Positions 1 to 64,000 of a stretch of 64,000 bases of DNA are shown here, piece by piece (the stretch's first letter is position 1; each line of letters starts with the position of its first letter). The stretch covers positions 1-64,000 of the forward strand of contig NZ_FQVI01000024.1 of assembly GCF_900129135.1 (NCBI RefSeq), given 5' to 3'. Position numbers and translations under genes: made by a program. The notes under the pieces were generated by a model, which searched no databases, was not told the DNA's origin, and saw only the letters and a list, made by a program, of their open reading frames with translations. Origin of the DNA: Lactonifactor longoviformis DSM 17459 (GTDB lineage Bacteria > Bacillota > Clostridia > Lachnospirales > Lachnospiraceae).

Positions 1-854
1 GTATAGCCCCATTCGTATGTCATGAGAAGCACCGTATTGGCTGCCTCTCCCAGCAGCCGGTAGTCAATACCCTCGTACAAAAGTCCGGGCTGATCGGCAG
101 ATACTTTTGGAGCCAGCGCGACGGAGACCATGACCCCGACGGCGTTCATCCTCCGGGTCAGATTCCTCACGAATTCCACATAGGGGATCCTGTCTTCTGC
201 CCGTATAAACTCAAAATCCACATCAACCTCCTGGTAAGGCTTTTGGGAAACTGTTTGAAGCAGATTTTCTATAACTCTGTTCTGCACCTCCAGGTTATTG
301 GTAACTAATGTAACCAGATTATTATCAAAGCTCCCGCTGGCCGAAAACGGCGTGAGCACTAAGACACACCGGGTATCAAATTCCCTGGCCATAGAAATCA
401 GGGGCCCGTCGTCCACAGGAATCAATTCCCCCTCCGGTGTAAATCCATAAGAAAAAATGGAGAGAGCTGTCAGATAGGGAAGTGTCTGCCGAAGGAGGGG
501 ACGATTTATAAAGGGGTATGCGTAACCATCTGTCTCCATACTCCCTGTTTTTCCGCCCTCGTAACGAATGATGAGATATTCTCCGGGAACCAGGTAAGGC
601 TGGTTTGATAAAAAGGGGTTATTGCGCAGAAGCTCAAGGGCAGAGATACCGTACTGACTGGATATGGAACTGGGGGTATCCCCGGGGAAGACCTCATGGA
701 CCAGTTCCGGTCTCAAAACCAGAAGTGCCTGCCCTACCACCAGATGTGTCTGTTCATTCAGTTGATTGTCATAGGAGAGGCGGGAGGGAGAGACGCCGTA
801 CCGTGCAGCAATGGAGGCGATAGTATCCCCTGGGGCAACAATATGAATATCCAT
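1..854 (-). CDS. LysM / glycoside hydrolase family 18 protein (SleL/YaaH-like), 3' end cut by window
   Basis: Probable peptidoglycan or spore-cortex N-acetylglucosaminidase. The frame runs from ATG at 854 to the left edge, about 284 residues. Two LysM repeats open the protein: the first begins MDIHIVAPGDTIASIAARYG, and the second contains VFPGDTPSSISSQYG near residue 55. A GH18-type barrel follows, with ALSIFSYGFTPEGEL near residue 130 and the family signature EVDVDFEFI near residue 205, which resembles the catalytic DxxDxDxE region (here D-x-D-x-E). It ends in VLLMTYEWGY, typical of YaaH/SleL. No signal peptide is visible, as in spore-coat-associated members of the family. An AAAAAGGA site precedes the ATG by five bases. 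SleL acts on cortex fragments during germination; that role is inferred from the architecture. The remaining C-terminus lies outside the window. Confidence 0.88.
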   Translation of the reverse strand, partial: MDIHIVAPGDTIASIAARYGVSPSRLSYDNQLNEQTHLVVGQALLVLRPELVHEVFPGDTPSSISSQYGISALELLRNNPFLSNQPYLVPGEYLIIRYEGGKTGSMETDGYAYPFINRPLLRQTLPYLTALSIFSYGFTPEGELIPVDDGPLISMAREFDTRCVLVLTPFSASGSFDNNLVTLVTNNLEVQNRVIENLLQTVSQKPYQEVDVDFEFIRAEDRIPYVEFVRNLTRRMNAVGVMVSVALAPKVSADQPGLLYEGIDYRLLGEAANTVLLMTYEWGY

Positions 855-1195
855 ATAAATCCTTTTTCTTTTAATGTATGCAGCCATGTTTTTCTTATTG
901 CATACCCAGGGGGAAATTCTGTGACAGCAGGTGTATGCTATAAGAAAAGAAGGCTGGTGAAAAAACATAAGTTCGAATTGTAAACTAGATAGGCAGGTAG
1001 AAGTTAAAATACATAGACAAATATTGAAGTAAAATGACAAAATGTAGCTCAAATGTTAATTGATATATCAATTATCTTAAATTAATAATAAGTCTAATTC
1101 ATTTTCAACACAAGTGTTCCGCATAATGATAAAATAATAATATTAAAGGAAGTTCCTTTTGGCGTTTGATATGAAAAGAGAAAAGGAGTGAGTGT
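855..1195. other. Divergent intergenic region
   Basis: This 341-base AT-rich stretch separates two divergent genes. Besides the possible sporulation promoter at 873-899 it holds a perfect 7-bp palindrome, AAAGGAA-g-TTCCTTT, at 1145-1159, about 37 bases before the start at 1196. The palindrome could be an operator or a short 5' hairpin. No open frame here has a convincing ribosome site. Confidence 0.45.
873..899 (-). promoter_or_regulatory. Possible mother-cell sigma-E/K-like promoter for the LysM-GH18 gene
   Basis: On the minus strand CATACATT (873-880) matches the -10 consensus of the sporulation sigma factors E/K. An AATA element lies 15 bases upstream (896-899). Placement 19 bases before the LysM-GH18 start fits a sporulation gene. 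The -35 match is weak. Confidence 0.3.
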
Positions 1196-2233
1196 ATGAA
1201 AAGAAATAGACTATTCGTGTTGGGCTGTGGGCTATTATTAACTGTATCATGTGTTGGAGCAGGTACGGCGGGTATGTTAGTCTACGCCGGGGTACAGGAG
1301 CCTGTACAGTTAGAAACTCCTGCTATTGAGGATACAAAGTCTGTCGCAGAGGAGCAGAATCTTGAAAGCGGTGAGGGTGAAAGTAATACCCTTGGTGAGG
1401 AGGCGTCCCCAGTGGAACTGCCGGGTGAAACAGAGGAAGTTTTGACAGACATGTATAATGAGAATGAGGCTGTGGGAGATGCCTCTGAGCCGGTTATAGA
1501 GGAAGAGCTTTTAGAGGCAGCGGTGGATGAAAGCCAACTGCATCTGGAGGTGAACCGTGCATTTCTAATAACTCTTGATGTGTCAAAGGGAGAGCCTCCA
1601 TATCAGATCTATGAGTATAACGGACCTGATTGGGCATTTGTTAGAGGAACAGAGATTTTAGGGACACCTAACGAGCCCGGAGAGTATTTATTTACATATA
1701 AAGTTAGAGATGCAAATGGCAAGTCCACCACGGGATTAGATTTGACACTTGTGGTAGGCGAGGAGGTTGGAACCATACCAGATGTAAAGCTTCCGTCAGA
1801 TGACGGGGTGATAACTCTGGTGGCGGGAGAGGCATTTAAACTGCCGTTGGGAGTAATAGGGGGAACACCGCCTTTTACTTATGAGTTTCATGGAGCTCCT
1901 GAATGGATGAAAATAGAGGGCGACTATCTTGTGGGTAAGCCGGATAAGGTATATGAGGAGTTTTTAATTGGATTAGGCGTCGCAGACGCTAACAACCTGT
2001 CAGGGAATGTCTGTGAATATACAATTAAAGTGATTGAAAAAGAGACGGAAAAACTGCCGGATGCTCAGGATGAGAAAAAGGGGCCTAATACTGCCGAAAC
2101 TTCTGCTCACAAAATAGATGCAGTTCAAACCAGGGATGCGGCTCCTGTCAGAACGCTGGCCGCCACATTACTTGCCGCATGCACAGGCGCCATTGCCATC
2201 ATAAAAGGAAAAAGGATAGGGGATGTAAAATAA
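1196..2233 (+). CDS. Secreted Ig-like repeat surface protein
   Basis: 345-residue exported protein of unknown function. Residues 1-35 form a signal peptide (MKRNRLF then a hydrophobic stretch). An acidic Glu-rich linker follows (about 36-115). Then come two tandem domains resembling the putative-Ig (He_PIG) family, about 118-190 and 200-280. Each shows the pattern 'G-PPY/F ... P-W ... GTP/GKP ... V-DANG/N'. A polar linker leads to a C-terminal tail with QTRDAAP, a hydrophobic stretch and a basic end KGKR. This resembles a cell-wall sorting signal with a variant sortase motif (compare xxTGDxxP of clostridial surface proteins), but it is not LPxTG. AAAAGGAG lies eight bases before the ATG. The gene stands alone between a divergent and a convergent gene. 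Surface adhesion or scaffolding is a guess. Confidence 0.75.
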   Translation: MKRNRLFVLGCGLLLTVSCVGAGTAGMLVYAGVQEPVQLETPAIEDTKSVAEEQNLESGEGESNTLGEEASPVELPGETEEVLTDMYNENEAVGDASEPVIEEELLEAAVDESQLHLEVNRAFLITLDVSKGEPPYQIYEYNGPDWAFVRGTEILGTPNEPGEYLFTYKVRDANGKSTTGLDLTLVVGEEVGTIPDVKLPSDDGVITLVAGEAFKLPLGVIGGTPPFTYEFHGAPEWMKIEGDYLVGKPDKVYEEFLIGLGVADANNLSGNVCEYTIKVIEKETEKLPDAQDEKKGPNTAETSAHKIDAVQTRDAAPVRTLAATLLAACTGAIAIIKGKRIGDVK

Positions 2234-2240
2234 ATAGCCT

Positions 2241-2291
2241 GAAAAAGGGAGGGGGGTGACAAAGATAAATCACACCCCTCCTTTTCAAATT
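2241..2291. terminator. Terminator between convergent genes
   Basis: GC-rich hairpin, arms about 2241-2259 and 2271-2286 (GGGAGGGG against CCCCTCC). It is followed by an AT/T-rich stretch on the plus strand. It ends the Ig-like gene and could also serve the AraC gene from the other side. Confidence 0.7.
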
Positions 2292-2336
2292 ATTTTTCTC
2301 CCCCTATTGAGAGCAGTGATTCGTTAAGCTGCATGC

Positions 2337-3197
2337 TTAATCTTTCTTCTTCACAGGAATCCAAATCTCACTATAGTATTTTTCATCCTGAACACCATTG
2401 GGATATTTGGAAGGATCGTGATACATCTCAATATTATATCCGGCTGCAAACTCGTAGTCTTTACAGTTGGGCAGCCATTCGGAGAAGATTTTCCTGCAAA
2501 CGTCCTGCATAGCATTTGGCATACTCCCTCTGCAGGGAAATACCGCCCATGTAAATGCAGGAATTGTTTTCGTGACAAAGCCGTCGGGTACCTCAGTCCC
2601 TTCCTTGTAATCGTCTGCTATCAGGTATTCAAATTCCTTGCCGCCCATACGCTCATCAATGTTAACTCCGTAGGTTCCGCATACGGTACTGCCCCCGCCG
2701 CTCTGATAGTGTTCCGCCCAGAAGTTCGGAATCGCCTCAGCTGCATTTTCATAGGGGAACTTTTTCCATGCGCCGATCACGGTAAATGCTTCTTTTTCAA
2801 CAATCTTGTAATCCATAGTATAACCGCCTTTCAATGTGAGTGATATTTTCAGAGGAGCAAAGGATTTGATCATAGCTCCGTCTTTTCGTACAGACGTAGG
2901 TGTGACGCCGTGAAATCGTGTGAAAGCTTTGGTAAAGCTGTCGGGGGAATCGTATCCATATTTCAGGGCAATGGTAATAATTTTTTCCTCTGTGGAAATA
3001 AGCTCACTGCCGGCGCGTGTAAGCCTTCTCTGCCTGATATAATCACTGACAGTAAATCCACAGAGCATGGAAAATCCCTTTTGAAAATAAAATGGCGAAA
3101 TGAGTACCTTATCCGCAATTTTTTCGATGGTCAGGTCATCGGTAAGATTATCTTCGATGTAACTGATCGCTTTACTGATACTTTCTATCCATTCCAT
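2337..3197 (-). CDS. AraC-family regulator with GyrI-like effector domain
   Basis: 286-residue one-component transcription regulator. Residues 1-105 hold the two helix-turn-helix units of the AraC family, with LTIEKIADKVLISPFYFQKGF and IITIALKYGYDSPDSFTKAF (about 22-42 and 73-92). Residues 125-286 form a GyrI/SOUL-like ligand pocket domain, recognisable by the YKIVEKEAFTVIG opening and a terminal EIWIPVKK. This is the architecture of Rob/BmrR-type multidrug or small-molecule sensors with the DNA-binding part first. The ligand and targets are unknown. The start ATG at 3197 has GGGAGG upstream on the minus strand. The acetyltransferase at 3527 is divergently transcribed and may be a target. Confidence 0.87.
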   Translation of the reverse strand: MEWIESISKAISYIEDNLTDDLTIEKIADKVLISPFYFQKGFSMLCGFTVSDYIRQRRLTRAGSELISTEEKIITIALKYGYDSPDSFTKAFTRFHGVTPTSVRKDGAMIKSFAPLKISLTLKGGYTMDYKIVEKEAFTVIGAWKKFPYENAAEAIPNFWAEHYQSGGGSTVCGTYGVNIDERMGGKEFEYLIADDYKEGTEVPDGFVTKTIPAFTWAVFPCRGSMPNAMQDVCRKIFSEWLPNCKDYEFAAGYNIEMYHDPSKYPNGVQDEKYYSEIWIPVKKKD

Positions 3198-3526
3198 AGC
3201 ATTTCCTCCCTTGTCTGTGTGTCAATCTTATCACCGGAAAAACAATTGTTCCCGATTTATTGTGCTTTCTTCTGTCCGAAAGGCGAGATAAAGATATTGT
3301 ACCATATTTATCGTGACTATATGTAGGGATTTTGTGCTGTCATTATAACCTGTTTAGGGATACACTACAAAATATCCATACTGTAGAGACGCTGCACTTG
3401 CATTATAGTGTATCCTCTGAGTATACTTACGGTAGCCCATGGTGATTATTGAAGGACTGTCTTGCGGGCACTGCGATGCGGGATGGCCCATGGGCATAAA
3501 ATAGCAAAACAGAAAGGATGTAAGAT
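3198..3526. other. Divergent intergenic region with a 10-bp inverted repeat
   Basis: This 329-base region separates the AraC-GyrI gene and the acetyltransferase. The clearest structure is a perfect inverted repeat, GGATACACTA (3358-3367) and TAGTGTATCC (3406-3415), separated by 38 bases. It could form a large hairpin or two half-operators. No convincing open frame was seen. Confidence 0.5.
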
Positions 3527-4150
3527 ATGACATTAGAGGAACAGAAAGCGCGAATGATATCTGGAAAGATGTATAATGACCAGACGAAGGAACTGCTTGA
3601 GGCAAGAAAAGAAACGGTATTCCTGACCGATGAATACAACCGTACCTATGGTCAGCCCCCTGAGGTAAGGGAGGCTGTGTTAAAGAGGCTGCTGGGCGAG
3701 ATGGGGGAGAATGTGTTTTTTGAACCTTCTTTCCGCTGTGAGTTCGGGTTTCATATTAAGATTGGAAATAATTTTTATGCAAACTTCGACTGTGTGATGC
3801 TGGACGGCGGCGGTATCGAAATCGGGGATAATGTGCTGTTCGGTCCCAGGGTTGGAATCTATACCACACGGCACAACTTTGACCCGAAAGAACGGGCCGC
3901 TGGAGCCTGTTTCGCGAAGCCTGTTACTATAGGCAGCAATGTCTGGATCGGCGGAGGCGTACATATCGATCAGGGAGTAAGCATAGGGGATAACACAATT
4001 ATAGGAGCAGGGAGCGTGATTACCAGAGATGTGCCGGCAAATGTTGTGGCCGCGGGGGTTCCCTGCAGGGTCATACGGGAACTGACCGGAGAGGAGAAGA
4101 CAGACTATTTCGAATTGCTGGAAAAGGAATACGGAATGGACAGAAGGTAA
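3527..4150 (+). CDS. Maltose/galactoside O-acetyltransferase-like protein (hexapeptide repeat)
   Basis: 207-residue acetyl-CoA-dependent sugar O-acetyltransferase of the LacA/Maa/NodL family. The N-terminal helical cap (1-60) has the family pattern ARMISGKMYNDQTKELLEAR. The left-handed beta-helix covers about 65-190 with repeated [IV]-G-x-N turns (IKIGNNFYANF, IEIGDNVLFGP, VTIGSNVWIGG, VSIGDNTIIGA). The catalytic histidine lies in YTTRHNFDP (about residue 115), followed by the usual C-terminal AGVPCRVIRE. The length is that of the family. AAAGG lies eight bases before the ATG. It is usually a detoxifying enzyme for non-metabolised sugars; the substrate here is unknown. A terminator follows, so the gene is probably monocistronic. 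Confidence 0.93.
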   Translation: MTLEEQKARMISGKMYNDQTKELLEARKETVFLTDEYNRTYGQPPEVREAVLKRLLGEMGENVFFEPSFRCEFGFHIKIGNNFYANFDCVMLDGGGIEIGDNVLFGPRVGIYTTRHNFDPKERAAGACFAKPVTIGSNVWIGGGVHIDQGVSIGDNTIIGAGSVITRDVPANVVAAGVPCRVIRELTGEEKTDYFELLEKEYGMDRR

Positions 4151-4155
4151 AGGTT

Positions 4156-4196
4156 CAGGAGTCTCCGGATGGGGACTCCTGCTTTGGCTATTTTTA
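4156..4196 (+). terminator. Terminator after acetyltransferase gene
   Basis: Hairpin CAGGAGTCtCC / GGgGACTCCTG (4156-4166 and 4171-4181) with a four-base loop, followed by a T-rich stretch ending in TTTTT. Confidence 0.75.
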
Positions 4197-4231
4197 ATAT
4201 TCGTCATTTTTACGGTTTGACAGTTTTTGTA

Positions 4232-4260
4232 TTGACAAAAGCCCGCAGATCATGTATTGT
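4232..4260 (+). promoter_or_regulatory. Sigma-A promoter of the TetR gene
   Basis: TTGACA at 4232-4237, a 17-base spacer, and TATTGT at 4255-4260. A palindrome related to the downstream operators starts six bases after the -10 box, suggesting autoregulation. Confidence 0.8.
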
Positions 4261-4265
4261 GAAAA

Positions 4266-4277
4266 TAATCAAGATTA
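4266..4277. promoter_or_regulatory. Probable TetR operator, autoregulatory copy
   Basis: Palindrome TAATC-AA-GATTA just downstream of the -10 box. It shares the core ATCAAGAT with the two perfect palindromes at 5027 and 5117. The position at the transcription start fits negative autoregulation. The assignment to the adjacent TetR protein is inferred. Confidence 0.55.
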
Positions 4278-4298
4278 CCAAACGAATGAGAGGCTGGA

Positions 4299-4973
4299 GT
4301 GAAGTTGAATTCCGATAGAAAAATTGAATATGTCCGAATCACAAGTAAAATTTTAGAGGAGGAAGGCATAGAGGCAGTCACTATCCGTAAGGTAGCAGCA
4401 AGGGCAGGTTGTACCAGTGCAGTTTTATATAGGCATTTTGAGAATAAAGGGCATCTGACGATGCTGGCCTGTATAAGATTTTTAGAACCCTATATTTATG
4501 CACTTATGAAGAATTCTGAGAGGAAAGATATTTCACTTATCCAGAGGGATCTGCTTAACTGGAAATGTTTTATTGGTGAGGCATTTCGCAACAGACCTTA
4601 TTATGAGTTCATGTTTTTCGGGAATCAGAGGGAAGAGCTTGAGGAATGTGCCTATGAATATTACCAAATGTTCCCGGATATTCAGAAAAGTTTTGACGCA
4701 TTTACAGCAAGTATTGCTTTTAGCAGTGATCTGCATGAGCGTGCGGTATTTTATTTGCGCAGTGCTGTGCATACCGGTATGCTTACATCCGAGAACGCTA
4801 TGCTGTTGGGAAGACTGTCGGTCGCGGTATTTAAAGGTTCTTTTATGGAATATGCCGGCATTGCTATGACTGAGACTGAGATTCGTATGGCCAGTGAAGA
4901 ATGCTACCAATTGATTTACTCCTTGTATAAACAATATGTGGAACCAGGTACAAAGCTGGAGATAGATGAGTAG
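4299..4973 (+). CDS. TetR/AcrR-family transcriptional regulator
   Basis: 224-residue ligand-responsive repressor. The N-terminal HTH covers about residues 8-55, with TIRKVAARAGCTSAVLYRHF as the recognition unit followed by ENKGHL. The rest is an all-helical ligand/dimer domain that I cannot match to a known effector class. The start is uncertain: GTG at 4299 follows GAGAGG, while an in-frame TTG at 4305 sits five bases after GGAG. The gene lies just upstream of the MttB-family operon in the same direction and is separated from it by its own terminator. Three related palindromes (4266, 5027, 5117) make it the likely regulator of that operon and of itself. The inducer may be the methylamine-like substrate; this is inference. 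Confidence 0.85.
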   Translation: MKLNSDRKIEYVRITSKILEEEGIEAVTIRKVAARAGCTSAVLYRHFENKGHLTMLACIRFLEPYIYALMKNSERKDISLIQRDLLNWKCFIGEAFRNRPYYEFMFFGNQREELEECAYEYYQMFPDIQKSFDAFTASIAFSSDLHERAVFYLRSAVHTGMLTSENAMLLGRLSVAVFKGSFMEYAGIAMTETEIRMASEECYQLIYSLYKQYVEPGTKLEIDE

Positions 4974-4987
4974 TGAAAGAAAATAAA

Positions 4988-5017
4988 TGCTGATAATTTA
5001 GTATCAGCTTTTATTAT
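4988..5017 (+). terminator. Terminator of the TetR gene
   Basis: Hairpin GCTGATA-atttag-TATCAGC followed by TTTTATT. It lies 15 bases after the TetR stop codon and separates regulator and operon transcripts. Confidence 0.65.
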
Positions 5018-5026
5018 AACCCTTAA

Positions 5027-5040
5027 GTCATCAAGATGAC
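5027..5040. promoter_or_regulatory. Palindromic operator, copy 1 (GTCATC-AA-GATGAC)
   Basis: Perfect 6-2-6 palindrome. The identical 14-mer recurs at 5117, exactly 90 bp downstream. The pair brackets the presumed promoter of the MttB operon, an arrangement that would allow looping or double-site repression by the adjacent TetR protein. Confidence 0.7.
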
Positions 5041-5081
5041 ATAAAATTTTGCGCATAGAGGGCCCCTATCACAAAACATTT

Positions 5082-5100
5082 TAGCTGATATAGTCAGCTA
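5082..5100. promoter_or_regulatory. Inverted repeat in the MttB operon promoter region
   Basis: TAGCTGA-tatag-TCAGCTA, a 7-bp perfect inverted repeat between the two 14-bp operators. It directly abuts an AT-rich TATATTTTATAC stretch that could hold the -10 box. No good -35 hexamer was found at the right distance, so this may be an activator site or part of the promoter. Confidence 0.4.
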
Positions 5101-5116
5101 TATTTTATACCCTAAA

Positions 5117-5130
5117 GTCATCAAGATGAC
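5117..5130. promoter_or_regulatory. Palindromic operator, copy 2 (GTCATC-AA-GATGAC)
   Basis: Identical to the copy at 5027. It sits about 30 bases before the MttB start codon at 5162 and just downstream of the candidate -10 region. An in-frame ATG inside this site (5126) is therefore unlikely to be the real start. Confidence 0.7.
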
Positions 5131-5161
5131 CAAAGTATTCCTAAAAAATGGAGGTAGAAGA

Positions 5162-6595
5162 ATGAAACGAGATACTGAGAAACGAGATGCGGAGATTGTT
5201 GAACTGATTCACAAAAATTCCATTAGACTTCTGGCAGAACTGGGGGTTGAAATACTATGGGACGATGCCAGGGAGCTGCTTCAGAAAAATGGTGTTCGGG
5301 TGGAAGGAAAACGTGCTTATTTTACGGAGAAACAAGTAATGGATGCTCTTGATGCTGCAACAAAAGAGTTCACCATATATGCCCGCAACAGTAAATATAA
5401 TGTCAATATGAACACAGAAGATCTGTATATGACCCCCGGATATGGCAGCCCCTTTATCTGTGAAGCCGACGGAACTCTTCGCTCGGCAACTCTTGATGAT
5501 TTCCTGAAGCTTGCTGTTATAGTACAGGAAAGTGATGAGTTTGCCATCAACGGCGGTATATTGGCACAGCCTTCCGATATTGCTGCAGAGATTTCAGCAG
5601 AGGCTATGGTATATGCAACCATATGCCGTTCCGATAAGACACTGTTTACCGTATGCGGCGGTGCTGTACAGGCAGAAAACATAGTGAAAATGTCACAGGT
5701 GATTTTTGGGGAAGACATTACAAATATTCCATGTACCATTAATCTGATATCCCCCATGAGTCCGCTGATCCTGACCCAGAATACTTTGGAAAGCATGGAA
5801 GTTTATGCAAGAAATGGGCAGCCTCTTGCTATATGCCCCGCCAGTATGGCCGGAGCAACCGGACCGATCTCTGTGATAGGCAATGTTTCTCTGTCTAATG
5901 CGGAGTTTCTGGCATCAAATACTTATGCGCAGATGGTCCGCCCGGGAACGCCCGTCATCTATGCATTTGCTGCTACAGTCAGTGATATGGCAAATATGCA
6001 GGTCTACAACTCTAACCCTGGCTTCCTGAAACTGGCAAAGTATGGCGCGCTTATGTCCAAAAAATACGGACTTCCCTGCAGAAGCGGCGGAGGAATGGCT
6101 GACGCTCCTGGATTCACAGCCCAGGCAGGGGTGGAGAGTGCAATGAATATGTTTGAGTCCTTCTCCCAGAAGGCAAACCTGATGATGCATGCCACGGGCT
6201 CCGTTCTTTCCTTCAATGCAGTAAGCTATGAGAAATTCATTCTGGATATTGAAACATATACAAGAATGATGTATTACTTCGGTGAGACTCCCATGGATGA
6301 AGACGCGCTGGCCTTTGATGCGGTGAAAGAGGCAGTAGAGGAGGAGAGCGGTACCTTCATCACACTTGACCATACGTATGAGAGATGCCGTATTGACCCC
6401 TGGTATCCCCAGGTATCCGTACATAAGAAGACAGATGAAGCGCCTGATCAGGCTCTGCTTCAGTCGATCCAGAAACGTCTGCATACTCTGCTGGAAGGTT
6501 ATCAGCGTCCGGAATTGACAGAGCAGCAGCGGGCTGCCCTGGATGATATCATGCGCGGCATTGGCATGAAAGAGGAAGATATTGCCAGAGTTTAG
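5162..6595 (+). CDS. MttB-family (COG5598) corrinoid methyltransferase, non-pyrrolysine type
   Basis: 477-residue member of the trimethylamine methyltransferase superfamily. Characterised relatives move a methyl group from a quaternary or tertiary amine (glycine betaine, proline betaine, carnitine) to a corrinoid protein. The whole length matches the family, with AGVESAMNMFESFSQKANL and SGGGMADAPG in the C-terminal half. The frame has no internal UAG, so it is not a pyrrolysine enzyme of the true MttB type. The start at 5162 is chosen over 5126 because GGAGG lies eight bases before it and the upstream ATG falls inside an operator. No corrinoid protein, corrinoid:folate methyltransferase or reactivating ATPase is adjacent; these must be elsewhere if the usual chemistry applies. 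The substrate is unknown. The gene probably heads an operon with the following MFS and aldo/keto reductase genes. Confidence 0.9.
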   Translation: MKRDTEKRDAEIVELIHKNSIRLLAELGVEILWDDARELLQKNGVRVEGKRAYFTEKQVMDALDAATKEFTIYARNSKYNVNMNTEDLYMTPGYGSPFICEADGTLRSATLDDFLKLAVIVQESDEFAINGGILAQPSDIAAEISAEAMVYATICRSDKTLFTVCGGAVQAENIVKMSQVIFGEDITNIPCTINLISPMSPLILTQNTLESMEVYARNGQPLAICPASMAGATGPISVIGNVSLSNAEFLASNTYAQMVRPGTPVIYAFAATVSDMANMQVYNSNPGFLKLAKYGALMSKKYGLPCRSGGGMADAPGFTAQAGVESAMNMFESFSQKANLMMHATGSVLSFNAVSYEKFILDIETYTRMMYYFGETPMDEDALAFDAVKEAVEEESGTFITLDHTYERCRIDPWYPQVSVHKKTDEAPDQALLQSIQKRLHTLLEGYQRPELTEQQRAALDDIMRGIGMKEEDIARV

Positions 6596-6648
6596 AAAGA
6601 AAATGTGTCGTTGGGTTCTTGAAACGGGTAATACCCAAAACAATAAAG

Positions 6649-6662
6649 TGTCATATCTGACA
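6649..6662. promoter_or_regulatory. Short palindrome before MFS gene
   Basis: TGTCA-TATC-TGACA, a perfect 5-bp inverted repeat in the 93-base gap between the methyltransferase and transporter genes. It shares the GTCA/TGAC half-sites with the operators upstream but not their spacing or core. A regulatory role is uncertain. Confidence 0.3.
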
Positions 6663-6688
6663 TTACCATAAACAAAAAGGAGATATGG

Positions 6689-7933
6689 ATGAATAAAGCA
6701 TTTATAAAAAAATATGGGACTTTGCTTCTGTTGGCCTGTGCTCCCGGTTTTATTTTTCAGCTTCCTTATATTAGGGAATCATTTTATGTTCCAATCCAGA
6801 ATGCTATGCAGCTGACGAATGCCCAGATGGGCAGTCTGTCTGCCTGGTATGCGGTTGTGGCAACTCCCGCTTATTTTTTAGGGGGGATTGTAGCTGATAA
6901 GTTCTCACCCAGAATCATGCTGACATTTTCTCTGATTTCCACAGGGTTACTGGGAATATGGTTTTCTATGTTCCCGGGCTACAGTGTCAGCCGTATCATT
7001 TTTGCACTGATGGGATTTACGACTGTAATGACATTCTGGAGTTCTGTAATAAAAGCAGTCCGGATGCTGGGAACTTCCGATGAACAGGGGCGTCTTTTCG
7101 GCCTCCATGAGGGAATGCGAGGGTTCCTGAATGCGGCATTGGTATTCATGATGGCTGCAGTTTATGCACGGTTTTCCAATAATATTATGGGCGCAACATG
7201 GGCCATCCGCTTCTGTGCGGCTCTGCTTCTGATTCTCGGTGTTCTCTGCTGGATATTTATTGATGATAAAAACACGAGAGAGCAGACCGAATCTCTAAAA
7301 GAGGTTTGCATCGGCATGGCAAAATGTTTAAAAATACCTCGGGTATGGATGCTGGTAGGGATTGTGTTTACGGCTTACAGCGTGTATGCTCTTATGAGTT
7401 ACATTAATGCGTATCTGGTTACTATGTGCGGTATGTCAGAAACCGCTTCTGCAACCCTCGGCGGTGTCCGCTATCTGATGCAGGGCGTAGGCGGCGTAGC
7501 AGGCGGCTTCCTGGCTGATAAGCTTCATTCCCGTCTTAAGGTTATTTCAGGTGCGGGCCTGCTTCTTGCCATAAGCTGGGGAATATTTATTATCATCCCG
7601 GCGGGAACCGCTACGTATATTCCTGTATTATGCAACTTCCTGATTGGAGTTATCCTGGTATATACAATCCGAAGCCAATATTTTGCTGATATTGACGATG
7701 CCGGTATTGATGTAAATGTAACCGGCCGTGTATCAGGCATTCTTTCCACCTTTGGCTATCTTCCGGATGTATTCCTGCTTACTCTCACAGGATCATGGAT
7801 TGATTCTTATCCCGGGCAGGCAGGATACAACAGAGTATTCGTTTATGCTGCAGTTATGGGCATTCTGTGTATGTTGATTTCTGCGGCTCTGTTTACCATA
7901 GTAAAAAAAGATAAGAAATCTCAAAAAGCATAA
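6689..7933 (+). CDS. Major facilitator superfamily transporter
   Basis: 414-residue, 12-helix MFS permease. The conserved motif between helices 2 and 3 is seen as GGIVADKFSPRIML (about residues 67-80), and an equivalent second-half motif is GGFLADKLHSRLKV (about 270-285). The cytoplasmic central loop is short (KNTREQTESLKE). The protein resembles organophosphate/sugar-acid or general anion symporters, but the substrate cannot be assigned. AAAGGAG precedes the start. The position between the methyltransferase and an aldo/keto reductase, in the same direction, suggests import of the methyltransferase substrate or export of the demethylated product. Confidence 0.88.
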   Translation: MNKAFIKKYGTLLLLACAPGFIFQLPYIRESFYVPIQNAMQLTNAQMGSLSAWYAVVATPAYFLGGIVADKFSPRIMLTFSLISTGLLGIWFSMFPGYSVSRIIFALMGFTTVMTFWSSVIKAVRMLGTSDEQGRLFGLHEGMRGFLNAALVFMMAAVYARFSNNIMGATWAIRFCAALLLILGVLCWIFIDDKNTREQTESLKEVCIGMAKCLKIPRVWMLVGIVFTAYSVYALMSYINAYLVTMCGMSETASATLGGVRYLMQGVGGVAGGFLADKLHSRLKVISGAGLLLAISWGIFIIIPAGTATYIPVLCNFLIGVILVYTIRSQYFADIDDAGIDVNVTGRVSGILSTFGYLPDVFLLTLTGSWIDSYPGQAGYNRVFVYAAVMGILCMLISAALFTIVKKDKKSQKA

Positions 7934-8008
7934 CGAAAAGGCAAATATTTTGCTTATCCTCTCCAGGCATGTTAGAATAAAAATAAAACACAATGGGAGG
8001 ACAGTGCT

Positions 8009-9133
8009 TTGTATTATAAATCATATGGAAATACGGGCATAAAGGTATCAGCCGTCGGCCTGGGCACCATGCGCTATGACGCAGAGGATATCAGGGCCGG
8101 CCGGCTGGAAAAATGCGCGGAGATCCCTCTTTATGCTTTTGAAAAGGGGATTAACTACTGGGATACCGCGCCCAATTACTGCGAGGACAAAAGCGAGATT
8201 GTAACGGGCATGGCCTTGTCTCAGGTAAAAAGAAGCCAGGTGTATGTGACTTCAAAGACTAACTTCAGCACGCTTGGAACAGAGAAGCCTGACAGGGATC
8301 TGTTCCGCAGAAGGCTGGAGATGTCCCTTCAGCGTCTGAAGACAGATTACATTGATTTTTACCATATGTGGTGCATGCTGAATCTGGACTCCTGGGAGAA
8401 GCACATGGAAGCCCTTTACCGCTTTTTTGAGGAGGCAAAGGCAGAGGGATTGATCCGCAATATTGTATTTTCTTCCCACATGCAGGGAAATGATATTGAG
8501 ACTGTGGTAGAGAGCGGGAGATTCAGGGGGATGCTCATAGGTTATAATGCCCTGAACTATCGGTTCCGCCAGAGCGGGATTGAAAAGGCATATGAAAACG
8601 GCATGGGAGTGGTGGTAATGAACCCTCTGGGCGGAGGTCTGATCCCGCAGAATCCCAAGGCGTTTTCCTATCTGACGGAGGGGACGGAACTGACAGTACC
8701 CCAGGCAGCTCTGCGTTTTGTGGCATCTCACAGGGAAATCACAGTTGCACTGGCAGGATGTACCACAAAAGCCCATGTGGACGATGCGGTAAAAGCGGTG
8801 GAGAATCTGGAGGAAAGGCCGGCCAAAGAAGTTGCCCGCAGGTTTGAGGAAAAAGGAATTGCCCTGAATGACCTGTGCACCGGGTGCGGTTACTGCAAAG
8901 GATGTCCGAAAGACATTGAAATTCCCAAATTTATGGATGCCTATAACCAGAAGATCCTCACTGGGAAGGACGAGGAAATTAACCGAAGATTCCAGTTCCA
9001 TTGGGATGTAGACAAAAGGCAGGCGGCTGAGTGTGTGGCCTGCGGGAAATGTGAGAAGCAATGCACCCAGCATCTTCCTATTATTGAGAGGATGAGGGAA
9101 ATTGCTAATCTGCCGGACGAAACAGAGGCATAG
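8009..9133 (+). CDS. Aldo/keto reductase with C-terminal 2x[4Fe-4S] ferredoxin domain
   Basis: 374-residue COG1453-type oxidoreductase. Residues 1-280 form the NAD(P)H-type TIM barrel with VGLGTMRYD, the catalytic Asp/Tyr pair in WDTAPNY, Lys in TSKTNF and a His in DFYHMW. The C-terminus (about 290-355) carries two cysteine clusters, CTGCGYCKGC and CVACGKCEKQC, which should bind iron-sulfur clusters and may link the barrel to ferredoxin. The start is TTG, set by GGGAGG eight bases upstream. It follows the MFS gene by 75 bases and probably belongs to the same operon. It may reduce or oxidise a product of the methyltransferase pathway; the substrate is unknown. Confidence 0.9.
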   Translation: MYYKSYGNTGIKVSAVGLGTMRYDAEDIRAGRLEKCAEIPLYAFEKGINYWDTAPNYCEDKSEIVTGMALSQVKRSQVYVTSKTNFSTLGTEKPDRDLFRRRLEMSLQRLKTDYIDFYHMWCMLNLDSWEKHMEALYRFFEEAKAEGLIRNIVFSSHMQGNDIETVVESGRFRGMLIGYNALNYRFRQSGIEKAYENGMGVVVMNPLGGGLIPQNPKAFSYLTEGTELTVPQAALRFVASHREITVALAGCTTKAHVDDAVKAVENLEERPAKEVARRFEEKGIALNDLCTGCGYCKGCPKDIEIPKFMDAYNQKILTGKDEEINRRFQFHWDVDKRQAAECVACGKCEKQCTQHLPIIERMREIANLPDETEA

Positions 9134-9138
9134 AAAAA

Positions 9139-9193
9139 AGCCCCTCTTCTGCTGGAAGGCGCCACGCTGGGCCTCCCCGTGAGAAGGGGGGTT
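9139..9193. terminator. Bidirectional terminator
   Basis: Stem of CCCCTCTTCT (9141-9150) with AGAAGGGGGG (9182-9191). It is flanked by AAAAAA on the left and GTTT on the right. It lies between the convergent aldo/keto reductase and prepilin genes. Confidence 0.7.
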
Positions 9194-9207
9194 TATGTAT
9201 ACTCCTA

Positions 9208-10044
9208 CTACATCTTCTTGAACACTTCGTAGATTGTATTGTAATCTTTTTTATCCTTGTCTGACTGCGGGGTATCTTTATACTCCTGCCACTTGGTATC
9301 CCCCCTGCCAAGCACATTATAGGTATGGCTCTGCCCGTCGGAGGAGTCAGAAGCGCTTAACACGTTCTCTTCTATGGTGACATATCCGGCCGTATAAGTT
9401 CCCCGGGTAGAATTATACCGCATCACCTTGACCTTGTCCCCCGGATTCATGGCAGTAATATCCTCTGTCGTCCAGTAAAAATAATAGCTTCCGCTGCCGA
9501 TACCCTGGAGTGACCAGGTTTGCACTCCTGCCTGAGAGGCGCTGAATCCGGCCTGCCCTAAAGCGCTGAGAATCTGTTCGTAGCTCTTTCCTGTTCCGGA
9601 CGTAGAGTCAATATGTTTTTTCTGGTCCGCATAGCTTTTTATCAGACTGGCAATTTCAGAATTGTTCGCAATTACATGGGAAAGTGCTTCATTCATATTA
9701 AAATTATAGTTTTTATCATGCTTTCGGCAAAAGATAACAATGGTTCCGTCAGAACCTCTGCTTACCTCATAGGCACCGCCTTGCTTGCACTTGTATTCAG
9801 ACTTGTCTGCCAATTCCTGGAGTTCCCTGGTGTCATAGAAGCCTTCTGCCTGTTTGGTATAGATTTCTTCGGCAGTCAGATCTCTGAGGAGCTGAACTTT
9901 ATTGGCATTGCAGGCAGTTATGGATGCTTTTTTGATATAGCCGGTAAGTGCAGGGATGAGAAAGGCCAGCAGGATACCTAATATGACCAGAACAACGATA
10001 ACTTCCACCAGAGTAAATCCCCGGTTATGCGGCTTTTTCTTCAT
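9208..10044 (-). CDS. Prepilin-type N-terminal cleavage/methylation protein (type IV pilin-like)
   Basis: 278-residue pseudopilin-like protein. The class III signal is clear: a basic leader MKKKPHNRG, the cleavage point before FTLVEV with the glutamate at +5, and a hydrophobic helix of about 20 residues (VIVVLVILGILLAFLIPAL). The remainder is a soluble domain of about 245 residues rich in Ser/Tyr with a KCKQGG...IVIFCRKH cysteine pair (about 75-102). The domain matches nothing I know. AAAGGAAG precedes the ATG. No pilus ATPase, platform protein or prepilin peptidase is nearby, so it is an orphan that must use machinery encoded elsewhere. Confidence 0.85.
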   Translation of the reverse strand: MKKKPHNRGFTLVEVIVVLVILGILLAFLIPALTGYIKKASITACNANKVQLLRDLTAEEIYTKQAEGFYDTRELQELADKSEYKCKQGGAYEVSRGSDGTIVIFCRKHDKNYNFNMNEALSHVIANNSEIASLIKSYADQKKHIDSTSGTGKSYEQILSALGQAGFSASQAGVQTWSLQGIGSGSYYFYWTTEDITAMNPGDKVKVMRYNSTRGTYTAGYVTIEENVLSASDSSDGQSHTYNVLGRGDTKWQEYKDTPQSDKDKKDYNTIYEVFKKM

Positions 10045-10145
10045 AGTGACTTCCTTTCATACGATTCTGTTTTTATTATACCTCCAGAGACCAAATTAGA
10101 CCAGTATAAAAGAACAAAAATTATCTGCTATTGCATTTCCTGTGA

Positions 10146-10174
10146 TTGTACCCGGTCTCCAAATAGGTTATACT
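10146..10174 (+). promoter_or_regulatory. Sigma-A promoter of the hydantoinase gene
   Basis: TTGTAC at 10146-10151, a 17-base spacer and TATACT at 10169-10174, 39 bases before the start codon. Confidence 0.65.
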
Positions 10175-10213
10175 TTGAGTTAAGATAGAATCAAAAAGAA
10201 AAGGGGTCTTAGC

Positions 10214-12229
10214 ATGAATGTAGTGATTGGGATTGACACCGGGGGAACTTATACGGATGCGGCTGTCCTGAACGAAGAGACCAGAGAGGTTCTTGCGTCG
10301 GCGAAGGCGCTCACCACAAAGGATAACCTGGAAACGGGAATAAAAAATGCACTGAGTCAGGTGCCCGGGGAATATTTCCGGGACTGCAAGATGGTGGCTT
10401 TGTCCACAACGCTGGCGACCAATGCGTGTGTGGAGAAAAAATACGGAAAGGCAAAACTGATTCTTTTTGGGACGGATAAGGAGTCTGCCTTAAGAATCAC
10501 GGCCCAGCTGGGGGCGATCCCTCCTGGGGATCTGATCTGTATTGACACGAAGACAAAGTTTTCCGGGGAAATTCCCTGCATGCCGGACTGGGAGGCGTTC
10601 GCCGGGATGGTGCGGGAGGAGTGCTGCGGCTGTGATGTGATAGCTGTCAGCGAGGTATATACTGCACAGACCGGTTCGGTTCTGGAACGGAAGGCCAGGG
10701 ATATCATCCAGTCAGTTCTGGGAAAAACGGTAGTCTGCGGATATGAGCTTTTCGAAGAGCTGGGATTTATAAAGCGGGGGCTGGGCGCGTATCTGAACGG
10801 TAAATTAATTCCTTTGATCGACGAGTTTCTGAGGGCGGTAAAAGGCGTTATGGGAAGACTTGGGATTGACTGTCCGGTTTCCATTGTGCGCAGCGACGGG
10901 ACACTGATGTCGGTGGAATACACCAGACTTCATCCTATTGAGACGCTCCTGTGCGGCCCTGTGGCAAGTGTAACAGGGGCAGGGGGACTGACGAGAGAGA
11001 AAGACGCCTATGTAATTGATATGGGTGGGACAACTTCGGATATCGCAATTTTAAGAGGCGGAGCCCCGTCCATAGTGCGCGGGGGAATTACGATTGGGGA
11101 CTGGAAGACGTTTGTGAAAGGCGTGTACATAGACACCTTCGGGCTGGGAGGCGACAGCGAGGTAAAATTTCAGGACAACGAACCGGTGATTATGGATAGC
11201 AGGGTAATCCCTATCTGTATTCTGGCATCGGAATATCCCCAGATTTGCGAGGAATTGAGTGCCCTGAGAAACAGTGAGTGGCAGATATCCAATCACGCTC
11301 ATGAGTACTATAAGCTTACAAAACCGGTGGAAAGCCTCAGCAGCTTTCCGGAGCATGAAAGAGAGATAATCTGTGAACTGGAGACAAAACCTATGTCTAT
11401 GAGACAGCTTGCCAGGACTCTTAAGATGAGCGTCAGCGATCTGCGCCTTGGCAGCCTTGAGAGCAGGGGAATCATTATGAAGTCAGGGCTTACCCCTACG
11501 GATATTATGCATGTGAGAGGAGAGTTCACGGACCACAATGCACAGGCAGCCGGAAACCTGGCCGTTTATCTCGCTCACATTCATGGCTGGACGCTGGAGG
11601 AACTCTGTGAAAAGATTTATGACCGGGTAAAATTTAAAATGTACCGGAATATAGTCAGGGCAGCCATGGTGAGAAAATACAGCGAGACTGCAAGAGAGGG
11701 GATGGGCGGAGTACTGGAACAAATGATAGCCTGTCAGTGGGAGGAGGCGAAAGAAGAGATAAAAGGACGGGAACGTTCCGGCGGCATGGAATTTAGAGCT
11801 CTCTTCCGCCTGGAGTATCCGCTCATAGGGATTGGCGGTCCGGTCAAGGTATTTGCAGAGGATGTGGCAAAAGCACTGCAGACCCGGGCTGTAATCCCTG
11901 AGAATTTCAGGGTTGCCAATGCCATAGGGGCAGCAATCTGTAATATGGAAGTAACGGCGCAGGCCGTGGTGACTTATGTATATGACAACGGAGGGGCTGT
12001 GACCCGCCTTCGGGTCAGCTCCAAGGGAGAGGCGGTTACCTTCGAGCCCAAAGAGGAAGAAAAGGCCTGTGCGCTGGCAGAAAAGCTGGCCGTAAAGCGG
12101 GCAGAAGAGGAGGCTCTGGAGCGGGGGTATGATAAAGACAGGCTTGAGATTCAGGTGGAACGTACGGACAAATACTTTATTGGTTTTGGAGGCATTATGG
12201 AGACCCTTTTTGTGGCATGTGCGAAATAA
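10214..12229 (+). CDS. Hydantoinase/oxoprolinase family protein
   Basis: 671-residue ASKHA-fold ATPase-like protein of COG0145 (HyuA/acetophenone carboxylase/acetone carboxylase family). The N-terminal nucleotide-binding signature is GIDTGGTYTDAAVL (about 6-19). The second phosphate motif DMGGTTSDIAIL is near 275-286, preceded by LLCGPVASVTGAGG. Family members cleave or carboxylate cyclic amides and ketones with ATP, often together with a HyuB-like subunit. No HyuB is adjacent, so it may act alone or do something different. The middle region (about 330-480) contains a winged-helix-like stretch, MSMRQLARTLKMSVSDLRLG, seen in clostridial members. A good ribosome site (AAAAGG) and its own promoter suggest a single-gene unit. 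The substrate is unknown. Confidence 0.87.
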   Translation: MNVVIGIDTGGTYTDAAVLNEETREVLASAKALTTKDNLETGIKNALSQVPGEYFRDCKMVALSTTLATNACVEKKYGKAKLILFGTDKESALRITAQLGAIPPGDLICIDTKTKFSGEIPCMPDWEAFAGMVREECCGCDVIAVSEVYTAQTGSVLERKARDIIQSVLGKTVVCGYELFEELGFIKRGLGAYLNGKLIPLIDEFLRAVKGVMGRLGIDCPVSIVRSDGTLMSVEYTRLHPIETLLCGPVASVTGAGGLTREKDAYVIDMGGTTSDIAILRGGAPSIVRGGITIGDWKTFVKGVYIDTFGLGGDSEVKFQDNEPVIMDSRVIPICILASEYPQICEELSALRNSEWQISNHAHEYYKLTKPVESLSSFPEHEREIICELETKPMSMRQLARTLKMSVSDLRLGSLESRGIIMKSGLTPTDIMHVRGEFTDHNAQAAGNLAVYLAHIHGWTLEELCEKIYDRVKFKMYRNIVRAAMVRKYSETAREGMGGVLEQMIACQWEEAKEEIKGRERSGGMEFRALFRLEYPLIGIGGPVKVFAEDVAKALQTRAVIPENFRVANAIGAAICNMEVTAQAVVTYVYDNGGAVTRLRVSSKGEAVTFEPKEEEKACALAEKLAVKRAEEEALERGYDKDRLEIQVERTDKYFIGFGGIMETLFVACAK

Positions 12230-12282
12230 GGGGATTGTTCATTCCCCGAACAGTTTCAAATAAAAAACATAGGGTGTAAGTA

Positions 12283-12311
12283 TTGACAAAACCATAAATT
12301 TTTCATAAGAT
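12283..12311 (+). promoter_or_regulatory. Sigma-A promoter of the NiCo riboswitch / CDF transcript
   Basis: TTGACA at 12283-12288, a 17-base spacer, and TAAGAT at 12306-12311. The aptamer begins about 27 bases after the expected start of transcription. Confidence 0.85.
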
Positions 12312-12344
12312 ATACAAAATACTCTTTGCACTGCATAAATCTAC

Positions 12345-12446
12345 AGTACAAACTGAGCAGGCGATAAATGGATGAACCATTTGTGGGGCCGGGTCGCGCG
12401 TATGCGACAGCAGATGTAAGCAGCATCTGCGGGACAGTAGTTTACT
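12345..12446 (+). ncRNA. NiCo (czcD) riboswitch aptamer
   Basis: Contains, in order, the three conserved junction segments of the NiCo class: CTGAGCAGGC (12353-12362), GGGGCCGGG (12385-12393) and GGGACAGTA (12431-12439). They are separated by two hairpins (ATAAATGG...CCATTTGT and GTCGC...GCGAC) and the P4 hairpin GCAGATG...CATCTGC. P1 is AGTA..AACT with AGTTTACT. The downstream gene is a cation exporter, the known partner. The class senses Co2+/Ni2+ (later work also implicates Fe2+). Confidence 0.9.
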
Positions 12447-12471
12447 AATATTGTTCCGCAGGTGTTTTTTT
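12424..12471 (+). terminator. Riboswitch-controlled terminator
   Basis: Arms CATCTGCGGGACA (12424-12436) and TGTTCCGCAGGTG (12452-12464), followed by seven T. The left arm is the 3' half of aptamer helix P4 plus the conserved GGGACA. Ligand-bound aptamer and terminator are therefore mutually exclusive, an ON switch for export. Confidence 0.87.
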
Positions 12472-12698
12472 ATTACATAGGAAACTTTGTTCCCTATGTA
12501 ATAAAAAACCCTCCGGGGGATCACACTGCGGCGGAAAGGAAGATGCTGTCTGCGACAGCCCGCCGCAGGCGGAGATTGCGCTTTCGCGCAATCTTTCTTA
12601 CACCCTTGCGGGGAACAAAGCAACAGGTTTTTGCGTGGCGGTCAAGCCGCCGGTGCCATAGAGCTATCTTATTCACAGAGAGAATGGAGGTAACTATT

Positions 12699-13640
12699 AT
12701 GGAACGAAGGAATAAGGGAAATGTAAACGAAGGTTCAAAAGAAAAAGGGATTGCCATGAAAGTATCCAGGGTAAGTATCGGGGTTAATGTGATCCTGTCC
12801 CTTTTTAAACTATTGGCTGGCATTGCCGCCCACTCCGGGGCAATGATCTCCGACGCTGTGCACTCCGCGTCCGATGTATTCGGAACCTTTATCGTGATGA
12901 TAGGTGTTACCGTAGCAGATAAGAAATCAGACAAAGAACATCCTTACGGTCATGAGCGTCTGGAGTGTGTGGCATCTATTCTGCTTGCCGTCATTCTTAT
13001 GCTCATTGGGCTGGGCATCGGAATCGGCGGAGTACAGAAAATCATACACCGTGACAAAGAAACCCTGGTGGTTCCCGGAGTTCTGGCACTTATCGCAGCA
13101 GTGCTTTCCATTATCGTGAAAGAATGGATGTACTGGTATACCAGGGCTGCCGCGAAGAAGATTAATTCAGGGGCACTTATGGCAGAGGCCTGGCACCACA
13201 GATCCGATGCGCTCTCCTCAGTAGGTGCATTCATCGGCATATTGGGCGCAAGGCTGGGGGCACCTATTCTGGATCCCATTGTCAGCGTGGGAATCTGTAT
13301 CTGTATAGGAAAGGCTGCAATTGATATCTTCCGGGATGCCATGGATAAAATGGTAGACAAATCCTGCGATGAGGAAACCATCCGGAACATGGAGTCCGCC
13401 ATCATCTCTACTCCGGGGGTAGAGGGCATCGATCTCCTCCGCACCAGAATGTTTGGCGCCAAAGTATACGTAGACATCGAGATCTCTGCCAACGGAGATA
13501 TGACCCTGAATGACTCCCACAAAATTGCGGAATCCGTCCACGACACCATAGAGAAGGAGTTTCCGCAGGTAAAACACTGCATGGTCCACGTAAACCCAAC
13601 CAATCCCCCCAAGCAAATAGCAGCCATGCACTCTATCTAG
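12699..13640 (+). CDS. Cation diffusion facilitator (CDF) metal exporter
   Basis: 313-residue divalent-cation/proton antiporter of the inner membrane. The transport-site residues are visible: HSGAMISDAVHSASD in helix 2 (DxxxD around residues 52-56) and HHRSDALSS in helix 5 (HxxxD, about 165-172). Six predicted helices (30-210) precede a cytoplasmic ferredoxin-like dimer domain with HCMVHVNP at its end. The start at 12699 follows GGAGG by eight bases; the frame stays open further upstream through the riboswitch terminator, but that part is leader. Regulation by the NiCo riboswitch indicates that Ni2+, Co2+ or Fe2+ is exported. Length and motifs are normal. Confidence 0.93.
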   Translation: MERRNKGNVNEGSKEKGIAMKVSRVSIGVNVILSLFKLLAGIAAHSGAMISDAVHSASDVFGTFIVMIGVTVADKKSDKEHPYGHERLECVASILLAVILMLIGLGIGIGGVQKIIHRDKETLVVPGVLALIAAVLSIIVKEWMYWYTRAAAKKINSGALMAEAWHHRSDALSSVGAFIGILGARLGAPILDPIVSVGICICIGKAAIDIFRDAMDKMVDKSCDEETIRNMESAIISTPGVEGIDLLRTRMFGAKVYVDIEISANGDMTLNDSHKIAESVHDTIEKEFPQVKHCMVHVNPTNPPKQIAAMHSI

Positions 13641-13671
13641 TGCTGGCTGCTATTTAACAAGGGAACATTCC

Positions 13672-14211
13672 CTACGCCCTGCTCCACAGGATGATACCAT
13701 TGGCCTTCAGCCAATACTCCTGATACTCATATTCAGGCATCATACTTTCCAATACTTCCCTTGTGGAATACATTCCCTTCAGGAGCTGTGCCAGTTCCAG
13801 AATTACCACATAATCCTGCACAGGCTCCGGTGCCAGAAGAAGCCGCCAGTTAAACTGCAATTCCCCTTTTTTGCTGCAGCTTCCCCATTTGGCACGCTTC
13901 TCCATGATCGTGATTCTGTTATATGTAACTCCCATGATTTCCGCATAATAGCTGGATTTTTCTTCAAAGAGCTCTGCTGCGGCTTCGTAGTAATAAGAAC
14001 GCTCTTTTCTGGTAAAGGGCTGGGCATTGATATACCAGGCCTCTGCCTTTTTCTGCTCCGTTTTCCTGGTAATCCAGCCTTCTTTAAAACGGACAAACTG
14101 CCGGATTCTTCGTCTTGAGTACTTTTTAGGCGCTTTTACAAGGACAGTGCCTTCTTCTGTGGTCTGTATGGCCAGAGTTGTCCTGTTGCTGTAAATCAAT
14201 TGGTATTCCAT
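13672..14211 (-). CDS. YgjP/DUF45-like protein with degenerate metallopeptidase motif
   Basis: 179-residue protein of the YgjP (WLM/SprT-like) family. The middle part is typical: KYSRRRIRQFVRFKEGWI, PFTRKERSYYYEAA and, near residue 115, MEKRAKWGSCSKKGELQFNWRL, the family hallmark. The catalytic segment is not: where relatives have HELAHL followed by a third His, this one reads ILELAQLLKGMYS, so all three zinc ligands are replaced and only the glutamate remains. It is probably a non-enzymatic paralogue. The start at 14211 is chosen because AAGGGGA lies seven bases before it; the frame is open upstream to 14346 but without a ribosome site. It converges with the CDF gene. Confidence 0.78.
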   Translation of the reverse strand: MEYQLIYSNRTTLAIQTTEEGTVLVKAPKKYSRRRIRQFVRFKEGWITRKTEQKKAEAWYINAQPFTRKERSYYYEAAAELFEEKSSYYAEIMGVTYNRITIMEKRAKWGSCSKKGELQFNWRLLLAPEPVQDYVVILELAQLLKGMYSTREVLESMMPEYEYQEYWLKANGIILWSRA

Positions 14212-14433
14212 TTTTATTTCCCCTTTATCTAATCTTATCCTCCTTATATTGTCCAGATTCCAGACCTGTATCTGATGTAAAAAATGGTCTGCATTTATTA
14301 TACTGAAAAAGACAGGAATTTGCCATAGAAACTTATGCAATATCATGTATAAAAGTCCCGAACCGGATGATAGCTGCTATAGTATCTTCGTGTGGACAGG
14401 TCTTTGATTTTCGTGTGATGCCGGGAATTTCGC

Positions 14434-14461
14434 TTGACGTACAGGTGAAAATGGTTATAAT
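14434..14461 (+). promoter_or_regulatory. Sigma-A promoter of the DUF2752 gene
   Basis: TTGACG at 14434-14439, a 16-base spacer and TATAAT at 14456-14461, 46 bases before the start codon at 14508. Confidence 0.65.
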
Positions 14462-14507
14462 AATCTGAGAGCCTGAGATACTATACAAGAAATGGACAGC
14501 ACCTGCC

Positions 14508-14936
14508 ATGAAAAGAATCGTAAGCAAAAGAGAAAACAGAAGCCTTTACTGGACCGGGTGGGCGCTGCTGGCAGCGTGCACCGGAATCGTTCTGCTCGCA
14601 AGATGGCTGAACATCAGCTATTCGGATTACAGTCTTCCCTGTATGTTTCACAGATATACGGGCTATTACTGTCCTGGGTGCGGGGGAACAAGGGCTGTAA
14701 TGGCTCTTTTTCACGGAAGGCTGGTACAGGCAGTATGGTATCATCCTTTGGTGCCTTATGCGGCAGTATTGTATGTTTGGTTTATGGTGTCCAATACTAT
14801 AGAAATCCTGTCAGGGAACAGGTGGGAGATAGGGATGAGGTTCAGAGAAGGATATCTGTATGCCGGTCTGGGAATCCTTGCGGTGAATTGGATCTTTAAA
14901 AATATTCTGCTGGCTGTGTGGGGCATACAGATGTAA
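14508..14936 (+). CDS. DUF2752 membrane protein
   Basis: 142-residue small membrane protein. Three or four hydrophobic helices are visible (about 17-33, 80-98, 118-138). The DUF2752 signature is seen as CMFHRYTGYYCPGCGGTRA (about 45-63), in which the conserved cysteines and the GCGGTR turn occur. Its biochemical role is unknown; the cysteines suggest metal binding or a thiol function. The ATG at 14508 is preceded by no strong Shine-Dalgarno. It has its own promoter and is followed by a long perfect hairpin terminator, so it is likely a single gene. Confidence 0.82.
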   Translation: MKRIVSKRENRSLYWTGWALLAACTGIVLLARWLNISYSDYSLPCMFHRYTGYYCPGCGGTRAVMALFHGRLVQAVWYHPLVPYAAVLYVWFMVSNTIEILSGNRWEIGMRFREGYLYAGLGILAVNWIFKNILLAVWGIQM

Positions 14937-14938
14937 TA

Positions 14939-14971
14939 CAAAAGGGAAAGGATGGCATCCTTTCCCTTTTG
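14939..14971. terminator. Bidirectional terminator
   Basis: Perfect 16-bp hairpin: CAAAAGGGAAAGGATG (14939-14954) and its complement (14956-14971) around a single G. A-rich and T-rich ends serve both converging genes. Confidence 0.88.
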
Positions 14972-14979
14972 TAATGACT

Positions 14980-15588
14980 CTATATCTCATGCTCCTTGTA
15001 CTGGTGATAATAATCTTCGCCGTTATCGTAATAATCTCCGCCGTCAAAGAAATCATCATAATAATCATAGTAGTCGTCATAGGAGCCGTCCCCGTCAGGT
15101 ATGCTGTAGGTATCAGGGGGAATGGAGGATCCGCCGCCGGTTTCCGGAACCGTCCCTTTGTCATTGTTGTAGAAGTAATCGTACAGGTATTGCTCCATCT
15201 CCTGCTGAGAGTCAAAGGTTAAGTCTCCGTTCATCAGCTGCTCCATAACGGTAAAGAACTTCTGGCCGTCAGTGGTGGTTAAGAAGCTGGTGACAGATAC
15301 AGAAACAAGGATCAGGCAGAGACTGAAGCCGCCGATGGACAGACCAAGCCCTACTTTTGCATTGCTGGCCATACGGGATCCGCCCCTTGAGAGCAGGGCC
15401 AGAATAATTCCCAGAGCTCCAAAGAACAGGGAACCTCCGCAGCAGGCAAATACGATAGAACATATGCCCAGAACCAGAGCGGCAGTGGCCAGACCTTCCG
15501 AATGATTTTGAAGCCCGGACATCTGCTGGCTGGAGTTGGTATAAGAAGGGCCGTTTTGAAAGCCTCCGGGCATATGATTGTAATCCAT
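14980..15588 (-). CDS. DUF4190-like membrane protein with acidic Asp/Tyr-rich tail
   Basis: 202-residue membrane protein of unknown function. A polar Asn/Ser/Gln-rich N-terminus (1-32) precedes two hydrophobic hairpins: ATAALVLGICSIVFACCGG...GALGIILALLS (about 34-67) and a second helix near 78-104. This pattern is typical of DUF4190-type proteins of Gram-positives. An extracytoplasmic stretch with a Glu/Gln-rich helix follows (about 110-142). The last 50 residues are dominated by Asp, Tyr and Gly (DDYYDYYDDFFDGG and similar), predicted to be disordered and strongly acidic. AAAGAGAGG lies before the ATG on the minus strand. It could be a cell-surface or divisome-associated small protein; nothing in the context decides. 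Confidence 0.72.
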   Translation of the reverse strand: MDYNHMPGGFQNGPSYTNSSQQMSGLQNHSEGLATAALVLGICSIVFACCGGSLFFGALGIILALLSRGGSRMASNAKVGLGLSIGGFSLCLILVSVSVTSFLTTTDGQKFFTVMEQLMNGDLTFDSQQEMEQYLYDYFYNNDKGTVPETGGGSSIPPDTYSIPDGDGSYDDYYDYYDDFFDGGDYYDNGEDYYHQYKEHEI

Positions 15589-15659
15589 GAAAAGGACCTC
15601 TCTTTCGTTTCTAATCCCATTTATTGTATCATGTTACTTTCATTGTATCAAGCGTAACT

Positions 15660-16358
15660 CTAATCCCCCACACCGAAATCGGTTTTTTCGTAGAGAATCT
15701 CTATCCGGGGATCCAAAAGGAGGTGCCTGTATTTGTCCATAAACCAGTTCACCAGTTCCGGATCCCGCTTTACCTCTGTACTGTTATTGGTAAAAATATT
15801 AATCGTACCCAGATGAAAGTGTTCTTTCAGTATGGTAATATCATTCGTGATCATCTCCCTGGTCTGTCCCTTTATCCCCACCATAAGACAGGGTGAATCA
15901 AAATACCGGCTGACCTCTTCCGGAGAACGGAAATCAGCATGCTTGTTCAGATAGTGCTCCCTGAAATCGTAGTCGAATGTCTCTACCCCAATCTTATAGA
16001 CAATAGGAATACCCATATAGTCTCTCAGTTCCTGCAGGCGGCTCCGGTACATCCAGTGGGCCTCAAAAAACAGCCGGTGAATCCCTTTCTCCCGGACAAC
16101 TGTTCGGATTAGGGCGAGGGTTTCCACGGGCAGCTCAAAACAGCTGCCGGAGTTGATAACCTCCAGTACCCCGAACTCACCGGTTACCCGTGAGAGAACG
16201 CTGGCGTTCAAGGTCAGCATTTCGTTTTTATCCAGGGTATTGTCTTCAATATAGTCACAGAAACGGCATTTTCCCCAGGCGCAGGGCCGGGATTTCAACA
16301 GGACGATTTCTCTCTGATTTTTGTTGGTGATACGGTTATAGCGCTCCACGGTGCCCAT
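15660..16358 (-). CDS. queL: Radical SAM queuine lyase-like protein (QueL)
   Basis: 232-residue radical SAM protein. It resembles QueL, which in Clostridioides difficile converts queuine to preQ1 as part of queuine salvage. The cluster-binding cysteines are in RPCAWGKCRFCDY (about residues 26-38). The spacing is C-x4-C-x2-C rather than the common C-x3-C-x2-C, a variant worth checking. The rest has ELPVETL, FFEAHWMYRSRL and a barrel-like C-terminal half. It overlaps the preceding transporter gene by 23 bases, and that gene overlaps the nucleoside hydrolase by four. The three are therefore surely one operon: hydrolase, transporter, lyase. The name rests mainly on this context plus the radical SAM signature. 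An AAAGGGG site precedes the ATG. Confidence 0.75.
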   Translation of the reverse strand: MGTVERYNRITNKNQREIVLLKSRPCAWGKCRFCDYIEDNTLDKNEMLTLNASVLSRVTGEFGVLEVINSGSCFELPVETLALIRTVVREKGIHRLFFEAHWMYRSRLQELRDYMGIPIVYKIGVETFDYDFREHYLNKHADFRSPEEVSRYFDSPCLMVGIKGQTREMITNDITILKEHFHLGTINIFTNNSTEVKRDPELVNWFMDKYRHLLLDPRIEILYEKTDFGVGD

Positions 16359-16914
16359 CCCCTTTCTGCAATAGATATTTCACAGAGCCGGGAAGAAGCG
16401 GGAGGACAGCCAGAGCTGCCGCCATGACAATAGCCCGGTCCGCATAATCTGTTGCTGCCTGTACCAGGAAGACTGATAGGGTGAGATTTGCGCCCATCCC
16501 ATGAAGAAGCTGCACCAGCAGAGTGGATCCCGAGGAGGTAATCCCTCCGAACAGCAGAGCTGTGACAGAGGCACTGACGGCTGTTCCGGGCAGTGAGACA
16601 AACAAAGAGGCGGGCAGTATCTTCCGGCCCTTTGGCGTAAAGCGCTTGAATACAAGTCCTGCGGCAAAGCCGGTGATTAGCTGTACCGGAATATAGTATA
16701 GTGCGTAAATATCGCTGGTTATTCCGCAGAAAAGGCCGCTGATAAGCCCAGGCACCATGGCCCAGAATGGCCCGAACAAGGCAGCAGCCAGCATAGTTCC
16801 CAGAGTATCCAGATAAATGGGCAGGCGCAGAGCCAGGGCTATGGAGGCGCCTGCAGTATTGAGGGCGGCAGCCAAAGCCAGCAGACACAGCTGCAGTACG
16901 GTCATTTTTTTCAT
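16336..16914 (-). CDS. queT: ECF transporter S component, probable queuine/queuosine uptake (QueT-like)
   Basis: 192-residue hydrophobic protein with five or six membrane segments (about 5-25, 36-58, 60-90, 100-125, 140-185). The N-terminus MTVLQLCLLALAAALNTAGA is typical of ECF substrate-binding (S) components, as is LPIYLDTLGTMLAAALFGP. No ATPase or T component is nearby, which is normal for group II ECF systems sharing a common energising module. Translational coupling to the nucleoside hydrolase (ATGA overlap) and to the radical SAM gene, together with a preQ1-like aptamer, indicates a deazaguanine or its nucleoside as cargo. By sequence alone another vitamin or base cannot be excluded. 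Confidence 0.72.
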   Translation of the reverse strand: MKKMTVLQLCLLALAAALNTAGASIALALRLPIYLDTLGTMLAAALFGPFWAMVPGLISGLFCGITSDIYALYYIPVQLITGFAAGLVFKRFTPKGRKILPASLFVSLPGTAVSASVTALLFGGITSSGSTLLVQLLHGMGANLTLSVFLVQAATDYADRAIVMAAALAVLPLLPGSVKYLLQKGDGHRGAL

Positions 16915-17948
16915 AAAATCCCACCCCTTTCCTGGGAATCGCAGGCGGGACCCGGCGCCATTATCTGTCTGAGGACCGGTTCCAGTTGGTTCTCCTTTGT
17001 ATTTATCACCCGCTGGAAGAAGAACTTCATAAAACCGAAGGGATCTGTCTGTGTCAGGATAAGGCTGTTGTGTGGGTTTTTCCAGAAATCCATAGGATCA
17101 GCCACGCTCTGTCCGATGCAGATGCCCTCAGTCTCAATGGCTGTATAGCACGAGAATCCGCTGCAGAGGCGGCGGTCAATAAAATAGGCAACGGCCAGGG
17201 GATCGTTGATGACACACCCTATGATTCCTTCCTGTTTCCAGTGAAACTCCATATAGAATCGGGTGATCGCTGCAATCCGGCTGCCCATGGAGGGATTTAT
17301 AGACTGCATATACCAGAGAAGGCTGGGGGTGAGGACGATATTTCGTGTGACATCCAGACCTACCATATGAATCCGTTTGCCCTTCAGCTGCGGCAGCCCG
17401 GCAAAGGCATCGTATACAACCTTTGCGGCATGGGGGTCGCACCAGTAATTGTATTCAGCCACAGGGGAACAGTTTCCATGGCTTTTGTAGCTGCCCCCCA
17501 TAGACACGAATTCATCCAGCCCATGCAGGCAGTCCGGGGCACGGGAAATAACTCTGGCAATATTGGTCAGAGGTCCCAGTGCAATGATAGATACTTGTTC
17601 AGTTGTTTTCAGGGTTTCTGTCAGAAAAGAAACGGCTCCGGGTTTCGGCCGGGCAGCCGTTACAGAGGGGAAACCGGATTCCCCCAGACCATCCAGTCCA
17701 TGGGTATCCATGGCATCTGTGTAATCCCGAACCAGGGGCTTGTCTTCCCCCAGATACACCGGTATATCCGTACGTCCCATCCAGTCCAGGACTTTCAGGG
17801 CATTCTCGGCACCTTTTGCCGCAGGGACATTTCCGCAGACAATGGTAATCCCCAGAATATCCAGCTCCGGTGAAGCCAGTGCCAGCATCAGGGCCAGGGC
17901 ATCATCGATACCGGGATCACAGTCAATAATGACTTTTTTAGCATTCAT
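16911..17948 (-). CDS. queK: Nucleoside hydrolase, probable queuosine hydrolase (QueK-like)
   Basis: 345-residue inosine/uridine-preferring nucleoside hydrolase-fold protein. The calcium-binding signature is present as DCDPGIDDALALMLAL (about residues 9-24). Further conserved elements are IALGPLTNIARVI (about 119-131), EYNYWCDPHAA and NDPLAVAYFI. In queuine salvage the QueK enzyme releases queuine from queuosine (or its monophosphate). In this operon the product would go to the radical SAM lyase. The start ATG at 17948 has GGAG seven to ten bases upstream. A preQ1-I-like aptamer and an extended -10 promoter lie just upstream. An ordinary ribonucleoside hydrolase remains possible if the aptamer is misread. 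Confidence 0.8.
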   Translation of the reverse strand: MNAKKVIIDCDPGIDDALALMLALASPELDILGITIVCGNVPAAKGAENALKVLDWMGRTDIPVYLGEDKPLVRDYTDAMDTHGLDGLGESGFPSVTAARPKPGAVSFLTETLKTTEQVSIIALGPLTNIARVISRAPDCLHGLDEFVSMGGSYKSHGNCSPVAEYNYWCDPHAAKVVYDAFAGLPQLKGKRIHMVGLDVTRNIVLTPSLLWYMQSINPSMGSRIAAITRFYMEFHWKQEGIIGCVINDPLAVAYFIDRRLCSGFSCYTAIETEGICIGQSVADPMDFWKNPHNSLILTQTDPFGFMKFFFQRVINTKENQLEPVLRQIMAPGPACDSQERGGIL

Positions 17949-17998
17949 TCTCCAATCTCCTTTACATTTTTAGTCTGCCGATGGCAGCAATTGAGATA
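17949..17998 (-). promoter_or_regulatory. Expression platform region of the que operon leader
   Basis: Between the aptamer and the start codon lies a short hairpin (CTGCC-atc-GGCAG, about 17973-17988) followed by the ribosome site AAAGGAG. No U-tract follows, so control is more likely of translation than of termination. This is inference. Confidence 0.35.
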
Positions 17999-18033
17999 CT
18001 TGGTTTTTTATACTGGGAAGTTCGCGAACCAGT
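17999..18033 (-). ncRNA. preQ1-I-like riboswitch aptamer
   Basis: On the minus strand: P1 ACUGG/CCAGU enclosing a 12-base loop that starts UUC, as in the Bacillus queC aptamer. It is followed directly by the A-rich tail AUAAAAAACCAAG, near-identical to the class I tail. I do not find a clean P2 pseudoknot pairing, which lowers confidence. The position upstream of a predicted queuine salvage operon strongly supports the call. Confidence 0.65.
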
Positions 18034-18086
18034 CCAGAAGCCGGCTTGAAAGCCGTAAGTTCTGTTTGTATAAATGCACGGCTCCT

Positions 18087-18092
18087 ATTATA
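18087..18092 (-). promoter_or_regulatory. Extended -10 promoter of the que operon
   Basis: On the minus strand TGGTATAAT gives an extended -10 (TG-n-TATAAT). The -35 region is poor. Transcription would start about 45 bases before the preQ1-like aptamer. Confidence 0.6.
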
Positions 18093-18163
18093 CCATAAAA
18101 AGACAGGAGCGTACACGGGGAAAAAATAATATACAGGCCAAAACAAAGGCATATGGATGGAAC

Positions 18164-18192
18164 TTGACAAATGAGTCCCTCATTGCTATTGT
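18164..18192 (+). promoter_or_regulatory. Sigma-A promoter of tex
   Basis: TTGACA at 18164-18169, a 17-base spacer and TATTGT at 18187-18192, 34 bases before the start codon. Confidence 0.8.
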
Positions 18193-18225
18193 GAAAGTTA
18201 GAGTAAAAGGAAAGGATCAAATTGT

Positions 18226-20382
18226 ATGGATATTATTCAGGCATTAACAGAAGAATTACAGGTGAAAAAGTGGCAGGTTGAGGCTGCTGTGAAATTAATA
18301 GATGAAGGGAATACCATCCCATTTATTTCCAGATACCGGAAGGAAGCTACCGGTTCCCTGAACGACGAGGTGCTGCGCGGCTTGTTTGAACGTTTAAACT
18401 ACCTCAGAAATCTGGAGGAAAAGAAGCAGCAGGTACTGTCCAGCATCGAAGAGCAGGGGAAGCTGACCGGGGAGCTGAAGGCCCAGATTCTGGCGGCCCA
18501 GACCCTGGTTGTGGTAGAAGATTTATATCGTCCTTACCGGCCTAAGAGAAGAACAAGAGCTACCATTGCCAAAGAAAAAGGGCTGGAACCGCTGGCAAAT
18601 ATTATCAGTCTGCAGATGACAGGCCAGCCTGTAGAGAAAGAGGCTGAAGCTTTTGTGTCTGAAGAAAAAGAAGTCCGGACCGTGGATGAGGCTATTGCAG
18701 GGGCCAGGGATATTATCGCAGAATACATCTCCGATGAAGCCGATTACCGGATGCGTATCCGGGATATGACCTTCAAAAACGGAAGGATTGTCTCTGCTGC
18801 CAAGGATGAAAAAGAGCAGTCTGTATATGAAATGTATTATAATTTTGAAGAACCTGCAGCTAAGGTGGCCGGCCACAGAACCCTGGCGCTGAACCGGGGG
18901 GAAAAGGAAAAGATTCTCACGGTAAAGATTGCAGCTCCTGAGGAGGACATTCTGCGCTATCTGAAAAAGCAGGTGATAACCAGGGACAATCCTTATACGG
19001 CTCCGGTTCTTGAGGAGGCTGTGGAAGACAGCTATAAAAGACTGATTGCGCCGGCCATTGAGCGGGAGATACGCAATGATATGACGGAAAGGGCAGAGGA
19101 CGGGGCTATTAAGGTGTTTGGGAAAAACCTGGAGCAGTTACTCATGCAGCCCCCTATTGCCGGACAGGTAGTACTGGGGTGGGATCCTGCCTTTCGTACC
19201 GGATGTAAGCTTGCGGTGGTAGATGCCACCGGGAAAGTGCTGGACACGGCAGTTATCTACCCCACGGCGCCTACCTCGGAGGCGAAGATTGCTGCAGCAA
19301 AAGAAACCTTGAAAAAGATGATTAAAAAGTATCATATTACTCTGATTTCTGTGGGCAACGGCACAGCTTCCAGGGAGTCCGAGCAGATTATTGTGGAGCT
19401 CTTAAAGGAAATACCGGAAAAGGTACAGTATATTATAACCAACGAGGCCGGTGCCTCTGTGTATTCAGCCAGTAAATTGGCCACTGAGGAATTTCCCAAT
19501 TTTGATGTGGGACAGAGAAGTGCGGCATCCATTGCCAGGCGGCTGCAGGATCCCCTGGCCGAACTGGTTAAGATTGATCCCAAATCCATCGGTGTAGGCC
19601 AGTATCAGCACGATATGAACCAGAAGAAGTTAGGGGAAGCCTTGACGGGTGTGGTGGAAGACTGTGTCAATAAGGTAGGTGTGGATCTTAATACTGCCTC
19701 TGCGTCCCTGCTGGAATACATCTCGGGCATTTCGAAAACTATTGCGAAGAATATTGTAAGCTATCGGGAGGAAAACGGACGTTTCCAGAGCCGCCGGGAG
19801 CTTCTGAAGGTAGGCAAACTGGGACCTAAGGCATTTGAACAGTGTGCGGGATTTATGAGGATTCTGGAGGGAAAAGAACCTCTGGACGCCACCAGCGTGC
19901 ATCCGGAGAGTTATGAGGCCGCGAAGAAGCTGTTGGAGCGGCAGGGATATACCACCGGGGATGTGGCGGGAAGAAAACTGGCCGGCCTGTCAAAAGGTAT
20001 CCGGGACTATAAAAAGCTGTCCCAGGAACTGGGAGTGGGCGAGATCACGCTCCGGGATATTGTGAAGGAGCTGGAAAAACCGGGCCGGGATCCCAGAGAT
20101 GAGATGCCGAAACCTATCTTAAGGACAGACGTTATGGATTTGAAAGACTTAAAAGAGGGCATGATATTAAAGGGTACAGTGCGCAATGTAATTGATTTCG
20201 GTGCATTTGTGGATATCGGTGTGCACCAGGACGGACTGGTCCACATTTCTCAGCTGACAGACAGAAAATTTGTCAAGCATCCCCTGGAGGTAGTCAGTGT
20301 GGGGGATGTAGTGGAAGTAAAGGTTTTAAGCGTGGATTTGCAGAAAAAAAGGATTGCGCTGACAATGAAAGGAATTTCTTAG
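18226..20382 (+). CDS. tex: Tex-family RNA-binding transcription accessory protein
   Basis: 718-residue cytoplasmic nucleic-acid-binding protein. The domain order is standard: an N-terminal helical region with TIPFISRYRKEATGSLND (about 28-45), the YqgF-like fold with GWDPAFRTGCKLAVVD (about 320-335), tandem helix-hairpin-helix units around VDLNTASASLLEYISGIS (about 484-501), and a C-terminal S1 domain (about 643-715) with GTVRNVIDFGAFVDIGVHQD. Length equals that of the family. Tex influences transcription and, in some bacteria, RNA processing and sporulation or toxin genes. The gene has its own promoter, and AAAGGA precedes the ATG. The aminopeptidase gene follows after 32 bases and is probably co-transcribed. 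Confidence 0.96.
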   Translation: MDIIQALTEELQVKKWQVEAAVKLIDEGNTIPFISRYRKEATGSLNDEVLRGLFERLNYLRNLEEKKQQVLSSIEEQGKLTGELKAQILAAQTLVVVEDLYRPYRPKRRTRATIAKEKGLEPLANIISLQMTGQPVEKEAEAFVSEEKEVRTVDEAIAGARDIIAEYISDEADYRMRIRDMTFKNGRIVSAAKDEKEQSVYEMYYNFEEPAAKVAGHRTLALNRGEKEKILTVKIAAPEEDILRYLKKQVITRDNPYTAPVLEEAVEDSYKRLIAPAIEREIRNDMTERAEDGAIKVFGKNLEQLLMQPPIAGQVVLGWDPAFRTGCKLAVVDATGKVLDTAVIYPTAPTSEAKIAAAKETLKKMIKKYHITLISVGNGTASRESEQIIVELLKEIPEKVQYIITNEAGASVYSASKLATEEFPNFDVGQRSAASIARRLQDPLAELVKIDPKSIGVGQYQHDMNQKKLGEALTGVVEDCVNKVGVDLNTASASLLEYISGISKTIAKNIVSYREENGRFQSRRELLKVGKLGPKAFEQCAGFMRILEGKEPLDATSVHPESYEAAKKLLERQGYTTGDVAGRKLAGLSKGIRDYKKLSQELGVGEITLRDIVKELEKPGRDPRDEMPKPILRTDVMDLKDLKEGMILKGTVRNVIDFGAFVDIGVHQDGLVHISQLTDRKFVKHPLEVVSVGDVVEVKVLSVDLQKKRIALTMKGIS

Positions 20383-20414
20383 GGGGAGACGACAGGAAGG
20401 AGAGAGCAGAAATT

Positions 20415-22220
20415 ATGATAAAAGAAAGGATTCAGGCGCTTAGGAGTCTCATGCTGAAACGAGGCATAGATTGTTACCTGGTGCCCACCGCAGATTACCA
20501 TCAGTCTGAGTATGTGGGGGAATACTTTAAACTCCGAGCATTTCTGTCTGGATTTACAGGATCAGCGGGAACCCTGGTGGTAACCAGGAAGGAGGCGGCT
20601 CTCTGGACAGACGGAAGATACTTTGTTCAGGCAGCCAAAGAACTGGAGGGGAGCGGAATCCTTCTCATGAAAATGGGGGAGGAGGGCGTTCCAACTACAG
20701 AGGAATATATTGAAAAGAATATTCCAACGGACGGATGCCTTGGCTTTGACGGACGGACTGTAAGTGCTGCTTTGGGCAAGACGCTGGAACAGTGCATAAA
20801 AAGCAAACATGGAGTCATTGCCTGGGAAGAGGATCTGGGAGACACTGTGTGGCCGGATCGCCCGAAGATGTCCTGTGAGCCGGTATACCGTCTGGAGGAG
20901 AGCTATGCCGGCAAATCCAGGAAGGAAAAAATAAAAGAGCTCAGAAAAGAGATGGAGCAGAGAGGCGCCGCTGTTCATATCCTTGCCAGCCTGGATGATA
21001 TTGCCTGGCTCCTGAATCTGAGGGGCAACGATATTGCGTACAATCCAGTGTTTTTATCCTATGCGGCAGTTACAAAGGATAAGTTTGTACTGTTTGTCCA
21101 GAGGGAAGCAGTGGAGGAAGGCCTCCGCCGGGAGTTGGAGGAAGACGGAATTACCTGCCAGAGTTATTTCTCCGTCTGTCAATATGCGGACAGGCTTACA
21201 GCTCAGGAGGCCGTTCTTTTAGATGAGGAGACTGTGAACTATGCTATTTATCAGGCGGTGACCGGGCGTTTCTGCAGGATTATAGACGACAGAAATCCAA
21301 CCGCGCTGAAAAAGGCAGTGAAGAATGAGACAGAAATCAAAAATATAAAGACTGCTCATATCAAAGACGCAGTAGCTGTATGCCGTTTTCTGTACTGGCT
21401 CTCTGTGCGGGTGGGAAAAGAGAGGATTACGGAGTTAGATGCAGCTGCCTATATAGAGAAGCTGCGGAGGGAAGACCCAGACTGTCTGGGGCTAAGCTTC
21501 TCCACCATAGCCGCCTATGGGGCGAATGCAGCAATGTGCCACTACAGTCCAACAGAGGAGTCAGACACAGAGATACGTCCGGAGGGCTTTTTTCTGCTGG
21601 ATTCCGGGGGCCAATACTGGCAGGGGACTACCGATATCACCAGAACCGTGGCTGTGGGACCTTTGACCAGGGAACAAAAGGAACATTTTACCCTTGTTCT
21701 GAAAGGGAATATCCGCCTGGCAAAAGCCAGATTCCGCTATGGGTGCTGCGGTGCGAATCTGGATTATCTGGCCAGAGGACCTCTTTGGGAATACGGCCTT
21801 GATTATAATCACGGGACCGGCCACGGGGTTGGGTATCTTCTGAATGTTCATGAGGGACCTAATTCTATCCGGTGGAAGGTTTCTTCTGCCTCTGGGGGAA
21901 ATGCTGTGCTGGAGGAGGGGATGCTTACCTCCGATGAACCTGGATTCTATGCAGAAGGGAAGTATGGGATCCGAACTGAGAATCTGCTTTTGTGCAGAAA
22001 AGCTGAGAAAACCGGGTACGGCCAGTTTATGGAATTTGAGCCGGTGACTTTGGTGCCCATTGATACGACTGCCGTGCTTCCTGAGATGATGCGGGGAAAA
22101 GAGATTCAGTGGCTGAATGAATATCATGAGAGGGTGTACCGGACCATCGGGCCGCTTCTGCCGGAAAAAGAGCGGGAGTGGCTCAGAAGGGCAACGCTGC
22201 CATTGAAAAAGGAATTATAA
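20415..22220 (+). CDS. M24-family aminopeptidase P (Xaa-Pro aminopeptidase)
   Basis: 601-residue metallopeptidase that removes an N-terminal residue before proline. The architecture is the long, three-domain form: two creatinase-like N-terminal domains (1-150 and 160-310, with FTGSAGTLVVTRKEAALWTDGRYF and LASLDDIAWLLNLRGNDI), then the pita-bread catalytic domain. Metal ligands are recognisable in LLDSGGQYWQGTTDITRT (both Asp), HGTGHGVGYLLNVHEGP (His) and TSDEPGFYAEGKYGIRTEN (both Glu). The C-terminal extension PIDTTAV...WLNEYHERV is that of eukaryote-like APP. AGGAAGGAG precedes the start. It follows tex closely in the same direction. Confidence 0.94.
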   Translation: MIKERIQALRSLMLKRGIDCYLVPTADYHQSEYVGEYFKLRAFLSGFTGSAGTLVVTRKEAALWTDGRYFVQAAKELEGSGILLMKMGEEGVPTTEEYIEKNIPTDGCLGFDGRTVSAALGKTLEQCIKSKHGVIAWEEDLGDTVWPDRPKMSCEPVYRLEESYAGKSRKEKIKELRKEMEQRGAAVHILASLDDIAWLLNLRGNDIAYNPVFLSYAAVTKDKFVLFVQREAVEEGLRRELEEDGITCQSYFSVCQYADRLTAQEAVLLDEETVNYAIYQAVTGRFCRIIDDRNPTALKKAVKNETEIKNIKTAHIKDAVAVCRFLYWLSVRVGKERITELDAAAYIEKLRREDPDCLGLSFSTIAAYGANAAMCHYSPTEESDTEIRPEGFFLLDSGGQYWQGTTDITRTVAVGPLTREQKEHFTLVLKGNIRLAKARFRYGCCGANLDYLARGPLWEYGLDYNHGTGHGVGYLLNVHEGPNSIRWKVSSASGGNAVLEEGMLTSDEPGFYAEGKYGIRTENLLLCRKAEKTGYGQFMEFEPVTLVPIDTTAVLPEMMRGKEIQWLNEYHERVYRTIGPLLPEKEREWLRRATLPLKKEL

Positions 22221-22238
22221 AAATAATGCTTGTATTTT

Positions 22239-22285
22239 AAGGTCGGTTGTTATAGACTTAAGTTGGGTCTATAGCAACCGACCTT
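22239..22285. repeat. Long inverted repeat before the blaI-like gene
   Basis: 19-bp arms 22239-22257 and 22267-22285 with one G-T mismatch around a 9-base loop. No T-run follows on either strand, so it is not a classic terminator. It lies 32 bases before the BlaI-family gene, where the repressor would be expected to bind. It may be an operator or a 5' UTR hairpin. Confidence 0.6.
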
Positions 22286-22316
22286 ATATGATTTACCGGA
22301 TAGAGGAGGAAATTGC

Positions 22317-22679
22317 ATGGAATATTATAAACTTTGTGACAGTGATTACCGTTTTATGATGGTAGTGTGGGAACATGCGCCGGTGGGATCAGGAACACTG
22401 GTGCAGCTGTGCCGCGAAACCTTGGGATGGAAGAAATCCACGACATACACCGCAATTAAGAAGCTCTGTGAAAAGGGGTACATCCAGAGTGTGGATGCCG
22501 TTGTCTCTGTCCTGATCCCCAGAGAAAAGGTGCAGGCAAAGGAGAGCGATTACTTTGTGGAGCGCACGTTTAACGGATCGCTTCCATCCTTTCTCACCGC
22601 ATTTCTGGGAGACAAAAAGATATCAGAACAGGAGGCGGAAGAACTAAAAAAGCTGATTGATTCCCACAGGGAGGTGTAG
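22317..22679 (+). CDS. BlaI/MecI/CopY-family repressor
   Basis: 120-residue winged-helix dimeric repressor. The DNA-binding half has ALGW-like sequence KLCDSDYRFMMVVWEHAPVG and TYTAIKKLCEKGYI (about residues 43-56), the recognition helix and wing of the family. A C-terminal dimerisation helix follows with LGDKKISEQEAEELKKLI. In characterised systems a partner BlaR1-type membrane protease triggers cleavage of the repressor; the adjacent M56 gene starts two bases after this stop codon. GAGGAGG precedes the ATG. The target is probably its own operon. A role in beta-lactam response is not proven, because many such pairs sense other envelope signals. Confidence 0.92.
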   Translation: MEYYKLCDSDYRFMMVVWEHAPVGSGTLVQLCRETLGWKKSTTYTAIKKLCEKGYIQSVDAVVSVLIPREKVQAKESDYFVERTFNGSLPSFLTAFLGDKKISEQEAEELKKLIDSHREV

Positions 22680-22681
22680 CG

Positions 22682-24697
22682 ATGGCAGAAAGATTATTTT
22701 TCAGGATCCTGGATCTGGGTGCCATGGGCGGATGTGTGATTCTGGCTGTGCTTGTGATCCGGTGTTTCTTAAGAAAGGCACCCAAGGTTTATTCCTACTG
22801 TCTTTGGAGTGCGGCGGCCTTCCGGCTGGTTTGCCCCGTATCCCTGTCTTCCTGGCTGAGTCTTTTTAATCTCTCAGTCTTTGGACCTGGGGAGAGTCTG
22901 AATGACAGCGGGCTTATCACCAGGGTTCCTGAGAATGCAGCGGCAAGAGGTACAGCGGAGGTTGTGCGTGGGGCGGACAATCTTACCGGAACGGGCAGCA
23001 CCGCCGGGGATGTGTTCCGAGTGCGGGGAAACCTGTCTCTGGGACAGATTGGTTCCGCAATATGGATCGCCGGGATAGTGCTGCTTCTGCTTTATGGGGG
23101 AATCTCATATTTCAGGATACAGAAGAAGGTATCCAAAGCTGTCCTTATGCGGGAGAATATTTATGAGTGCGATGAGATTGCTTCCCCCTTTGTCATGGGA
23201 TTGATGTCTCCAAACATCTATGTTCCCTTTCGGCTGCCCAAGGATCAGATGGAGGTTATTCTGCTCCATGAACAATATCATATCAGACGGAGGGACTACC
23301 TGATTAAATTATTTGCATTTGCTCTTCTGGCAGTTTACTGGTTTCATCCGCTGGTCTGGGCTGCCTATTACTGCATGGAGCGGGATATGGAGATGAGCTG
23401 TGACGAATGGGTGATCAGGCAGCTGGGAGAGGATGCCAAAGCGGACTACAGTATGGCTCTGCTGTGTTTTGCCACTGGGCGAAGGTTCTCTGTGCCTCAG
23501 CCATTATCCTTTGGGGAGAGTCAAACGAAAGGAAGAATAAAAAACATTCTCAGATTCCGAAGACTGGGCGCATGGGCCACAGCAGGCCTTGTATGTCTGT
23601 GCGCTGTTCTGCTTGTAATCTGCGGAACCAATGGAATCGGAAAGAAGAATTATATACAGTTTCGGAATCTGCAGCCGTCTGTACTGGAGATCATGCCCGG
23701 GGAATCTTCCACGTTTTCTTACCGTCTGCAGAAAAAAATCAAATCCTTTGCCCTCTATACAGAAGTGTATCATAAAGGCAGTTTATACCAGAGAGAGGTG
23801 AAAGTCTGCGGTGGAGTAGGGGCGGGAGGTATCCCTTTCCGTGGAACTGGCACAACTGGGTTCTGGGCGGAGGGAAGTCCGGAGGGGGGATACAGCACTG
23901 CACACCTGAAACTGCAGTTTTCATCAGAAGATGCAGGTTATGAGCTGGTCAGTGAATTGCCCGGAAATACCTGCAGGGGAATCAGTCTCTCTGTGCTGGA
24001 GGCTTCGAAGGAGGCAGACAAAGCTTTTCGCAAGGTGTCGTTTGAACCGGACCAGGACCTGGTGCTGACAGCTGTGAATGCATCGGAGGGCATGCTCCAT
24101 GGGTACTCCTGCAAAGACTATATGGAGAATCCCTGGGCTGCAGGTGAGAATGACCTTGCCATTTTGTACCGGATCGTTTTTTCAGAGAAAGATCAGGAAG
24201 AATTAATGACAAGTCTTGCGATCTCACGGCAGGCCAATGCGCTGTTTGAGGCCAGACATCCCTATCTGGGAGATGCTTCCGCCAATGGGAAGCTGTTAGC
24301 GGTTCTCTCCGGTAATGGATATATGCCTGGGGCGGCTTATACTATGGAACTGGAGACAAGCGAGCGCCCTTATGCTCTTCGGGTGGTCTTTAAGGAACCG
24401 CTGTCTGACGACCATGAACTGGAGCGGACAATGATGAGAGCCTCGGCCCTGCTGCTGGCCCTGACAGATAATCTGGATGAGGTACAGTGGCAGTATCCCC
24501 TAAAAGAGGCCGGGGAGGAAACCCTGATGACAAAATACTGGGAGGAAAGCAGTCTTCCCTTTCTGCAAGAGGGGAGCAGTATCAAAGAGTACGGAAGCTC
24601 AGCAAAAAGGGTGCAGGAACTGCTGGATCTGTTTCAGGAAGAGGACATCTCCGTGATAGGCGGCGCAGAGGGTCCGGTGTCGATTTATCTGGAATAG
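22682..24697 (+). CDS. M56-family (BlaR1-like) membrane metalloprotease with C-terminal IGGAEGP motif
   Basis: 671-residue sensor protease. Four membrane segments lie in the first 315 residues (about 14-34, 37-60, 120-142, 298-318). The zinc site is HEQYHIRRRDY (HExxH, about 198-208), and a second glutamate candidate lies in MERDMEMSCDEWV. Unlike BlaR1 the outer C-terminal half (about 320-671) shows no penicillin-binding SxxK domain; it is a domain I do not recognise. The protein ends in DISVIGGAEGPVSIYLE, close to the IGGADGPTSIFL motif found at C-termini of many clostridial envelope proteins and in sodium-pump decarboxylase beta subunits. It is translationally coupled to the BlaI-like repressor. 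It likely senses an envelope stress other than beta-lactam acylation. Confidence 0.85.
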   Translation: MAERLFFRILDLGAMGGCVILAVLVIRCFLRKAPKVYSYCLWSAAAFRLVCPVSLSSWLSLFNLSVFGPGESLNDSGLITRVPENAAARGTAEVVRGADNLTGTGSTAGDVFRVRGNLSLGQIGSAIWIAGIVLLLLYGGISYFRIQKKVSKAVLMRENIYECDEIASPFVMGLMSPNIYVPFRLPKDQMEVILLHEQYHIRRRDYLIKLFAFALLAVYWFHPLVWAAYYCMERDMEMSCDEWVIRQLGEDAKADYSMALLCFATGRRFSVPQPLSFGESQTKGRIKNILRFRRLGAWATAGLVCLCAVLLVICGTNGIGKKNYIQFRNLQPSVLEIMPGESSTFSYRLQKKIKSFALYTEVYHKGSLYQREVKVCGGVGAGGIPFRGTGTTGFWAEGSPEGGYSTAHLKLQFSSEDAGYELVSELPGNTCRGISLSVLEASKEADKAFRKVSFEPDQDLVLTAVNASEGMLHGYSCKDYMENPWAAGENDLAILYRIVFSEKDQEELMTSLAISRQANALFEARHPYLGDASANGKLLAVLSGNGYMPGAAYTMELETSERPYALRVVFKEPLSDDHELERTMMRASALLLALTDNLDEVQWQYPLKEAGEETLMTKYWEESSLPFLQEGSSIKEYGSSAKRVQELLDLFQEEDISVIGGAEGPVSIYLE

Positions 24698-24768
24698 ATA
24701 ACCGTGGTGATTATTTTTCCGATCTGTGTTAAGATAGGAGGGAATGCAGGAGACACGGAGGAGAATCT

Positions 24769-25467
24769 ATGAATCGATCGATTTTAATAATAGAGGACGA
24801 CGCTGATATCCGGGAGATGCTGGAGGAGGCGCTTGCTCTGCCGGGCTATACTACATCCTCAGCTGCTGACGGGCAGGAAGCACTGGATATTTTTGCTGAG
24901 AACACCGGGTATGATTTGCTTGTGCTGGATCTGATGCTTCCCAGAGTGGATGGGCTTACGGTCCTGAAGAAAATACGGGCGGTAAGTACAGTGCCAGTGC
25001 TGATACTTTCCGCCAGAAATGAAGAGTATGAAAAAGTGCTGGGACTGGAATACGGGGCAGATGACTATATCACCAAGCCTTTTTCTGTGGTGGAACTCCA
25101 GGCCAGGGTAAAAGCTTGTCTGAGACGGAATAAAGAGTATCAGGAGAAGGAGAGCAGTGACGAGGGAAAGATCCGGCTGGGGGATCTTTTGATTGATACG
25201 GAAAATCTGACGGCGTCCAAGGGCGGAAGACTGCTGAAACTTACGGCTAAGGAGTATGAACTGCTGAAGCTGTTTGCCCTCCATCCCAGTAAAGTATACA
25301 CTAAGGTACAGCTCTATCAGGAAATATGGGATGATGAATTTCTGAACGATGAGAATGTAATAAATGTGACCATTCGGCGTCTAAGGGAAAAGATAGAGGA
25401 TAACCCCTCTCAGCCCCGGTACATTAAGACGGTATGGGGGATTGGGTACAAACTGGGGAGTGAGTAA
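24769..25467 (+). CDS. OmpR/PhoB-family response regulator
   Basis: 232-residue two-component response regulator. The receiver domain (1-120) has the acidic pair at residues 10-11, phosphoacceptor Asp54 in VLDLMLPRVDG, the Thr/Ser position in LILSA and Lys103 in YITKPF. A linker leads to the winged-helix domain (about 135-232) with LTAKEYELLKLFALHPSKVY, NVTIRRLREKIEDNP and the terminal YIKTVWGIGYKL. GGAGGAG precedes the ATG. The kinase gene begins 11 bases after the stop. The adjacent ABC exporter promoter carries a 22-bp-spaced direct repeat, the usual arrangement for this class, so the exporter is the likely target. Confidence 0.94.
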   Translation: MNRSILIIEDDADIREMLEEALALPGYTTSSAADGQEALDIFAENTGYDLLVLDLMLPRVDGLTVLKKIRAVSTVPVLILSARNEEYEKVLGLEYGADDYITKPFSVVELQARVKACLRRNKEYQEKESSDEGKIRLGDLLIDTENLTASKGGRLLKLTAKEYELLKLFALHPSKVYTKVQLYQEIWDDEFLNDENVINVTIRRLREKIEDNPSQPRYIKTVWGIGYKLGSE

Positions 25468-25478
25468 GGAGGACACAT

Positions 25479-26450
25479 ATGGCAGTCATACTTCTGACTA
25501 TTTTAGCCCTTATATTGGGAACTCTGTGGCTGAGAGCCCAGAGCAGATACAGAAACCAGACAGAGCAGCTTAAGGCCCTCACCAGGGAGCTCGCAGAATA
25601 CGGGAGCAATGCAAAGCAGGATCAAATCCTGCTTTTTTCTGATGAAAAAGCGATCCAGGAGCTTCTGATCCAAGTCAACCTGTTTTTGGAGCGTCTGTCC
25701 CATATGGAACAGATGCAGAGACAATATGAGGAGCAAAGCAGGAAGATGCTGGCGAATATCTCCCATGATCTCAAGACTCCTCTCACTGTTATCTACGGAT
25801 ATTCAGAGATGATACTGAGCAGCCGGGAGAACATGGAGCCGGGGAACTGTGAAAAAATAGAAAAGATCCACCGGAAAACGAAAGATGTGCTCTGCATGAT
25901 CAATGAGTTTTTTGACCTGGCAAAGCTGGAGGCAGGGGACATTGCCCTGGAACACACCCGGCTGGATATCTGTGAAGTCTGCAGAAATGAGATTATTAAT
26001 TATTATGATACGCTAAACCGGCCCGGTTTTCGGACCGACATCCGGATTCCGGAGACTCCGCTTTATATAGAAGGTGACAAGCAGGCCCTTCAGAGGATCT
26101 TAAATAATCTGCTGCAGAATGCCATGAAATATGGAGCGGACGGCGGCTATCTGGGGCTTTGCGTGAGAGAGAGCTCCGGCACGGTCTTCATCGAGGTTTC
26201 TGACAAAGGAAAGGGGATTGTGGAGGAGAATCAGAACCAGGTTTTTGAGCGCCTGGTAACCCTGGAAGACTCCAGAAACAAAAAACATCACGGAAGCGGT
26301 CTGGGGCTTACCATTACCAAACGCCTTACAGAGGCCATGGGGGGCCGGATCCGCCTGGAGAGCAGCCCCTTTGTGAAAACTGTCTTCACAGTGGAATTTC
26401 CCCTGCGGAAGAGGGAGGGAAATTGTAAGATTCCTAACAGAAAAATGTAA
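25479..26450 (+). CDS. Sensor histidine kinase, short single-membrane-segment type
   Basis: 323-residue kinase. A single N-terminal hydrophobic helix (residues 2-17) is followed by a coiled-coil-like linker with no extracellular sensor domain. The dimerisation/phosphoacceptor region is ANISHDLKTPLTVIYGYSEM (His near residue 94). The ATPase domain has the N box NNLLQNAMKYG, G1 box DKGKGI and G2 box GSGLGLTI. Such sensor-less kinases in Firmicutes typically work with a peptide-antibiotic ABC transporter, as the following genes suggest. The stop codon overlaps one half of the direct repeat in the next promoter. Confidence 0.93.
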   Translation: MAVILLTILALILGTLWLRAQSRYRNQTEQLKALTRELAEYGSNAKQDQILLFSDEKAIQELLIQVNLFLERLSHMEQMQRQYEEQSRKMLANISHDLKTPLTVIYGYSEMILSSRENMEPGNCEKIEKIHRKTKDVLCMINEFFDLAKLEAGDIALEHTRLDICEVCRNEIINYYDTLNRPGFRTDIRIPETPLYIEGDKQALQRILNNLLQNAMKYGADGGYLGLCVRESSGTVFIEVSDKGKGIVEENQNQVFERLVTLEDSRNKKHHGSGLGLTITKRLTEAMGGRIRLESSPFVKTVFTVEFPLRKREGNCKIPNRKM

Positions 26451-26488
26451 GGAATTTGTTATATATAGAATTTCCTGTACGCTATAAT
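26425..26488 (+). promoter_or_regulatory. Response-regulator-type promoter of the ABC exporter
   Basis: Direct repeat GTAAG-A/G at 26425 and 26447, a 22-bp period (two helical turns), with the second copy next to the -35 position. TATAAT is at 26483-26488. The -35 hexamer is poor (TATATA at 17 bp), as expected for an activator-dependent promoter. Control by the adjacent OmpR-type regulator is inferred. Confidence 0.6.
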
Positions 26489-26547
26489 AAACCTCAGATA
26501 CCCTAAGTTGACAAGGGTAAGTAAATAAGAAAAAAGAGGGAACTGCT

Positions 26548-27468
26548 ATGTCAGATATAATTGTATTAGAAGGTGTGACAAAACAGTATAGGGATGCAGA
26601 AGTAGTGAGCAATGTATCCATGCATGTACAGGAGGGAGAAATATACGGCTTTCTGGGTCCTAACGGAGCCGGGAAAACCACGATTATGAAGATGATATTG
26701 AACCTGGTAAAGCCTACTATGGGTAATATCCGTGTCTTTCAGGAACCGGTGCTGAACCAGTCCGTCGCCTATCTCAGACAGATTGGCAGTATTATAGAGA
26801 CACCAGTATTCTACAGCAGGCTGTCTGCCTGGGAGAATATGAAGCTTCACTGCGCATATATGGGGTATTATGATCAGAAAAAAATGGAAGAGACGCTGGA
26901 GATGGTGGGGCTGTCCTCCTGCCGGGATAAAGTGGTCTCAGAGTTTTCTCTGGGTATGAAGCAGCGGCTGGGGATTGCCAGAGCAATCGTTACACGCCCC
27001 CGTCTGCTCATTCTTGATGAACCTATCAATGGCCTGGATCCTATGGGGATCCGGCAGATACGTGAGCTGTTGGTGAGCTTGAGGGACAACTGCGGAACAA
27101 CGATACTAATCTCCAGTCATATTATTACAGAGATTGAACAGATTGCGGATGAGATAGGAGTGCTTGACAAAGGCCGCCTGCTCAGAGAGGTATCTATGAA
27201 GGAGATCAGAAAAGATGCCGTACAGTATATAGAGCTGGAACTGGATGATGTGCAGAAGGCGGCTACTGTGCTGGATCACAGATTCCCTGAGCTGAACTTC
27301 AGAGTGATCTCTCCGTCCGGTCTCAGAGTTTATGGGATAGAGGATCAGACATTGATAACCAGAGCTTTGGTGCAGGAAAACATTGGAATTCTCAATATGT
27401 CCTGTAAAAATGATTCCCTGGAGGATTATTTTATGGACACTGTGATAGGAGGAGGAGAGCATGCTTAA
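26548..27468 (+). CDS. ABC transporter ATP-binding protein (BcrA/LanF-like)
   Basis: 306-residue ATPase of a peptide-antibiotic resistance or lantibiotic-immunity type exporter. Walker A is GPNGAGKTT (about residues 38-46), the signature is FSLGMKQRLGIARAIV, Walker B is LLILDEPINGLDP, and the switch His lies in ISSHIITE. The C-terminal 80 residues (after KDAVQYIELEL) form the accessory domain seen in BcrA-like ATPases. The gene overlaps the permease by eight bases, so the two are co-translated. The upstream two-component system completes a sensor-exporter module. GAGGGA lies before the ATG. Confidence 0.94.
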   Translation: MSDIIVLEGVTKQYRDAEVVSNVSMHVQEGEIYGFLGPNGAGKTTIMKMILNLVKPTMGNIRVFQEPVLNQSVAYLRQIGSIIETPVFYSRLSAWENMKLHCAYMGYYDQKKMEETLEMVGLSSCRDKVVSEFSLGMKQRLGIARAIVTRPRLLILDEPINGLDPMGIRQIRELLVSLRDNCGTTILISSHIITEIEQIADEIGVLDKGRLLREVSMKEIRKDAVQYIELELDDVQKAATVLDHRFPELNFRVISPSGLRVYGIEDQTLITRALVQENIGILNMSCKNDSLEDYFMDTVIGGGEHA

Positions 27469-28162
27469 ATTAATGAAATTGGAATTTGCAAAATTAAAAG
27501 TAAGCAGTATTGTGAGGGCGTTTGTGATTATTGCAGCGTCAATCCTTGCTTTTACAATCCTGACAGGATCCATTATTGACGAGGGAGAGCGGATGTTTGA
27601 TCATGCTGCCCAGATGCTGGCCTTCGGAGAAATTCTCTGCCGGATTTCTTACGGAATCTTCGGCGGTGTGATGTTAGGGAACGTTGTGATTGGAGAATAT
27701 AAAGAGGGTACGATACAGAACCTATTCACTTATCCTATCTCCAGAAAGAAGATTATGGGATGCAAGCTCTGCATTGTTTTTGGTTTTACCTTTATAACCA
27801 TACTGGTGTCTGAGATTATTTTTGGTATGGGGATGTTTCTTGCAAACCGCTGGGTTACCATTGTCACAGAGCCAATCACTCTGATGCAGATAATGGGAAG
27901 GCTTCCGGGTGCAGTGTTCAGCGCCGGGGCAACTGCGGGACTTAGTATGATTCCGCTCTATTTCGGAATGCGCAAAAAGTCAGTGACGGCTACGATTGTA
28001 GCGGGGGTGGTGATCAATAGTCTGGTAAACTCTTCCTTCGGAGGGGATCAGGGGCAGTTATCCCTGTTTTCATTCAGCCTGGTGCCTGCAGCATTGTGTA
28101 TTCTTGGGCTGGCGATTGCCTACGTTTCCTACCGGGATATCGATAAGAGAGACGTAATATAA
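27461..28162 (+). CDS. ABC-2 type permease of peptide-antibiotic exporter
   Basis: 233-residue membrane protein with six predicted helices (about 20-38, 60-80, 100-125, 140-160, 175-190, 205-225). The N-terminus MLKLMKLEFAKLKVSSIVRAF is the usual cytoplasmic start of LanE/G or BcrB-type permeases. KEGTIQNLFTYPISRKKIMGCKL is the coupling segment between helices 2 and 3. Only one permease is present, so the exporter is probably a homodimer of this protein with the ATPase. GGAGGAG precedes the ATG. It converges with the AraC gene at 28179 with just 16 bases between stop codons and no clear hairpin. Confidence 0.9.
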   Translation: MLKLMKLEFAKLKVSSIVRAFVIIAASILAFTILTGSIIDEGERMFDHAAQMLAFGEILCRISYGIFGGVMLGNVVIGEYKEGTIQNLFTYPISRKKIMGCKLCIVFGFTFITILVSEIIFGMGMFLANRWVTIVTEPITLMQIMGRLPGAVFSAGATAGLSMIPLYFGMRKKSVTATIVAGVVINSLVNSSFGGDQGQLSLFSFSLVPAALCILGLAIAYVSYRDIDKRDVI

Positions 28163-28178
28163 AAAGGGGTATAATGAC

Positions 28179-29075
28179 TCATCTGCGCTCCGCCAGTCCT
28201 TTTATGGAGGATGCATATTCAGAAGGGGTCATCCCGGCAATTTTTTTAAACTGTCTGGAAAAATAATGTACAGAGGTATACCCCAGATCATCGGAAATCT
28301 GTGTAAAGTTGTGATGGTTTTCCCGTATAAGCTGCTTGGCCAGTTCGATTTTGCGGCAGGAAAAATAGTAAATAACCCCGCAGCGGTTCCGCTCCCGAAA
28401 AAGCTTCTGGAGCTGGGACCTTCCGATGAGGTTTGCCTTGCAGATCTCTTCAATGGTCATATGTTCCCGGATATGTTCCTCCAGGTAATTGACCACTCTC
28501 TGATAGAGTATAGATTCGTTGTGCTGGGTAACAGACTTTACCGGATGGGCGTCCCCTGGGGCACTTTGATCTCCCCGGCGTATCATCAGAAGCAGCATCT
28601 GCTCCATATACAGTTTGATCAACTGTTCTGCCCCGAATACTGGCTCTTCGAGCCGCTGCATTTTTTCAGTATAAGGGTTGTCAAAGGGCGGACGGATACA
28701 ATTTCTGGCTTCGGAAATGATACTGGCCAGCAGCGTCCGTTCGGTCTCTGTAATATCCATGACTCTGTCCCTGAAAAACTCCATGCACCCAGCTTTGCAG
28801 TGAAAGGAGATTACCACTAGATTGGGGGCGGTTCGGCCATTTGCTCTCAGCGAGTGAAACTGGTTAGGAGCATGGAAAAATATCTGTCCCCGCTTGAGAA
28901 TATAGGGGATATCATCTGCCGTGATAATCACTTCTCCTTTATCTACACACACAAGTTCCCAGAAGTCATGGGACTCTCCCGGAAAATCAAAAGTATTCAT
29001 ATATTCAAAGTAATGAATGGTAACGATATTGCATACAGACAGCTCTTCCCTCAGATTAAGCGCTTCGAATGGCAT
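28179..29075 (-). CDS. AraC-family regulator with N-terminal cupin domain
   Basis: 298-residue sugar-type transcription regulator. An AraC-like ligand-binding cupin covers about 20-110 (HDFWELVCVDKGEVIITADD, then FFHAPNQFHSLRANG), a helical linker follows, and two HTH units sit at the C-terminus (MTIEEICKANLIGRSQLQKLF and FTQISDDLGYTSVHYFSRQF). The start at 29075 is chosen because GGGAGG lies six bases upstream on the minus strand; the open frame runs on to 29198 without a ribosome site. It is divergent from the nucleotidyltransferase-kinase-galE genes, and repeats lie between them, so these sugar genes are plausible targets. The ligand is unknown. Confidence 0.88.
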   Translation of the reverse strand: MPFEALNLREELSVCNIVTIHYFEYMNTFDFPGESHDFWELVCVDKGEVIITADDIPYILKRGQIFFHAPNQFHSLRANGRTAPNLVVISFHCKAGCMEFFRDRVMDITETERTLLASIISEARNCIRPPFDNPYTEKMQRLEEPVFGAEQLIKLYMEQMLLLMIRRGDQSAPGDAHPVKSVTQHNESILYQRVVNYLEEHIREHMTIEEICKANLIGRSQLQKLFRERNRCGVIYYFSCRKIELAKQLIRENHHNFTQISDDLGYTSVHYFSRQFKKIAGMTPSEYASSIKGLAERR

Positions 29076-29414
29076 AAAAACCTCCCTACTAGTTTTAAAT
29101 ATAGTATAAGTATAGTATAAGTATAGTCTATCTTTTAATAAAAGACAATTAAAAGGAGAACCAATCGTACAATTTTGTGAATATATCGTATAAAGCATTT
29201 TTGTAACAAGCGTATTATACTATCTTATGCAGCAGGAGACAGCCGGCGCCATGGCCGGGCTTTTGTTGCACGGTACCTATAAGATGTGATAAACTCTAGA
29301 GGATGTTCAAAAGCCGGCGGAAGACTGCAGAGTCGCTGAAGCGCCCCTGCCCTGGACACCCCGGAGCTTGCAGGTATACAATAAAGGAAACAGAATCAAT
29401 GGAGGTTGGAGCGT
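29076..29414. other. Divergent intergenic region
   Basis: This 339-base stretch lies between the AraC-type gene and the nucleotidyltransferase. It holds the 11-bp repeats near 29100, a GC hairpin CCGGC-gccatg-GCCGG followed by CTTTT near 29243-29264 (possibly an attenuator), and a weak promoter TTGCAC (29266-29271)-18-TAAACT (29290-29295). No gene is visible. Confidence 0.45.
29099..29130. repeat. Tandem 11-bp direct repeat upstream of AraC gene
   Basis: The unit TATAGTATAAG occurs twice in a row (from about 29100) and a third, partial copy TATAGTCTATC follows. An 11-bp period puts the copies on one face of the helix, suggesting an array of regulator half-sites or AT-rich promoter elements. 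Confidence 0.55.
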
Positions 29415-30338
29415 ATGAAAAAACCAGTATTAGTAATCATGGCAGCAGGTATGGGAAGCCGGTACGGCGGATTAAAGCAGATCGATCCGGTGGACGATCA
29501 GGGACATATTATCATGGACTTTTCCCTGTATGATGCCAAAAAGGCCGGATTTGACAAAGTAGTTTTTATTATAAAGAAGGAAAATGAAGCGGACTTCAGG
29601 GAAAGTATCGGGAACAGAATGGGCAGGTATATGGAGGTTTCCTATGTGTATCAGGAATTGACGAATATTCCCGGCGGATACCAGGTCCCGGAAGGGAGAG
29701 TGAAGCCTTTTGGAACCGGCCATGCAGTGCTTTCCTGCGCAGATACAGTGGACGGGCCTTTTGCGGTTATCAATGCGGATGACTATTATGGACGGCATGC
29801 ATTCCAGGCTATTTTTGACTATCTCTCCACCCATGAGGATGATGAGAAATACCGCTACACCATGGTGGGATATATTCTGGAAAATACCCTTACAGAGAAT
29901 GGCCATGTGGCCAGAGGCGTATGTGAGACAGACGAACATGGATATTTGGTTGGGATCCGGGAACGCACCAGAATTGAAAAAAGAGGAGGCCAGGCGGCCT
30001 ACACAGAAGATGACGGGGCCACCTGGGTGCCGCTGCCGGAGGGAAGCACGGTATCTATGAATATGTGGGGATTTACTCAAAGTATGTTAAAAGAGTTAAA
30101 AGAACGTTTTCCTTTATTTCTGGAAAGGAATCTGAAAGAGAATCCCATGAAAGCCGAATTCTTCCTTCCGTCTGTTGTGGGAGAGCTTCTGGAAGAGAAG
30201 AAAGCAACTGTTGAGGTCCTGAAATCCTCTGATAAATGGTATGGAGTTACTTATAAAGAAGATAAAGAGGTTGTGGTAGAGGCTGTTAAAAGTATGAAAG
30301 CAAAGGGCCTTTATCCGGAGAAGCTTTGGGAGGAGTAG
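29415..30338 (+). CDS. NDP-sugar nucleotidyltransferase
   Basis: 307-residue nucleotidyltransferase that should join a sugar-1-phosphate to a nucleoside triphosphate. The N-terminal signature is VIMAAGMGSRYGGLKQIDPV (about residues 7-26), with GxGxR and the following Lys. A GTGHAVLSC motif (about 100) and AVINADDYYG (about 116-125, the metal-binding Asp) follow. The substrate is not evident. The next gene encodes a kinase resembling N-acetylhexosamine 1-kinase and the third a UDP-hexose 4-epimerase, so a UTP:(N-acetyl)hexose-1-phosphate activity is the best guess. The start ATG at 29415 lies nine bases after GGAGG; an upstream in-frame TTG has no site. The stop is two bases before the next start. 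Confidence 0.85.
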   Translation: MKKPVLVIMAAGMGSRYGGLKQIDPVDDQGHIIMDFSLYDAKKAGFDKVVFIIKKENEADFRESIGNRMGRYMEVSYVYQELTNIPGGYQVPEGRVKPFGTGHAVLSCADTVDGPFAVINADDYYGRHAFQAIFDYLSTHEDDEKYRYTMVGYILENTLTENGHVARGVCETDEHGYLVGIRERTRIEKRGGQAAYTEDDGATWVPLPEGSTVSMNMWGFTQSMLKELKERFPLFLERNLKENPMKAEFFLPSVVGELLEEKKATVEVLKSSDKWYGVTYKEDKEVVVEAVKSMKAKGLYPEKLWEE

Positions 30339-30340
30339 GC

Positions 30341-31486
30341 GTGGAGCAGGAGATTATGCAAGAGGTAATACAACATTTCCGGTTTCCGGAACATCTGAAA
30401 GAGGAGATACCCTACGGCAGCGGGCACATCAATGATACGTTCCGCCTTACCTTTGAGGGGGAGACAGGGAAACCCAGGAGGTTTATCCTGCAGAGAATGA
30501 ATAAAGAGATTTTTCTGAGGCCTGTAGAGCTGATGGAGAATATTGTTGGAGTGACTACCTGGCTACGCGGCAAGATTATTAGCAATGGGGGGGATCCCGA
30601 GAGAGAGACACTGAACCTTGTTCCTGCAGCGGATGGAAACTGTTATTACAGAGATTCCGCAGGAGATTACTGGAGAGCGTATCTTTTTATCGAAGATGCA
30701 GTCTGTTATAATCAGGTGGAGAAGCCGGAAGATTTTTATGAGAGTGCCCTGGCATTCGGGCATTTTCAGAGGCTCCTTGCGGATTATCCTGCCAAGACCC
30801 TGCATGAGACCATCAAAGATTTCCATAATACGGAGGAGCGTTTTTTAAAACTTCAGAAGGCAGTCCGGGAAGATGTCTGCAAACGGGCAGACAAAGTGAA
30901 AGACGAGATTGCATTTGCGCTGTCCAGAGAAAGCCTTGCCCACACGCTGTGCAGAATGCAGAAAAACGGAGAGCTTCCCCTGCGTGTTACCCACAACGAC
31001 ACGAAACTGAATAACATTATGATGGATCGGGCTACAGGAAAAGGGATCTGTGTAATTGATCTTGACACGGTTATGCCGGGACTGGCAGTGAATGATTTTG
31101 GGGATTCTATCCGCTTTGGCGCCAGCACCGGCGCAGAGGATGAGCGGGATCTCTCGAAAATTTGGTGCAGCCTGGAGCTTTTTGAGGCTTATACCAAAGG
31201 GTTTCTGGAAGGATGCGGAGGGAGTCTGACGCATGAGGAGATATGTATGCTCCCGGATGGGGCCATTACCATGACCTATGAATGCGGCATCCGGTTTCTG
31301 ACAGATTATCTGTCCGGAGATACGTATTTTAAGACGCACAGAGAGGGACAAAATCTGGACCGCTGCAGGACGCAGTTTAAACTGGTGGCAGACATGGAAC
31401 AGAAGAAGCAGCAGATGTACGAGATAATAGCAAACTATGCAAATATAAAACAACATAAATGTTTTAAAACAAATTTAATAAAATAA
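30341..31486 (+). CDS. Sugar/aminoglycoside-type phosphotransferase, NahK-like
   Basis: 381-residue kinase of the APH/choline-kinase fold. A GSGHINDTF nucleotide loop lies near residue 25. The catalytic segment THNDTKLNNIMMD (about 217-229, the HxDxxxxN Brenner motif) and the metal-binding VIDLDTVMPG (about 240) follow. The overall pattern resembles N-acetylhexosamine 1-kinase (LnpB) of the galacto-/lacto-N-biose pathway. GTG at 30341 is chosen as start: GGAGGAG lies five bases before it and overlaps the preceding stop region. It sits between a nucleotidyltransferase and galE, consistent with conversion of a free (N-acetyl)hexose to its 1-phosphate and then UDP-sugar. No phosphorylase gene is present in the window. 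Confidence 0.8.
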   Translation: MEQEIMQEVIQHFRFPEHLKEEIPYGSGHINDTFRLTFEGETGKPRRFILQRMNKEIFLRPVELMENIVGVTTWLRGKIISNGGDPERETLNLVPAADGNCYYRDSAGDYWRAYLFIEDAVCYNQVEKPEDFYESALAFGHFQRLLADYPAKTLHETIKDFHNTEERFLKLQKAVREDVCKRADKVKDEIAFALSRESLAHTLCRMQKNGELPLRVTHNDTKLNNIMMDRATGKGICVIDLDTVMPGLAVNDFGDSIRFGASTGAEDERDLSKIWCSLELFEAYTKGFLEGCGGSLTHEEICMLPDGAITMTYECGIRFLTDYLSGDTYFKTHREGQNLDRCRTQFKLVADMEQKKQQMYEIIANYANIKQHKCFKTNLIK

Positions 31487-31500
31487 ATATTCGGATTCAG

Positions 31501-31529
31501 TTGTTATTCTTTCTTATCCGTGATAGAAT
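31501..31529 (+). promoter_or_regulatory. Sigma-A promoter of galE
   Basis: TTGTTA at 31501-31506, a 17-base spacer and TAGAAT at 31524-31529. It gives galE its own transcript besides read-through from the kinase gene. Confidence 0.65.
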
Positions 31530-31583
31530 GATTAAGAAATTAAGAGACAATCTATAAAACTGCAGATGAAGGAGGAGTTTATT

Positions 31584-32597
31584 ATGGCAATATTAGTAAC
31601 CGGCGGTGCAGGCTATATCGGAAGTCATACTTGTGTAGAGCTGTTGAATCAGGGGTACGAAGTAGTTGTGTTGGATAATCTTTACAATTCCAGTGCAAAA
31701 GCTCTGGACAGAGTGGAGCAAATCACAGGAAAAAAAGTGAAATTTTATGAAGGCGATTTGCTGAACCGTCCGGATATTGAAGCAGTGTTTGACAGAGAAT
31801 CTATTGATTCTGTCATCCATTTTGCAGGGCTCAAAGCCGTGGGGGAATCCGTGTCCAAGCCTCTGGAGTATTATCACAATAATATTACAGGAACCCTGCT
31901 GCTGTGCGATGTAATGAGAAACCACGGCTGCAAGAATATTGTCTTCAGTTCCTCCGCTACTGTATACGGGGATCCTGCATTTGTTCCCATAACAGAAGAG
32001 TGCCCCAAGGGAAAGATTACCAATCCTTACGGACAGACCAAAGGAATGCTGGAACAGATCCTCACAGATCTGCATGTAGGCGATCCGGAATGGAATGTAA
32101 TTCTGCTCCGGTATTTTAATCCCATCGGTGCCCATGAAAGCGGTCTTATCGGTGAAGATCCCAAGGGGATTCCCAACAACCTGGTGCCTTACATTGCCCA
32201 GGTGGCTGTGGGCAAACTGGAATGTCTGGGCGTGTTCGGGGATGACTATCCCACACCGGACGGAACAGGCGTAAGAGATTATATTCATGTGGTTGATCTG
32301 GCAGCAGGCCATGTAAAGGCAATTCAGAAGCTGGAAACTGCTAAGGGTGTTATGATTTACAATCTGGGAACGGGAATCGGCTACAGTGTGCTGGATGTGG
32401 TGAAAGCTTATGAAAAAGCCTGCGGTAAGAAAATACCGTACCAGATTAAGCCAAGGCGGGCCGGTGATATTCCTACCTGCTATGCAGATGCGGCAAAAGC
32501 CAAAGAAGAACTGGGCTGGGAGGCCAAAAGAGGAATCGAAGAAATGTGCCGGGATTCCTGGAAATGGCAGTCTATGAATCCTGATGGATACAGATAA
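31584..32597 (+). CDS. galE: UDP-glucose 4-epimerase
   Basis: 337-residue extended short-chain dehydrogenase that interconverts UDP-glucose and UDP-galactose, possibly also the N-acetyl forms. The NAD-binding loop is [11 protein letters not shown] (about 5-15), with VLDNLYNSS near 30. The catalytic residues are in [11 protein letters not shown] (Ser/Thr) and [11 protein letters not shown] (Tyr and Lys, about 150-153). ARRAGD-type sugar-binding elements are seen in [15 protein letters not shown]. Length is typical. The start at 31584 is fixed by GGAGGAG; an ATG 18 bases upstream overlaps that site. It ends the sugar-activation group and is followed by a strong terminator. Confidence 0.96.
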
Positions 32598-32610
32598 AAA
32601 GAAACTAAAG

Positions 32611-32655
32611 GACGCCGGGAAACAGAAGGAGAACTTCTGCTTCCCGGCGTCTTTT
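32611..32655. terminator. Terminator between convergent galE and pyrG
   Basis: Near-perfect 18-bp hairpin (32611-32628 with 32634-32651, five-base loop) followed by TTTT. A-rich sequence on the left also suits the minus strand. Confidence 0.85.
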
Positions 32656-32672
32656 GCATATCCAGAAGAATA

Positions 32673-34286
32673 TTACGGCTGCTGTTCCTTTCTGTCTACA
32701 GATGCCTCAACAAACCCGCGAAACAGGGGATGGGGCCTGTTGGGCCTGGATTTCAGTTCCGGATGAGCCTGGGTTCCGAGGAAGAAGGGGTGATTTTTCA
32801 GCTCTATCATCTCTACAATTCTGCCGTCGGGGGAGGTGCCGGAGAGGGTCATGCCGTATTTGGTCAGGTCGTTCCGGTAATCGTTATTCACCTCATAGCG
32901 GTGCCGGTGACGCTCATATATGATTTCTTCCCCATACAGCTCATAGGCCTTTGAGGATTTGTCCAGGACACAGGGATAAGCTCCCAGACGAAGTGTGCCG
33001 CCGATGTCCTCAATTCCATTCTGATCCGGCATGAGATCTATGACAGGGTGTATCGTATGGGGATCCAGTTCTATGCTGTGTGCATCCGAATATCCTACTA
33101 CATTGCGGGCATATTCCACGATGGACAGCTGCATGCCCAGGCAGAGGCCCAGAAACGGTACCTTGTGTTCTCTGGCATAGCGGATTGCCGTGATTTTGCC
33201 CTCAACACCCCGGTCTCCAAAGCCCCCGGGAACCAGGATTCCGTCCGCTTCGGATAGAAAGGCTTCTGCATTTTCGGGCGTAATTTCCTCGGAATCCACC
33301 CATTTCAGATTTATGGTGGCGTGACTGGCGATTCCTCCATGCTTGAGGGCTTCTACCACACTGAGGTAGGCATCGTGGAGCTGGATGTATTTTCCCACCA
33401 GGGCGATGGTGACTTCCTTGGTGGGATGGCGCAGAGCCTCAACCATTCCTTTCCAGTCAGCGAGATCCGGCTGGGGACACTCCAGATTGAGGCACTCGCA
33501 GGCCACCTGCGCCAGATTCTCTCTTTCCATGGCAAGGGGAGCTTCGTATAGGTATTCTACATCCAGATTTTGCAGGACATGACTGCTTGGAACGTTGCAG
33601 AACAGGGCAATTTTATCTTTAATTCCCTGGTCCAGCGGACGTTCGGAGCGGCAGACGATAATGTCAGGGCGGATTCCCATACCCTGAAGCTCTTTAACAC
33701 TGGCCTGCGTGGGTTTCGTTTTCATCTCGCCGGAAGCCTTCAGATACGGAATCAGAGTGACGTGGATTAGGATGGCATTCTCCCGCCCCACATCGTGCTG
33801 AAACTGCCGGATTGCCTCCAGAAAAGGCTGGCTTTCAATGTCTCCCACCGTGCCGCCCACTTCAATGATAGCAATTCTGGTCTCTTCAGAGGTATAATTG
33901 CGGTAAAACCTGCTTTTGATTTCATTGGTAATGTGGGGAATTACCTGGACCGTGCCGCCCCCGAAATCCCCCCGGCGTTCTTTCTGCAGGACGGACCAAT
34001 AGATCTTACCTGTTGTCACGTTGGAATTTTTATCCAGACTCTCGTCAATAAAACGTTCGTAGTGGCCCAGATCCAAATCAGTCTCCGCACCGTCATCGGT
34101 GACAAAAACCTCCCCGTGCTGCATGGGATTCATAGTTCCCGGATCCATATTAATGTAAGGATCAAATTTCTGCATGGTGACTTTGTAGCCCCGGGCTTTC
34201 AGCAGACGTCCCAGAGATGCTGCAGTGATTCCTTTTCCCAGACCGGATACTACCCCGCCGGTTACAAATACGTACTTTACTGGCAT
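32673..34286 (-). CDS. pyrG: CTP synthase
   Basis: 537-residue glutamine-dependent CTP synthase, which makes CTP from UTP. The N-terminal amidoligase domain begins [20 protein letters not shown] and carries [13 protein letters not shown] and the KTKPTQ loop. The C-terminal class I glutaminase domain has the nucleophile Cys in [10 protein letters not shown] and the His/Glu pair in AHPELKSRP. The start at 34286 is chosen because AAAGGAGG lies seven bases upstream; the open frame continues to 34394 through the leader, but without a site. The mRNA leader, about 150 bases, contains a large hairpin (34335-34406). Confidence 0.96.
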
Positions 34287-34308
34287 GATTTCCCTCCTTT
34301 GGAAGACG

Positions 34309-34406
34309 GCCCCTTTGGGGCTTTCAATCAGAGAAGTCCCGGCAGCTGAAAAGCCTGTCATGCTGCCCTCGCAGATGAACGGCTGTTTCAGCAAATTGCC
34401 GGGACT
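34309..34406 (-). promoter_or_regulatory. Structured leader of pyrG
   Basis: The minus-strand transcript has a long hairpin with arms 34397-34406/34335-34344 (10 bp perfect) and an inner pairing 34381-34392/34345-34355. A small GC hairpin GCCCC-aaa-GGGGC (34309-34321) follows. No U-tract follows either, so the Bacillus-type CTP attenuation by terminator is not evident. The function is unknown. Confidence 0.45.
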
Positions 34407-34451
34407 CCATTGTCCTAGTGAATGCTTTTAAATTTCAAAATAACGGAAAAA

Positions 34452-34481
34452 ATTATACAACACATGTGCAGGAAAAAACAA
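34452..34481 (-). promoter_or_regulatory. Sigma-A promoter of pyrG
   Basis: On the minus strand: TTGTTT (34476-34481), an 18-base spacer, TATAAT (34452-34457). Confidence 0.65.
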
Positions 34482-34543
34482 GTGCTTTTGGTAAAAAAAT
34501 TAAAGTCAGACAATTACCAAAACGCTGCTGCTTTCTGGTAGTT

Positions 34544-36022
34544 TTAGTGGTAGATCCGTTTGTTCTCGTATTTTGCCTCTGAAGTCAGCTGCACAGACAG
34601 CTTTTTAAATTCTTTTAAATCTACATCCGACAACATAACGGAAGTATGGGCCTGGCAGTCCTTTAACTTTGGAAGCTGCTCTAATGCCAGCTCTGCATTG
34701 GAATCAGTCGCCGCACTGATGGACAGGGCGATAAGGACTTCGTCGGTATGAAGGCGGGGGTTCCGGCTTCCCAGATATTTTGTCTTAAGCTTTTGAATGG
34801 GTTCTATGGCAGCAGGGGAAATCACGTGAACCTTATGATCAATGCCGGCCAGTTCTTTTAGCACATTCAGCAGCAGAGCAGCGGAAGCCCCCAGAAGATT
34901 AGAAGTCTTACCAGTGATGATGCGTCCGTCGGCCAGCTCCAGGGCGGCAGCAGGTGCACCAGTTTCCTTTGCGTGTTCCACGGCCACAGCCACCACTTTT
35001 CTGTCATCCGTGGTAATATGGGCCTGTTTCATAAGAAGCTCGATTTTAAAGGCTTCTTCTTCCAGACGGGTGCCGTCAGCCAGACCGTTCAAAGCCTGAT
35101 AATAGCGCCGGATAATTTCCTGGCAGGAGGCTTCCCTGCAGACCTCATCGTCGGAAATGCAGTTTCCGGCCATATTGACGCCCATGTCCGTGGGGGACTT
35201 GTAGGGACTGGAACCGTAAATTTTTTCAAATATGGCGTTGAGTACAGGAAAAATTTCTACATCCCTGTTATAATTAACGGCTGTTTTATTGTAAGCTTCC
35301 AGATGGAAGGGATCAATCATATTGACGTCATTGAGATCCGCAGTTGCAGCCTCATAGGCCATATTCACAGGATGCTTCAGAGGAATGTTCCAGATGGGAA
35401 AGGTCTCAAACTTGGCGTATCCTGCATGGATGCCCCGTTTGTGCTCGTGATAGAGCTGGGACAGGCAGGTCGCCATCTTACCGCTTCCCGGACCTGGGGC
35501 AGTGATGACTACCAGAGGACGGGTAGTCTCGATATATTCATTTTTGCCGTACCCGTCGTCACTTACGATTAACGGTATATTACTTGGATAGCCCTCAATA
35601 GAATAGTGGATATATACCCGAATACCCAGCTTCTCCAGACGCATCTTGAAGAGATTGGCGCTGTTCTGCCCCTGATACTGGGTGATTACAACGCTGCCCA
35701 CATACAGGCCTTTTTCTTTGAAGGCATCCATCAGGCGCAGCACATCGGAATCATAGGTAATTCCTAAATCCCCCCTGATTTTATTTTTCTCAATATCCCC
35801 GGCGCTTATCACAATCACCAGTTCCGCCTGGTCTGAGAGCTGCATCAGCAGGCGGAGCTTGCTGTCAGGTGCAAAACCGGGAAGGACTCTGGCGGCATGA
35901 TAGTCATCAAAAAGCTTTCCGCCGAATTCCAGATATAATTTGTTGTCAAACTGATTAATTCTTTCACGGATATGTGCAGACTGCATATCCAGGTATTTTT
36001 GGTTATCAAATCCAATTTTCAT
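34544..36022 (-). CDS. DUF1846 family protein
   Basis: 492-residue cytoplasmic protein of the conserved Firmicute/Actinobacterial family DUF1846. The N-terminal part has FDNQKYLDMQSAHIRERI and KLYLEFGGKLFDDYHAARVLPGF. A nucleotide-binding-like segment TAPGPGSGKMATCLSQLYHE (about residues 174-193) follows, then a mixed domain with SPTDMGVNMAGNCISDD and a C-terminal alpha/beta region with ADGRIITGKTSNLLGASAALLLN. The P-loop-like GPGSGK suggests NTP or phosphate binding. The family has a solved fold but no firmly established function. It lies upstream of pyrG in the same direction, 257 bases away, but pyrG has its own promoter. Confidence 0.93.
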   Translation of the reverse strand: MKIGFDNQKYLDMQSAHIRERINQFDNKLYLEFGGKLFDDYHAARVLPGFAPDSKLRLLMQLSDQAELVIVISAGDIEKNKIRGDLGITYDSDVLRLMDAFKEKGLYVGSVVITQYQGQNSANLFKMRLEKLGIRVYIHYSIEGYPSNIPLIVSDDGYGKNEYIETTRPLVVITAPGPGSGKMATCLSQLYHEHKRGIHAGYAKFETFPIWNIPLKHPVNMAYEAATADLNDVNMIDPFHLEAYNKTAVNYNRDVEIFPVLNAIFEKIYGSSPYKSPTDMGVNMAGNCISDDEVCREASCQEIIRRYYQALNGLADGTRLEEEAFKIELLMKQAHITTDDRKVVAVAVEHAKETGAPAAALELADGRIITGKTSNLLGASAALLLNVLKELAGIDHKVHVISPAAIEPIQKLKTKYLGSRNPRLHTDEVLIALSISAATDSNAELALEQLPKLKDCQAHTSVMLSDVDLKEFKKLSVQLTSEAKYENKRIYH

Positions 36023-36202
36023 TTGCTTTTTTAACCTCTGTCTCCCTAAGATATTATAAAAGTAGCAGGCATAAATGCCTCAGATTTTAGTATACTACAG
36101 GTTAGATTGTTTTTTCTACCCATTACGGAAAAAATAGATGTCGATTTTCATTGGATTTTAGAAAAGTTTAAGAAAAGTGTCTTCTTTTTCACAATCTGGT
36201 TA

Positions 36203-36231
36203 TTGATTTATAGCCGGTCTGTCCTTATAAT
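36203..36231 (+). promoter_or_regulatory. Sigma-A promoter of ftsH
   Basis: TTGATT at 36203-36208, a 17-base spacer and TATAAT at 36226-36231, with the start codon 29 bases further on. Confidence 0.8.
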
Positions 36232-36259
36232 AGAAGAGACAAGAATGAGGAGGAAGGAA

Positions 36260-38362
36260 ATGGACCAAAATAATAATCAGAATCCTAAAAATAACAGGAA
36301 TAACGGACCAGGCGGACCGAAGAATAGACAGACGTTGCTGATGCTCCTGATTTGTATTCTTATTAGTTTGGCATGTATGAGTTTCTTCGGCAGCATGCAG
36401 AAGGATCTCACCTCCAGAGAAATCTCATATAATGAGTTTATTTCTATGGTGGATAAAAACGAGATCAGCAAAGTACAATTGAAATCAGACACTCTGACCA
36501 TCATTCCCAAGAAGCAGTCGAATCCTAACCTTGAGGTTACCTACTACACGACTTTGATGGAAGATGAAACAGCTCTTACGGAACGTCTGGCAAAATGCGA
36601 TGCGGAGTTTTCCAAGAAGCCCCCGGATCCGGCATCTACCATACTGTACAGTATCCTGAGCTTTATCATTCCTTTTGTATTATTATTGCTCGTACTTAAC
36701 TTCTTCATGCGCCGGATGAACAAAGGCGGCGGCATGATGGGCGGCGTAGGAAAGAGTAAAGCAAAAGCATATGTGCAGAAGGAGACAGGCGTTACGTTCA
36801 AGGATGTGGCGGGGCAGGACGAGGCGAAAGAATCTCTCCAGGAAGTAGTAGATTTTCTCCATAATCCGGGAAAATATACGGCTATCGGGGCAAAGCTTCC
36901 CAAGGGCGCCCTTCTTGTGGGACCTCCGGGTACCGGTAAGACACTGCTGGCAAAGGCAGTAGCCGGGGAGGCACACGTTCCGTTTTTCTCACTGTCAGGT
37001 TCTGACTTTGTGGAAATGTTCGTGGGAGTGGGAGCTTCCCGTGTCCGTGACTTGTTTGAGGAGGCAAAGAAGAACGCTCCCTGCATCATTTTTATTGATG
37101 AGGTGGACGCCATCGGTAAAAGCCGTGACAGCCGTTACGGAGGCGGAAATGACGAGCGGGAGCAGACCCTGAACCAGCTTTTGGCTGAGATGGATGGTTT
37201 TGACACGTCCAAAGGGCTTTTGATACTGGCTGCAACCAATCGTCCGGAGGTACTTGATCCTGCGCTTCTGCGTCCGGGACGTTTTGACCGACGAGTAATT
37301 GTAGACCGTCCGGACTTGAAAGGACGGGTTGATATCCTGAAAGTACATGCAAAGAATGTGGCATTGGATGAAACCGTAGATTTGGATGCTATTGCTCTGG
37401 CTACCTCAGGGGCGGTTGGTTCCGACCTGGCGAATATGATTAATGAGGCGGCTATTCTGGCAGTTAAAAAGGGAAGGCGTGCGGTATCTCAGAAGGATTT
37501 ATTTGAAGCAGTGGAAGTGGTGCTTGTAGGAAAAGAGAAAAAGGACAGAATCCTCAGCAAGGAGGAACGAAAGATTGTCTCTTACCACGAAGTAGGTCAT
37601 GCGCTTGTAAGCGCTCTGCAAAAGCATTCAGAACCGGTGCAGAAGATTACCATTGTGCCTCGTACCATGGGGGCTCTAGGGTATGTTATGCATGTACCGG
37701 AGGAGGAAAAGTATCTGAACACCAAGAAAGAGCTGGAGGCTATGCTGGTCGGATATCTGGCAGGCCGTGCCGCGGAGGAACTGGTTTTTGATACTGTGAC
37801 TACCGGGGCGTCCAATGATATTGAGCAGGCCACAAAGGTGGCAAGGGCAATGATTACCCAATATGGAATGTCCGAGAGATTCGGACTTATGGGACTTGCA
37901 GACGTACAGAGCCAATATCTGGACGGAAGGGCGGTTCTGAACTGCGGAGATGCCACTGCCACGGAAATTGACCATGAGGTAATGGAGCTTCTTAAAAAGT
38001 CTTACGATGAGGCAAAAGGCCTGCTGGCGGAGAACCGGGAGGTAATGGATAAAATTGCGGAATTCCTGATTGAGAAAGAAACCATAACAGGGAAAGAGTT
38101 CATGAAGATTTTCCGGGAGGTCAAGGGTATTCCTGAACCTGAAGGGGAAGAGAATAAGGAGTACCGTATCCTCCAGAGAGAAAGTAAAGAGAACGTAGAA
38201 ACACCGGATTCGGAGATAACGACAAATAAGGAGCCTGTCTTGCCAGAGCTCTTGGAGCCTGCAGAAGAAGAACAGACAGAGGCTTCTCTGGACCAGGCGC
38301 AGGAGGTCAGACAGGAAGATATCCCGAACTCAGAGGAAAAAGAGACAATCACAGAAGACTAA
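36260..38362 (+). CDS. ftsH: ATP-dependent zinc metalloprotease FtsH
   Basis: 700-residue membrane-anchored AAA+ protease. A polar Asn-rich N-terminus (1-23) precedes the first membrane helix (24-42), a periplasmic-side domain and a second helix (about 130-150). The AAA domain has Walker A GPPGTGKT, Walker [12 protein letters not shown] and the second region of homology [21 protein letters not shown]. The protease site is HEVGH (usual form HEAGH) with the third ligand Asp in the C-terminal helix region. The last 60 residues form an acidic, Glu/Thr-rich tail. The start at 36260 follows AGGAGG by six bases; the open frame upstream reaches into the promoter. FtsH performs quality control of membrane proteins and is linked to sporulation in Firmicutes. 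Confidence 0.96.
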
Positions 38363-38371
38363 AATATCATA

Positions 38372-38399
38372 AGAGCCGGAGCATATATGTTCCGGCTCT
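38372..38399. terminator. Hairpin after ftsH
   Basis: AGAGCCGGA (38372-38380) and TCCGGCTCT (38391-38399) form a 9-bp stem without a following T-run. Probably a partial terminator or mRNA-end stabiliser, allowing read-through to the hydrolase gene. Confidence 0.45.
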
Positions 38400-38487
38400 A
38401 AATGTCGGTAGCAGTACCGCCCAGGCGTCAAGATGAGATAAAAGTAAGGCACCGGGCAGAGGAGAAAGGACTTAAGAGAGAGACAAA

Positions 38488-39474
38488 ATGAAGAAAAAGT
38501 GGATAAAGAGAATAGGAATAGTATTTGCGGTTCTCCTTGTATTACTTTTTGCGGCAGCATATATACTTGTGGATGTGGCTCTGGTGCCGGCTTCTATGGA
38601 AAAGACCCAGGCGTTTGAGGATATTACGGAAGAGAGTGTAGCGGCACTGGTGCACACAGATGATATACAGGAAAACCGCTCCAAAGCTTCCGGTAAAACG
38701 GAGGTGTGGCTGTCGGCTGCACCCCAGGCAGAGCTGGAGGCAGAGTCGGCGGACGGCTATAAACTGAAGGCCAGAGTATTTTATCAAAAGGAGAAGAGCC
38801 ATAAGTGGGTGCTCCTGCTTCATGGGTACACCGGCTGGAAAGAGGAGATGAATCCCATAGCCTGCGAATATGCCTTAAAAGGATATCAGGTACTTACGCC
38901 GGATATGCGATGCCATGGAGAGAGCGAAGGTGATTTTATCGGTATGGGATGGACGGACAGGGCGGATAATATGATATGGATCCGTTACATATTGAGTCAG
39001 GATCCTCAGGCAGAGATAGTGATTCACGGACAGTCTATGGGGGCCTCCTGTGCACTGATGATGGCGGGGGAGAAGATGCCCGACAATGTAAAGGCAGTGG
39101 TCTCTGACTGTGCATACACGGATGTGTACAGCATTTTTAAGAAACAGCTCAGGGAATGGTTTCACCTTCCGCCGTTTCCTCTTCTGGATGCAGCCAATGT
39201 GGTTCTGCAGATGCGGGGAGGCTACAACATAAAGGAAGCGTCTGCTCTGGAGCAGGTCAAAAAAACCAGCCTGCCGGTGTTGTTTATACACGGGAACGAA
39301 GATGCATTTATACCTGCAGAAATGGCGGAAGAGCTGTATCAGGCTGCTGGAGGGGAAAAAGAATTGTTAATCGTAGAGGGTGCAGGGCATGCCCAGTCTC
39401 AGGACAAGGATCCGGAGGCATATTACGGAACCGTATTTTCATTTACAGATAAATATATTTCGGCAGGAGAATAA
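38488..39474 (+). CDS. Membrane-anchored alpha/beta hydrolase
   Basis: 328-residue serine hydrolase. An N-terminal membrane anchor (residues 8-28) is followed by an alpha/beta-hydrolase domain. The oxyanion region is [12 protein letters not shown] (about 111-122), the nucleophile elbow [14 protein letters not shown] has Ser near residue 181, an acid lies after [12 protein letters not shown], and the catalytic His is in EGAGHAQS (about 303). It resembles the BAAT/YqkD-type family of secreted or membrane esterases; the substrate is unknown. It faces the outside if the N-terminal helix is an uncleaved signal anchor. AGAGAGA upstream is a modest ribosome site. It lies between ftsH and uvrC in the same direction. 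Confidence 0.85.
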
Positions 39475-39536
39475 CCTGGTTCCCCGGGCAGTGTCCTCCG
39501 GGAAGCAGGCCTTTCAGGCAGATAGAGGAGAGCAGT

Positions 39537-41402
39537 ATGGATTTGGAAGAGGAATTAAAAAAACTGCCGGCAAAGCCCGGCGTCTATATCATGCATGATA
39601 AGAAAGATGCAATTATATATGTGGGAAAAGCCATCAGTCTGAAAAACCGGGTGCGGCAGTATTTTCAGTCAAGCAGGAACAAAGGCGCTAAAATTGAGCG
39701 TATGGTCACGCAGATTGAGCGTTTTGAGTATATTATTACAGATTCAGAGCTGGAGGCGCTGGTCCTGGAGTGTAATCTCATCAAAGAGCACCGGCCTAAA
39801 TATAACACTATGCTTAAGGATGATAAGGGATATCCCTTTATCAAGGTGACCGTGAACGAAGAGTTTCCCCGGGTACTTTTCTCTCACCAGATGAAAAAGG
39901 ATAAATGCCGGTATTATGGCCCCTATACCAGTGCAGGTGCGGTGAAGGATGCAGTGGAGCTTTCCAGAAAGCTTTATCATCTGAGGTCCTGCAACCGGAA
40001 TCTCCCCAAGGATATCGGAAAGGAACGTCCCTGCCTGTATTACCATATTAAACAGTGCAAAGCCCCCTGCCAGGGCTACATTTCTAAGGAGGAATATCAT
40101 AAACAGGTAGAGAAGCTTCTGGATTTTCTGGGAGGGAACAGTAAGCCGGTAATCCGGGAGTTGGAAGAAAAGATGAAGCAGGCGGCAGAAGAGATGAACT
40201 TTGAGGACGCTGCCCAGTACCGTGATCTGATCCAAAGCGTAGGAAGGATTCAGGAGCGTCAGAAGATTACGGATCAGCATGGAGACGACAAGGATGTAAT
40301 CGCTGTGGCTATGGACGGAGAGGACGCGGTGGCCCAGGTATTCTTTGTCAGGGACGGACGTCTAATCGGAAGAGATCACTTTTATATTAAAGTGGCAGAA
40401 GGTGACGGCAGAGCTTTGGTGGTCTCCAGCTTTCTGAAACAGTTTTATGCAGGTACGCCATATATTCCGAAGGAAATTATGCTTCAGGAAGAGATAGAGG
40501 ATCAGGAAATCATAGAAGAATGGCTCGGCAAACGGAGGGGCCAGAAGGTAAGACTGAAAGTGCCCAAAAAGGGGACAAAGGAAAAGTTGGTGGAGCTGGC
40601 GGCCCAGAATGCCCAGCTTGTTTTAAGCCAGGATCGGGAAAAGATAAAGCGGGAAGAGGGAAGAACCATAGGGGCAGTCAAAGAGATCTCCCAATGGCTG
40701 GGACTTCAGGATGTAAACCGGATAGAAGCTTTTGATATCTCTAACATCAGCGGATTTCAGTCTGTGGGCTCTATGATTGTCTATGAAAAAGGAAAACCAA
40801 AGCGCAGTGATTACAGGAAATTTAAAATCAAATGGGTGAAGGGCACCAACGATTATGCCAGTATGGAAGAGGTACTTACCCGCCGGTTTACCCATGGGAT
40901 GGATGAACAGGAAGAACAGAGGGAGAAAAATCTGGAACGGGAATACGGAAGCTTTACTAAATTTCCGGATTTGCTTATGATGGACGGGGGAAAAGGACAG
41001 GTAAATATTGCCCTGGATGTTCTGAACCGCCTGGGTCTGGAGATTCCAGTATGCGGAATGGTAAAAGATGACAAACACAGGACAAGGGGGCTGTATTTCA
41101 ATAATGCAGAGATTCCAATTGACCGGTCCAGCGAAGGGTTCAAACTGATTACCAGAATCCAGGATGAAGCCCATCGGTTCGCCATTGAATATCACCGGTC
41201 GCTGAGAAGCAAGGGGCAGGTTCACTCTGTCTTGGATGATATTGAGGGAGTAGGGCCTGCCCGCAGAAAGGCGCTGATGAAGTATTTCAAGGGGCTGGAA
41301 CCTATCAGGGAGGCATCCTTAGAGGAGCTGGAAAAGGTGCCGTCTATGAATGCAAGAAGTGCACGCCAGGTGTATGCATTTTTTCATGAAGGGGAAGATT
41401 AG
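39537..41402 (+). CDS. uvrC: Excinuclease ABC subunit C
   Basis: 621-residue nucleotide-excision repair nuclease. The N-terminal GIY-YIG domain has [20 protein letters not shown] (about 13-32) and the catalytic Glu in [17 protein letters not shown]. Four cysteines follow ([25 protein letters not shown]), possibly an iron-sulfur or zinc site as in other UvrC. The UVR motif is [20 protein letters not shown] (about 205-225). The RNase H-like nuclease has [10 protein letters not shown] and [12 protein letters not shown], and the helix-hairpin-helix pair is at the C-terminus. GAGGAG precedes the ATG. uvrC-hprK-glucokinase is a frequent order in Clostridia. Confidence 0.97.
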
Positions 41403-41474
41403 CAGATGGATTTGTTGAAGTGAAAGATCGTATGTGGTAGAATAAAATCTAAGAAATCGCAAAGGAGAGCACAT

Positions 41475-42407
41475 ATGAAAGGTGTAGAACTTAAGAAAAT
41501 GGTGCAGGAGCTGGGGCTTTATAATGCAACCCCTGATATTGATATGTCTGAGATAAGGATTACCCTTCCGGATATTAACCGGCCGGCACTTCAGCTGACA
41601 GGTTATCTGGAGCATTTTGAGAATGAAAGGGTACAGATTATCGGATACGTGGAATACACATATCTTCAGCATCTTACCCGGGAAGAAAAAGTCGCCGCCT
41701 ATGAAAGGTTTGTGTCCAGCAAAATTCCCTGTGTGGTTTTCAGCACGATGACACATCCGGATGAGGATATGCTCCGGCTGGCTGAAAAGTATCAGGTACC
41801 TACCTTAACGGTAGATAAGACAACCTCTAATTTTATGGCGGAGATTATCCGCTGGCTGAATGTTCAGCTTGCGCCTTGTATCTCTGTCCACGGTGTGCTT
41901 GTAGATGTGTACGGAGAGGGCGTTCTCATCATGGGTGAGAGCGGGATAGGTAAGAGCGAGGCTGCTCTGGAGCTGATTAAAAGAGGACACCGTCTGGTAA
42001 GTGACGATGTTGTGGAGATTCGGCGTGTCAGCGATGTGACACTGGTAGGTTCGGCTCCGGATATTACCAGGCATTTTATTGAGCTGAGGGGAATTGGAAT
42101 TATAGATGTAAAAACCCTGTTCGGCGTAGAGAGTGTAAAGGATACCCAGGCCATTGATCTGGTAATTAAGCTGGAGGAATGGAGTAAGGATAAAGAGTAT
42201 GACAGACTCGGGCTGGAGGAGGAATATACAGAATTCCTGGGCAATAAGGTAGTGTGCCATTCTCTTCCTATACGTCCGGGAAGAAATCTCGCTGTGATAG
42301 TTGAATCTGCTGCAGTAAACCACAGACAGAAAAAGATGGGATATAATGCGGCAAAGGAACTGTACAAGCGGGTACAGGAGAATATTGCGAAAAAGAGGGA
42401 GGATTAA
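41475..42407 (+). CDS. hprK: HPr kinase/phosphorylase
   Basis: 310-residue bifunctional enzyme that phosphorylates HPr on serine and reverses this, controlling carbon catabolite repression. The N-terminal domain covers about 1-130. The P-loop is GESGIGKSE (about 155-163), preceded by a conserved HGVLVDVYGEG. The HPrK family signature LRGIGIIDVKTLFG (about 203-216) follows, together with IRPGRNLAVIVESAA. Length is normal. AAGGAGAG precedes the ATG. The glucokinase gene starts three bases after the stop, so both genes for sugar control and entry are coupled. Confidence 0.96.
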   Translation: MKGVELKKMVQELGLYNATPDIDMSEIRITLPDINRPALQLTGYLEHFENERVQIIGYVEYTYLQHLTREEKVAAYERFVSSKIPCVVFSTMTHPDEDMLRLAEKYQVPTLTVDKTTSNFMAEIIRWLNVQLAPCISVHGVLVDVYGEGVLIMGESGIGKSEAALELIKRGHRLVSDDVVEIRRVSDVTLVGSAPDITRHFIELRGIGIIDVKTLFGVESVKDTQAIDLVIKLEEWSKDKEYDRLGLEEEYTEFLGNKVVCHSLPIRPGRNLAVIVESAAVNHRQKKMGYNAAKELYKRVQENIAKKRED

Positions 42408-42410
42408 TGT

Positions 42411-43358
42411 ATGGCACAGTATTGCTTTGGAATTGACGTAGGCGGTACTACAATAAAGTGCGGCCTATTTGACACCAGTGGGAAGGTACTGGACAAATGG
42501 GAGATTAAGACCCGTGTAGAGGAAGGGGGAATGCACATACTGCCCGATGTGGCAGAGTCCATTCTTCGAAAGGCAAAGGATGCTTCCATCCCTGCAAAGG
42601 ATGTGGCTGGTATAGGAATCGGTGTCCCCGGACCGGTGAATGAAAAAGGGGAGATTCCCTGTGCGGTTAATCTCCATTGGGGACAAAAGTGTATAGAGGA
42701 AGAATTGAGGACTCTTTCCGGATACCCTGTCAAAGCGGCAAATGATGCCAATGTGGCTGCCCTGGGAGAGATGTGGAAGGGCGGCGGTGAAGGAGCCAGA
42801 AACATGATTCTGGTTACTCTCGGAACTGGTGTTGGCGGAGGAATTATCGTAAACGGCAGGATCGTGGCAGGTGCCCACGGTGCAGGAGGGGAGATTGGGC
42901 ATGCCTGTGTGGATCCCAACGAAGAAGAAGCGTGCAACTGCGGCGGCCACGGGTGTCTGGAACAGACCGCGTCGGCTACGGGAATCGCCAGGATCGCCCG
43001 CAGGATGCTTGCCCAATCAGAAAAAACGTCTGTACTTCGGGGACAAGAGATTACTGCCAAAGCAGTCTTTGACGCCTATAAAGAGGGAGACCAGCTGGCG
43101 GCAGATATAGTCTCTGTCTTTTCCGACTGCCTGGGACGGGCACTGGGTAATTTTTCCTGTGTAGTAGACCCTGAGGTCATTGTTATCGGGGGAGGTGTTT
43201 CAAAGGCAGGGGATGTATTGATACAGGCTGTTGAAAAGAGCTATAAAAAATATGCCTTCAGTGCCTGCAGGGACACTCCGCTGGTTTTGGCAAAGCTGGG
43301 TAATGATGCGGGTATTGTGGGAGCCGCAAAGCTGATACTGGATGCTGTGGGGAGCTGA
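42411..43358 (+). CDS. glcK: ROK-family glucokinase
   Basis: 315-residue sugar kinase of the ROK family, presumably phosphorylating glucose with ATP. The N-terminal phosphate loop is GIDVGGTTIKCGLFDTSG (about 6-23), the sugar-binding part NDANVAALGEMWKG (about 106-119), and the zinc motif CNCGGHGCLEQTAS (about 181-194), with GTGVGGGIIVNGRIVAG before it. Length and motifs match Firmicute GlcK. The start ATG at 42411 has GAGGA upstream, overlapping the end of hprK. An intergenic hairpin downstream separates it from the convergent PBP gene. Confidence 0.94.
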   Translation: MAQYCFGIDVGGTTIKCGLFDTSGKVLDKWEIKTRVEEGGMHILPDVAESILRKAKDASIPAKDVAGIGIGVPGPVNEKGEIPCAVNLHWGQKCIEEELRTLSGYPVKAANDANVAALGEMWKGGGEGARNMILVTLGTGVGGGIIVNGRIVAGAHGAGGEIGHACVDPNEEEACNCGGHGCLEQTASATGIARIARRMLAQSEKTSVLRGQEITAKAVFDAYKEGDQLAADIVSVFSDCLGRALGNFSCVVDPEVIVIGGGVSKAGDVLIQAVEKSYKKYAFSACRDTPLVLAKLGNDAGIVGAAKLILDAVGS

Positions 43359-43450
43359 TTGTGATATCTACCCGGCCCCAATTTCTCTCTGGATTTGTAT
43401 CCTGCAATTTGGGCGTCTTGCAGCTCCATGCGCGGGATAAGAGAAAACAA

Positions 43451-43480
43451 AGGACATTGCGCTTGTAAGCGCAATGTCCT
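43451..43480 (-). terminator. Terminator of the PBP1A gene
   Basis: Perfect 14-bp hairpin AGGACATTGCGCTT-gt-AAGCGCAATGTCCT. On the minus strand it is followed by TTGTTTTC, so it mainly stops transcription of the penicillin-binding-protein gene. Confidence 0.85.
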
Positions 43481-43499
43481 TATGTGATCTTATGCTCTG

Positions 43500-46148
43500 T
43501 CAGGTGCCCGGCTGTGGGGTATCCCCGCCCGGCTGATCCCCGGTATTGCCTCCGGGCTGATCTCCGCCTTCTACGGGCGGTGTGGGCGTTGTCGGCTCTT
43601 CCGGAGTACCCGGCTGTCCGGTGTTGCCTCCGGGCTGATCCCCGGTATTGCCGTTAGGATTTTCCGGCTGGTTATTGTTTGTATTATTGCCGTTAGGATT
43701 CTCTCCGGTGGTTGGAGGAGTGGTGTTATTCGTGTTTTCCTCCCTCTGATTGCTGCCGGAAGATTCATTATTGGATTCTGTGTCGTCGCTTCTCCGGTAA
43801 TTGCTGTGCTTGTTGCACCGCTTGGTGGGAAGTGTTGTCTTATCGAAATATTCTGTGATAGTCGGGCATCCGGCATTTGGACGAAGCCCGGTAGTAGCAC
43901 ATACCGTTTCTTTCTCCACCGTGGAGGGCATCTCAAAATCTTTTTCTTTCAGATCCTCATGAATTCTGCCCATAATTTTTTTCCATAAAGTCTGGTGATA
44001 GGACCTGTAGATTCCGGATTTCGGAAGCTTCTCATTATCATCATAGCCTGCCCATACCGCGCAGGTATAGTAAGGCGTATAGCCTGCAAACCAAACATCG
44101 TTATAACCGGAGGTGGTACCTGTTTTACCTGCTACAGGCATACCGGATAATTTTAAACGCGTACCTGTACCCTCTTTGACCACGTCTTCCATCGCACTTG
44201 TGAGAAGATAAGCAGTGCTTGGCTTGATTACAGATGTGGTCTCAGGTGTATTGTCAATGACGGTATTTCCGTCGCTGTCCAGAATCTTAGTGTAGAAAAT
44301 TGGTTTGGTATAGGTACCCTCGTTGGCAATGGCGGCGTAGGCAGCGGTCAGCTCAAGATTGCTCACACCAAGGGTGATACCTCCAAGTGCCAGAGGCTGC
44401 CGGACATCGCTGTATATCTTGCCGTTAATTTCCTTGTAGTCATAAATAGTAGTAAATCCGAATTTTTTCAGATACTCATAACCCAGTTCCGGGGTGATTT
44501 CTGTTAGACATTTGACTGCCACCACGTTGACAGAATTAATGATAGCATCCCGTATGGTAGTGGTTCCCCCGTAGGAATTGGTCAGCCAGTTCTTGACCGG
44601 ACGGCCTCCCTCATATTCAAACGGTTCATCCTCATAAGTGCTCGCCAGTGTCTTGTCACAGACGTCCAGAGCAGGGGCATAGGTGGATACTATTTTGAAG
44701 GTAGAACCTGGCTGCCTAAGTGTATTAGTGGCCCGGTTCAGTGTCAGGCTGGCAGTTTTCTCCCCTCTGCCTCCAACCAGTGCTTTTACATATCCTGTAT
44801 GCTGATCCATTACTACCAGCGAAGACTGGGGCTGGGGTGTGTAGATTGCCTTTTCAGCTACCACTGTACTGCCATCGGCCATAAGATGCTCTTTGTATGA
44901 GTCAATATAGGGCTGGGCATCTTCTTCGCTGTCAAAGAGGAGTGTAAAGTCAGAATCTGATTCCTGGAAGTAGGCTTTCATCATTTCTTTGCTGTAATTC
45001 TCCTCTTCTCCGTTAGGATGCTTGAGGGTAAGGGCATAGTCCAGACTCACCTGTGACCCGGACGGGAAATTATCAGGGTCCTGGTATTCCTCATCGCAGA
45101 TCTGCTGTATATTCTGGTCCTGTGTACAGTAGATCTGAAGACCGCCGCTGTACAGAGCATTGTATGCCTGCTGGGAGGTATAGCCCTTCTGATCCTGCAG
45201 ATCCTGGATCACCTGCTTGGTCAATTCATCGATATAATAGCTGTATACAGAGTTATCGTCTGCTGTCTCTGCCTCTGTCTGCTGAATTCTCTCGTAAACA
45301 TTGTCAGCCAGTACCTCATCGTGCTGTTCCTGGGTGATATAACCCTGTTCCAGCATGTTTTTCAGTACTTTTTGCCGGCGCTCTGCATTGTCCTCAGGAT
45401 GCGTGATTGGATTGTACTTGGTCGGATTTTGTGTAATACCTGCCAAAACCGTGCATTCAGACAAGGTCAGGTCTTGTACATCTTTATCAAAATATCGGTG
45501 AGATGCCGCCTGTACCCCGTAGGTACCAGCGCCCAGGTTAATTGTGTTTAAATAGTTTTCCAGAATTACATTTTTATCCTTCAGCTGTTTCTCAAGCTGG
45601 ATGGCAAGGTACTGTTCCTGGAATTTTCTTTTGAATCTTTCTACCGTTGACTCGTGTGTCCAGCCGGTGAATACGTTATTCTTTAATAACTGCTGGGTAA
45701 TTGTACTGGCGCCCTCAGAAAAGTGGCCTGTAGTGATACCCTTAACACCTGCACGGATAATACCGCGGATATCGATTCCGTTATGCTCATAAAACCGTTC
45801 ATCCTCAATAGCAACTACGGCGTGTTGCAGATCCAGAGGAATCTGGTCAATGGTCACAGGCATACGATTCGAATTGGGTGCAGTTAATTTCTGAATCTGA
45901 TTGCCCTCTGTATCATACACGAAGGTAGCAGCACCAATGGGCATAATATTTACATCGGAAATCTCAGGGGCATTGTCAATCAGACCCCTCACAGCACCGA
46001 AGCCTGTACAGGCGCACAGGACAAAAACTGCAATCAGAGATGCAAATATAACCCGAAGGAAAGAAACGTGTGCTTTGTTACCTACCATAGTGGAACGGGA
46101 GGTTAGGGCATTGCGTTTCTTGGAAGTCGCTCTTTTTCCAAAGTTCAT
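43500..46148 (-). CDS. Class A penicillin-binding protein (PBP1A)
   Basis: 882-residue bifunctional peptidoglycan synthase. A basic cytoplasmic tail and one membrane helix (about 28-50) are followed by the glycosyltransferase domain (GT51) with VVAIEDERFYEHNGID (catalytic Glu near residue 112), EGASTITQQLLKN and KFQEQYLAIQLE. The transpeptidase domain has the active-site Ser in RQPGSTFKI, the SxN motif in INSVNVVAV and KTG in VAGKTGTTSGYND. The last 110 residues are a Pro/Gly/Asn/Thr-rich low-complexity tail with repeated GDQPGGNTG units, probably within the cell wall. The start at 46148 is set by AAAGGAGG seven bases upstream; the longer frame to 46208 has no site. The terminator at 43451 follows. 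Confidence 0.95.
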   Translation of the reverse strand: MNFGKRATSKKRNALTSRSTMVGNKAHVSFLRVIFASLIAVFVLCACTGFGAVRGLIDNAPEISDVNIMPIGAATFVYDTEGNQIQKLTAPNSNRMPVTIDQIPLDLQHAVVAIEDERFYEHNGIDIRGIIRAGVKGITTGHFSEGASTITQQLLKNNVFTGWTHESTVERFKRKFQEQYLAIQLEKQLKDKNVILENYLNTINLGAGTYGVQAASHRYFDKDVQDLTLSECTVLAGITQNPTKYNPITHPEDNAERRQKVLKNMLEQGYITQEQHDEVLADNVYERIQQTEAETADDNSVYSYYIDELTKQVIQDLQDQKGYTSQQAYNALYSGGLQIYCTQDQNIQQICDEEYQDPDNFPSGSQVSLDYALTLKHPNGEEENYSKEMMKAYFQESDSDFTLLFDSEEDAQPYIDSYKEHLMADGSTVVAEKAIYTPQPQSSLVVMDQHTGYVKALVGGRGEKTASLTLNRATNTLRQPGSTFKIVSTYAPALDVCDKTLASTYEDEPFEYEGGRPVKNWLTNSYGGTTTIRDAIINSVNVVAVKCLTEITPELGYEYLKKFGFTTIYDYKEINGKIYSDVRQPLALGGITLGVSNLELTAAYAAIANEGTYTKPIFYTKILDSDGNTVIDNTPETTSVIKPSTAYLLTSAMEDVVKEGTGTRLKLSGMPVAGKTGTTSGYNDVWFAGYTPYYTCAVWAGYDDNEKLPKSGIYRSYHQTLWKKIMGRIHEDLKEKDFEMPSTVEKETVCATTGLRPNAGCPTITEYFDKTTLPTKRCNKHSNYRRSDDTESNNESSGSNQREENTNNTTPPTTGENPNGNNTNNNQPENPNGNTGDQPGGNTGQPGTPEEPTTPTPPVEGGDQPGGNTGDQPGGDTPQPGT

Positions 46149-46300
46149 GAATGTTGCCTCCTTTTCCCATCCATTATAACAAAAGAGAATTGTGAAATAA
46201 AGCCCCAATTAAAAACTTCACAATTGCTTCCCAAATCCTTAAGAAACATGTTAAAATAAAGGCGAAGATACTACAAAACTATAAAGAGGATACGAATATT

Positions 46301-46921
46301 ATGCGAAATGAATATAAAATCGTGGAAATTGGGGGAGAGGGAGAGATTGTAGAGAAAAAATCAAGATTTATAGCTACAGTTCGCCCGGTGAAATCAGAAG
46401 AAGAAGCGCTGTCTTTTCTTGAGGAGATGAGAAAAAAATACTGGAATGCCTCCCACAATTGTTATGCTTATGTCATCGGAGCGCAGGGGGAAACTATGCG
46501 CTGCAGCGATGACGGGGAGCCCAGCCAGACTGCTGGAAAGCCTATGCTGGATGTGCTTCTGGGGGAGGAGCTTCACGATACGGCAGTGGTAGTCACCAGA
46601 TATTTTGGGGGAACCCTGCTGGGAACCGGCGGCCTGGTAAGAGCATATTCCAAAGCAGTGCAGGAGGGATTGAAAAATAGCAGTGTGGTGATAAAGCGTC
46701 ATGTCATACTTCTGGAGATTGCGACGGATTACAATGGGATCGGGAAAATTCAATACCTGCTGGGGCAGAGAGGACTGCCTGTGAAGGATGCTGAATATAC
46801 GGAACAGGTGCGGCTTCAGGTACAGGTCCCCTTTGAAATGGCTGAGGAACTGAAGTATGAGATTACAGAGGCTACCAGCGGGCAGGCCAGAATGGAAAAG
46901 ATCTGGGAGGGGATGGCGTAG
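46301..46921 (+). CDS. YigZ/IMPACT family protein
   Basis: 206-residue protein of the UPF0029 (YigZ, YvyE) family. The N-terminal domain has the hallmark KKSRFIATVRPV (about 20-31), HNCYAYVIG and DDGEPSQTAGKPML (about 69-82). VVVTRYFGGTLLGTGGLVRAY follows, and then the small ferredoxin-like C-terminal DUF1949 domain (about 137-200). The eukaryotic IMPACT relatives interact with the Gcn2/Gcn1 translation-stress pathway; the bacterial function is not established. AAGAGGA lies before the ATG. It is a single gene, divergent from the PBP gene. Confidence 0.94.
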   Translation: MRNEYKIVEIGGEGEIVEKKSRFIATVRPVKSEEEALSFLEEMRKKYWNASHNCYAYVIGAQGETMRCSDDGEPSQTAGKPMLDVLLGEELHDTAVVVTRYFGGTLLGTGGLVRAYSKAVQEGLKNSSVVIKRHVILLEIATDYNGIGKIQYLLGQRGLPVKDAEYTEQVRLQVQVPFEMAEELKYEITEATSGQARMEKIWEGMA

Positions 46922-46962
46922 CCCGCCTTCTTCCGGAATAGGATATTTTTTTTGAGAAATGA

Positions 46963-46990
46963 TTGACAACGGATGGACTCATGATTATAA
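46963..46990 (+). promoter_or_regulatory. Promoter of the thi operon
   Basis: TTGACA lies at about 46963-46968, with TATAAT at 46985-46990 after a 16-base spacer. The TPP aptamer starts about 18 bases downstream. Confidence 0.7.
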
Positions 46991-47007
46991 TGAAACCAAT
47001 TGAATAG

Positions 47008-47099
47008 CGATGCAGGGGAACTAAGTGTAGTTGAGAATGACAGAAGAGGCTGTCTAACCCTTTGAACCTGACAGTTAACACTGTGGTAGGGAGCATTCG
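47008..47099 (+). ncRNA. TPP (THI-box) riboswitch
   Basis: Conserved blocks appear in order: AGGGGAACTAA, GTTGAGA, AACCCTTTGAACCTG, ACAGTTAACACTGTGG and TAGGGAGCAT. P1 is GATGC with GCATT. The pyrimidine-sensing CTGAGA-type motif is here TTGAGA. It lies upstream of thiC and an intrinsic terminator, the classic layout for TPP-dependent shut-off. Confidence 0.95.
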
Positions 47100-47120
47100 G
47101 AATTTAGTAAAAGGCAGAAT

Positions 47121-47147
47121 GTTCACAGTTATTAGTGAACTTTTTTT
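47121..47147 (+). terminator. TPP riboswitch terminator 1
   Basis: GTTCAC-agttatta-GTGAAC followed by seven T, 21 bases after the aptamer. Confidence 0.82.
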
Positions 47148-47170
47148 ATTTTATAAAGACCCAATGGACT

Positions 47171-47198
47171 GGCAGGTAGTAATATACCTGCCTTTTTT
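47171..47198 (+). terminator. Second terminator before thiC
   Basis: GGCAGGTA-gtaata-TACCTGCC followed by six T. It is stronger than the first and also lies before thiC. Whether it is riboswitch-controlled or a constitutive brake is not clear from the sequence. Confidence 0.82.
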
Positions 47199-47264
47199 GT
47201 GTCCGTTTGGAAACGTGTTCTGGCGCATTTGCTATTCAAGAAATACATAAAGGAGGATAGGATA

Positions 47265-48578
47265 ATGCGCGAATATTACACGCAGATGGAAGCGGCGAAA
47301 AAAGGAATTGTAACTCCGCAGATGAAAGCAGTGGCTGAAAAAGAACAAATGGATCTGAGGGAGCTTATGGGAAAAATGGCGTCTGGGGAGGTGGCAGTGC
47401 CTTCTAATATCCACCATACTTCTCTGTCTCCGGAAGGGGTTGGCGCCGGACTCCGGACAAAGATTAATGTTAATCTGGGAATCTCAGGAGACAGCAAGGA
47501 CTATGAGCGGGAGATGAAGAAGGTGGATATGGCGCTGGATTTTGGCGTGGAATCCATTATGGATCTGAGCAATTACGGAAAAACCCATGATTTCAGAGAA
47601 AAACTCATCGAAAAATCTACTGCCATGATAGGGACGGTGCCTATGTATGATGCCATCGGGTATCTGGACAAAGATTTGCTGGAGATCTCAGCACAGGATT
47701 TTCTGAGCGTGGTGGAGGCCCATGCCAGAGAGGGCGTGGACTTTGTCACCATTCATGCGGGCCTGAACCGCAGGGCTGTGGAGAGTTTCCGCCGGGAGGG
47801 CAGAAAGATGAATATTGTTTCCAGGGGAGGTTCTCTTCTCTTTGCATGGATGGAGATGACAGGCAATGAAAATCCTTTCTTTGAGTATTATGACCAGGTG
47901 CTGGAGATTTTGAGAGAACATGATGTCACCATCAGCCTTGGGGATGCTCTCCGGCCGGGATGTCTGGAGGACGGATCGGATGCGGGACAGATTGCAGAGT
48001 TGATTGAAATCGGGGATCTCACCAGAAGGGCCTGGGCAAAGGATGTACAGGTACTGGTAGAGGGGCCTGGACATATGGCTATGGATGAGATTGCCGCGAA
48101 TATGAAGATACAAAAACGTCTGTGTCACAATGCTCCTTTCTATGTGCTTGGTCCTCTGGTGACGGATATCGCACCAGGGTATGATCACATTACTTCCGCC
48201 ATCGGGGGAGCTATAGCAGCCGCCAGCGGTGCGGACTTCCTCTGTTATGTAACTCCTGCAGAGCACCTGCGTCTGCCGGATGTAAATGATGTGAGAGAAG
48301 GAATTGTGGCGAGCAGGATCGCAGCACATGCAGCAGATATTGCAAAGGGGATAAAAGGGGCCAGAACCGCGGATGACAAGATGGCAGCGGCAAGACATAA
48401 GATGGACTGGGAAGAGATGTTTGCCCTGGCAATTGACAAAGAGAAGGCCAGAGAGTACTTTGAGAGCACCCCCCCTGCAGACAGACATACCTGTTCCATG
48501 TGCGGGAAGATGTGTGCTGTACGCACCACTAACATGATACTGGAAGGCAAAAAAGTGGAATTCTGTTCTGAGAGATAG
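47265..48578 (+). CDS. thiC: Phosphomethylpyrimidine synthase
   Basis: 437-residue radical SAM enzyme that rearranges aminoimidazole ribotide to HMP-phosphate, the pyrimidine half of thiamine. The barrel contains [27 protein letters not shown] and [15 protein letters not shown]. The C-terminal iron-sulfur site is CSMCGKMC (about 420-427), the C-x2-C-x4-C motif of ThiC read with its neighbours. The length is that of clostridial ThiC. The start at 47265 is chosen by AGGAGG nine bases upstream; the longer frame runs back into the leader. It heads the operon thiC-thiS-thiF-thiG-thiH-thiE controlled by the TPP riboswitch. Confidence 0.97.
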
Positions 48579-48590
48579 GAGAGAGGCCGG

Positions 48591-48785
48591 ATGAGAGTGA
48601 ACGGAAAAGACGTAGCCCTTGAGGAGAGGATAACACTGGAAATGTTCTTACGGGAACACAAATATCCATTGGATAGAATTGCGGTAGAGAGAAACCATGA
48701 AATCATATCCAAGAGCAGATACGGTGAGGTAGTGCTCACCGAAGCTGACACTCTTGAGATTGTAAGCTTTGTGGGCGGAGGTTGA
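48591..48785 (+). CDS. thiS: Sulfur carrier protein ThiS
   Basis: 64-residue ubiquitin-fold protein whose C-terminus is adenylated and converted to a thiocarboxylate to supply sulfur to the thiazole ring. It ends in VSFVGGG, giving the required terminal Gly-Gly. The beta-grasp pattern (MRVNGKDVALEERITLEMFL) is evident. GAGAGGCCGG lies before the ATG. The next gene, thiF, begins three bases after the stop. Confidence 0.93.
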   Translation: MRVNGKDVALEERITLEMFLREHKYPLDRIAVERNHEIISKSRYGEVVLTEADTLEIVSFVGGG

Positions 48786-48788
48786 TCC

Positions 48789-49592
48789 ATGAGAGTGGTT
48801 CTGAATGGGGAAGAGAGAGAGCTTCCCGCCTGTACGCTGGAGCAGCTTCAAAAGGAGTTGGGCAGAGCGGATGACATAACCATTGTAAATGGATACTGCA
48901 CCTCGGGGGTGTACTCTGTGCAGCCCGGGGATGAGATTTTTTTTGTCTCCAGAGGCAGTATGCCAAAGCCCGGGGAGCTTGAGACCATGATGGCGGCCCG
49001 GCATACCCCGGGAGTCCACCGAAAGGTGAAAAAAGGAAGAGTGGGAATCGCAGGTCTTGGGGGACTGGGTTCCCATATTGCAGTTATGCTGGCCCGCACC
49101 GGGGTGGGACATCTTCTGCTGGTGGATTTTGATGTGGTGGAACCCAGCAATCTGAACCGGCAGAATTACATGATATCCCATCTGGGAATGAAAAAGACAG
49201 AGGCTTTGAAAATGCAGATTGGGCAGATAAATCCATATATAGAGGTGGAGACAATAGACGTGAAGATCGATGCTGAAAATGCAAAAGGTATATTTCAGGG
49301 ATGTCAGGTTATCTGTGAGGCCTTTGATGCCCCGGAGACAAAAGCAGAGTTTACCGCAGTCATCTTAGAAAAACTTCCCGGCACCTATTTGGTCGGGGCT
49401 TCGGGTATGGCAGGATACGCCAGCGCCAATGCCATACATACAGAAAAAAGGATGGAGCGTTATTTTCTCTGCGGGGATCAGACAAGCGGGGCAGCCCCCG
49501 GCCAGGGACTTATGGCCCCAAGAGTACAGATATGTGCGGGTCATCAGGCAAATATGGTCCTGCGGCTGCTGTTGGAATTACATGAGGAATAG
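48789..49592 (+). CDS. thiF: ThiS-ThiF fusion: sulfur carrier-like domain plus adenylyltransferase
   Basis: 267-residue E1-like enzyme that adenylates the C-terminus of ThiS. Residues 1-62 form a second ThiS-like beta-grasp domain (MRVVLNGEERELPACTLEQL, ending FFVSRGS without Gly-Gly), so it cannot itself carry sulfur. Residues 80-267 form the ThiF/MoeB/HesA fold with VGIAGLGGLGSHIAVMLARTG (about 86-106), the acidic VDFDVVEPSNLNRQNY (about 114-129) and a late GLMAPRVQICAGHQANM. The CxxC zinc pairs of E. coli ThiF are absent, as in the compact anaerobe-type ThiF family. Placement between thiS and thiG supports the role. Confidence 0.9.
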   Translation: MRVVLNGEERELPACTLEQLQKELGRADDITIVNGYCTSGVYSVQPGDEIFFVSRGSMPKPGELETMMAARHTPGVHRKVKKGRVGIAGLGGLGSHIAVMLARTGVGHLLLVDFDVVEPSNLNRQNYMISHLGMKKTEALKMQIGQINPYIEVETIDVKIDAENAKGIFQGCQVICEAFDAPETKAEFTAVILEKLPGTYLVGASGMAGYASANAIHTEKRMERYFLCGDQTSGAAPGQGLMAPRVQICAGHQANMVLRLLLELHEE

Positions 49593-49604
49593 GAGAAAAG
49601 TAAG

Positions 49605-50372
49605 ATGATTGACAAGTTAATAATAGGAGGACATGAATTTCGGTCCAGATTTATACTGGGATCCGGAAAGTTCTCACTGGAGATGACAGATGCAGTAATA
49701 AAAAACGGAGGTGTGGAAATGGCTACCCTGGCCATCCGCAGAGCCAATATGGGGGGAGAAGAGAATATACTGGACTATATGCCCCAGGGAATCACCCTTC
49801 TTCCCAATACCTCCGGCGCCCGGAATGCACAGGAGGCTGTCCGGATCGCCAGACTGGCCAGAGAACTGGGGTGCGGGGATTTTGTAAAGATTGAAGTTGT
49901 GCACGACAGCAAATACCTTTTGCCGGATAATTACGAAACAATTAAAGCAACAGAAATCCTGGCAAAGGAAGGATTTGTGGTTATGCCTTATATGTATCCG
50001 GACCTGAATGCGGCAAGAGATATGGTAAACGCCGGGGCAGCGGCTATTATGCCTCTGGGAGCACCTATTGGAAGCAATAAGGGGCTCTGTACCAGAGAGT
50101 TTATCAAGATTCTGGTGGAGGAAATCCAGCTTCCTATTATTGTGGACGCCGGTATTGGGCGCCCCTCCCAGGCATGTGAGGCTATGGAGCTGGGAGTTGC
50201 CGCAATTATGGCCAATACGGCTATCGCTACTGCCAGCGATGCTGCGCTGATGGCGTCTGCATTTAAATTAGCCATAGAATCTGGCCGTATGGCCTACCTG
50301 GCAGGACTGGGAAGAGTAGTAGAACACAAAGCCGTAGCATCCAGCCCTCTGACCGGCTTTCTGGAGGATTAA
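49605..50372 (+). CDS. thiG: Thiazole synthase
   Basis: 255-residue TIM-barrel enzyme that builds the thiazole ring from deoxyxylulose-phosphate, dehydroglycine and ThiS thiocarboxylate. Typical elements are [12 protein letters not shown] (about 11-22), [33 protein letters not shown] and the Schiff-base Lys in [10 protein letters not shown] (about residue 96). [19 protein letters not shown] and [18 protein letters not shown] complete the barrel. The length is typical of the family. It follows thiF by 12 bases. Confidence 0.97.
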
Positions 50373-50374
50373 AT

Positions 50375-51529
50375 ATGATAACAGAACAGACCTGTCATAT
50401 GGAATATCAGGAGGGTATGGAAGCTACAGACCATCAGCTTATGGACAGAGTACTGAAAAAAACGGCAGCATATGATTACAACCGTTATACACCTGCCCAG
50501 GTGAAGGCCGCGCTGAGAAAAGAGTCTCTGGATACAGAAGATTTTGCAGCCCTGCTTTCTCCGGCGGCGGCTCCATACCTGGAAGAGATGGCGCAAAGAG
50601 GCAAAGAAGAGACGGCAAAGCATTTTGGTAATTCCGTTTCCCTGTTCACCCCTCTGTACATAGCCAATTACTGTGAAAATAACTGTGTTTACTGTGGGTT
50701 TAACTGCAAAAACAGAATTCACAGAGGGAAACTGTCCATGGAGGAGATCGAACGGGAGCTGAAGAACATTGCAGCCACCGGGCTGCAGGACATTCTGATT
50801 CTCACAGGGGAGTCAAGACATGCCTCTGGCGTAGATTATATCGGAGAGGCGGTCAGACTGGCGGCCAAATATTTTGCTCTGGTGGGAATTGAGATTTATC
50901 CTCTCAATAGTGACGAATATGCATATCTCCATGCATGCGGGGCCGACTATGTCTGCGTTTACCAGGAGACGTATCAGCCCGAAAAATACGAACGACTCCA
51001 TCTGAGCGGTCCCAAGAGGATCTTTCCCTATCGCTTCAATGCTCAGGAGAGGGCATTAAAAGGTGGAATGCGCGGGGTAGCCTTCGGTGCCCTTCTGGGA
51101 TTGGATGACTTTAGAAAAGACGCCTTTGCCACCGGGCTGCACGCCTGCTATATCCAGCAGAAGTATCCTCACGGGGAGATTTCATTCTCTCCCCCCAGAC
51201 TTCGCCCTATCATAAATAATGACAAGGTAAATCCTAAAGATGTCCACGAAACACAGCTTCTCCAGGTAATGCTGGCGTACCGGCTATTCATGCCGTTTGC
51301 CGGAATTACCATATCTACCAGGGAACGGGCAGGTTTTCGGGATCATGTCATCGGTATGTGTGCCACAAAGATATCAGCCGGGGTTAAAGTGAGTGTGGGC
51401 GGTCACGGGGAAGAGGCAAAGGGGGACGAACAATTCGAGATTTCAGACCCCAGAAATGTGGAGGAAGTGAACCAGGCCATCCTTGACCGGGGACTGCAGC
51501 CGGTTTATGTGGACTATGTCAGAGTATAA
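50375..51529 (+). CDS. thiH: 2-iminoacetate synthase
   Basis: 384-residue radical SAM tyrosine lyase that supplies dehydroglycine for thiazole formation. The cluster motif is CENNCVYCGF (C-x3-C-x2-C, about residues 98-107) in NYCENNCVYCGFNCKN. TGESRHASGVDYI and EIYPLNSDEYAYLHACGADYVCVYQETY are characteristic of ThiH. The use of ThiH rather than the oxygen-dependent ThiO agrees with an anaerobic lifestyle. It starts two bases after the thiG stop. The following thiE-like gene begins at or just before its stop. Confidence 0.96.
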   Translation: MITEQTCHMEYQEGMEATDHQLMDRVLKKTAAYDYNRYTPAQVKAALRKESLDTEDFAALLSPAAAPYLEEMAQRGKEETAKHFGNSVSLFTPLYIANYCENNCVYCGFNCKNRIHRGKLSMEEIERELKNIAATGLQDILILTGESRHASGVDYIGEAVRLAAKYFALVGIEIYPLNSDEYAYLHACGADYVCVYQETYQPEKYERLHLSGPKRIFPYRFNAQERALKGGMRGVAFGALLGLDDFRKDAFATGLHACYIQQKYPHGEISFSPPRLRPIINNDKVNPKDVHETQLLQVMLAYRLFMPFAGITISTRERAGFRDHVIGMCATKISAGVKVSVGGHGEEAKGDEQFEISDPRNVEEVNQAILDRGLQPVYVDYVRV

Positions 51530-51533
51530 ATCC

Positions 51534-52082
51534 ATGATTTGCATTACCAACAGACATCTGTGCGGGGAGGATTTTCTTCAGAGGATCCACAGTCTTGCAG
51601 GGATTCCGGAGATAGAAAGAATTATTCTCAGGGAAAAGGATATGGCTCAGGAGGACTATGAGAGTCTGGCAGAACAGTGCCGGGACATCTGCCGTCATGC
51701 AGGAAAGCCCTTTGCGGTGAATCATTTTATCCAGGCTGCCCGGAGGCTTAAAATCCCGGACATTCAGATAGCATTTGCCCAAATGGAGAAAAACAGGGAG
51801 TATCTGGGGGAGTTCTCCTCAGTGGGAGTATCTGTGCATTCTTCGGAGGAAGCCCGGCAGGCGGAAGCGCTGGGCGCTTCCTATATCATTGCGGGACATA
51901 TCTATGCAACGAACTGCAAAGAAGGGATCCCTCCCAGAGGTCTGCGCTATCTAAAAGAGGTCTGTGACTCCACCGGCCTGCCGGTGTACGCCATCGGCGG
52001 GATTACCCCGCGCAATATGGCAGAGGTACTGGCAGCCGGGGCGGCCGGAGGATGTATGATGTCAGGGTTTATGAAATACTGA
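51534..52082 (+). CDS. thiE: ThiE/TenI-family protein (thiamine phosphate synthase or thiazole tautomerase)
   Basis: 182-residue TIM-barrel protein. It starts MICITNRHLC, and ILREKDM, VNHF and SVGVSVHS occupy the positions of ThiE/TenI active-site loops. The loop GHIYATNCKEGIPPRGL (about residues 121-137) is closer to TenI-type tautomerases than to the GPVFPTxTK of canonical ThiE. The last gene of the operon could therefore be either; thiamine operons of Clostridia often use a dedicated ThiE elsewhere. ATG at 51534 is preferred; an in-frame ATG at 51516 would overlap thiH by 14 bases. Neither has a clear ribosome site, so translational coupling is likely. A strong terminator follows. Confidence 0.85.
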   Translation: MICITNRHLCGEDFLQRIHSLAGIPEIERIILREKDMAQEDYESLAEQCRDICRHAGKPFAVNHFIQAARRLKIPDIQIAFAQMEKNREYLGEFSSVGVSVHSSEEARQAEALGASYIIAGHIYATNCKEGIPPRGLRYLKEVCDSTGLPVYAIGGITPRNMAEVLAAGAAGGCMMSGFMKY

Positions 52083-52131
52083 AAAACGCTTCCGGGGAAC
52101 CATCATCAGTTGGTTCCCCGGAAGCGTTTTT
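52082..52131. terminator. Terminator of the thiamine operon
   Basis: Very strong hairpin: 52083-52102 pairs with 52111-52130 around TCATCAGT, followed by Ts and preceded by As. It works in both directions for the convergent thi and cyclophilin genes. Confidence 0.9.
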
Positions 52132-52149
52132 CAGTCTCTGACTGAGAGA

Positions 52150-52668
52150 TTAGCACTTTTCAGGTTCTGGATAGTCGACGCCAAAGGTTTCCACTGTCAT
52201 ACTCTGAATGACCTGGGGCTCTCTCGGCTTGTCGCTGTAATCGGTATCTGTCTCTGCAATCTTATCTACAATATCAAGGCCTTCTGTCACCTTTCCAAAT
52301 GCGGCATACGCCCCGTCCAGATGCGGGGAAGTCTTGTGCATCAGAAAGAACTGGGAACCGGCGGAGTCCGGATGCATGGCGCGGGCCATGGAGAGGACTC
52401 CGGGTGTATGCTTCAGATCATTGGAGAATCCATTCTGGGCAAACTCTCCTTTTATGGTATAGCCGGGACCTCCCATGCCGTTGCCGTCCGGGCATCCGCC
52501 CTGGATCATAAAACCTTTGATGACCCGGTGAAAAATCAGACCGTCATAGAACCCTTTCTTTACAAGGCTGATAAAATTATTTACTGTATTGGGTGCGAGT
52601 TCCGGGTATAGCTCTGCCTTCATCACATCCCCGTTTTCCATGGTAATAGTTACTACTGGATTTGCCAT
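52150..52668 (-). CDS. Cyclophilin-type peptidyl-prolyl isomerase
   Basis: 172-residue cytoplasmic PPIase. The cyclophilin pattern is complete: ELAPNTVNNFISLV (about 22-35), YDGLIFHRVIKGFMIQGG with the catalytic Arg (about 41-58), GPGYTIKGEF, SAGSQFFLMHKTSPHLDGAYAAFGKV (about 99-124). There is no signal peptide. It speeds cis-trans isomerisation of prolyl bonds in folding proteins. AAAGGAG precedes the ATG on the minus strand. It is transcribed alone. Confidence 0.96.
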   Translation of the reverse strand: MANPVVTITMENGDVMKAELYPELAPNTVNNFISLVKKGFYDGLIFHRVIKGFMIQGGCPDGNGMGGPGYTIKGEFAQNGFSNDLKHTPGVLSMARAMHPDSAGSQFFLMHKTSPHLDGAYAAFGKVTEGLDIVDKIAETDTDYSDKPREPQVIQSMTVETFGVDYPEPEKC

Positions 52669-52885
52669 AAGATAGTACTCCTTTTCCTTTACGTATTTGG
52701 CATACTGCCGTAAAACTTATTATAATATGGGATGGAGAAAGGTGCAAGTACTGATTCACCAGGTGTGCGGGAGGCCTCCTGTAGAAATGTGAGATTGCAG
52801 TGCGGTGCAGCCTTGTGCTATAATTGTACAGAATCACATGATTCAGACAGGATTCTAAGTGAAAACGGATAGGAATAGGATAATT

Positions 52886-53320
52886 ATGATATATGAAACA
52901 AACAGCCCAGAGGAAACCTTCCGGCTGGGGGAAACCATTGGACAGAGAGCCCATCCGGGAGAAATTTACACATTGATGGGTGATCTTGGTGTGGGAAAAA
53001 CAGTATTCACACAGGGAGTGGCAAAGGGTCTGGGAATTACAGAGCCTATCAGCAGTCCTACTTTTACCATCATTCAGGAATATGAAGACGGAAGGCTGCC
53101 CTTTTATCATTTTGACGTCTACCGCATCGGGGATGTGGAGGAGATGGAAGAGATTGGATATGATGACTACTTTTTCGGAAACGGAATCTGTCTCATAGAA
53201 TGGGCGAATCTGATTGAAGAGATTCTTCCTGAGGATGTCAGGCAGATTACGATAGAGAAAGATCTGGAAAAAGGCTTTGATTACCGCCGCATTATAATAG
53301 AAGGGATGGATTCATTATGA
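52886..53320 (+). CDS. tsaE: tRNA t6A biosynthesis ATPase TsaE
   Basis: 144-residue P-loop ATPase needed with TsaB and TsaD for the threonylcarbamoyl-adenosine modification of ANN-decoding tRNAs. Walker A is GDLGVGKTVFTQG (about 32-44). SSPTFTIIQEY, FYHFDVYRI and LIEWANLIEEILP are conserved TsaE segments. The start at 52886 follows AGGA by five bases; a GTG 27 bases upstream is less likely. It overlaps tsaB by four bases (ATGA), and tsaB overlaps rimI in the same way. Confidence 0.95.
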   Translation: MIYETNSPEETFRLGETIGQRAHPGEIYTLMGDLGVGKTVFTQGVAKGLGITEPISSPTFTIIQEYEDGRLPFYHFDVYRIGDVEEMEEIGYDDYFFGNGICLIEWANLIEEILPEDVRQITIEKDLEKGFDYRRIIIEGMDSL

Positions 53321-54033
53321 AACTTTTAGCTCTTGACAGTTCCGGGCTGGTGGCCTCTGTGGCTGTACTGGAAGATGACAGGCTCTTGGCAGAGTACACC
53401 ATAAACTATAAAAAAACACATTCTCAGACACTGCTTCCTATGCTGGATGAGATTGGTAAAATGATCGAACTGGATCTTAACTCCCTGGATGCCATTGCCG
53501 TCGCTGCAGGACCAGGGTCCTTTACGGGACTGCGCATAGGCGCCGCCACTGCCAAAGGGCTGGGGCTTGCTCTGGATAAACCGTTAATCGGGGTTCCCAC
53601 AGTGGATGCGCTGGCTTATAATCTCTACGATGCCAGACAGCTAATCTGCCCTATGATGGATGCCAGAAGAAGTCAGGTGTATACAGGGATCTACAGATTC
53701 GAAGATGGGAAGATGAACATTATCACAGGACAGAAGGCAGTAAAGGTTGAGGAACTAATGGGGGAGCTGAATGCACTTGGGCAGGAAGTAATCTTTTTAG
53801 GGGACGGTGTCCCGGTCTACGCAGATCTGATACGGGAAAAGATAAAGGTTCCCTATTCCTTCGCGCCGGCGCATGTGAATAAGCAGCGGGCCGGATCTGT
53901 GGGGGCACTGGGAATGGTGCTGTATCAGAGTGGACAGGTACAGTCCGCAGCAGAGCACCAGCCGGAATATCTGCGGGTATCACAGGCGGAAAGAGAACGG
54001 GCGGCAAGGTTAAAGGGACAGAAACAGGTATGA
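53317..54033 (+). CDS. tsaB: tRNA t6A biosynthesis protein TsaB
   Basis: 238-residue ASKHA-fold partner of TsaD in the t6A complex. The N-terminal loop LLALDSSGLVASVAVL and the KTHSQTLLPMLDEI helix precede AAGPGSFTGLRIGAATAKGLGLAL (about 61-84), the family signature. The C-terminal half is variable, with GDGVPVYADLIREK near 167. Length is typical. Translational coupling to tsaE and rimI is shown by ATGA overlaps on both sides. Confidence 0.94.
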   Translation: MKLLALDSSGLVASVAVLEDDRLLAEYTINYKKTHSQTLLPMLDEIGKMIELDLNSLDAIAVAAGPGSFTGLRIGAATAKGLGLALDKPLIGVPTVDALAYNLYDARQLICPMMDARRSQVYTGIYRFEDGKMNIITGQKAVKVEELMGELNALGQEVIFLGDGVPVYADLIREKIKVPYSFAPAHVNKQRAGSVGALGMVLYQSGQVQSAAEHQPEYLRVSQAERERAARLKGQKQV

Positions 54034-54464
54034 TACGGATTCGCAGAATGGAGCCCAGAGACACTTGTACGGCTGCAGACATAGAAAAGGAGAATTTTTC
54101 CCGCCCCTGGAGCAGAGAGAGCTTTGACTCCAGCGCTTTTCGAAAAGATACCTTGTATCTTGCCGCGGAAAAGGATGGACGCCTCGTAGGATATGCGGGA
54201 ATGTGGATCTCTCTGGACGAAGGCGAGATTACCAATGTGTCAGTTGCGCAGTGTGAACAGGGAAAGGGCATTGGACGGATGCTCCTGGAGCAGCTTCTCA
54301 CAGAGGCAGAACAGGCAGGGGTTGCCTCCTGCTTTCTGGAGGTCAGAAAGAGTAATGTACGGGCACTCGCACTCTACGAAAGTATGGGGTTCCAAAGGGT
54401 GGGAACCCGCAGGAATTTTTATGAAGCCCCTGTGGAGGACGGAATTGTAATGATCAGGAGATGA
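54030..54464 (+). CDS. rimI: Ribosomal-protein alanine N-acetyltransferase RimI
   Basis: 144-residue GNAT acetyltransferase that modifies the N-terminus of ribosomal protein S18 in other bacteria. It has DIEKENFSRPWSRESF (about 17-32), the acetyl-CoA loop EQGKGIGRMLLEQLL (about 74-88, Q/RxxGxG/A) and the C-terminal ALALYESMGFQRVGTRRNFY (about 110-129). Conserved placement behind tsaE-tsaB supports the name. The four-base overlap with tsaB is clear. Confidence 0.93.
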   Translation: MIRIRRMEPRDTCTAADIEKENFSRPWSRESFDSSAFRKDTLYLAAEKDGRLVGYAGMWISLDEGEITNVSVAQCEQGKGIGRMLLEQLLTEAEQAGVASCFLEVRKSNVRALALYESMGFQRVGTRRNFYEAPVEDGIVMIRR

Positions 54465-54576
54465 GAAAAATGTAATCTTTTGCTAAATTTGAAAACCGTT
54501 CCCACTATATTTATGTATTTTTTTTCGATATAATACATTTGTAAACGCAGAAGGGGATTCTAAAGGGAGGATACAG

Positions 54577-54825
54577 ATGAGGAAATACAAAAACCAACAG
54601 GCCAAACAGCTGGAGCAGGTGTCCTGCAACATGTGTGGAAGAGAACTGAAGGTGGAAAACGGAATTGTGATGGAAGGGGTTTTCCCTGTAGATATTGTAT
54701 GGGGATATTTTTCCAGTCGTGACGGGGAGCGTCATTCCTTTGACTTATGTGAATCCTGCTATGAACGGTGGACTGCAGGCTTTCAGATTCCTGTGGCCAA
54801 AGGGCAGGAAAAGGAGTTAATTTAG
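54577..54825 (+). CDS. Small zinc-ribbon-like protein of unknown function
   Basis: 82-residue soluble protein. Two cysteine pairs, CNMCGRELK (about 18-26) and CESCYERW (about 58-65), form a likely treble-clef or zinc-ribbon metal site. An amphipathic Gln/Lys-rich N-terminus precedes. I do not recognise a named family; similar short proteins are common in Lachnospiraceae. AAAGGGAGG lies eight bases before the ATG. The gene is preceded by an AT-rich promoter-like region and followed by a strong terminator, so it is transcribed alone. It may bind RNA, DNA or a protein partner; nothing here decides. Confidence 0.75.
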   Translation: MRKYKNQQAKQLEQVSCNMCGRELKVENGIVMEGVFPVDIVWGYFSSRDGERHSFDLCESCYERWTAGFQIPVAKGQEKELI

Positions 54826-54879
54826 TACCTCCCTGATAGATAAGCGCTGGTGATACAGCTATAGGTTTGACAAAAAGAG

Positions 54880-54918
54880 TGCCGCAGTGAGATTTTATAC
54901 ACTGCGGCATTTTTTTTT
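54880..54918 (+). terminator. Terminator after zinc-ribbon gene
   Basis: TGCCGCAGTG (54880-54889) pairs with CACTGCGGCA (54900-54909), followed by nine T. Confidence 0.9.
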
Positions 54919-55158
54919 GCGTAAACGGACGGAACCTGGGGATATTGCGCTTACTAAAACAAAATAAGAAAATATGTCCATTTTCAGCAGAAAATAATAC
55001 AGGTGTACCTTTCGTGTATGCTATCGGACAAAACTTCCAATTTTGAGGTTTGAAGGGAAGAATGGTACATGATATTATCTTTCTAGAGGGAGTGCCCCGG
55101 ATAAACGAAAACGGGATGAGGCAATTCAAATATGGAATAGCCTTAAGAATAATTGGAA

Positions 55159-55187
55159 TTGTGCACAAAAAAGTACAATGTTATAAT
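55159..55187 (+). promoter_or_regulatory. Sigma-A promoter of the Mrp/Mbh operon
   Basis: TTGTGC at 55159-55164, a 17-base spacer and TATAAT at 55182-55187. The start codon of the first gene is about 210 bases downstream, leaving a long leader. Confidence 0.65.
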
Positions 55188-55397
55188 AAATATAACGTGA
55201 AAATACATAAAGACTATGATAAAATATAGACAAAGTCTGGAAAATATGTAAATATTTTGCCTTGTTCTCTTGCTCCGCTCGGAGTGAAACTGAAAGAATC
55301 CCTAATTTATTTGTGTACCGCATTTACTTTCTGGTAATGCAGTACAGCGCTGGAATGAAACGAATCATAATTTCTCTATAGTCAAGGAGGTGTATCA

Positions 55398-55856
55398 TTG
55401 CTACTTATATTTATTTTATTCTGGATTGTGTTAAACGGGAAGATAACCGGAGAAATTATTGGAGCGGGAATCGTCATTTCTCTGCTGGTATTTATTTTCG
55501 CCTGCAGGTATCTGGGTTACAGCTTAAAAAGGGATGTCCGGTTTTTGAAAAAAATCCCAGTTGTGTGCTGGTATCTGGGTAATCTTATCCTGGAGGTAAT
55601 AAAGGCAACAGCCAGTGTCATGAGATTTATTTTTTCTTTTAAATATGAGGTGGAACCTGTGCTGGTGCATTTTACAGTGGACTTTAAGACGGATATAGGA
55701 CGGGTTATGATGGCTAACTATATCACGCTGACACCAGGGACCATTACGGTAGATGTGGACGGGAATGATTTTACTGTACATTGTCTGGACAAAGACTTTT
55801 CTCAGGGGATAGACGAATGTCTTATGATCAGGATTATTAAAAAAGTGGAGGAATAA
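55398..55856 (+). CDS. mnhE: Mrp/Mbh subunit E (MnhE/MbhA-like)
   Basis: 152-residue membrane protein of the Mrp antiporter E subunit family. Two N-terminal hydrophobic helices (about 1-10 and 15-34) are followed by KKIPVVCWYLGNLILEVIKA, the typical third segment. The soluble C-terminal half contains MMANYITLTPGTITVDVDG, the clearest family signature, and ECLMIRIIKKVE. Within Mrp and Mbh complexes this subunit supports assembly of the ion-translocating module. The start is TTG, seven bases after AAGGAGG. The next gene follows after two bases. Confidence 0.93.
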   Translation: MLLIFILFWIVLNGKITGEIIGAGIVISLLVFIFACRYLGYSLKRDVRFLKKIPVVCWYLGNLILEVIKATASVMRFIFSFKYEVEPVLVHFTVDFKTDIGRVMMANYITLTPGTITVDVDGNDFTVHCLDKDFSQGIDECLMIRIIKKVEE

Positions 55857-55858
55857 GT

Positions 55859-56176
55859 ATGGAACAGTATTACAGAGGTCTTTTTATCCTGTGCCTGATT
55901 ATCCTGGCAGTTATTATTCTGATTTATGTCATTCGTTCCATTATAGGGCCGAAGCTCACAGATCGGATTATAGCTGTCAATGCAATCGGTACTCTTACAA
56001 TTGTGGCAATAGCGATTCTGGCGATGCTTCTAAAAGAGTCTTATCTGCTGGATGTGTGTCTCATCTATGCTATGCTGAGCTTTTTGGCTGTGGTTGTTCT
56101 GGTACAGTTATATTTAAAGGTGTATGCAGAAAAACAGAAGGAGGACGAGGAAGAACATGATTGGGGAGAAAATTAG
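55859..56176 (+). CDS. mnhF: Mrp/Mbh subunit F (MnhF/MbhB-like)
   Basis: 105-residue protein with three membrane helices (about 7-27, 36-58, 62-86). The conserved RSIIGPKLTDRIIAVNAIGT (about 26-45) contains the Asp needed for ion transport in Mrp F subunits. A short charged tail (EKQKEDEEEHDWGEN) overlaps the next gene by 20 bases. It is the expected second gene of an mrp/mbh membrane operon. Confidence 0.93.
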   Translation: MEQYYRGLFILCLIILAVIILIYVIRSIIGPKLTDRIIAVNAIGTLTIVAIAILAMLLKESYLLDVCLIYAMLSFLAVVVLVQLYLKVYAEKQKEDEEEHDWGEN

Positions 56177-56495
56177 ATTTGTACTGTGCGCTGCATTTAT
56201 GCTGAGCGGCCTGGTGATTATGCTTGGGGCAGCCATCGGCAATTTTCGTTTCCGAACGGCTCTTAACCGGATGCATGCGGCAGCCATGGGGGACTCGCTG
56301 GGGAAGCTCTGCCTTCTGATAGGCCTTATGCTGTATCAGTGGGGCGGCACAGTTGAAGCAAAACTTCTGTTCATCCTGGCTTTTTTCTGGATGGCAGGTC
56401 CCGTGTGCAGCCATATGCTCTGCGAATTCGAAGTGACAACCAATGAGCTGATGAAAAAAGAGAAAGAGGTGAAGAAGGATGCTGACAGCGTTTAA
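56157..56495 (+). CDS. mnhG: Mrp/Mbh subunit G (MnhG/MbhC-like)
   Basis: 112-residue protein with three membrane helices (about 6-26, 45-64, 69-90). The G-subunit pattern is LVIMLGAAIGNFRFRTALNRMHAAAMGDSLG (about 16-46), including the RMHA element. The start at 56157, inside the end of the F gene, is chosen over an earlier in-frame ATG because GAGGACGAGG lies just before it. It overlaps the next gene by 17 bases. Confidence 0.92.
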   Translation: MIGEKIRFVLCAAFMLSGLVIMLGAAIGNFRFRTALNRMHAAAMGDSLGKLCLLIGLMLYQWGGTVEAKLLFILAFFWMAGPVCSHMLCEFEVTTNELMKKEKEVKKDADSV

Positions 56496-56736
56496 ATTTG
56501 TAATGTTTTTCGGACTAATTGTATGCGCTCTTTCCGCCTGTCTGGCCAGGCGTCTTCTGATATCTGTAGCTATATTTATGTCGTACAGTGTCATTATGTC
56601 TATTTTGTGGGTGGTGCTTAAGTCCCCGGATCTTGCTATCACGGAGGCTGCGGTTGGCGCCGGGGTAACCAGCGTCTTATTTTTTGTAACCCTCAAACGT
56701 ATCCGGGCAATTGGAGAGGACGAAAAGCATGAGTAA
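56479..56736 (+). CDS. mbhD: MbhD-like subunit (DUF4040; MrpA C-terminal part)
   Basis: 85-residue protein with three short helices. It matches the MbhD/DUF4040 unit that in bacterial MrpA is fused to the large subunit's C-terminus. The signature is SPDLAITEAAVGAGVTSVLFFVTLKR (about 49-74), with the conserved Glu in TEAAVG. A separate gene for this unit is the Mbh-type arrangement. AAAGAGGTGAAG precedes the ATG. It overlaps the following gene by eight bases. Confidence 0.9.
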   Translation: MLTAFKFVMFFGLIVCALSACLARRLLISVAIFMSYSVIMSILWVVLKSPDLAITEAAVGAGVTSVLFFVTLKRIRAIGEDEKHE

Positions 56737-57661
56737 GATTAAGAAAGACTACGAGCATACCTTTTTTGGCAAACTAGAGCGTTGGATTGCCGGGGAAAAT
56801 GATGTTTTTTACGAAGATCCTGAACCCATGGCCCTGGAAGAACGGGAAAAGAAAGCAGGGCATAACTATCTCGCATATCTGGAACAGATCCCGGATGTTG
56901 GATATTCCTATGAAAAAGCGAAGGCCTACCATTATATATACCGGATTCTGACGGTGCTTATGGGTGTATTTATTGTAGGAACTTTGCTTTATGTGGTGTA
57001 TTTTCTCCCTCCCTTTGGGGATGCAGACAATCCGGTAAACAATGAAGTGTCCCGGCGTTACATAGAAAAAGGGATGGAAGAGACAGGCGCTGTGAACATT
57101 GTTGCAGGAATGATCCTGGACTACAGGGCATTCGATACCTTCGGGGAATCCAATGTTTTATTTATCGCTGCTTCTGCGGTGCTTCTCCTTCTGAAGGCCG
57201 GCGACGGCGCGAAGACAGCGAAATCCCAGAAGGAGATTGGAATGAAGGAAGATGTAATCCTGCAGAGAGTAACTTTTATTCTGTCTCCTATGCTGTTCCT
57301 ATTTGGAATTTATGTGATTCTCAATGGTCATCTGTCGCCGGGAGGGGGATTTTCCGGAGGCGCAATTATAGGAGGGAGTCTGATCCTTTTCAGGAATTCC
57401 TATGGATATGAGGCCATTGAACAGTTTTTTACAGAAAAGACGTTTCAGAACTGTACTCTGATTGCCCTTGGGTTTTACTGCCTTGCCAAAAGCTACTCTT
57501 TTTTTACAGGTGCGAATCACCTGAACAGCCATATTCCGCTGGGAACGCCTGGTGATATCTTCAGTGCAGGGTTAATCCTGCCTCTGAACATTGCAGTTGG
57601 CATTGTTGTGGCCTGTACCATGTATTCGTTCTATGCACTTTTCAGCAAAGGAGGGATTTGA
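56729..57661 (+). CDS. MbhE-MrpB fusion subunit
   Basis: 310-residue membrane protein joining two units that are separate genes in archaeal mbh. A charged cytoplasmic N-terminus (1-70, with EDPEPMALEEREKKAG) is a feature I do not recognise. Residues about 73-160 resemble MbhE, the last part of MrpA, with NIVAGMILDYRAFDTFGESNVLFIAASA. Residues about 185-310 are MrpB/MbhF: LSPMLFLFGIYVILNGHLSPGGGFSGGAIIGG and HLNSHIPLGTPGDIFSAGLILPLNIAVG. The start at 56729 follows GGAGAGGA. The following MrpC gene begins one base after the stop. Confidence 0.87.
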   Translation: MSKIKKDYEHTFFGKLERWIAGENDVFYEDPEPMALEEREKKAGHNYLAYLEQIPDVGYSYEKAKAYHYIYRILTVLMGVFIVGTLLYVVYFLPPFGDADNPVNNEVSRRYIEKGMEETGAVNIVAGMILDYRAFDTFGESNVLFIAASAVLLLLKAGDGAKTAKSQKEIGMKEDVILQRVTFILSPMLFLFGIYVILNGHLSPGGGFSGGAIIGGSLILFRNSYGYEAIEQFFTEKTFQNCTLIALGFYCLAKSYSFFTGANHLNSHIPLGTPGDIFSAGLILPLNIAVGIVVACTMYSFYALFSKGGI

Positions 57662-57662
57662 G

Positions 57663-58037
57663 ATGCTGGAGCACTTTCTGGAAAATGGAGAGGTTGTTAC
57701 CTCTGTGATTCTCTTCGGTATCGGACTGGCGGCTCTCCTTCTGCACAAAAATCTGATAAAAAAGATAATTGGTCTTAATATTATGGACACCGCTGCTTAT
57801 TTGTTTCTGGCGGCGCAGGGATACATAGAAGGCAGGGGGGCGCCTATCGTTACAGACGGGGTCACCAGAATGGACGCGTACATTAATCCCATCCCCAGCG
57901 GCCTGGTCCTCACGGGAATTGTAGTGTCCGTGAGCGTGACAGCGCTGATGCTTGCCCTTACGGTCTGCCTGTATCAGAAATATCATTCCCTTAATATGGA
58001 CTATATCATTATGAAGATGAGGAAGGAGGAGGAGTAA
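57663..58037 (+). CDS. mnhC: Mrp/Mbh subunit C (NuoK-like)
   Basis: 124-residue homologue of NuoK/MrpC/MbhG with three helices (about 13-30, 38-56, 78-104). The pattern ILFGIGLAALLLHKNLIKKIIGLNIMDTAAYLFL and DAYINPIPSGLVLTGIVVSVSVTALMLAL is that of the family; conserved Glu residues of NuoK are partly replaced, as in MrpC. AAAGGAGGG lies before the ATG; the frame is open further upstream without a site. The next start (TTG) follows immediately after the stop. Confidence 0.92.
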   Translation: MLEHFLENGEVVTSVILFGIGLAALLLHKNLIKKIIGLNIMDTAAYLFLAAQGYIEGRGAPIVTDGVTRMDAYINPIPSGLVLTGIVVSVSVTALMLALTVCLYQKYHSLNMDYIIMKMRKEEE

Positions 58038-59528
58038 TTGGAATTTGTGTGCAACTTTCCGTTTTTTTCCATCATGGTTTCCATGTTCTCCGGTGTCATT
58101 TCCTCTGTCTTAAAGGGGAAGAAGGCCAGGAATCTGGGAGTTGCGGTAAATGGGATTGTGATTGTGCTCTCTGCCGCAACTCTTGCTTATGTGATGTCTA
58201 CAGGGGAAAGCTTTGTCTATACTATGGGGCATTATACCGCACCCTGGGGAAATGAGATACGCGTAGGCGTTCTGGAAGCTTTAACAGCTACTTTTTTCAG
58301 CTTTGTGATGCTGCTGTCCGTTCTGGGAGGGATGAAGCATCTTAGCCGGGAACTGGAGGACAGGAGCCTGGGCATGTATTTTCTGTTTCTGAATCTGATG
58401 CTTGGGGCGATTCTGGCATTGATCTATACAAATGATATTTTTACCGCCTATGTGTTTATAGAAATTAATACAATAGCTGCCTGCGGCCTGATTATGGTGA
58501 GGAAAACAGGTCCTGTGTATGTGGCGGCAACCAGATATATGATTATGAGTCTTATGGGGTCAGGCCTTTTTCTCATCGGTGTATGTATCCTGTATACAGT
58601 TACCGGACATCTGCTGATGCCAAATATTCAGGAAAGCGTAAAGATGCTGATGCTAAGAGGGGAGTATCATATCCCTCTGCTAATGGTAATTATTCTTATC
58701 ACGGCTGGCCTGGCCATTAAGAGCGGTCTGTATCCTTTTCATTCCTGGATGCCCGCTGCTTACGGCTTTTCCCTGCCTTCCTCCAGTGCCATTCTGTCCG
58801 GGCTGGTGTCAAAGAGCTATATTTTTCTGCTGATAAAGATTATCTACCGGGTAGTGGGCAAGGATACAATTCTGGGAAGCGATATTATAAAAGTACTCTT
58901 TGCATTCAGCGTGTTTGCTATAATCCTGGGTTCTGTGGGAGCCATTCGGGAAAAAGACATCCGATATATGAACGCATACTCTTCAGTAGCTCAGATTGGT
59001 TATGTGTATATGGGGATTGGGCTGGGAAGCCGTGCGGGAATGGTAGCGGCAATGTTTCATATCCTGGTGCACGCGGCTACGAAATCTCTCCTCTTTATCA
59101 GTGCAGAGGGGCTGAGTCAGGCCTCCGGCCATACCTATCGTATACAGGAATTAAAGGGTGCGGGATACAGGAGCCGGCTGGCCGGAATCGGTTTCACCGT
59201 AGGCGCGTTTTCCCTGGTGGGGATTCCCCTGTTCGGCGGATTTATATCTAAAATTTCTTTTGCTGTGGCAGCTACAGAGGATCCCAGAAAGGTCGTCCTT
59301 GTATTTATCGTGATTGCAATCAGTACATTGCTGAATGCTATTTACTTTGTCCGTACGGTAATAATTATCTATACCCCGGCGGCTGCATCTGAGAAGTCGA
59401 GAAGAGTAAAACTGGGAGCAGCCGGTTGTACAGCCATTACAGTATTTGCAGCCGTCAATTTTATCCTGGGCCTGTTTTCAGGGCCCTTTATAGGGGCCAT
59501 CAAACAGGGGATTGCCATGTTCCAGTAG
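58038..59528 (+). CDS. Antiporter-like subunit 1 (NuoN/MrpD-like)
   Basis: 496-residue proton-conducting membrane protein of the NuoL/M/N family, about 14 helices. The key charges are kept: Glu142 in the helix-5 segment VFIEINTIAACG, and Lys228 in LAIKSGLYPFHSWMPAAY. The broken-helix region SSSAILSGLVSKSYIFLLIK and HILVHAATKSLLFISAEGL (helix-12-like Lys) are also present. Its unusual helix-5 context and loop (AAYGFSLPSSSAIL) set it apart from the three that follow. The start is TTG at 58038, five bases after GGAGGAGG-type sequence. It is the first of four successive pumping subunits. Confidence 0.92.
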   Translation: MEFVCNFPFFSIMVSMFSGVISSVLKGKKARNLGVAVNGIVIVLSAATLAYVMSTGESFVYTMGHYTAPWGNEIRVGVLEALTATFFSFVMLLSVLGGMKHLSRELEDRSLGMYFLFLNLMLGAILALIYTNDIFTAYVFIEINTIAACGLIMVRKTGPVYVAATRYMIMSLMGSGLFLIGVCILYTVTGHLLMPNIQESVKMLMLRGEYHIPLLMVIILITAGLAIKSGLYPFHSWMPAAYGFSLPSSSAILSGLVSKSYIFLLIKIIYRVVGKDTILGSDIIKVLFAFSVFAIILGSVGAIREKDIRYMNAYSSVAQIGYVYMGIGLGSRAGMVAAMFHILVHAATKSLLFISAEGLSQASGHTYRIQELKGAGYRSRLAGIGFTVGAFSLVGIPLFGGFISKISFAVAATEDPRKVVLVFIVIAISTLLNAIYFVRTVIIIYTPAAASEKSRRVKLGAAGCTAITVFAAVNFILGLFSGPFIGAIKQGIAMFQ

Positions 59529-59543
59529 AAAAGGAGGAGACTT

Positions 59544-61040
59544 ATGGGTGAAAATACTTTCTTAGTACTGCCTGTTTTGATGCCCGTACTTGCAGGGGGG
59601 CTTCTTTTGGCGGTACAAAAGCATCTGAGAAGCAGAAGAGCTCTACTGGGATACTTTTTGACGTTTTTAATCCTCCACGGAGGGCTTACGATACTACTGG
59701 GAATCTGGTGTCTGACGGAGGGGGAATATAGATACCTGCAGCTGTGGCAGCTGATGGACGGCGTATCCATTGCCCTACATACGGATCGCCTTTCCCTGCT
59801 GTTTGCTTTATTCATGGCCGCGGTATGGACTCTGGCAGGAATATTTGCAGTGGGCTATATGAGAAAGGAAGAGAGGGAAGGAACCTTTTATGCCTGGTAT
59901 CTCATGGCCGGAGGAGTGCTTACCGGACTGGATCTCTCCGCTAATATGGTTACTCTCTACCTATTTTATGAAATGATGTCGCTGTCCACCCTGCCCTTAG
60001 TCCTTCATACCCTCAAGAAAGAGGCCATAATGGCGGGGCTAAAATACTTATTTTATTCTGCGGGTGGAGCTTTCGCCGGCCTGTTCGGAATTATCTACTT
60101 GTTTGGAAAGGGGATACTCTGTGACTTTTCCCCTGACAGGACGCAGAATATTCAGGCGGCGGCCCAGTCAGACCCTGTGTTTTATGTGGTGATCTTTCTT
60201 ATGATTCTGGGCTTCGGTGTAAAGGCTGGCATGTTTCCGTTTCACGGATGGCTGCCGACTGCCCACCCGGTGGCACCGGCGCCTGCCAGTGCTGTGTTGT
60301 CCGGTGTGATTACAAAGGCGGGAGTGCTGGCCATCGTCCGGCTGATCTATTTTGTAGTGGGAGCTGAGGTGATCAAGGGGACCTGGGTGCAGTACGCCTG
60401 GCTGATCTTGGCACTCATCACTGTGTTTATGGGATCTATGATGGCTTACCGGGAACCGTTGATGAAGAAGCGGTTCGCCTATTCAACGGTTAGCCAGCTT
60501 GCGTATATTATGGCAGGGCTTTCTCTGCTTAATTTTTACGGGCTGGCAGGTGCCCTTTCCCATGTGGTTTTCCATTCTCTGATTAAAAATGCTCTTTTTG
60601 CCGTTGCCGGAGCGATTATCTGTCAGACCGGGAAGACGAAGGTTTCCGAGCTTAGAGGGATTGGAAAAGAGATGCCTGTTACCATATGGTGCTTTACACT
60701 GGCTGCTTTAGGTCTCATAGGAATTCCTCCGTTTGCAGGCTTTATCAGCAAATGGTATCTGGCGGCGGGGGCTTTGCAGGCTGAGATAGGTGTCCTGCGC
60801 TGGATAGCACCTGCGGTTCTGCTGCTCAGCGCTCTGCTGACTGCGGGGTATCTGCTTCCCATCACCATTCACGGGTTCCTGCCGGGAAAAGCGTATGACT
60901 ACGGAAGTCTGAAGAAACGGGAGCCCTCTCTGTGGATGGTACTCCCCATTGTAATCCTGACTGCCGGAATTGCATATTTCGGTATATGGCCGGGAGGACT
61001 TATGGAACTGCTCACTGCCATCGGCAAGAGCATATTATAG
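59544..61040 (+). CDS. Antiporter-like subunit 2 (MrpD/NuoM-like)
   Basis: 498-residue relative of MrpD and NuoM with 14 predicted helices. Glu143 lies in LFYEMMSLSTLPLVLHT and Lys227 in GVKAGMFPFHGWLPTAHPVAPAPASAVLSGVITKAG, the canonical form of the motif. HVVFHSLIKNALFAVAGAII provides the central second Lys, and GLIGIPPFAGFISKWYL the late Lys. It is separated from the first antiporter-like gene by 15 bases with AAGGAGGAG before the ATG. The helix-5 segment is almost the same as in subunit 3, suggesting these two arose by duplication. Confidence 0.94.
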   Translation: MGENTFLVLPVLMPVLAGGLLLAVQKHLRSRRALLGYFLTFLILHGGLTILLGIWCLTEGEYRYLQLWQLMDGVSIALHTDRLSLLFALFMAAVWTLAGIFAVGYMRKEEREGTFYAWYLMAGGVLTGLDLSANMVTLYLFYEMMSLSTLPLVLHTLKKEAIMAGLKYLFYSAGGAFAGLFGIIYLFGKGILCDFSPDRTQNIQAAAQSDPVFYVVIFLMILGFGVKAGMFPFHGWLPTAHPVAPAPASAVLSGVITKAGVLAIVRLIYFVVGAEVIKGTWVQYAWLILALITVFMGSMMAYREPLMKKRFAYSTVSQLAYIMAGLSLLNFYGLAGALSHVVFHSLIKNALFAVAGAIICQTGKTKVSELRGIGKEMPVTIWCFTLAALGLIGIPPFAGFISKWYLAAGALQAEIGVLRWIAPAVLLLSALLTAGYLLPITIHGFLPGKAYDYGSLKKREPSLWMVLPIVILTAGIAYFGIWPGGLMELLTAIGKSIL

Positions 61041-61050
61041 GAGGTGCGGC

Positions 61051-62520
61051 ATGGAAAACATCTATATCATTATACCTATTCTGCTTCCTATCCTCGCCGG
61101 GGCCCTGTTATTTTTCTTTCCTATAAAGGATAGAAAGAGAAGGAACATTGCAGTGGAAAGCCTTGTCATTGTAAATTCTGCAATTTCCCTTGGGATTTTG
61201 TGGGCGGGCAGTAAAGAGAGTCTGATCCTGTTCGAACTATATAAAAATGTAAGCCTGCTTTTCCGCATCGACGGTCTGGGAATGCTGTTCGGGACCATCG
61301 TATCCACACTCTGGCCATTGGCTACACTGTATGCCTTCGAGTATATGACTCATGAGACCAGAGAAAATACATTTTTCGCCTTTTATACCATGACCTATGG
61401 GGTGAGCCTTGGAATTGCCTATGCGGGAAATATGATGACTATGTATCTTTTCTATGAGCTGCTTACCCTGGTAACCATACCACTTGTGATGCATACCATG
61501 ATTCCCCGGGCCAGGCGGGCCGGCAGGCAGTATGCCTATTATTCCATCGGAGGAGCAGCCTTTGCCTTTACCAGCCTGATTTTTATCACTGTGTACGGGG
61601 AAGGGGCGTCCTTTGCCATCGGAGGCGTGATGGATCACACGTTGGTGGACGATAACATTCTCCGCCTTATCTATGTGATGGCTTTTCTGGGGTTTGGGGT
61701 AAAGGCAGCCGTATTCCCCCTTCACGGATGGCTGATCTCTGCGTCTGTGGCTCCCACCCCGGTTACCGCCCTGCTCCATGCGGTTGCGGTGGTGAAGGCA
61801 GGAGTCTTTGCGGTCCTTCGTCTTACGTACTACTGCTACGGGACAGAGATACTCAAAGGAAGCTGGGCCCAGGACATTGTGATGGGAATTGCCATGTTTA
61901 CTGTGGTATACGGCAGTACCATGGCTGTGAAAGAGGTACATTTTAAACGGCGGCTGGCCTACTCTACCATCAGCAATCTGTCCTACATTCTGATGGCAGC
62001 AACACTTATGAGCCCTCTGGGAATGATTGCAGCTATGTGTCATATGGTAGCTCATGCCATCGGCAAGATTTGTGCATTCTTTGTATCAGGATCGGTTATG
62101 TTCAAAACAGGATATCATTTTATACCGGCCCTGGACGGTGTGGGCCATCAGATGAAAAAAACATTTCTGACTTTTACGGTATCAGCTATGTCGCTCACGG
62201 GAATCCCTCTCACTATTGGATTTATCAGTAAATGGCGGATTGCAAAGGCAGCCTTTGCGGGGGAAACTCTTCTAAGCTACGGAGTGGTTATTGTTCTGTT
62301 CTATGCCGCGCTGATGGCCGCCATTTACATGTTTACTGTGGTTATACGTGCGTTTTGCCCGGAAAAAGGGAAGGAAAGGCTGATCGGCGGAGACACAACG
62401 GATCCCACCTGGCGAATGCTGATTCCCCTGGGGGTGTTTGCTGCTGCTATGATCGTACTGGGAGTTCACAGCGGACCGCTTCTGGATTTTCTGGAACAGG
62501 TAGCAGCCGGTTCTATATAG
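61051..62520 (+). CDS. Antiporter-like subunit 3 (MrpD/NuoM-like)
   Basis: 489-residue member of the same family. Glu136 lies in LFYELLTLVTIPLVMHT and Lys218 in GFGVKAAVFPLHGWLISASVAPTPVTALLHAVAVVKAG, a slightly divergent version. HMVAHAIGKICAFFVSGSV and SLTGIPLTIGFISKWRI are the other conserved ion-path elements. The start at 61051 lies after GGAGG; the longer frame upstream overlaps the previous gene without a ribosome site. It follows subunit 2 by ten bases. Confidence 0.94.
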   Translation: MENIYIIIPILLPILAGALLFFFPIKDRKRRNIAVESLVIVNSAISLGILWAGSKESLILFELYKNVSLLFRIDGLGMLFGTIVSTLWPLATLYAFEYMTHETRENTFFAFYTMTYGVSLGIAYAGNMMTMYLFYELLTLVTIPLVMHTMIPRARRAGRQYAYYSIGGAAFAFTSLIFITVYGEGASFAIGGVMDHTLVDDNILRLIYVMAFLGFGVKAAVFPLHGWLISASVAPTPVTALLHAVAVVKAGVFAVLRLTYYCYGTEILKGSWAQDIVMGIAMFTVVYGSTMAVKEVHFKRRLAYSTISNLSYILMAATLMSPLGMIAAMCHMVAHAIGKICAFFVSGSVMFKTGYHFIPALDGVGHQMKKTFLTFTVSAMSLTGIPLTIGFISKWRIAKAAFAGETLLSYGVVIVLFYAALMAAIYMFTVVIRAFCPEKGKERLIGGDTTDPTWRMLIPLGVFAAAMIVLGVHSGPLLDFLEQVAAGSI

Positions 62521-62531
62521 GAGGTAAAAAG

Positions 62532-64000
62532 ATGCAGGGAAATATATTACTTGGACTTACGGTGGGCTGGCCTTTTGCAGCTGCACTGCTGTGCTATCTG
62601 ACCGGACGGTTCAGCAAAAGAATGCGGAATTATGCGGCAGATCTTTCGATCCTTCTTGAGCTCCTTCTTTTCGCGTCTCTTGCTGTGCAGGTGTGGCAGG
62701 GAGAGACAGTGACATTTGAGGCAGCAGGAATCTGCAGTCTGGGGATCTGCTTCGTACTGGACGGGTTTCGGGCTCTGTTCGGACTCCTGTCTGCGTTCTT
62801 GTGGCTGATGTCTGCGCTGATGTCAAATGAATACATGAAACATGAGAGAAACAGAAACCGATATTATATGTTCCTTTTGTTTACCCTTGGGGCCACCATG
62901 GGGGTATTCCTCTCCGCGGATCTCTATACCACCTTTATCTTTTTTGAGATTATGTCTTTTACCTCCTATGTGTGGGTGGCTCAGAACGAAACGCCCCAGG
63001 CGCTGGACGCGGCGTCTACCTATCTGGGCATCGCCGTGGTGGGAGGACTGATCCTTCTCATGGGACTCTTTATGCTGCATCATCTGCTGGGAACGCTGCG
63101 GATAGATGAACTGTATGAAGCAGGCAAAAAAGCATGGACAGAAGACTCCGGGCAGATCTACACAGCAGGGGCGCTGATCCTTTTAGGATTCGGGGCAAAG
63201 GCCGGAATGTTTCCTCTTCATGTGTGGATGCCAAAAGCACATACGGTATCTCCTGCGCCGGCCAGTGTGCTGCTGTCGGGAATACTTACAAAGGCAGGTC
63301 TGTTTGGCATTCTGTCAGTTTCCTGCAATATCTTCCGATATGATCCCTGGTGGGGTACCGCCGTCCTTCTGCTGGGGATGGTAACTATGACCCTGGGGGC
63401 AGTTCTGGCTGTATTTGCAGTGAATCTAAAGCGGACCCTTGCCTGTTCCTCTATGTCCCAGATTGGGTTTGTACTAATCGGACTGGGAATGGCAGGGCTT
63501 CTGGGGGAAGAGAACCAGCTGGCAGTGCGCGGCATTGTGCTTCACATGATGAATCATTCCCTGTTTAAGCTGGTACTGTTTCTGGCTGCCGGAGTGGTGT
63601 TTATGAATCTTGAGGAATTGGAATTAAACCAGATAAGAGGCTTCGGGCGCAGAAAACCCTTTCTGCAGCTGGCATTTTTATCCGGGGCACTGGGAATCGG
63701 AGGAATTCCTTTGTTCAGCGGTTATGTAAGTAAGACGCTTCTCCATGAAAGTATCGTAGAATATATCCACGAAGGCGGTACTGTGTTGGGAAGCACAGGT
63801 TTTACTTCCTTTGTGGAACTTTTGTTTCTGTTCTGCGGGGGACTGACAGTTGCCTATATGATAAAACTCTACCATGCACTGTTTAGAAACCGCCACCCGG
63901 TGAGACAGAAGGAATTCGAGGAGCAGTATCGAAACTATGCAAATCCTATGACAAAATTAACGCTTCTTCTGTCCGGCGCTGTAATTCCTGTTTTGGGAAT
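62532..64000 (+). CDS. Antiporter-like subunit 4 (NuoL/MrpA/MrpD-like), cut by the window edge
   Basis: At least 489 residues are visible without a stop. Glu139 lies in FIFFEIMSFTSYVWVA and Lys223 in GFGAKAGMFPLHVWMPKAHTVSPAPASVLLSGILTKAG. The later elements HMMNHSLFKLVLFLAAGVV and GIGGIPLFSGYVSKTLL are intact. Its HVWMPKAH and SYVWVA features are closest to the long MrpA/NuoL or HyfB-type antiporter subunits found with membrane-bound hydrogenases and formate hydrogenlyases. GAGG lies before the ATG, 11 bases after subunit 3. Total length and what follows cannot be seen. Confidence 0.92.
   Translation, partial: MQGNILLGLTVGWPFAAALLCYLTGRFSKRMRNYAADLSILLELLLFASLAVQVWQGETVTFEAAGICSLGICFVLDGFRALFGLLSAFLWLMSALMSNEYMKHERNRNRYYMFLLFTLGATMGVFLSADLYTTFIFFEIMSFTSYVWVAQNETPQALDAASTYLGIAVVGGLILLMGLFMLHHLLGTLRIDELYEAGKKAWTEDSGQIYTAGALILLGFGAKAGMFPLHVWMPKAHTVSPAPASVLLSGILTKAGLFGILSVSCNIFRYDPWWGTAVLLLGMVTMTLGAVLAVFAVNLKRTLACSSMSQIGFVLIGLGMAGLLGEENQLAVRGIVLHMMNHSLFKLVLFLAAGVVFMNLEELELNQIRGFGRRKPFLQLAFLSGALGIGGIPLFSGYVSKTLLHESIVEYIHEGGTVLGSTGFTSFVELLFLFCGGLTVAYMIKLYHALFRNRHPVRQKEFEEQYRNYANPMTKLTLLLSGAVIPVLG

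Follow-up and report, generated by a model that had tools for sequence, protein, structure and literature searches.

Group 3 stand-alone Mrp antiporters are defined by the lack of an mrpA gene and by pump subunits of the MrpD type only, sometimes several, according to the accessible part of the source (PMC8415708), in which the group 3 Mrp of P. furiosus is described as using Na+ and acting in the pH dependence of growth. For MrpA, the carboxylates E706, D792 and E796 are given as essential for cation transport in the available portion of PMC7419157. Mrp clusters with three pumps were published for Microbacterium (mrpFGBCDDAE) and Ca. Nitrospira alkalitolerans, and the accessible text of PMC9040806 lists four pumps in the 2M (Nitrospira) and rhizobial 'green' types of complex I and five in Complex_I_3 of Manganitrophaceae. 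The pump numbers given in a preliminary description of the present locus (two for Mrp, one or two for Mbh/Mbs, three for complex I) are therefore incomplete for Mrp and complex I. Its view of an under-described multi-pump complex seems to hold, as the open-licence literature yielded no description of a stand-alone Mrp with four pumps.

Gene content of the cluster

The analysed window comprises 64,000 nucleotides of Lactonifactor longoviformis DSM 17459 (contig NZ_FQVI01000024.1). Ten overlapping or close-set genes, all on the forward strand, span 55398-64517 (Table 1), the final gene extending 517 bases beyond the window. Each gene was confirmed with Pfam as assigned before, i.e. E, F, G, MbhD, MbhE+B and C units followed by four NuoL/M/N-like units (N1 to N4), the latter matching Proton_antipo_M with E-values of 1.1e-42 to 3.9e-58; for NCBIfam, no listed model (best 25 listed for the large subunits) reached its curated cut-off. 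The MrpE-like gene has a TTG start with AGGAGGTG just ahead of it. In the whole genome, exactly four Proton_antipo_M (PF00361) matches were obtained at E <= 0.001, all within the cluster, and the single match of the MrpF family is the MrpF-like gene listed here; the cluster is the sole Mrp cluster of the genome. A frameshifted duplicate among N1 to N4, one of the points on which the preliminary description had let its reading depend, was ruled out, since all four matches lie here without internal stops and the four frames are intact in the window. The tRNA scan of the window found none, and scans for terminator-like and promoter-like signals gave 10 against 10.0 expected and 23 against 15.6 expected, respectively, both scans being uninformative.

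Table 1 Genes of the four-pump cluster, in positions of the window
Feature	Position	Strand	Length	Matches and residues
MrpE-like (MNHE)	55398..55856	+	152 aa	PF01899, E 2.2e-26
MrpF-like	55859..56176	+	105 aa	PF04066 (MrpF_PhaF), E 9.5e-13
MrpG-like	56157..56495	+	112 aa	PF03334 (PhaG_MnhG), E 6.6e-19
MbhD-like	56479..56736	+	85 aa	Pfam MbhD; equivalent to part of MrpA tail
MbhE+MnhB fusion	56729..57661	+	310 aa	Pfam MbhE+MnhB
MrpC/NuoK-like	57663..58037	+	124 aa	PF00420 (Oxidored_q2), E 1.9e-19
N1 antiporter-like pump	58038..59528	+		TTG start; Proton_antipo_M; E142, K228, K259, K349, K405
N2 pump, TM8 Ser type	59544..61040	+		Proton_antipo_M; E143, K227, K258, K348, K403
N3 middle pump, TM8 His type	61051..62520	+		Proton_antipo_M; E136, K218, H243, K249, K339, K394
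N4 pump	62532..64517 (window shows up to 64000)	+	661 aa	Proton_antipo_M; E139, K223, K254, K346, K401

MrpE, F, G, B and C, the subunit set of group 3, are all present, and an mrpA gene is lacking. As described before, the MrpA tail is split in the Mbh manner, MbhD and MbhE+MnhB being separate genes whose parts are carried by no pump; an MrpA or MrpA' joining a pump with the TM17-21 domain, as in groups 1 and 2, does not occur. Counterparts of the three MrpA carboxylates are present: E56 of the MbhD-like protein aligns with E69 of P. furiosus MbhD (6cfw_D), the named homologue of MrpA E706, and D136 and E140 of MbhE/MnhB, located within DYRAFDTFGE (alignment to 6cfw_E and 7d3u_A), are read by motif spacing as probably taking the place of D792 and E796. 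D35 of the MrpF-like protein (counted by eye) occupies the place expected for D35 of MrpF, part of a proposed Na+ path. The cluster very probably encodes an electrogenic cation/proton antiporter of the stand-alone Mrp type (group 3, CPA3), in which four subunits form proton channels and a redox arm is lacking.

Conservation and origin of the four pumps

In the alignment, the Glu/Lys pairs 142/228 (N1), 143/227 (N2), 136/218 (N3) and 139/223 (N4) occupy the columns of what we take to be E144 and K229 of E. coli NuoL, with helix numbers assumed likewise, so that the helix-5 Glu and helix-7 Lys earlier ascribed to every pump were recovered. In length-filtered sequences, from which truncated ones were dropped, five charged residues per pump are invariant (N1 n = 74, N2 n = 62, N3 n = 80, N4 n = 55), which in N2 and N3 are the TM5 Glu, the TM7 Lys, the TM8 Lys, the Lys of the NuoL K342 column and the TM12 Lys. 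The two pumps differ at TM8, where N3, alone among the four, carries His plus one inserted residue (HAVAVVK; 80/80), whereas N2 has Ser without the inserted residue (62/62); each expanded cluster that was examined retains a single pump of the His type. Such a difference would suit an arrangement with fewer than four conducting channels, in which N2 or N3 acts as spacer or regulator and the stoichiometry is that of a three- or two-pump Mrp. This appears rather doubtful, as N1 and N4 also carry Ser at the same TM8 site, and a dead channel in N2 or N3 is hard to reconcile with charged residues that stay invariant in both at 41-55% identity to the window protein (five-genome alignments). Since just one channel keeps the TM8 His and the inserted residue after each expansion, one special channel per stack may be needed for coupling.

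A tree of the four subunits, as called for in the preliminary description, placed N1, N2, N3 and N4 in one clade each, with N2 and N3 as sisters adjoining the one middle pump that three-pump clusters have, and N1 on the NuoN/MbhH/MbsH side with modest support. Bootstrapping of the first tree was unsettled (correlation 0.988), and several long branches leave the positions of Rhodobacteraceae D3, HyfD, NuoL and the third G347 pump uncertain. As judged from these sequence relationships, the tree shows the fourth pump to be a duplicated middle pump (N2, N3) of a three-pump Mrp, and a fourth pump seems to have been acquired independently in another clostridial family.

In the named scan, at least 545 relatives were confirmed; among the best 80, which were kept, 72 records have the order N1-N2-N3-N4 and the remaining 8 are interrupted by contig ends. 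Four pumps are present in 21 of the 120 sampled family genomes, and in the class a match was obtained in 26 genomes, with G212, G245 and G261 (one match each) left out. Because the same set recurs in many relatives, it is a real but apparently undescribed variant of a known machine. Small subunits were undetected beside the pumps in 2 of the 21 family genomes although sequence was present (E, F and G in G374; E, F, G and D in G291), which runs counter to the prediction of an obligate ten-subunit complex. One pump is split in two frames in 2 of 72 loci (N4 in L089, N3 in L111); the third pump of G089 and N1 of G088 are also split, and in-frame stops occur in N2 of G275 and N3 of G310.

The C-terminal tail of N4 resembles the lateral helix, as in MrpA, but without the MrpA C-terminal domain. 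For the predicted model of an N4 ortholog, of which much of the region after TM15 is low-confidence, the top two PDB matches by E-value were MrpA chains; some N4 orthologs have a later start and apparently miss the first two helices. After TM15, 115 residues follow in the window N4, compared with a median of 149.5 in four-pump clusters (n = 82, range 87-205), 134 in three-pump clusters (n = 11, range 56-181) and 95 in NuoL. There is no clean relation between tail length and pump number; in family f36 only, the two four-pump members (189 and 208) exceed the three-pump one (168).

Proposed mode of action and search for a redox partner

From gene order and homology, the subunits would be arranged in the membrane as a Na+ module E-F-G-MbhD-MbhE/B followed by C, N1, N2, N3 and N4, with N1 in place of MrpD/NuoN and N4 at the far end, its lateral helix running back. 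Protons passing through four linked channels would be coupled at the C/MbhD/N1 junction to the opposite movement of Na+ (or K+). If the ten proteins assemble with one another, if Na+ is the transported ion and if all four channels conduct, more channels would mean more protons per Na+, and this 'low gear' could hold a Na+ gradient at weak proton-motive force. The primary ion pump of the host anaerobe is probably Rnf; of the 120 family genomes, 110 gave an RnfC match above the cut-off, and RnfC and RnfD were detected in the own genome. Tentatively, and with more doubt than confidence, antiporter-like subunits may be seen as interchangeable gears, with stand-alone Mrps having 1, 2, 3 or 4 channels per Na+ site, an H+/Na+ ratio rising with this count and the four-channel form as lowest gear, which seems to have arisen twice within Clostridia.

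Fermenters that produce acid have to export protons, and the distribution of Rnf would also agree with the reverse direction, in which Na+ entry, e.g. down an Rnf-made gradient if Rnf here moves Na+ and not H+, drives proton export for acid resistance. For an archaeal group 3 Mrp with one MrpD, that of P. furiosus at low pH, this direction is proposed in the accessible part of PMC8415708. For the present cluster we consider it unlikely, since adding proton channels to a Na+ site should make it thermodynamically harder, unless each cycle moves two or more Na+.

Coupling to a small redox step (ferredoxin or formate to H2) had been proposed initially and found no support. The remaining 4.1 kb of the contig, where a NiFe-hydrogenase or NuoBCDI module was to be looked for, hold neither, the end of N4 being followed by genes that were named from their sequences as RNase Z-like, TsaD and IspD; the absence of a catalytic partner noted for the window accordingly extends to the contig end. 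Searches of the own genome gave no match for the NuoH/EchB (PF00146), NuoB/small-subunit (PF01058), NuoD (PF00346), NiFe large subunit (PF00374) and DabA (PF10070) families, each search being positive in control genomes. The genome hence lacks matches for NuoB, NuoD and NuoH of complex I, including the 2M and green types, and for the NiFe large and small and NuoH/EchB-type subunits of MBH, Ech and hydrogenase-4, and DabA of the DAB inorganic-carbon transporter (DabAB) is absent as well. With a genome 97.75% complete, a partner missed through gaps is unlikely. Under the same sampling settings, a NuoH match was obtained in 1 of the 21 four-pump family genomes (G010) and in none of the other 20.

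A BLAST comparison (1e-5) of the ORFs flanking 101 loci with E. coli NuoB, CD, H and I and with Hyf A, C, G, H and I gave no match. This set excludes L147-L151, of which L147-L150 are clusters of the complex I or hydrogenase type with genes resembling NuoB/CD/H/I or Hyf, and L151 breaks off at a contig end. NuoE/F/G-like genes, which we take to be likely soluble NADH or FeFe-hydrogenase parts, were located near 2 of the 101 loci (L047, ~6 kb downstream; L104, ~3 kb downstream on the opposite strand), and at the Peptoclostridium three-pump cluster the sole matches to the NuoB/CD/H/I or Hyf proteins are ferredoxin-type stretches of AsrA/AsrC ~6 kb upstream. Flanking genes vary by locus: among 85 loci no conserved general neighbour was found, the commonest families being TrmB-like (17/85) and thioredoxin-like (13/85; names read from sequence). 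Given these results, it is very improbable that the four-pump arm docks to an electron-transfer module (ferredoxin, hydrogenase, formate) whose genes lie elsewhere, e.g. via the extra hydrophilic N-terminus of MbhE/MnhB (~70 aa, with a partly conserved W..G.kDp motif), even though MBH, MBS and complex I have membrane arms homologous to the cluster and NuoE/F/G-like neighbours exist at L047 and L104, to which they are limited.

Significance and comparison with described systems

For complex I, it is debated how protons are coupled along the row of antiporter-like subunits and whether one proton is moved per subunit, and tests are hard as redox chemistry and quinone complicate each of them. A redox-free four-subunit complex, for which three-pump relatives occur naturally within the same bacterial class, would allow stoichiometry to be related directly to pump number, and would mark an unnoticed part of the ion economy in Lachnospiraceae-type bacteria (21/120 sampled family genomes).

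The Mrp of P. furiosus, as far as covered by the available source, likewise consists of E, F, G, B, C and MrpD-type subunits without mrpA and does not adjoin a redox module, but has one MrpD compared with four distinct orthologous pumps here, the last with a lateral-helix-like tail. Group 1 Mrp complexes (Bacillus pseudofirmus, Anoxybacillus flavithermus; PDB 7qru, 6z16) share the carboxylates of the Na+ path, and MrpA is the best model match of the N4 ortholog by E-value; they contain two pumps, and MrpA has its own C-terminal domain. The cluster shares the MbhD/MbhE-type split with MBH and MBS of Pyrococcus (PDB 6cfw, 6u8y), and among PDB sequences each pump matches MbhH or MbsH best, but it is devoid of NiFe or MBS catalytic subunits. 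Types of complex I with extra pumps also have four or more antiporter-like subunits, but with a redox arm, of which none was found here; in the S. meliloti pSymA cluster, which we equate with the rhizobial green complex I, the MrpD-like pump groups in the tree with N2/N3 and the middle pumps.

Among clusters with three pumps, that of Halomonas sp. PA16-9 showed only an MbhD-like gene and the pumps, with no recognisable E, F, G or C. The Rhodobacteraceae SC52 plasmid has the gene order of the present cluster by annotation, with D/E/B fused and the TM5 Glu replaced in D2 and D3 (Asp, Ala). Plasmid EAL2_808p of Peptoclostridium acidaminophilum has the same gene order as the present cluster, N1 corresponding to D1, N2/N3 to D2 and N4 to D3; three-pump clusters have one middle pump compared with two here.

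Composition of the cluster and charged residues of its pumps

The cluster comprises ten genes in one direction. Neighbouring genes overlap or lie no more than 15 bases apart, and Shine-Dalgarno-like motifs, read by eye, precede the starts; the cluster runs past the window end on a contig of 68,100 bases. By Pfam it encodes MrpE, MrpF, MrpG, MbhD, MbhE+MnhB, MrpC/NuoK and four Proton_antipo_M proteins, the pumps N1 (496 residues), N2 (498), N3 (489) and N4 (661). The row of four pump subunits given in the preliminary description was thereby confirmed, in frames without internal stops. Across the 4.84 Mb source genome the only pump matches were these four, and MrpF was matched once. Names read from the sequence are tsaE, tsaB and rimI upstream, and an RNase Z-like gene, tsaD and ispD downstream.

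The pumps were aligned with E. coli NuoL/M/N, Hyf, MrpA/D and MbhH/MbsH; NuoL positions are given in E. coli numbering. Each of N1–N4 carries a TM5 Glu, a TM7 Lys, a TM8 Lys, a Lys in the NuoL K342 column and a TM12 Lys, so that the earlier reading of a helix-5 Glu and helix-7 Lys in every pump holds; the NuoM TM12 Glu is absent from all four. Counted over length-filtered relatives plus the window's own sequences, the five charged residues were invariant in N1 (n = 74), N2 (n = 62), N3 (n = 80) and N4 (n = 55), although identity to the window protein in five-genome alignments was merely 41–55%. At the NuoL H254 site N3 carries His, and a further residue is inserted ahead of its TM8 Lys (HAVAVVK type), in all 80 sequences; every N1, N2 and N4 row has Ser there and lacks the insertion. 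Outside the N1–N4 group the five-residue set is not universal: Tyr replaces the TM8 Lys in the middle pumps of family f22, and Asp and Ala replace the TM5 Glu in Rhodobacteraceae D2 and D3, respectively.

For N4, the AlphaFold model of a Schaedlerella ortholog (719 aa, mean pLDDT 80.7) was of high confidence over most pump helices and of low confidence in the C-terminal lateral-helix region. Ranked by E-value, its PDB matches were two MrpA chains (one from an integrative model), then MrpD, MrpA and MrpD, followed by NdhF/NuoL chains. A 26-residue lateral-helix insertion is described for extra-pump complex I in the portion of PMC9040806 consulted; the tails in three- and four-pump clusters overlap in length, so that, judged by these lengths, the insertion has no clear counterpart here.

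Distribution and origin of the fourth pump

When named genomes were searched with N3 as query, at least 545 relatives were confirmed, of which the best 80 were retained. By title, these 80 were mostly Lachnospiraceae, the remainder being Bacillota, Clostridiales, Eubacteriales, Oscillospiraceae and Butyricicoccus. The order N1-N2-N3-N4 was found in 72 of them, and in the other eight the absent pump falls beyond a contig end 0–309 bases away. Two of these 72 loci have a single pump gene broken into two frames (N4 in L089, N3 in L111). In four loci (L094, L056, L102, L057) the N4 ortholog has a later start and apparently lacks the first two helices.

In a family sample of 120 genomes, each at least 90% complete, a strong match was obtained in 22 and an adjoining N2/N3 pair in 21. 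All 22 loci were opened: 21 hold four pumps in order, with N4 or N1 cut by a contig end in two genomes (G351, G310), and the last (G347) is a different three-pump cluster. In the class sample 26 of 243 genomes matched, and the loci of 23 of these were opened. Among the 23, four pumps were present in eight (the source genome, G022, G275, G040, G083, G050, with N1 cut by a contig end, G157 and G089, with the third pump split); the rest were N1-middle-N4 three-pump clusters (8), N1-N4-N4 clusters (2), one cut cluster and complex-I- or hydrogenase-type loci (4). In the N1-N4-N4 clusters the distal pump, instead of the middle one, seems to have been duplicated.

In a first tree of 83 proteins, N1, N2, N3 and N4 each formed one clade (support 100/99 or better), with N2 and N3 as sisters (99/96). 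At 100/100 support, the pair groups with the one middle pump found in the clusters of Peptoclostridium acidaminophilum, Halomonas and Rhodobacteraceae and with a MrpD-like pump of S. meliloti pSymA complex I. N4 joins the third pumps of the same clusters (97/92), and N1 the first pump of P. acidaminophilum (100/100), on the NuoN, MbhH and MbsH side of the tree with modest support. The TM8 His occurs in the single middle pumps of all three-pump clusters checked; in expanded clusters one pump retains it and the other has Ser.

In a second tree, the N2/N3 pairs of another family, f27 (G083, G050), nested within the N2 and N3 clades described above. In a further clostridial family, f36 (G157, G089; the G089 copy is partial), the extra pump lay outside the middle-pump clade (99/97), so that it seems to have arisen separately. 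It stood weakly beside N1 (94/82), a close tie against which its profile scores count (338 bits for N2, its best, vs 176 for N1).

Coordinates of the cluster and of features in related loci
Locus	Positions	Feature	Remark
Window contig	55398-64517	Ten-gene cluster
Window	56729-56940	Hydrophilic N-terminal stretch of MbhE/B (~70 residues)	Partly conserved W..G.kDp motif
L162 (G347)	3821-11671	Three-pump cluster	Last pump groups with MrpA/NuoL, long branch; Asn aligned with TM7 Lys
L169 (G374)	1-3375	Four-pump cluster	E, F, G undetected beside pumps, upstream sequence present
L153 (G291)	1-2228	Four-pump cluster	E, F, G, D undetected beside pumps, upstream sequence present
L145	6633-15356	N1-N4-N4 cluster by best profile score	Clostridial genome
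L146	6395-14325	N1-N4-N4 cluster by best profile score	Second clostridial genome
L171 (G039:C148)	720-12838	Three tandem Mrp-type modules, one strand, ~12 kb	Another genome of the order
L133	11059-12507	f36 fourth pump
L134	8754-10351	f36 fourth pump	Gene split into two overlapping frames
L128 (S. meliloti pSymA)	11815-18200	Complex I cluster, four antiporter-like subunits	Likely the green complex I type of the literature
L036 (G040)	13605-14678	ApbE-like (flavin transferase) gene after cluster	Read from sequence; not seen as general neighbour

Each L171 module holds MrpC, a fused D/E/B, G, F and one MbhH-like pump, with E seen in two; the E. coli Nuo/Hyf set was unmatched within the 40 kb read.

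Redox partner search and proposed working

The coupling to a small redox step that had been proposed was not supported: the partner families searched for gave no match in the source genome, and the genes downstream are those named above. NuoH/EchB, NiFe large subunit, NuoB/small subunit, DabA and NuoD were all unmatched there, and were matched in 11, 5, 11, 2 and 11 of 14 control genomes, respectively. Among the 21 four-pump family genomes a NuoH-type gene was found in one (G010), on another contig. Flanking genes vary between loci; in the flanking ORFs of 101 loci, E. coli NuoB, CD, H, I and Hyf A, C, G, H, I were unmatched, and two loci have NuoE/F/G-like genes 3–6 kb away. The source genome has RnfC and RnfD, so that a primary ion pump is encoded outside the cluster.

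E56 of the MbhD-like protein aligns with P. furiosus MbhD E69, which the consulted part of PMC7419157 equates with MrpA E706, reported essential. In MbhE/B, D136 and E140 lie within DYRAFDTFGE, a motif that aligns with MbhE and with the tail of one group-2 MrpA; from their spacing, we read them as the likely places of MrpA D792 and E796. The hydrophilic N-terminal stretch of MbhE/B is common to Lachnospiraceae-type clusters and absent from the three-pump MbhE proteins examined.

For Mrp, passages of PMC7419157 describe two protons per Na+ step and a two-pump unit, which in complex I-like enzymes can be enlarged to three or four pumps. By extension of this two-pump mechanism, one cation would cross at the C/MbhD/N1 junction, coupled serially to the four proton channels. 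Should every channel conduct, we infer that more protons would be used per Na+ than in a two-pump Mrp, and Na+ could be expelled against a larger gradient at a given proton-motive force. Possible but less likely alternatives to this four-channel exchange are that one duplicate pump is silent or that the exchanger runs in the reverse direction.

Comparison with known systems

The four-pump Mrp is real and widespread, a variation on a known kind of system; a stand-alone Mrp with four pumps was not found in the open-licence literature searched, and to that extent the variant is undescribed. In the parts of the sources consulted, group 3 Mrp is defined as lacking mrpA and having mrpD only, of which there may be more than one copy; for the stand-alone Mrp of P. 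furiosus, Na+ is reported as the ion used, together with a role in the pH dependence of growth (PMC8415708). Microbacterium has the gene order mrpFGBCDDAE (PMC5703873), and in Ca. Nitrospira alkalitolerans a group-3 mrp is accompanied by two additional pump-like genes (PMC7784846). Four pumps are likewise described for 2M and green complex I, and five for another form (PMC9040806, in part).
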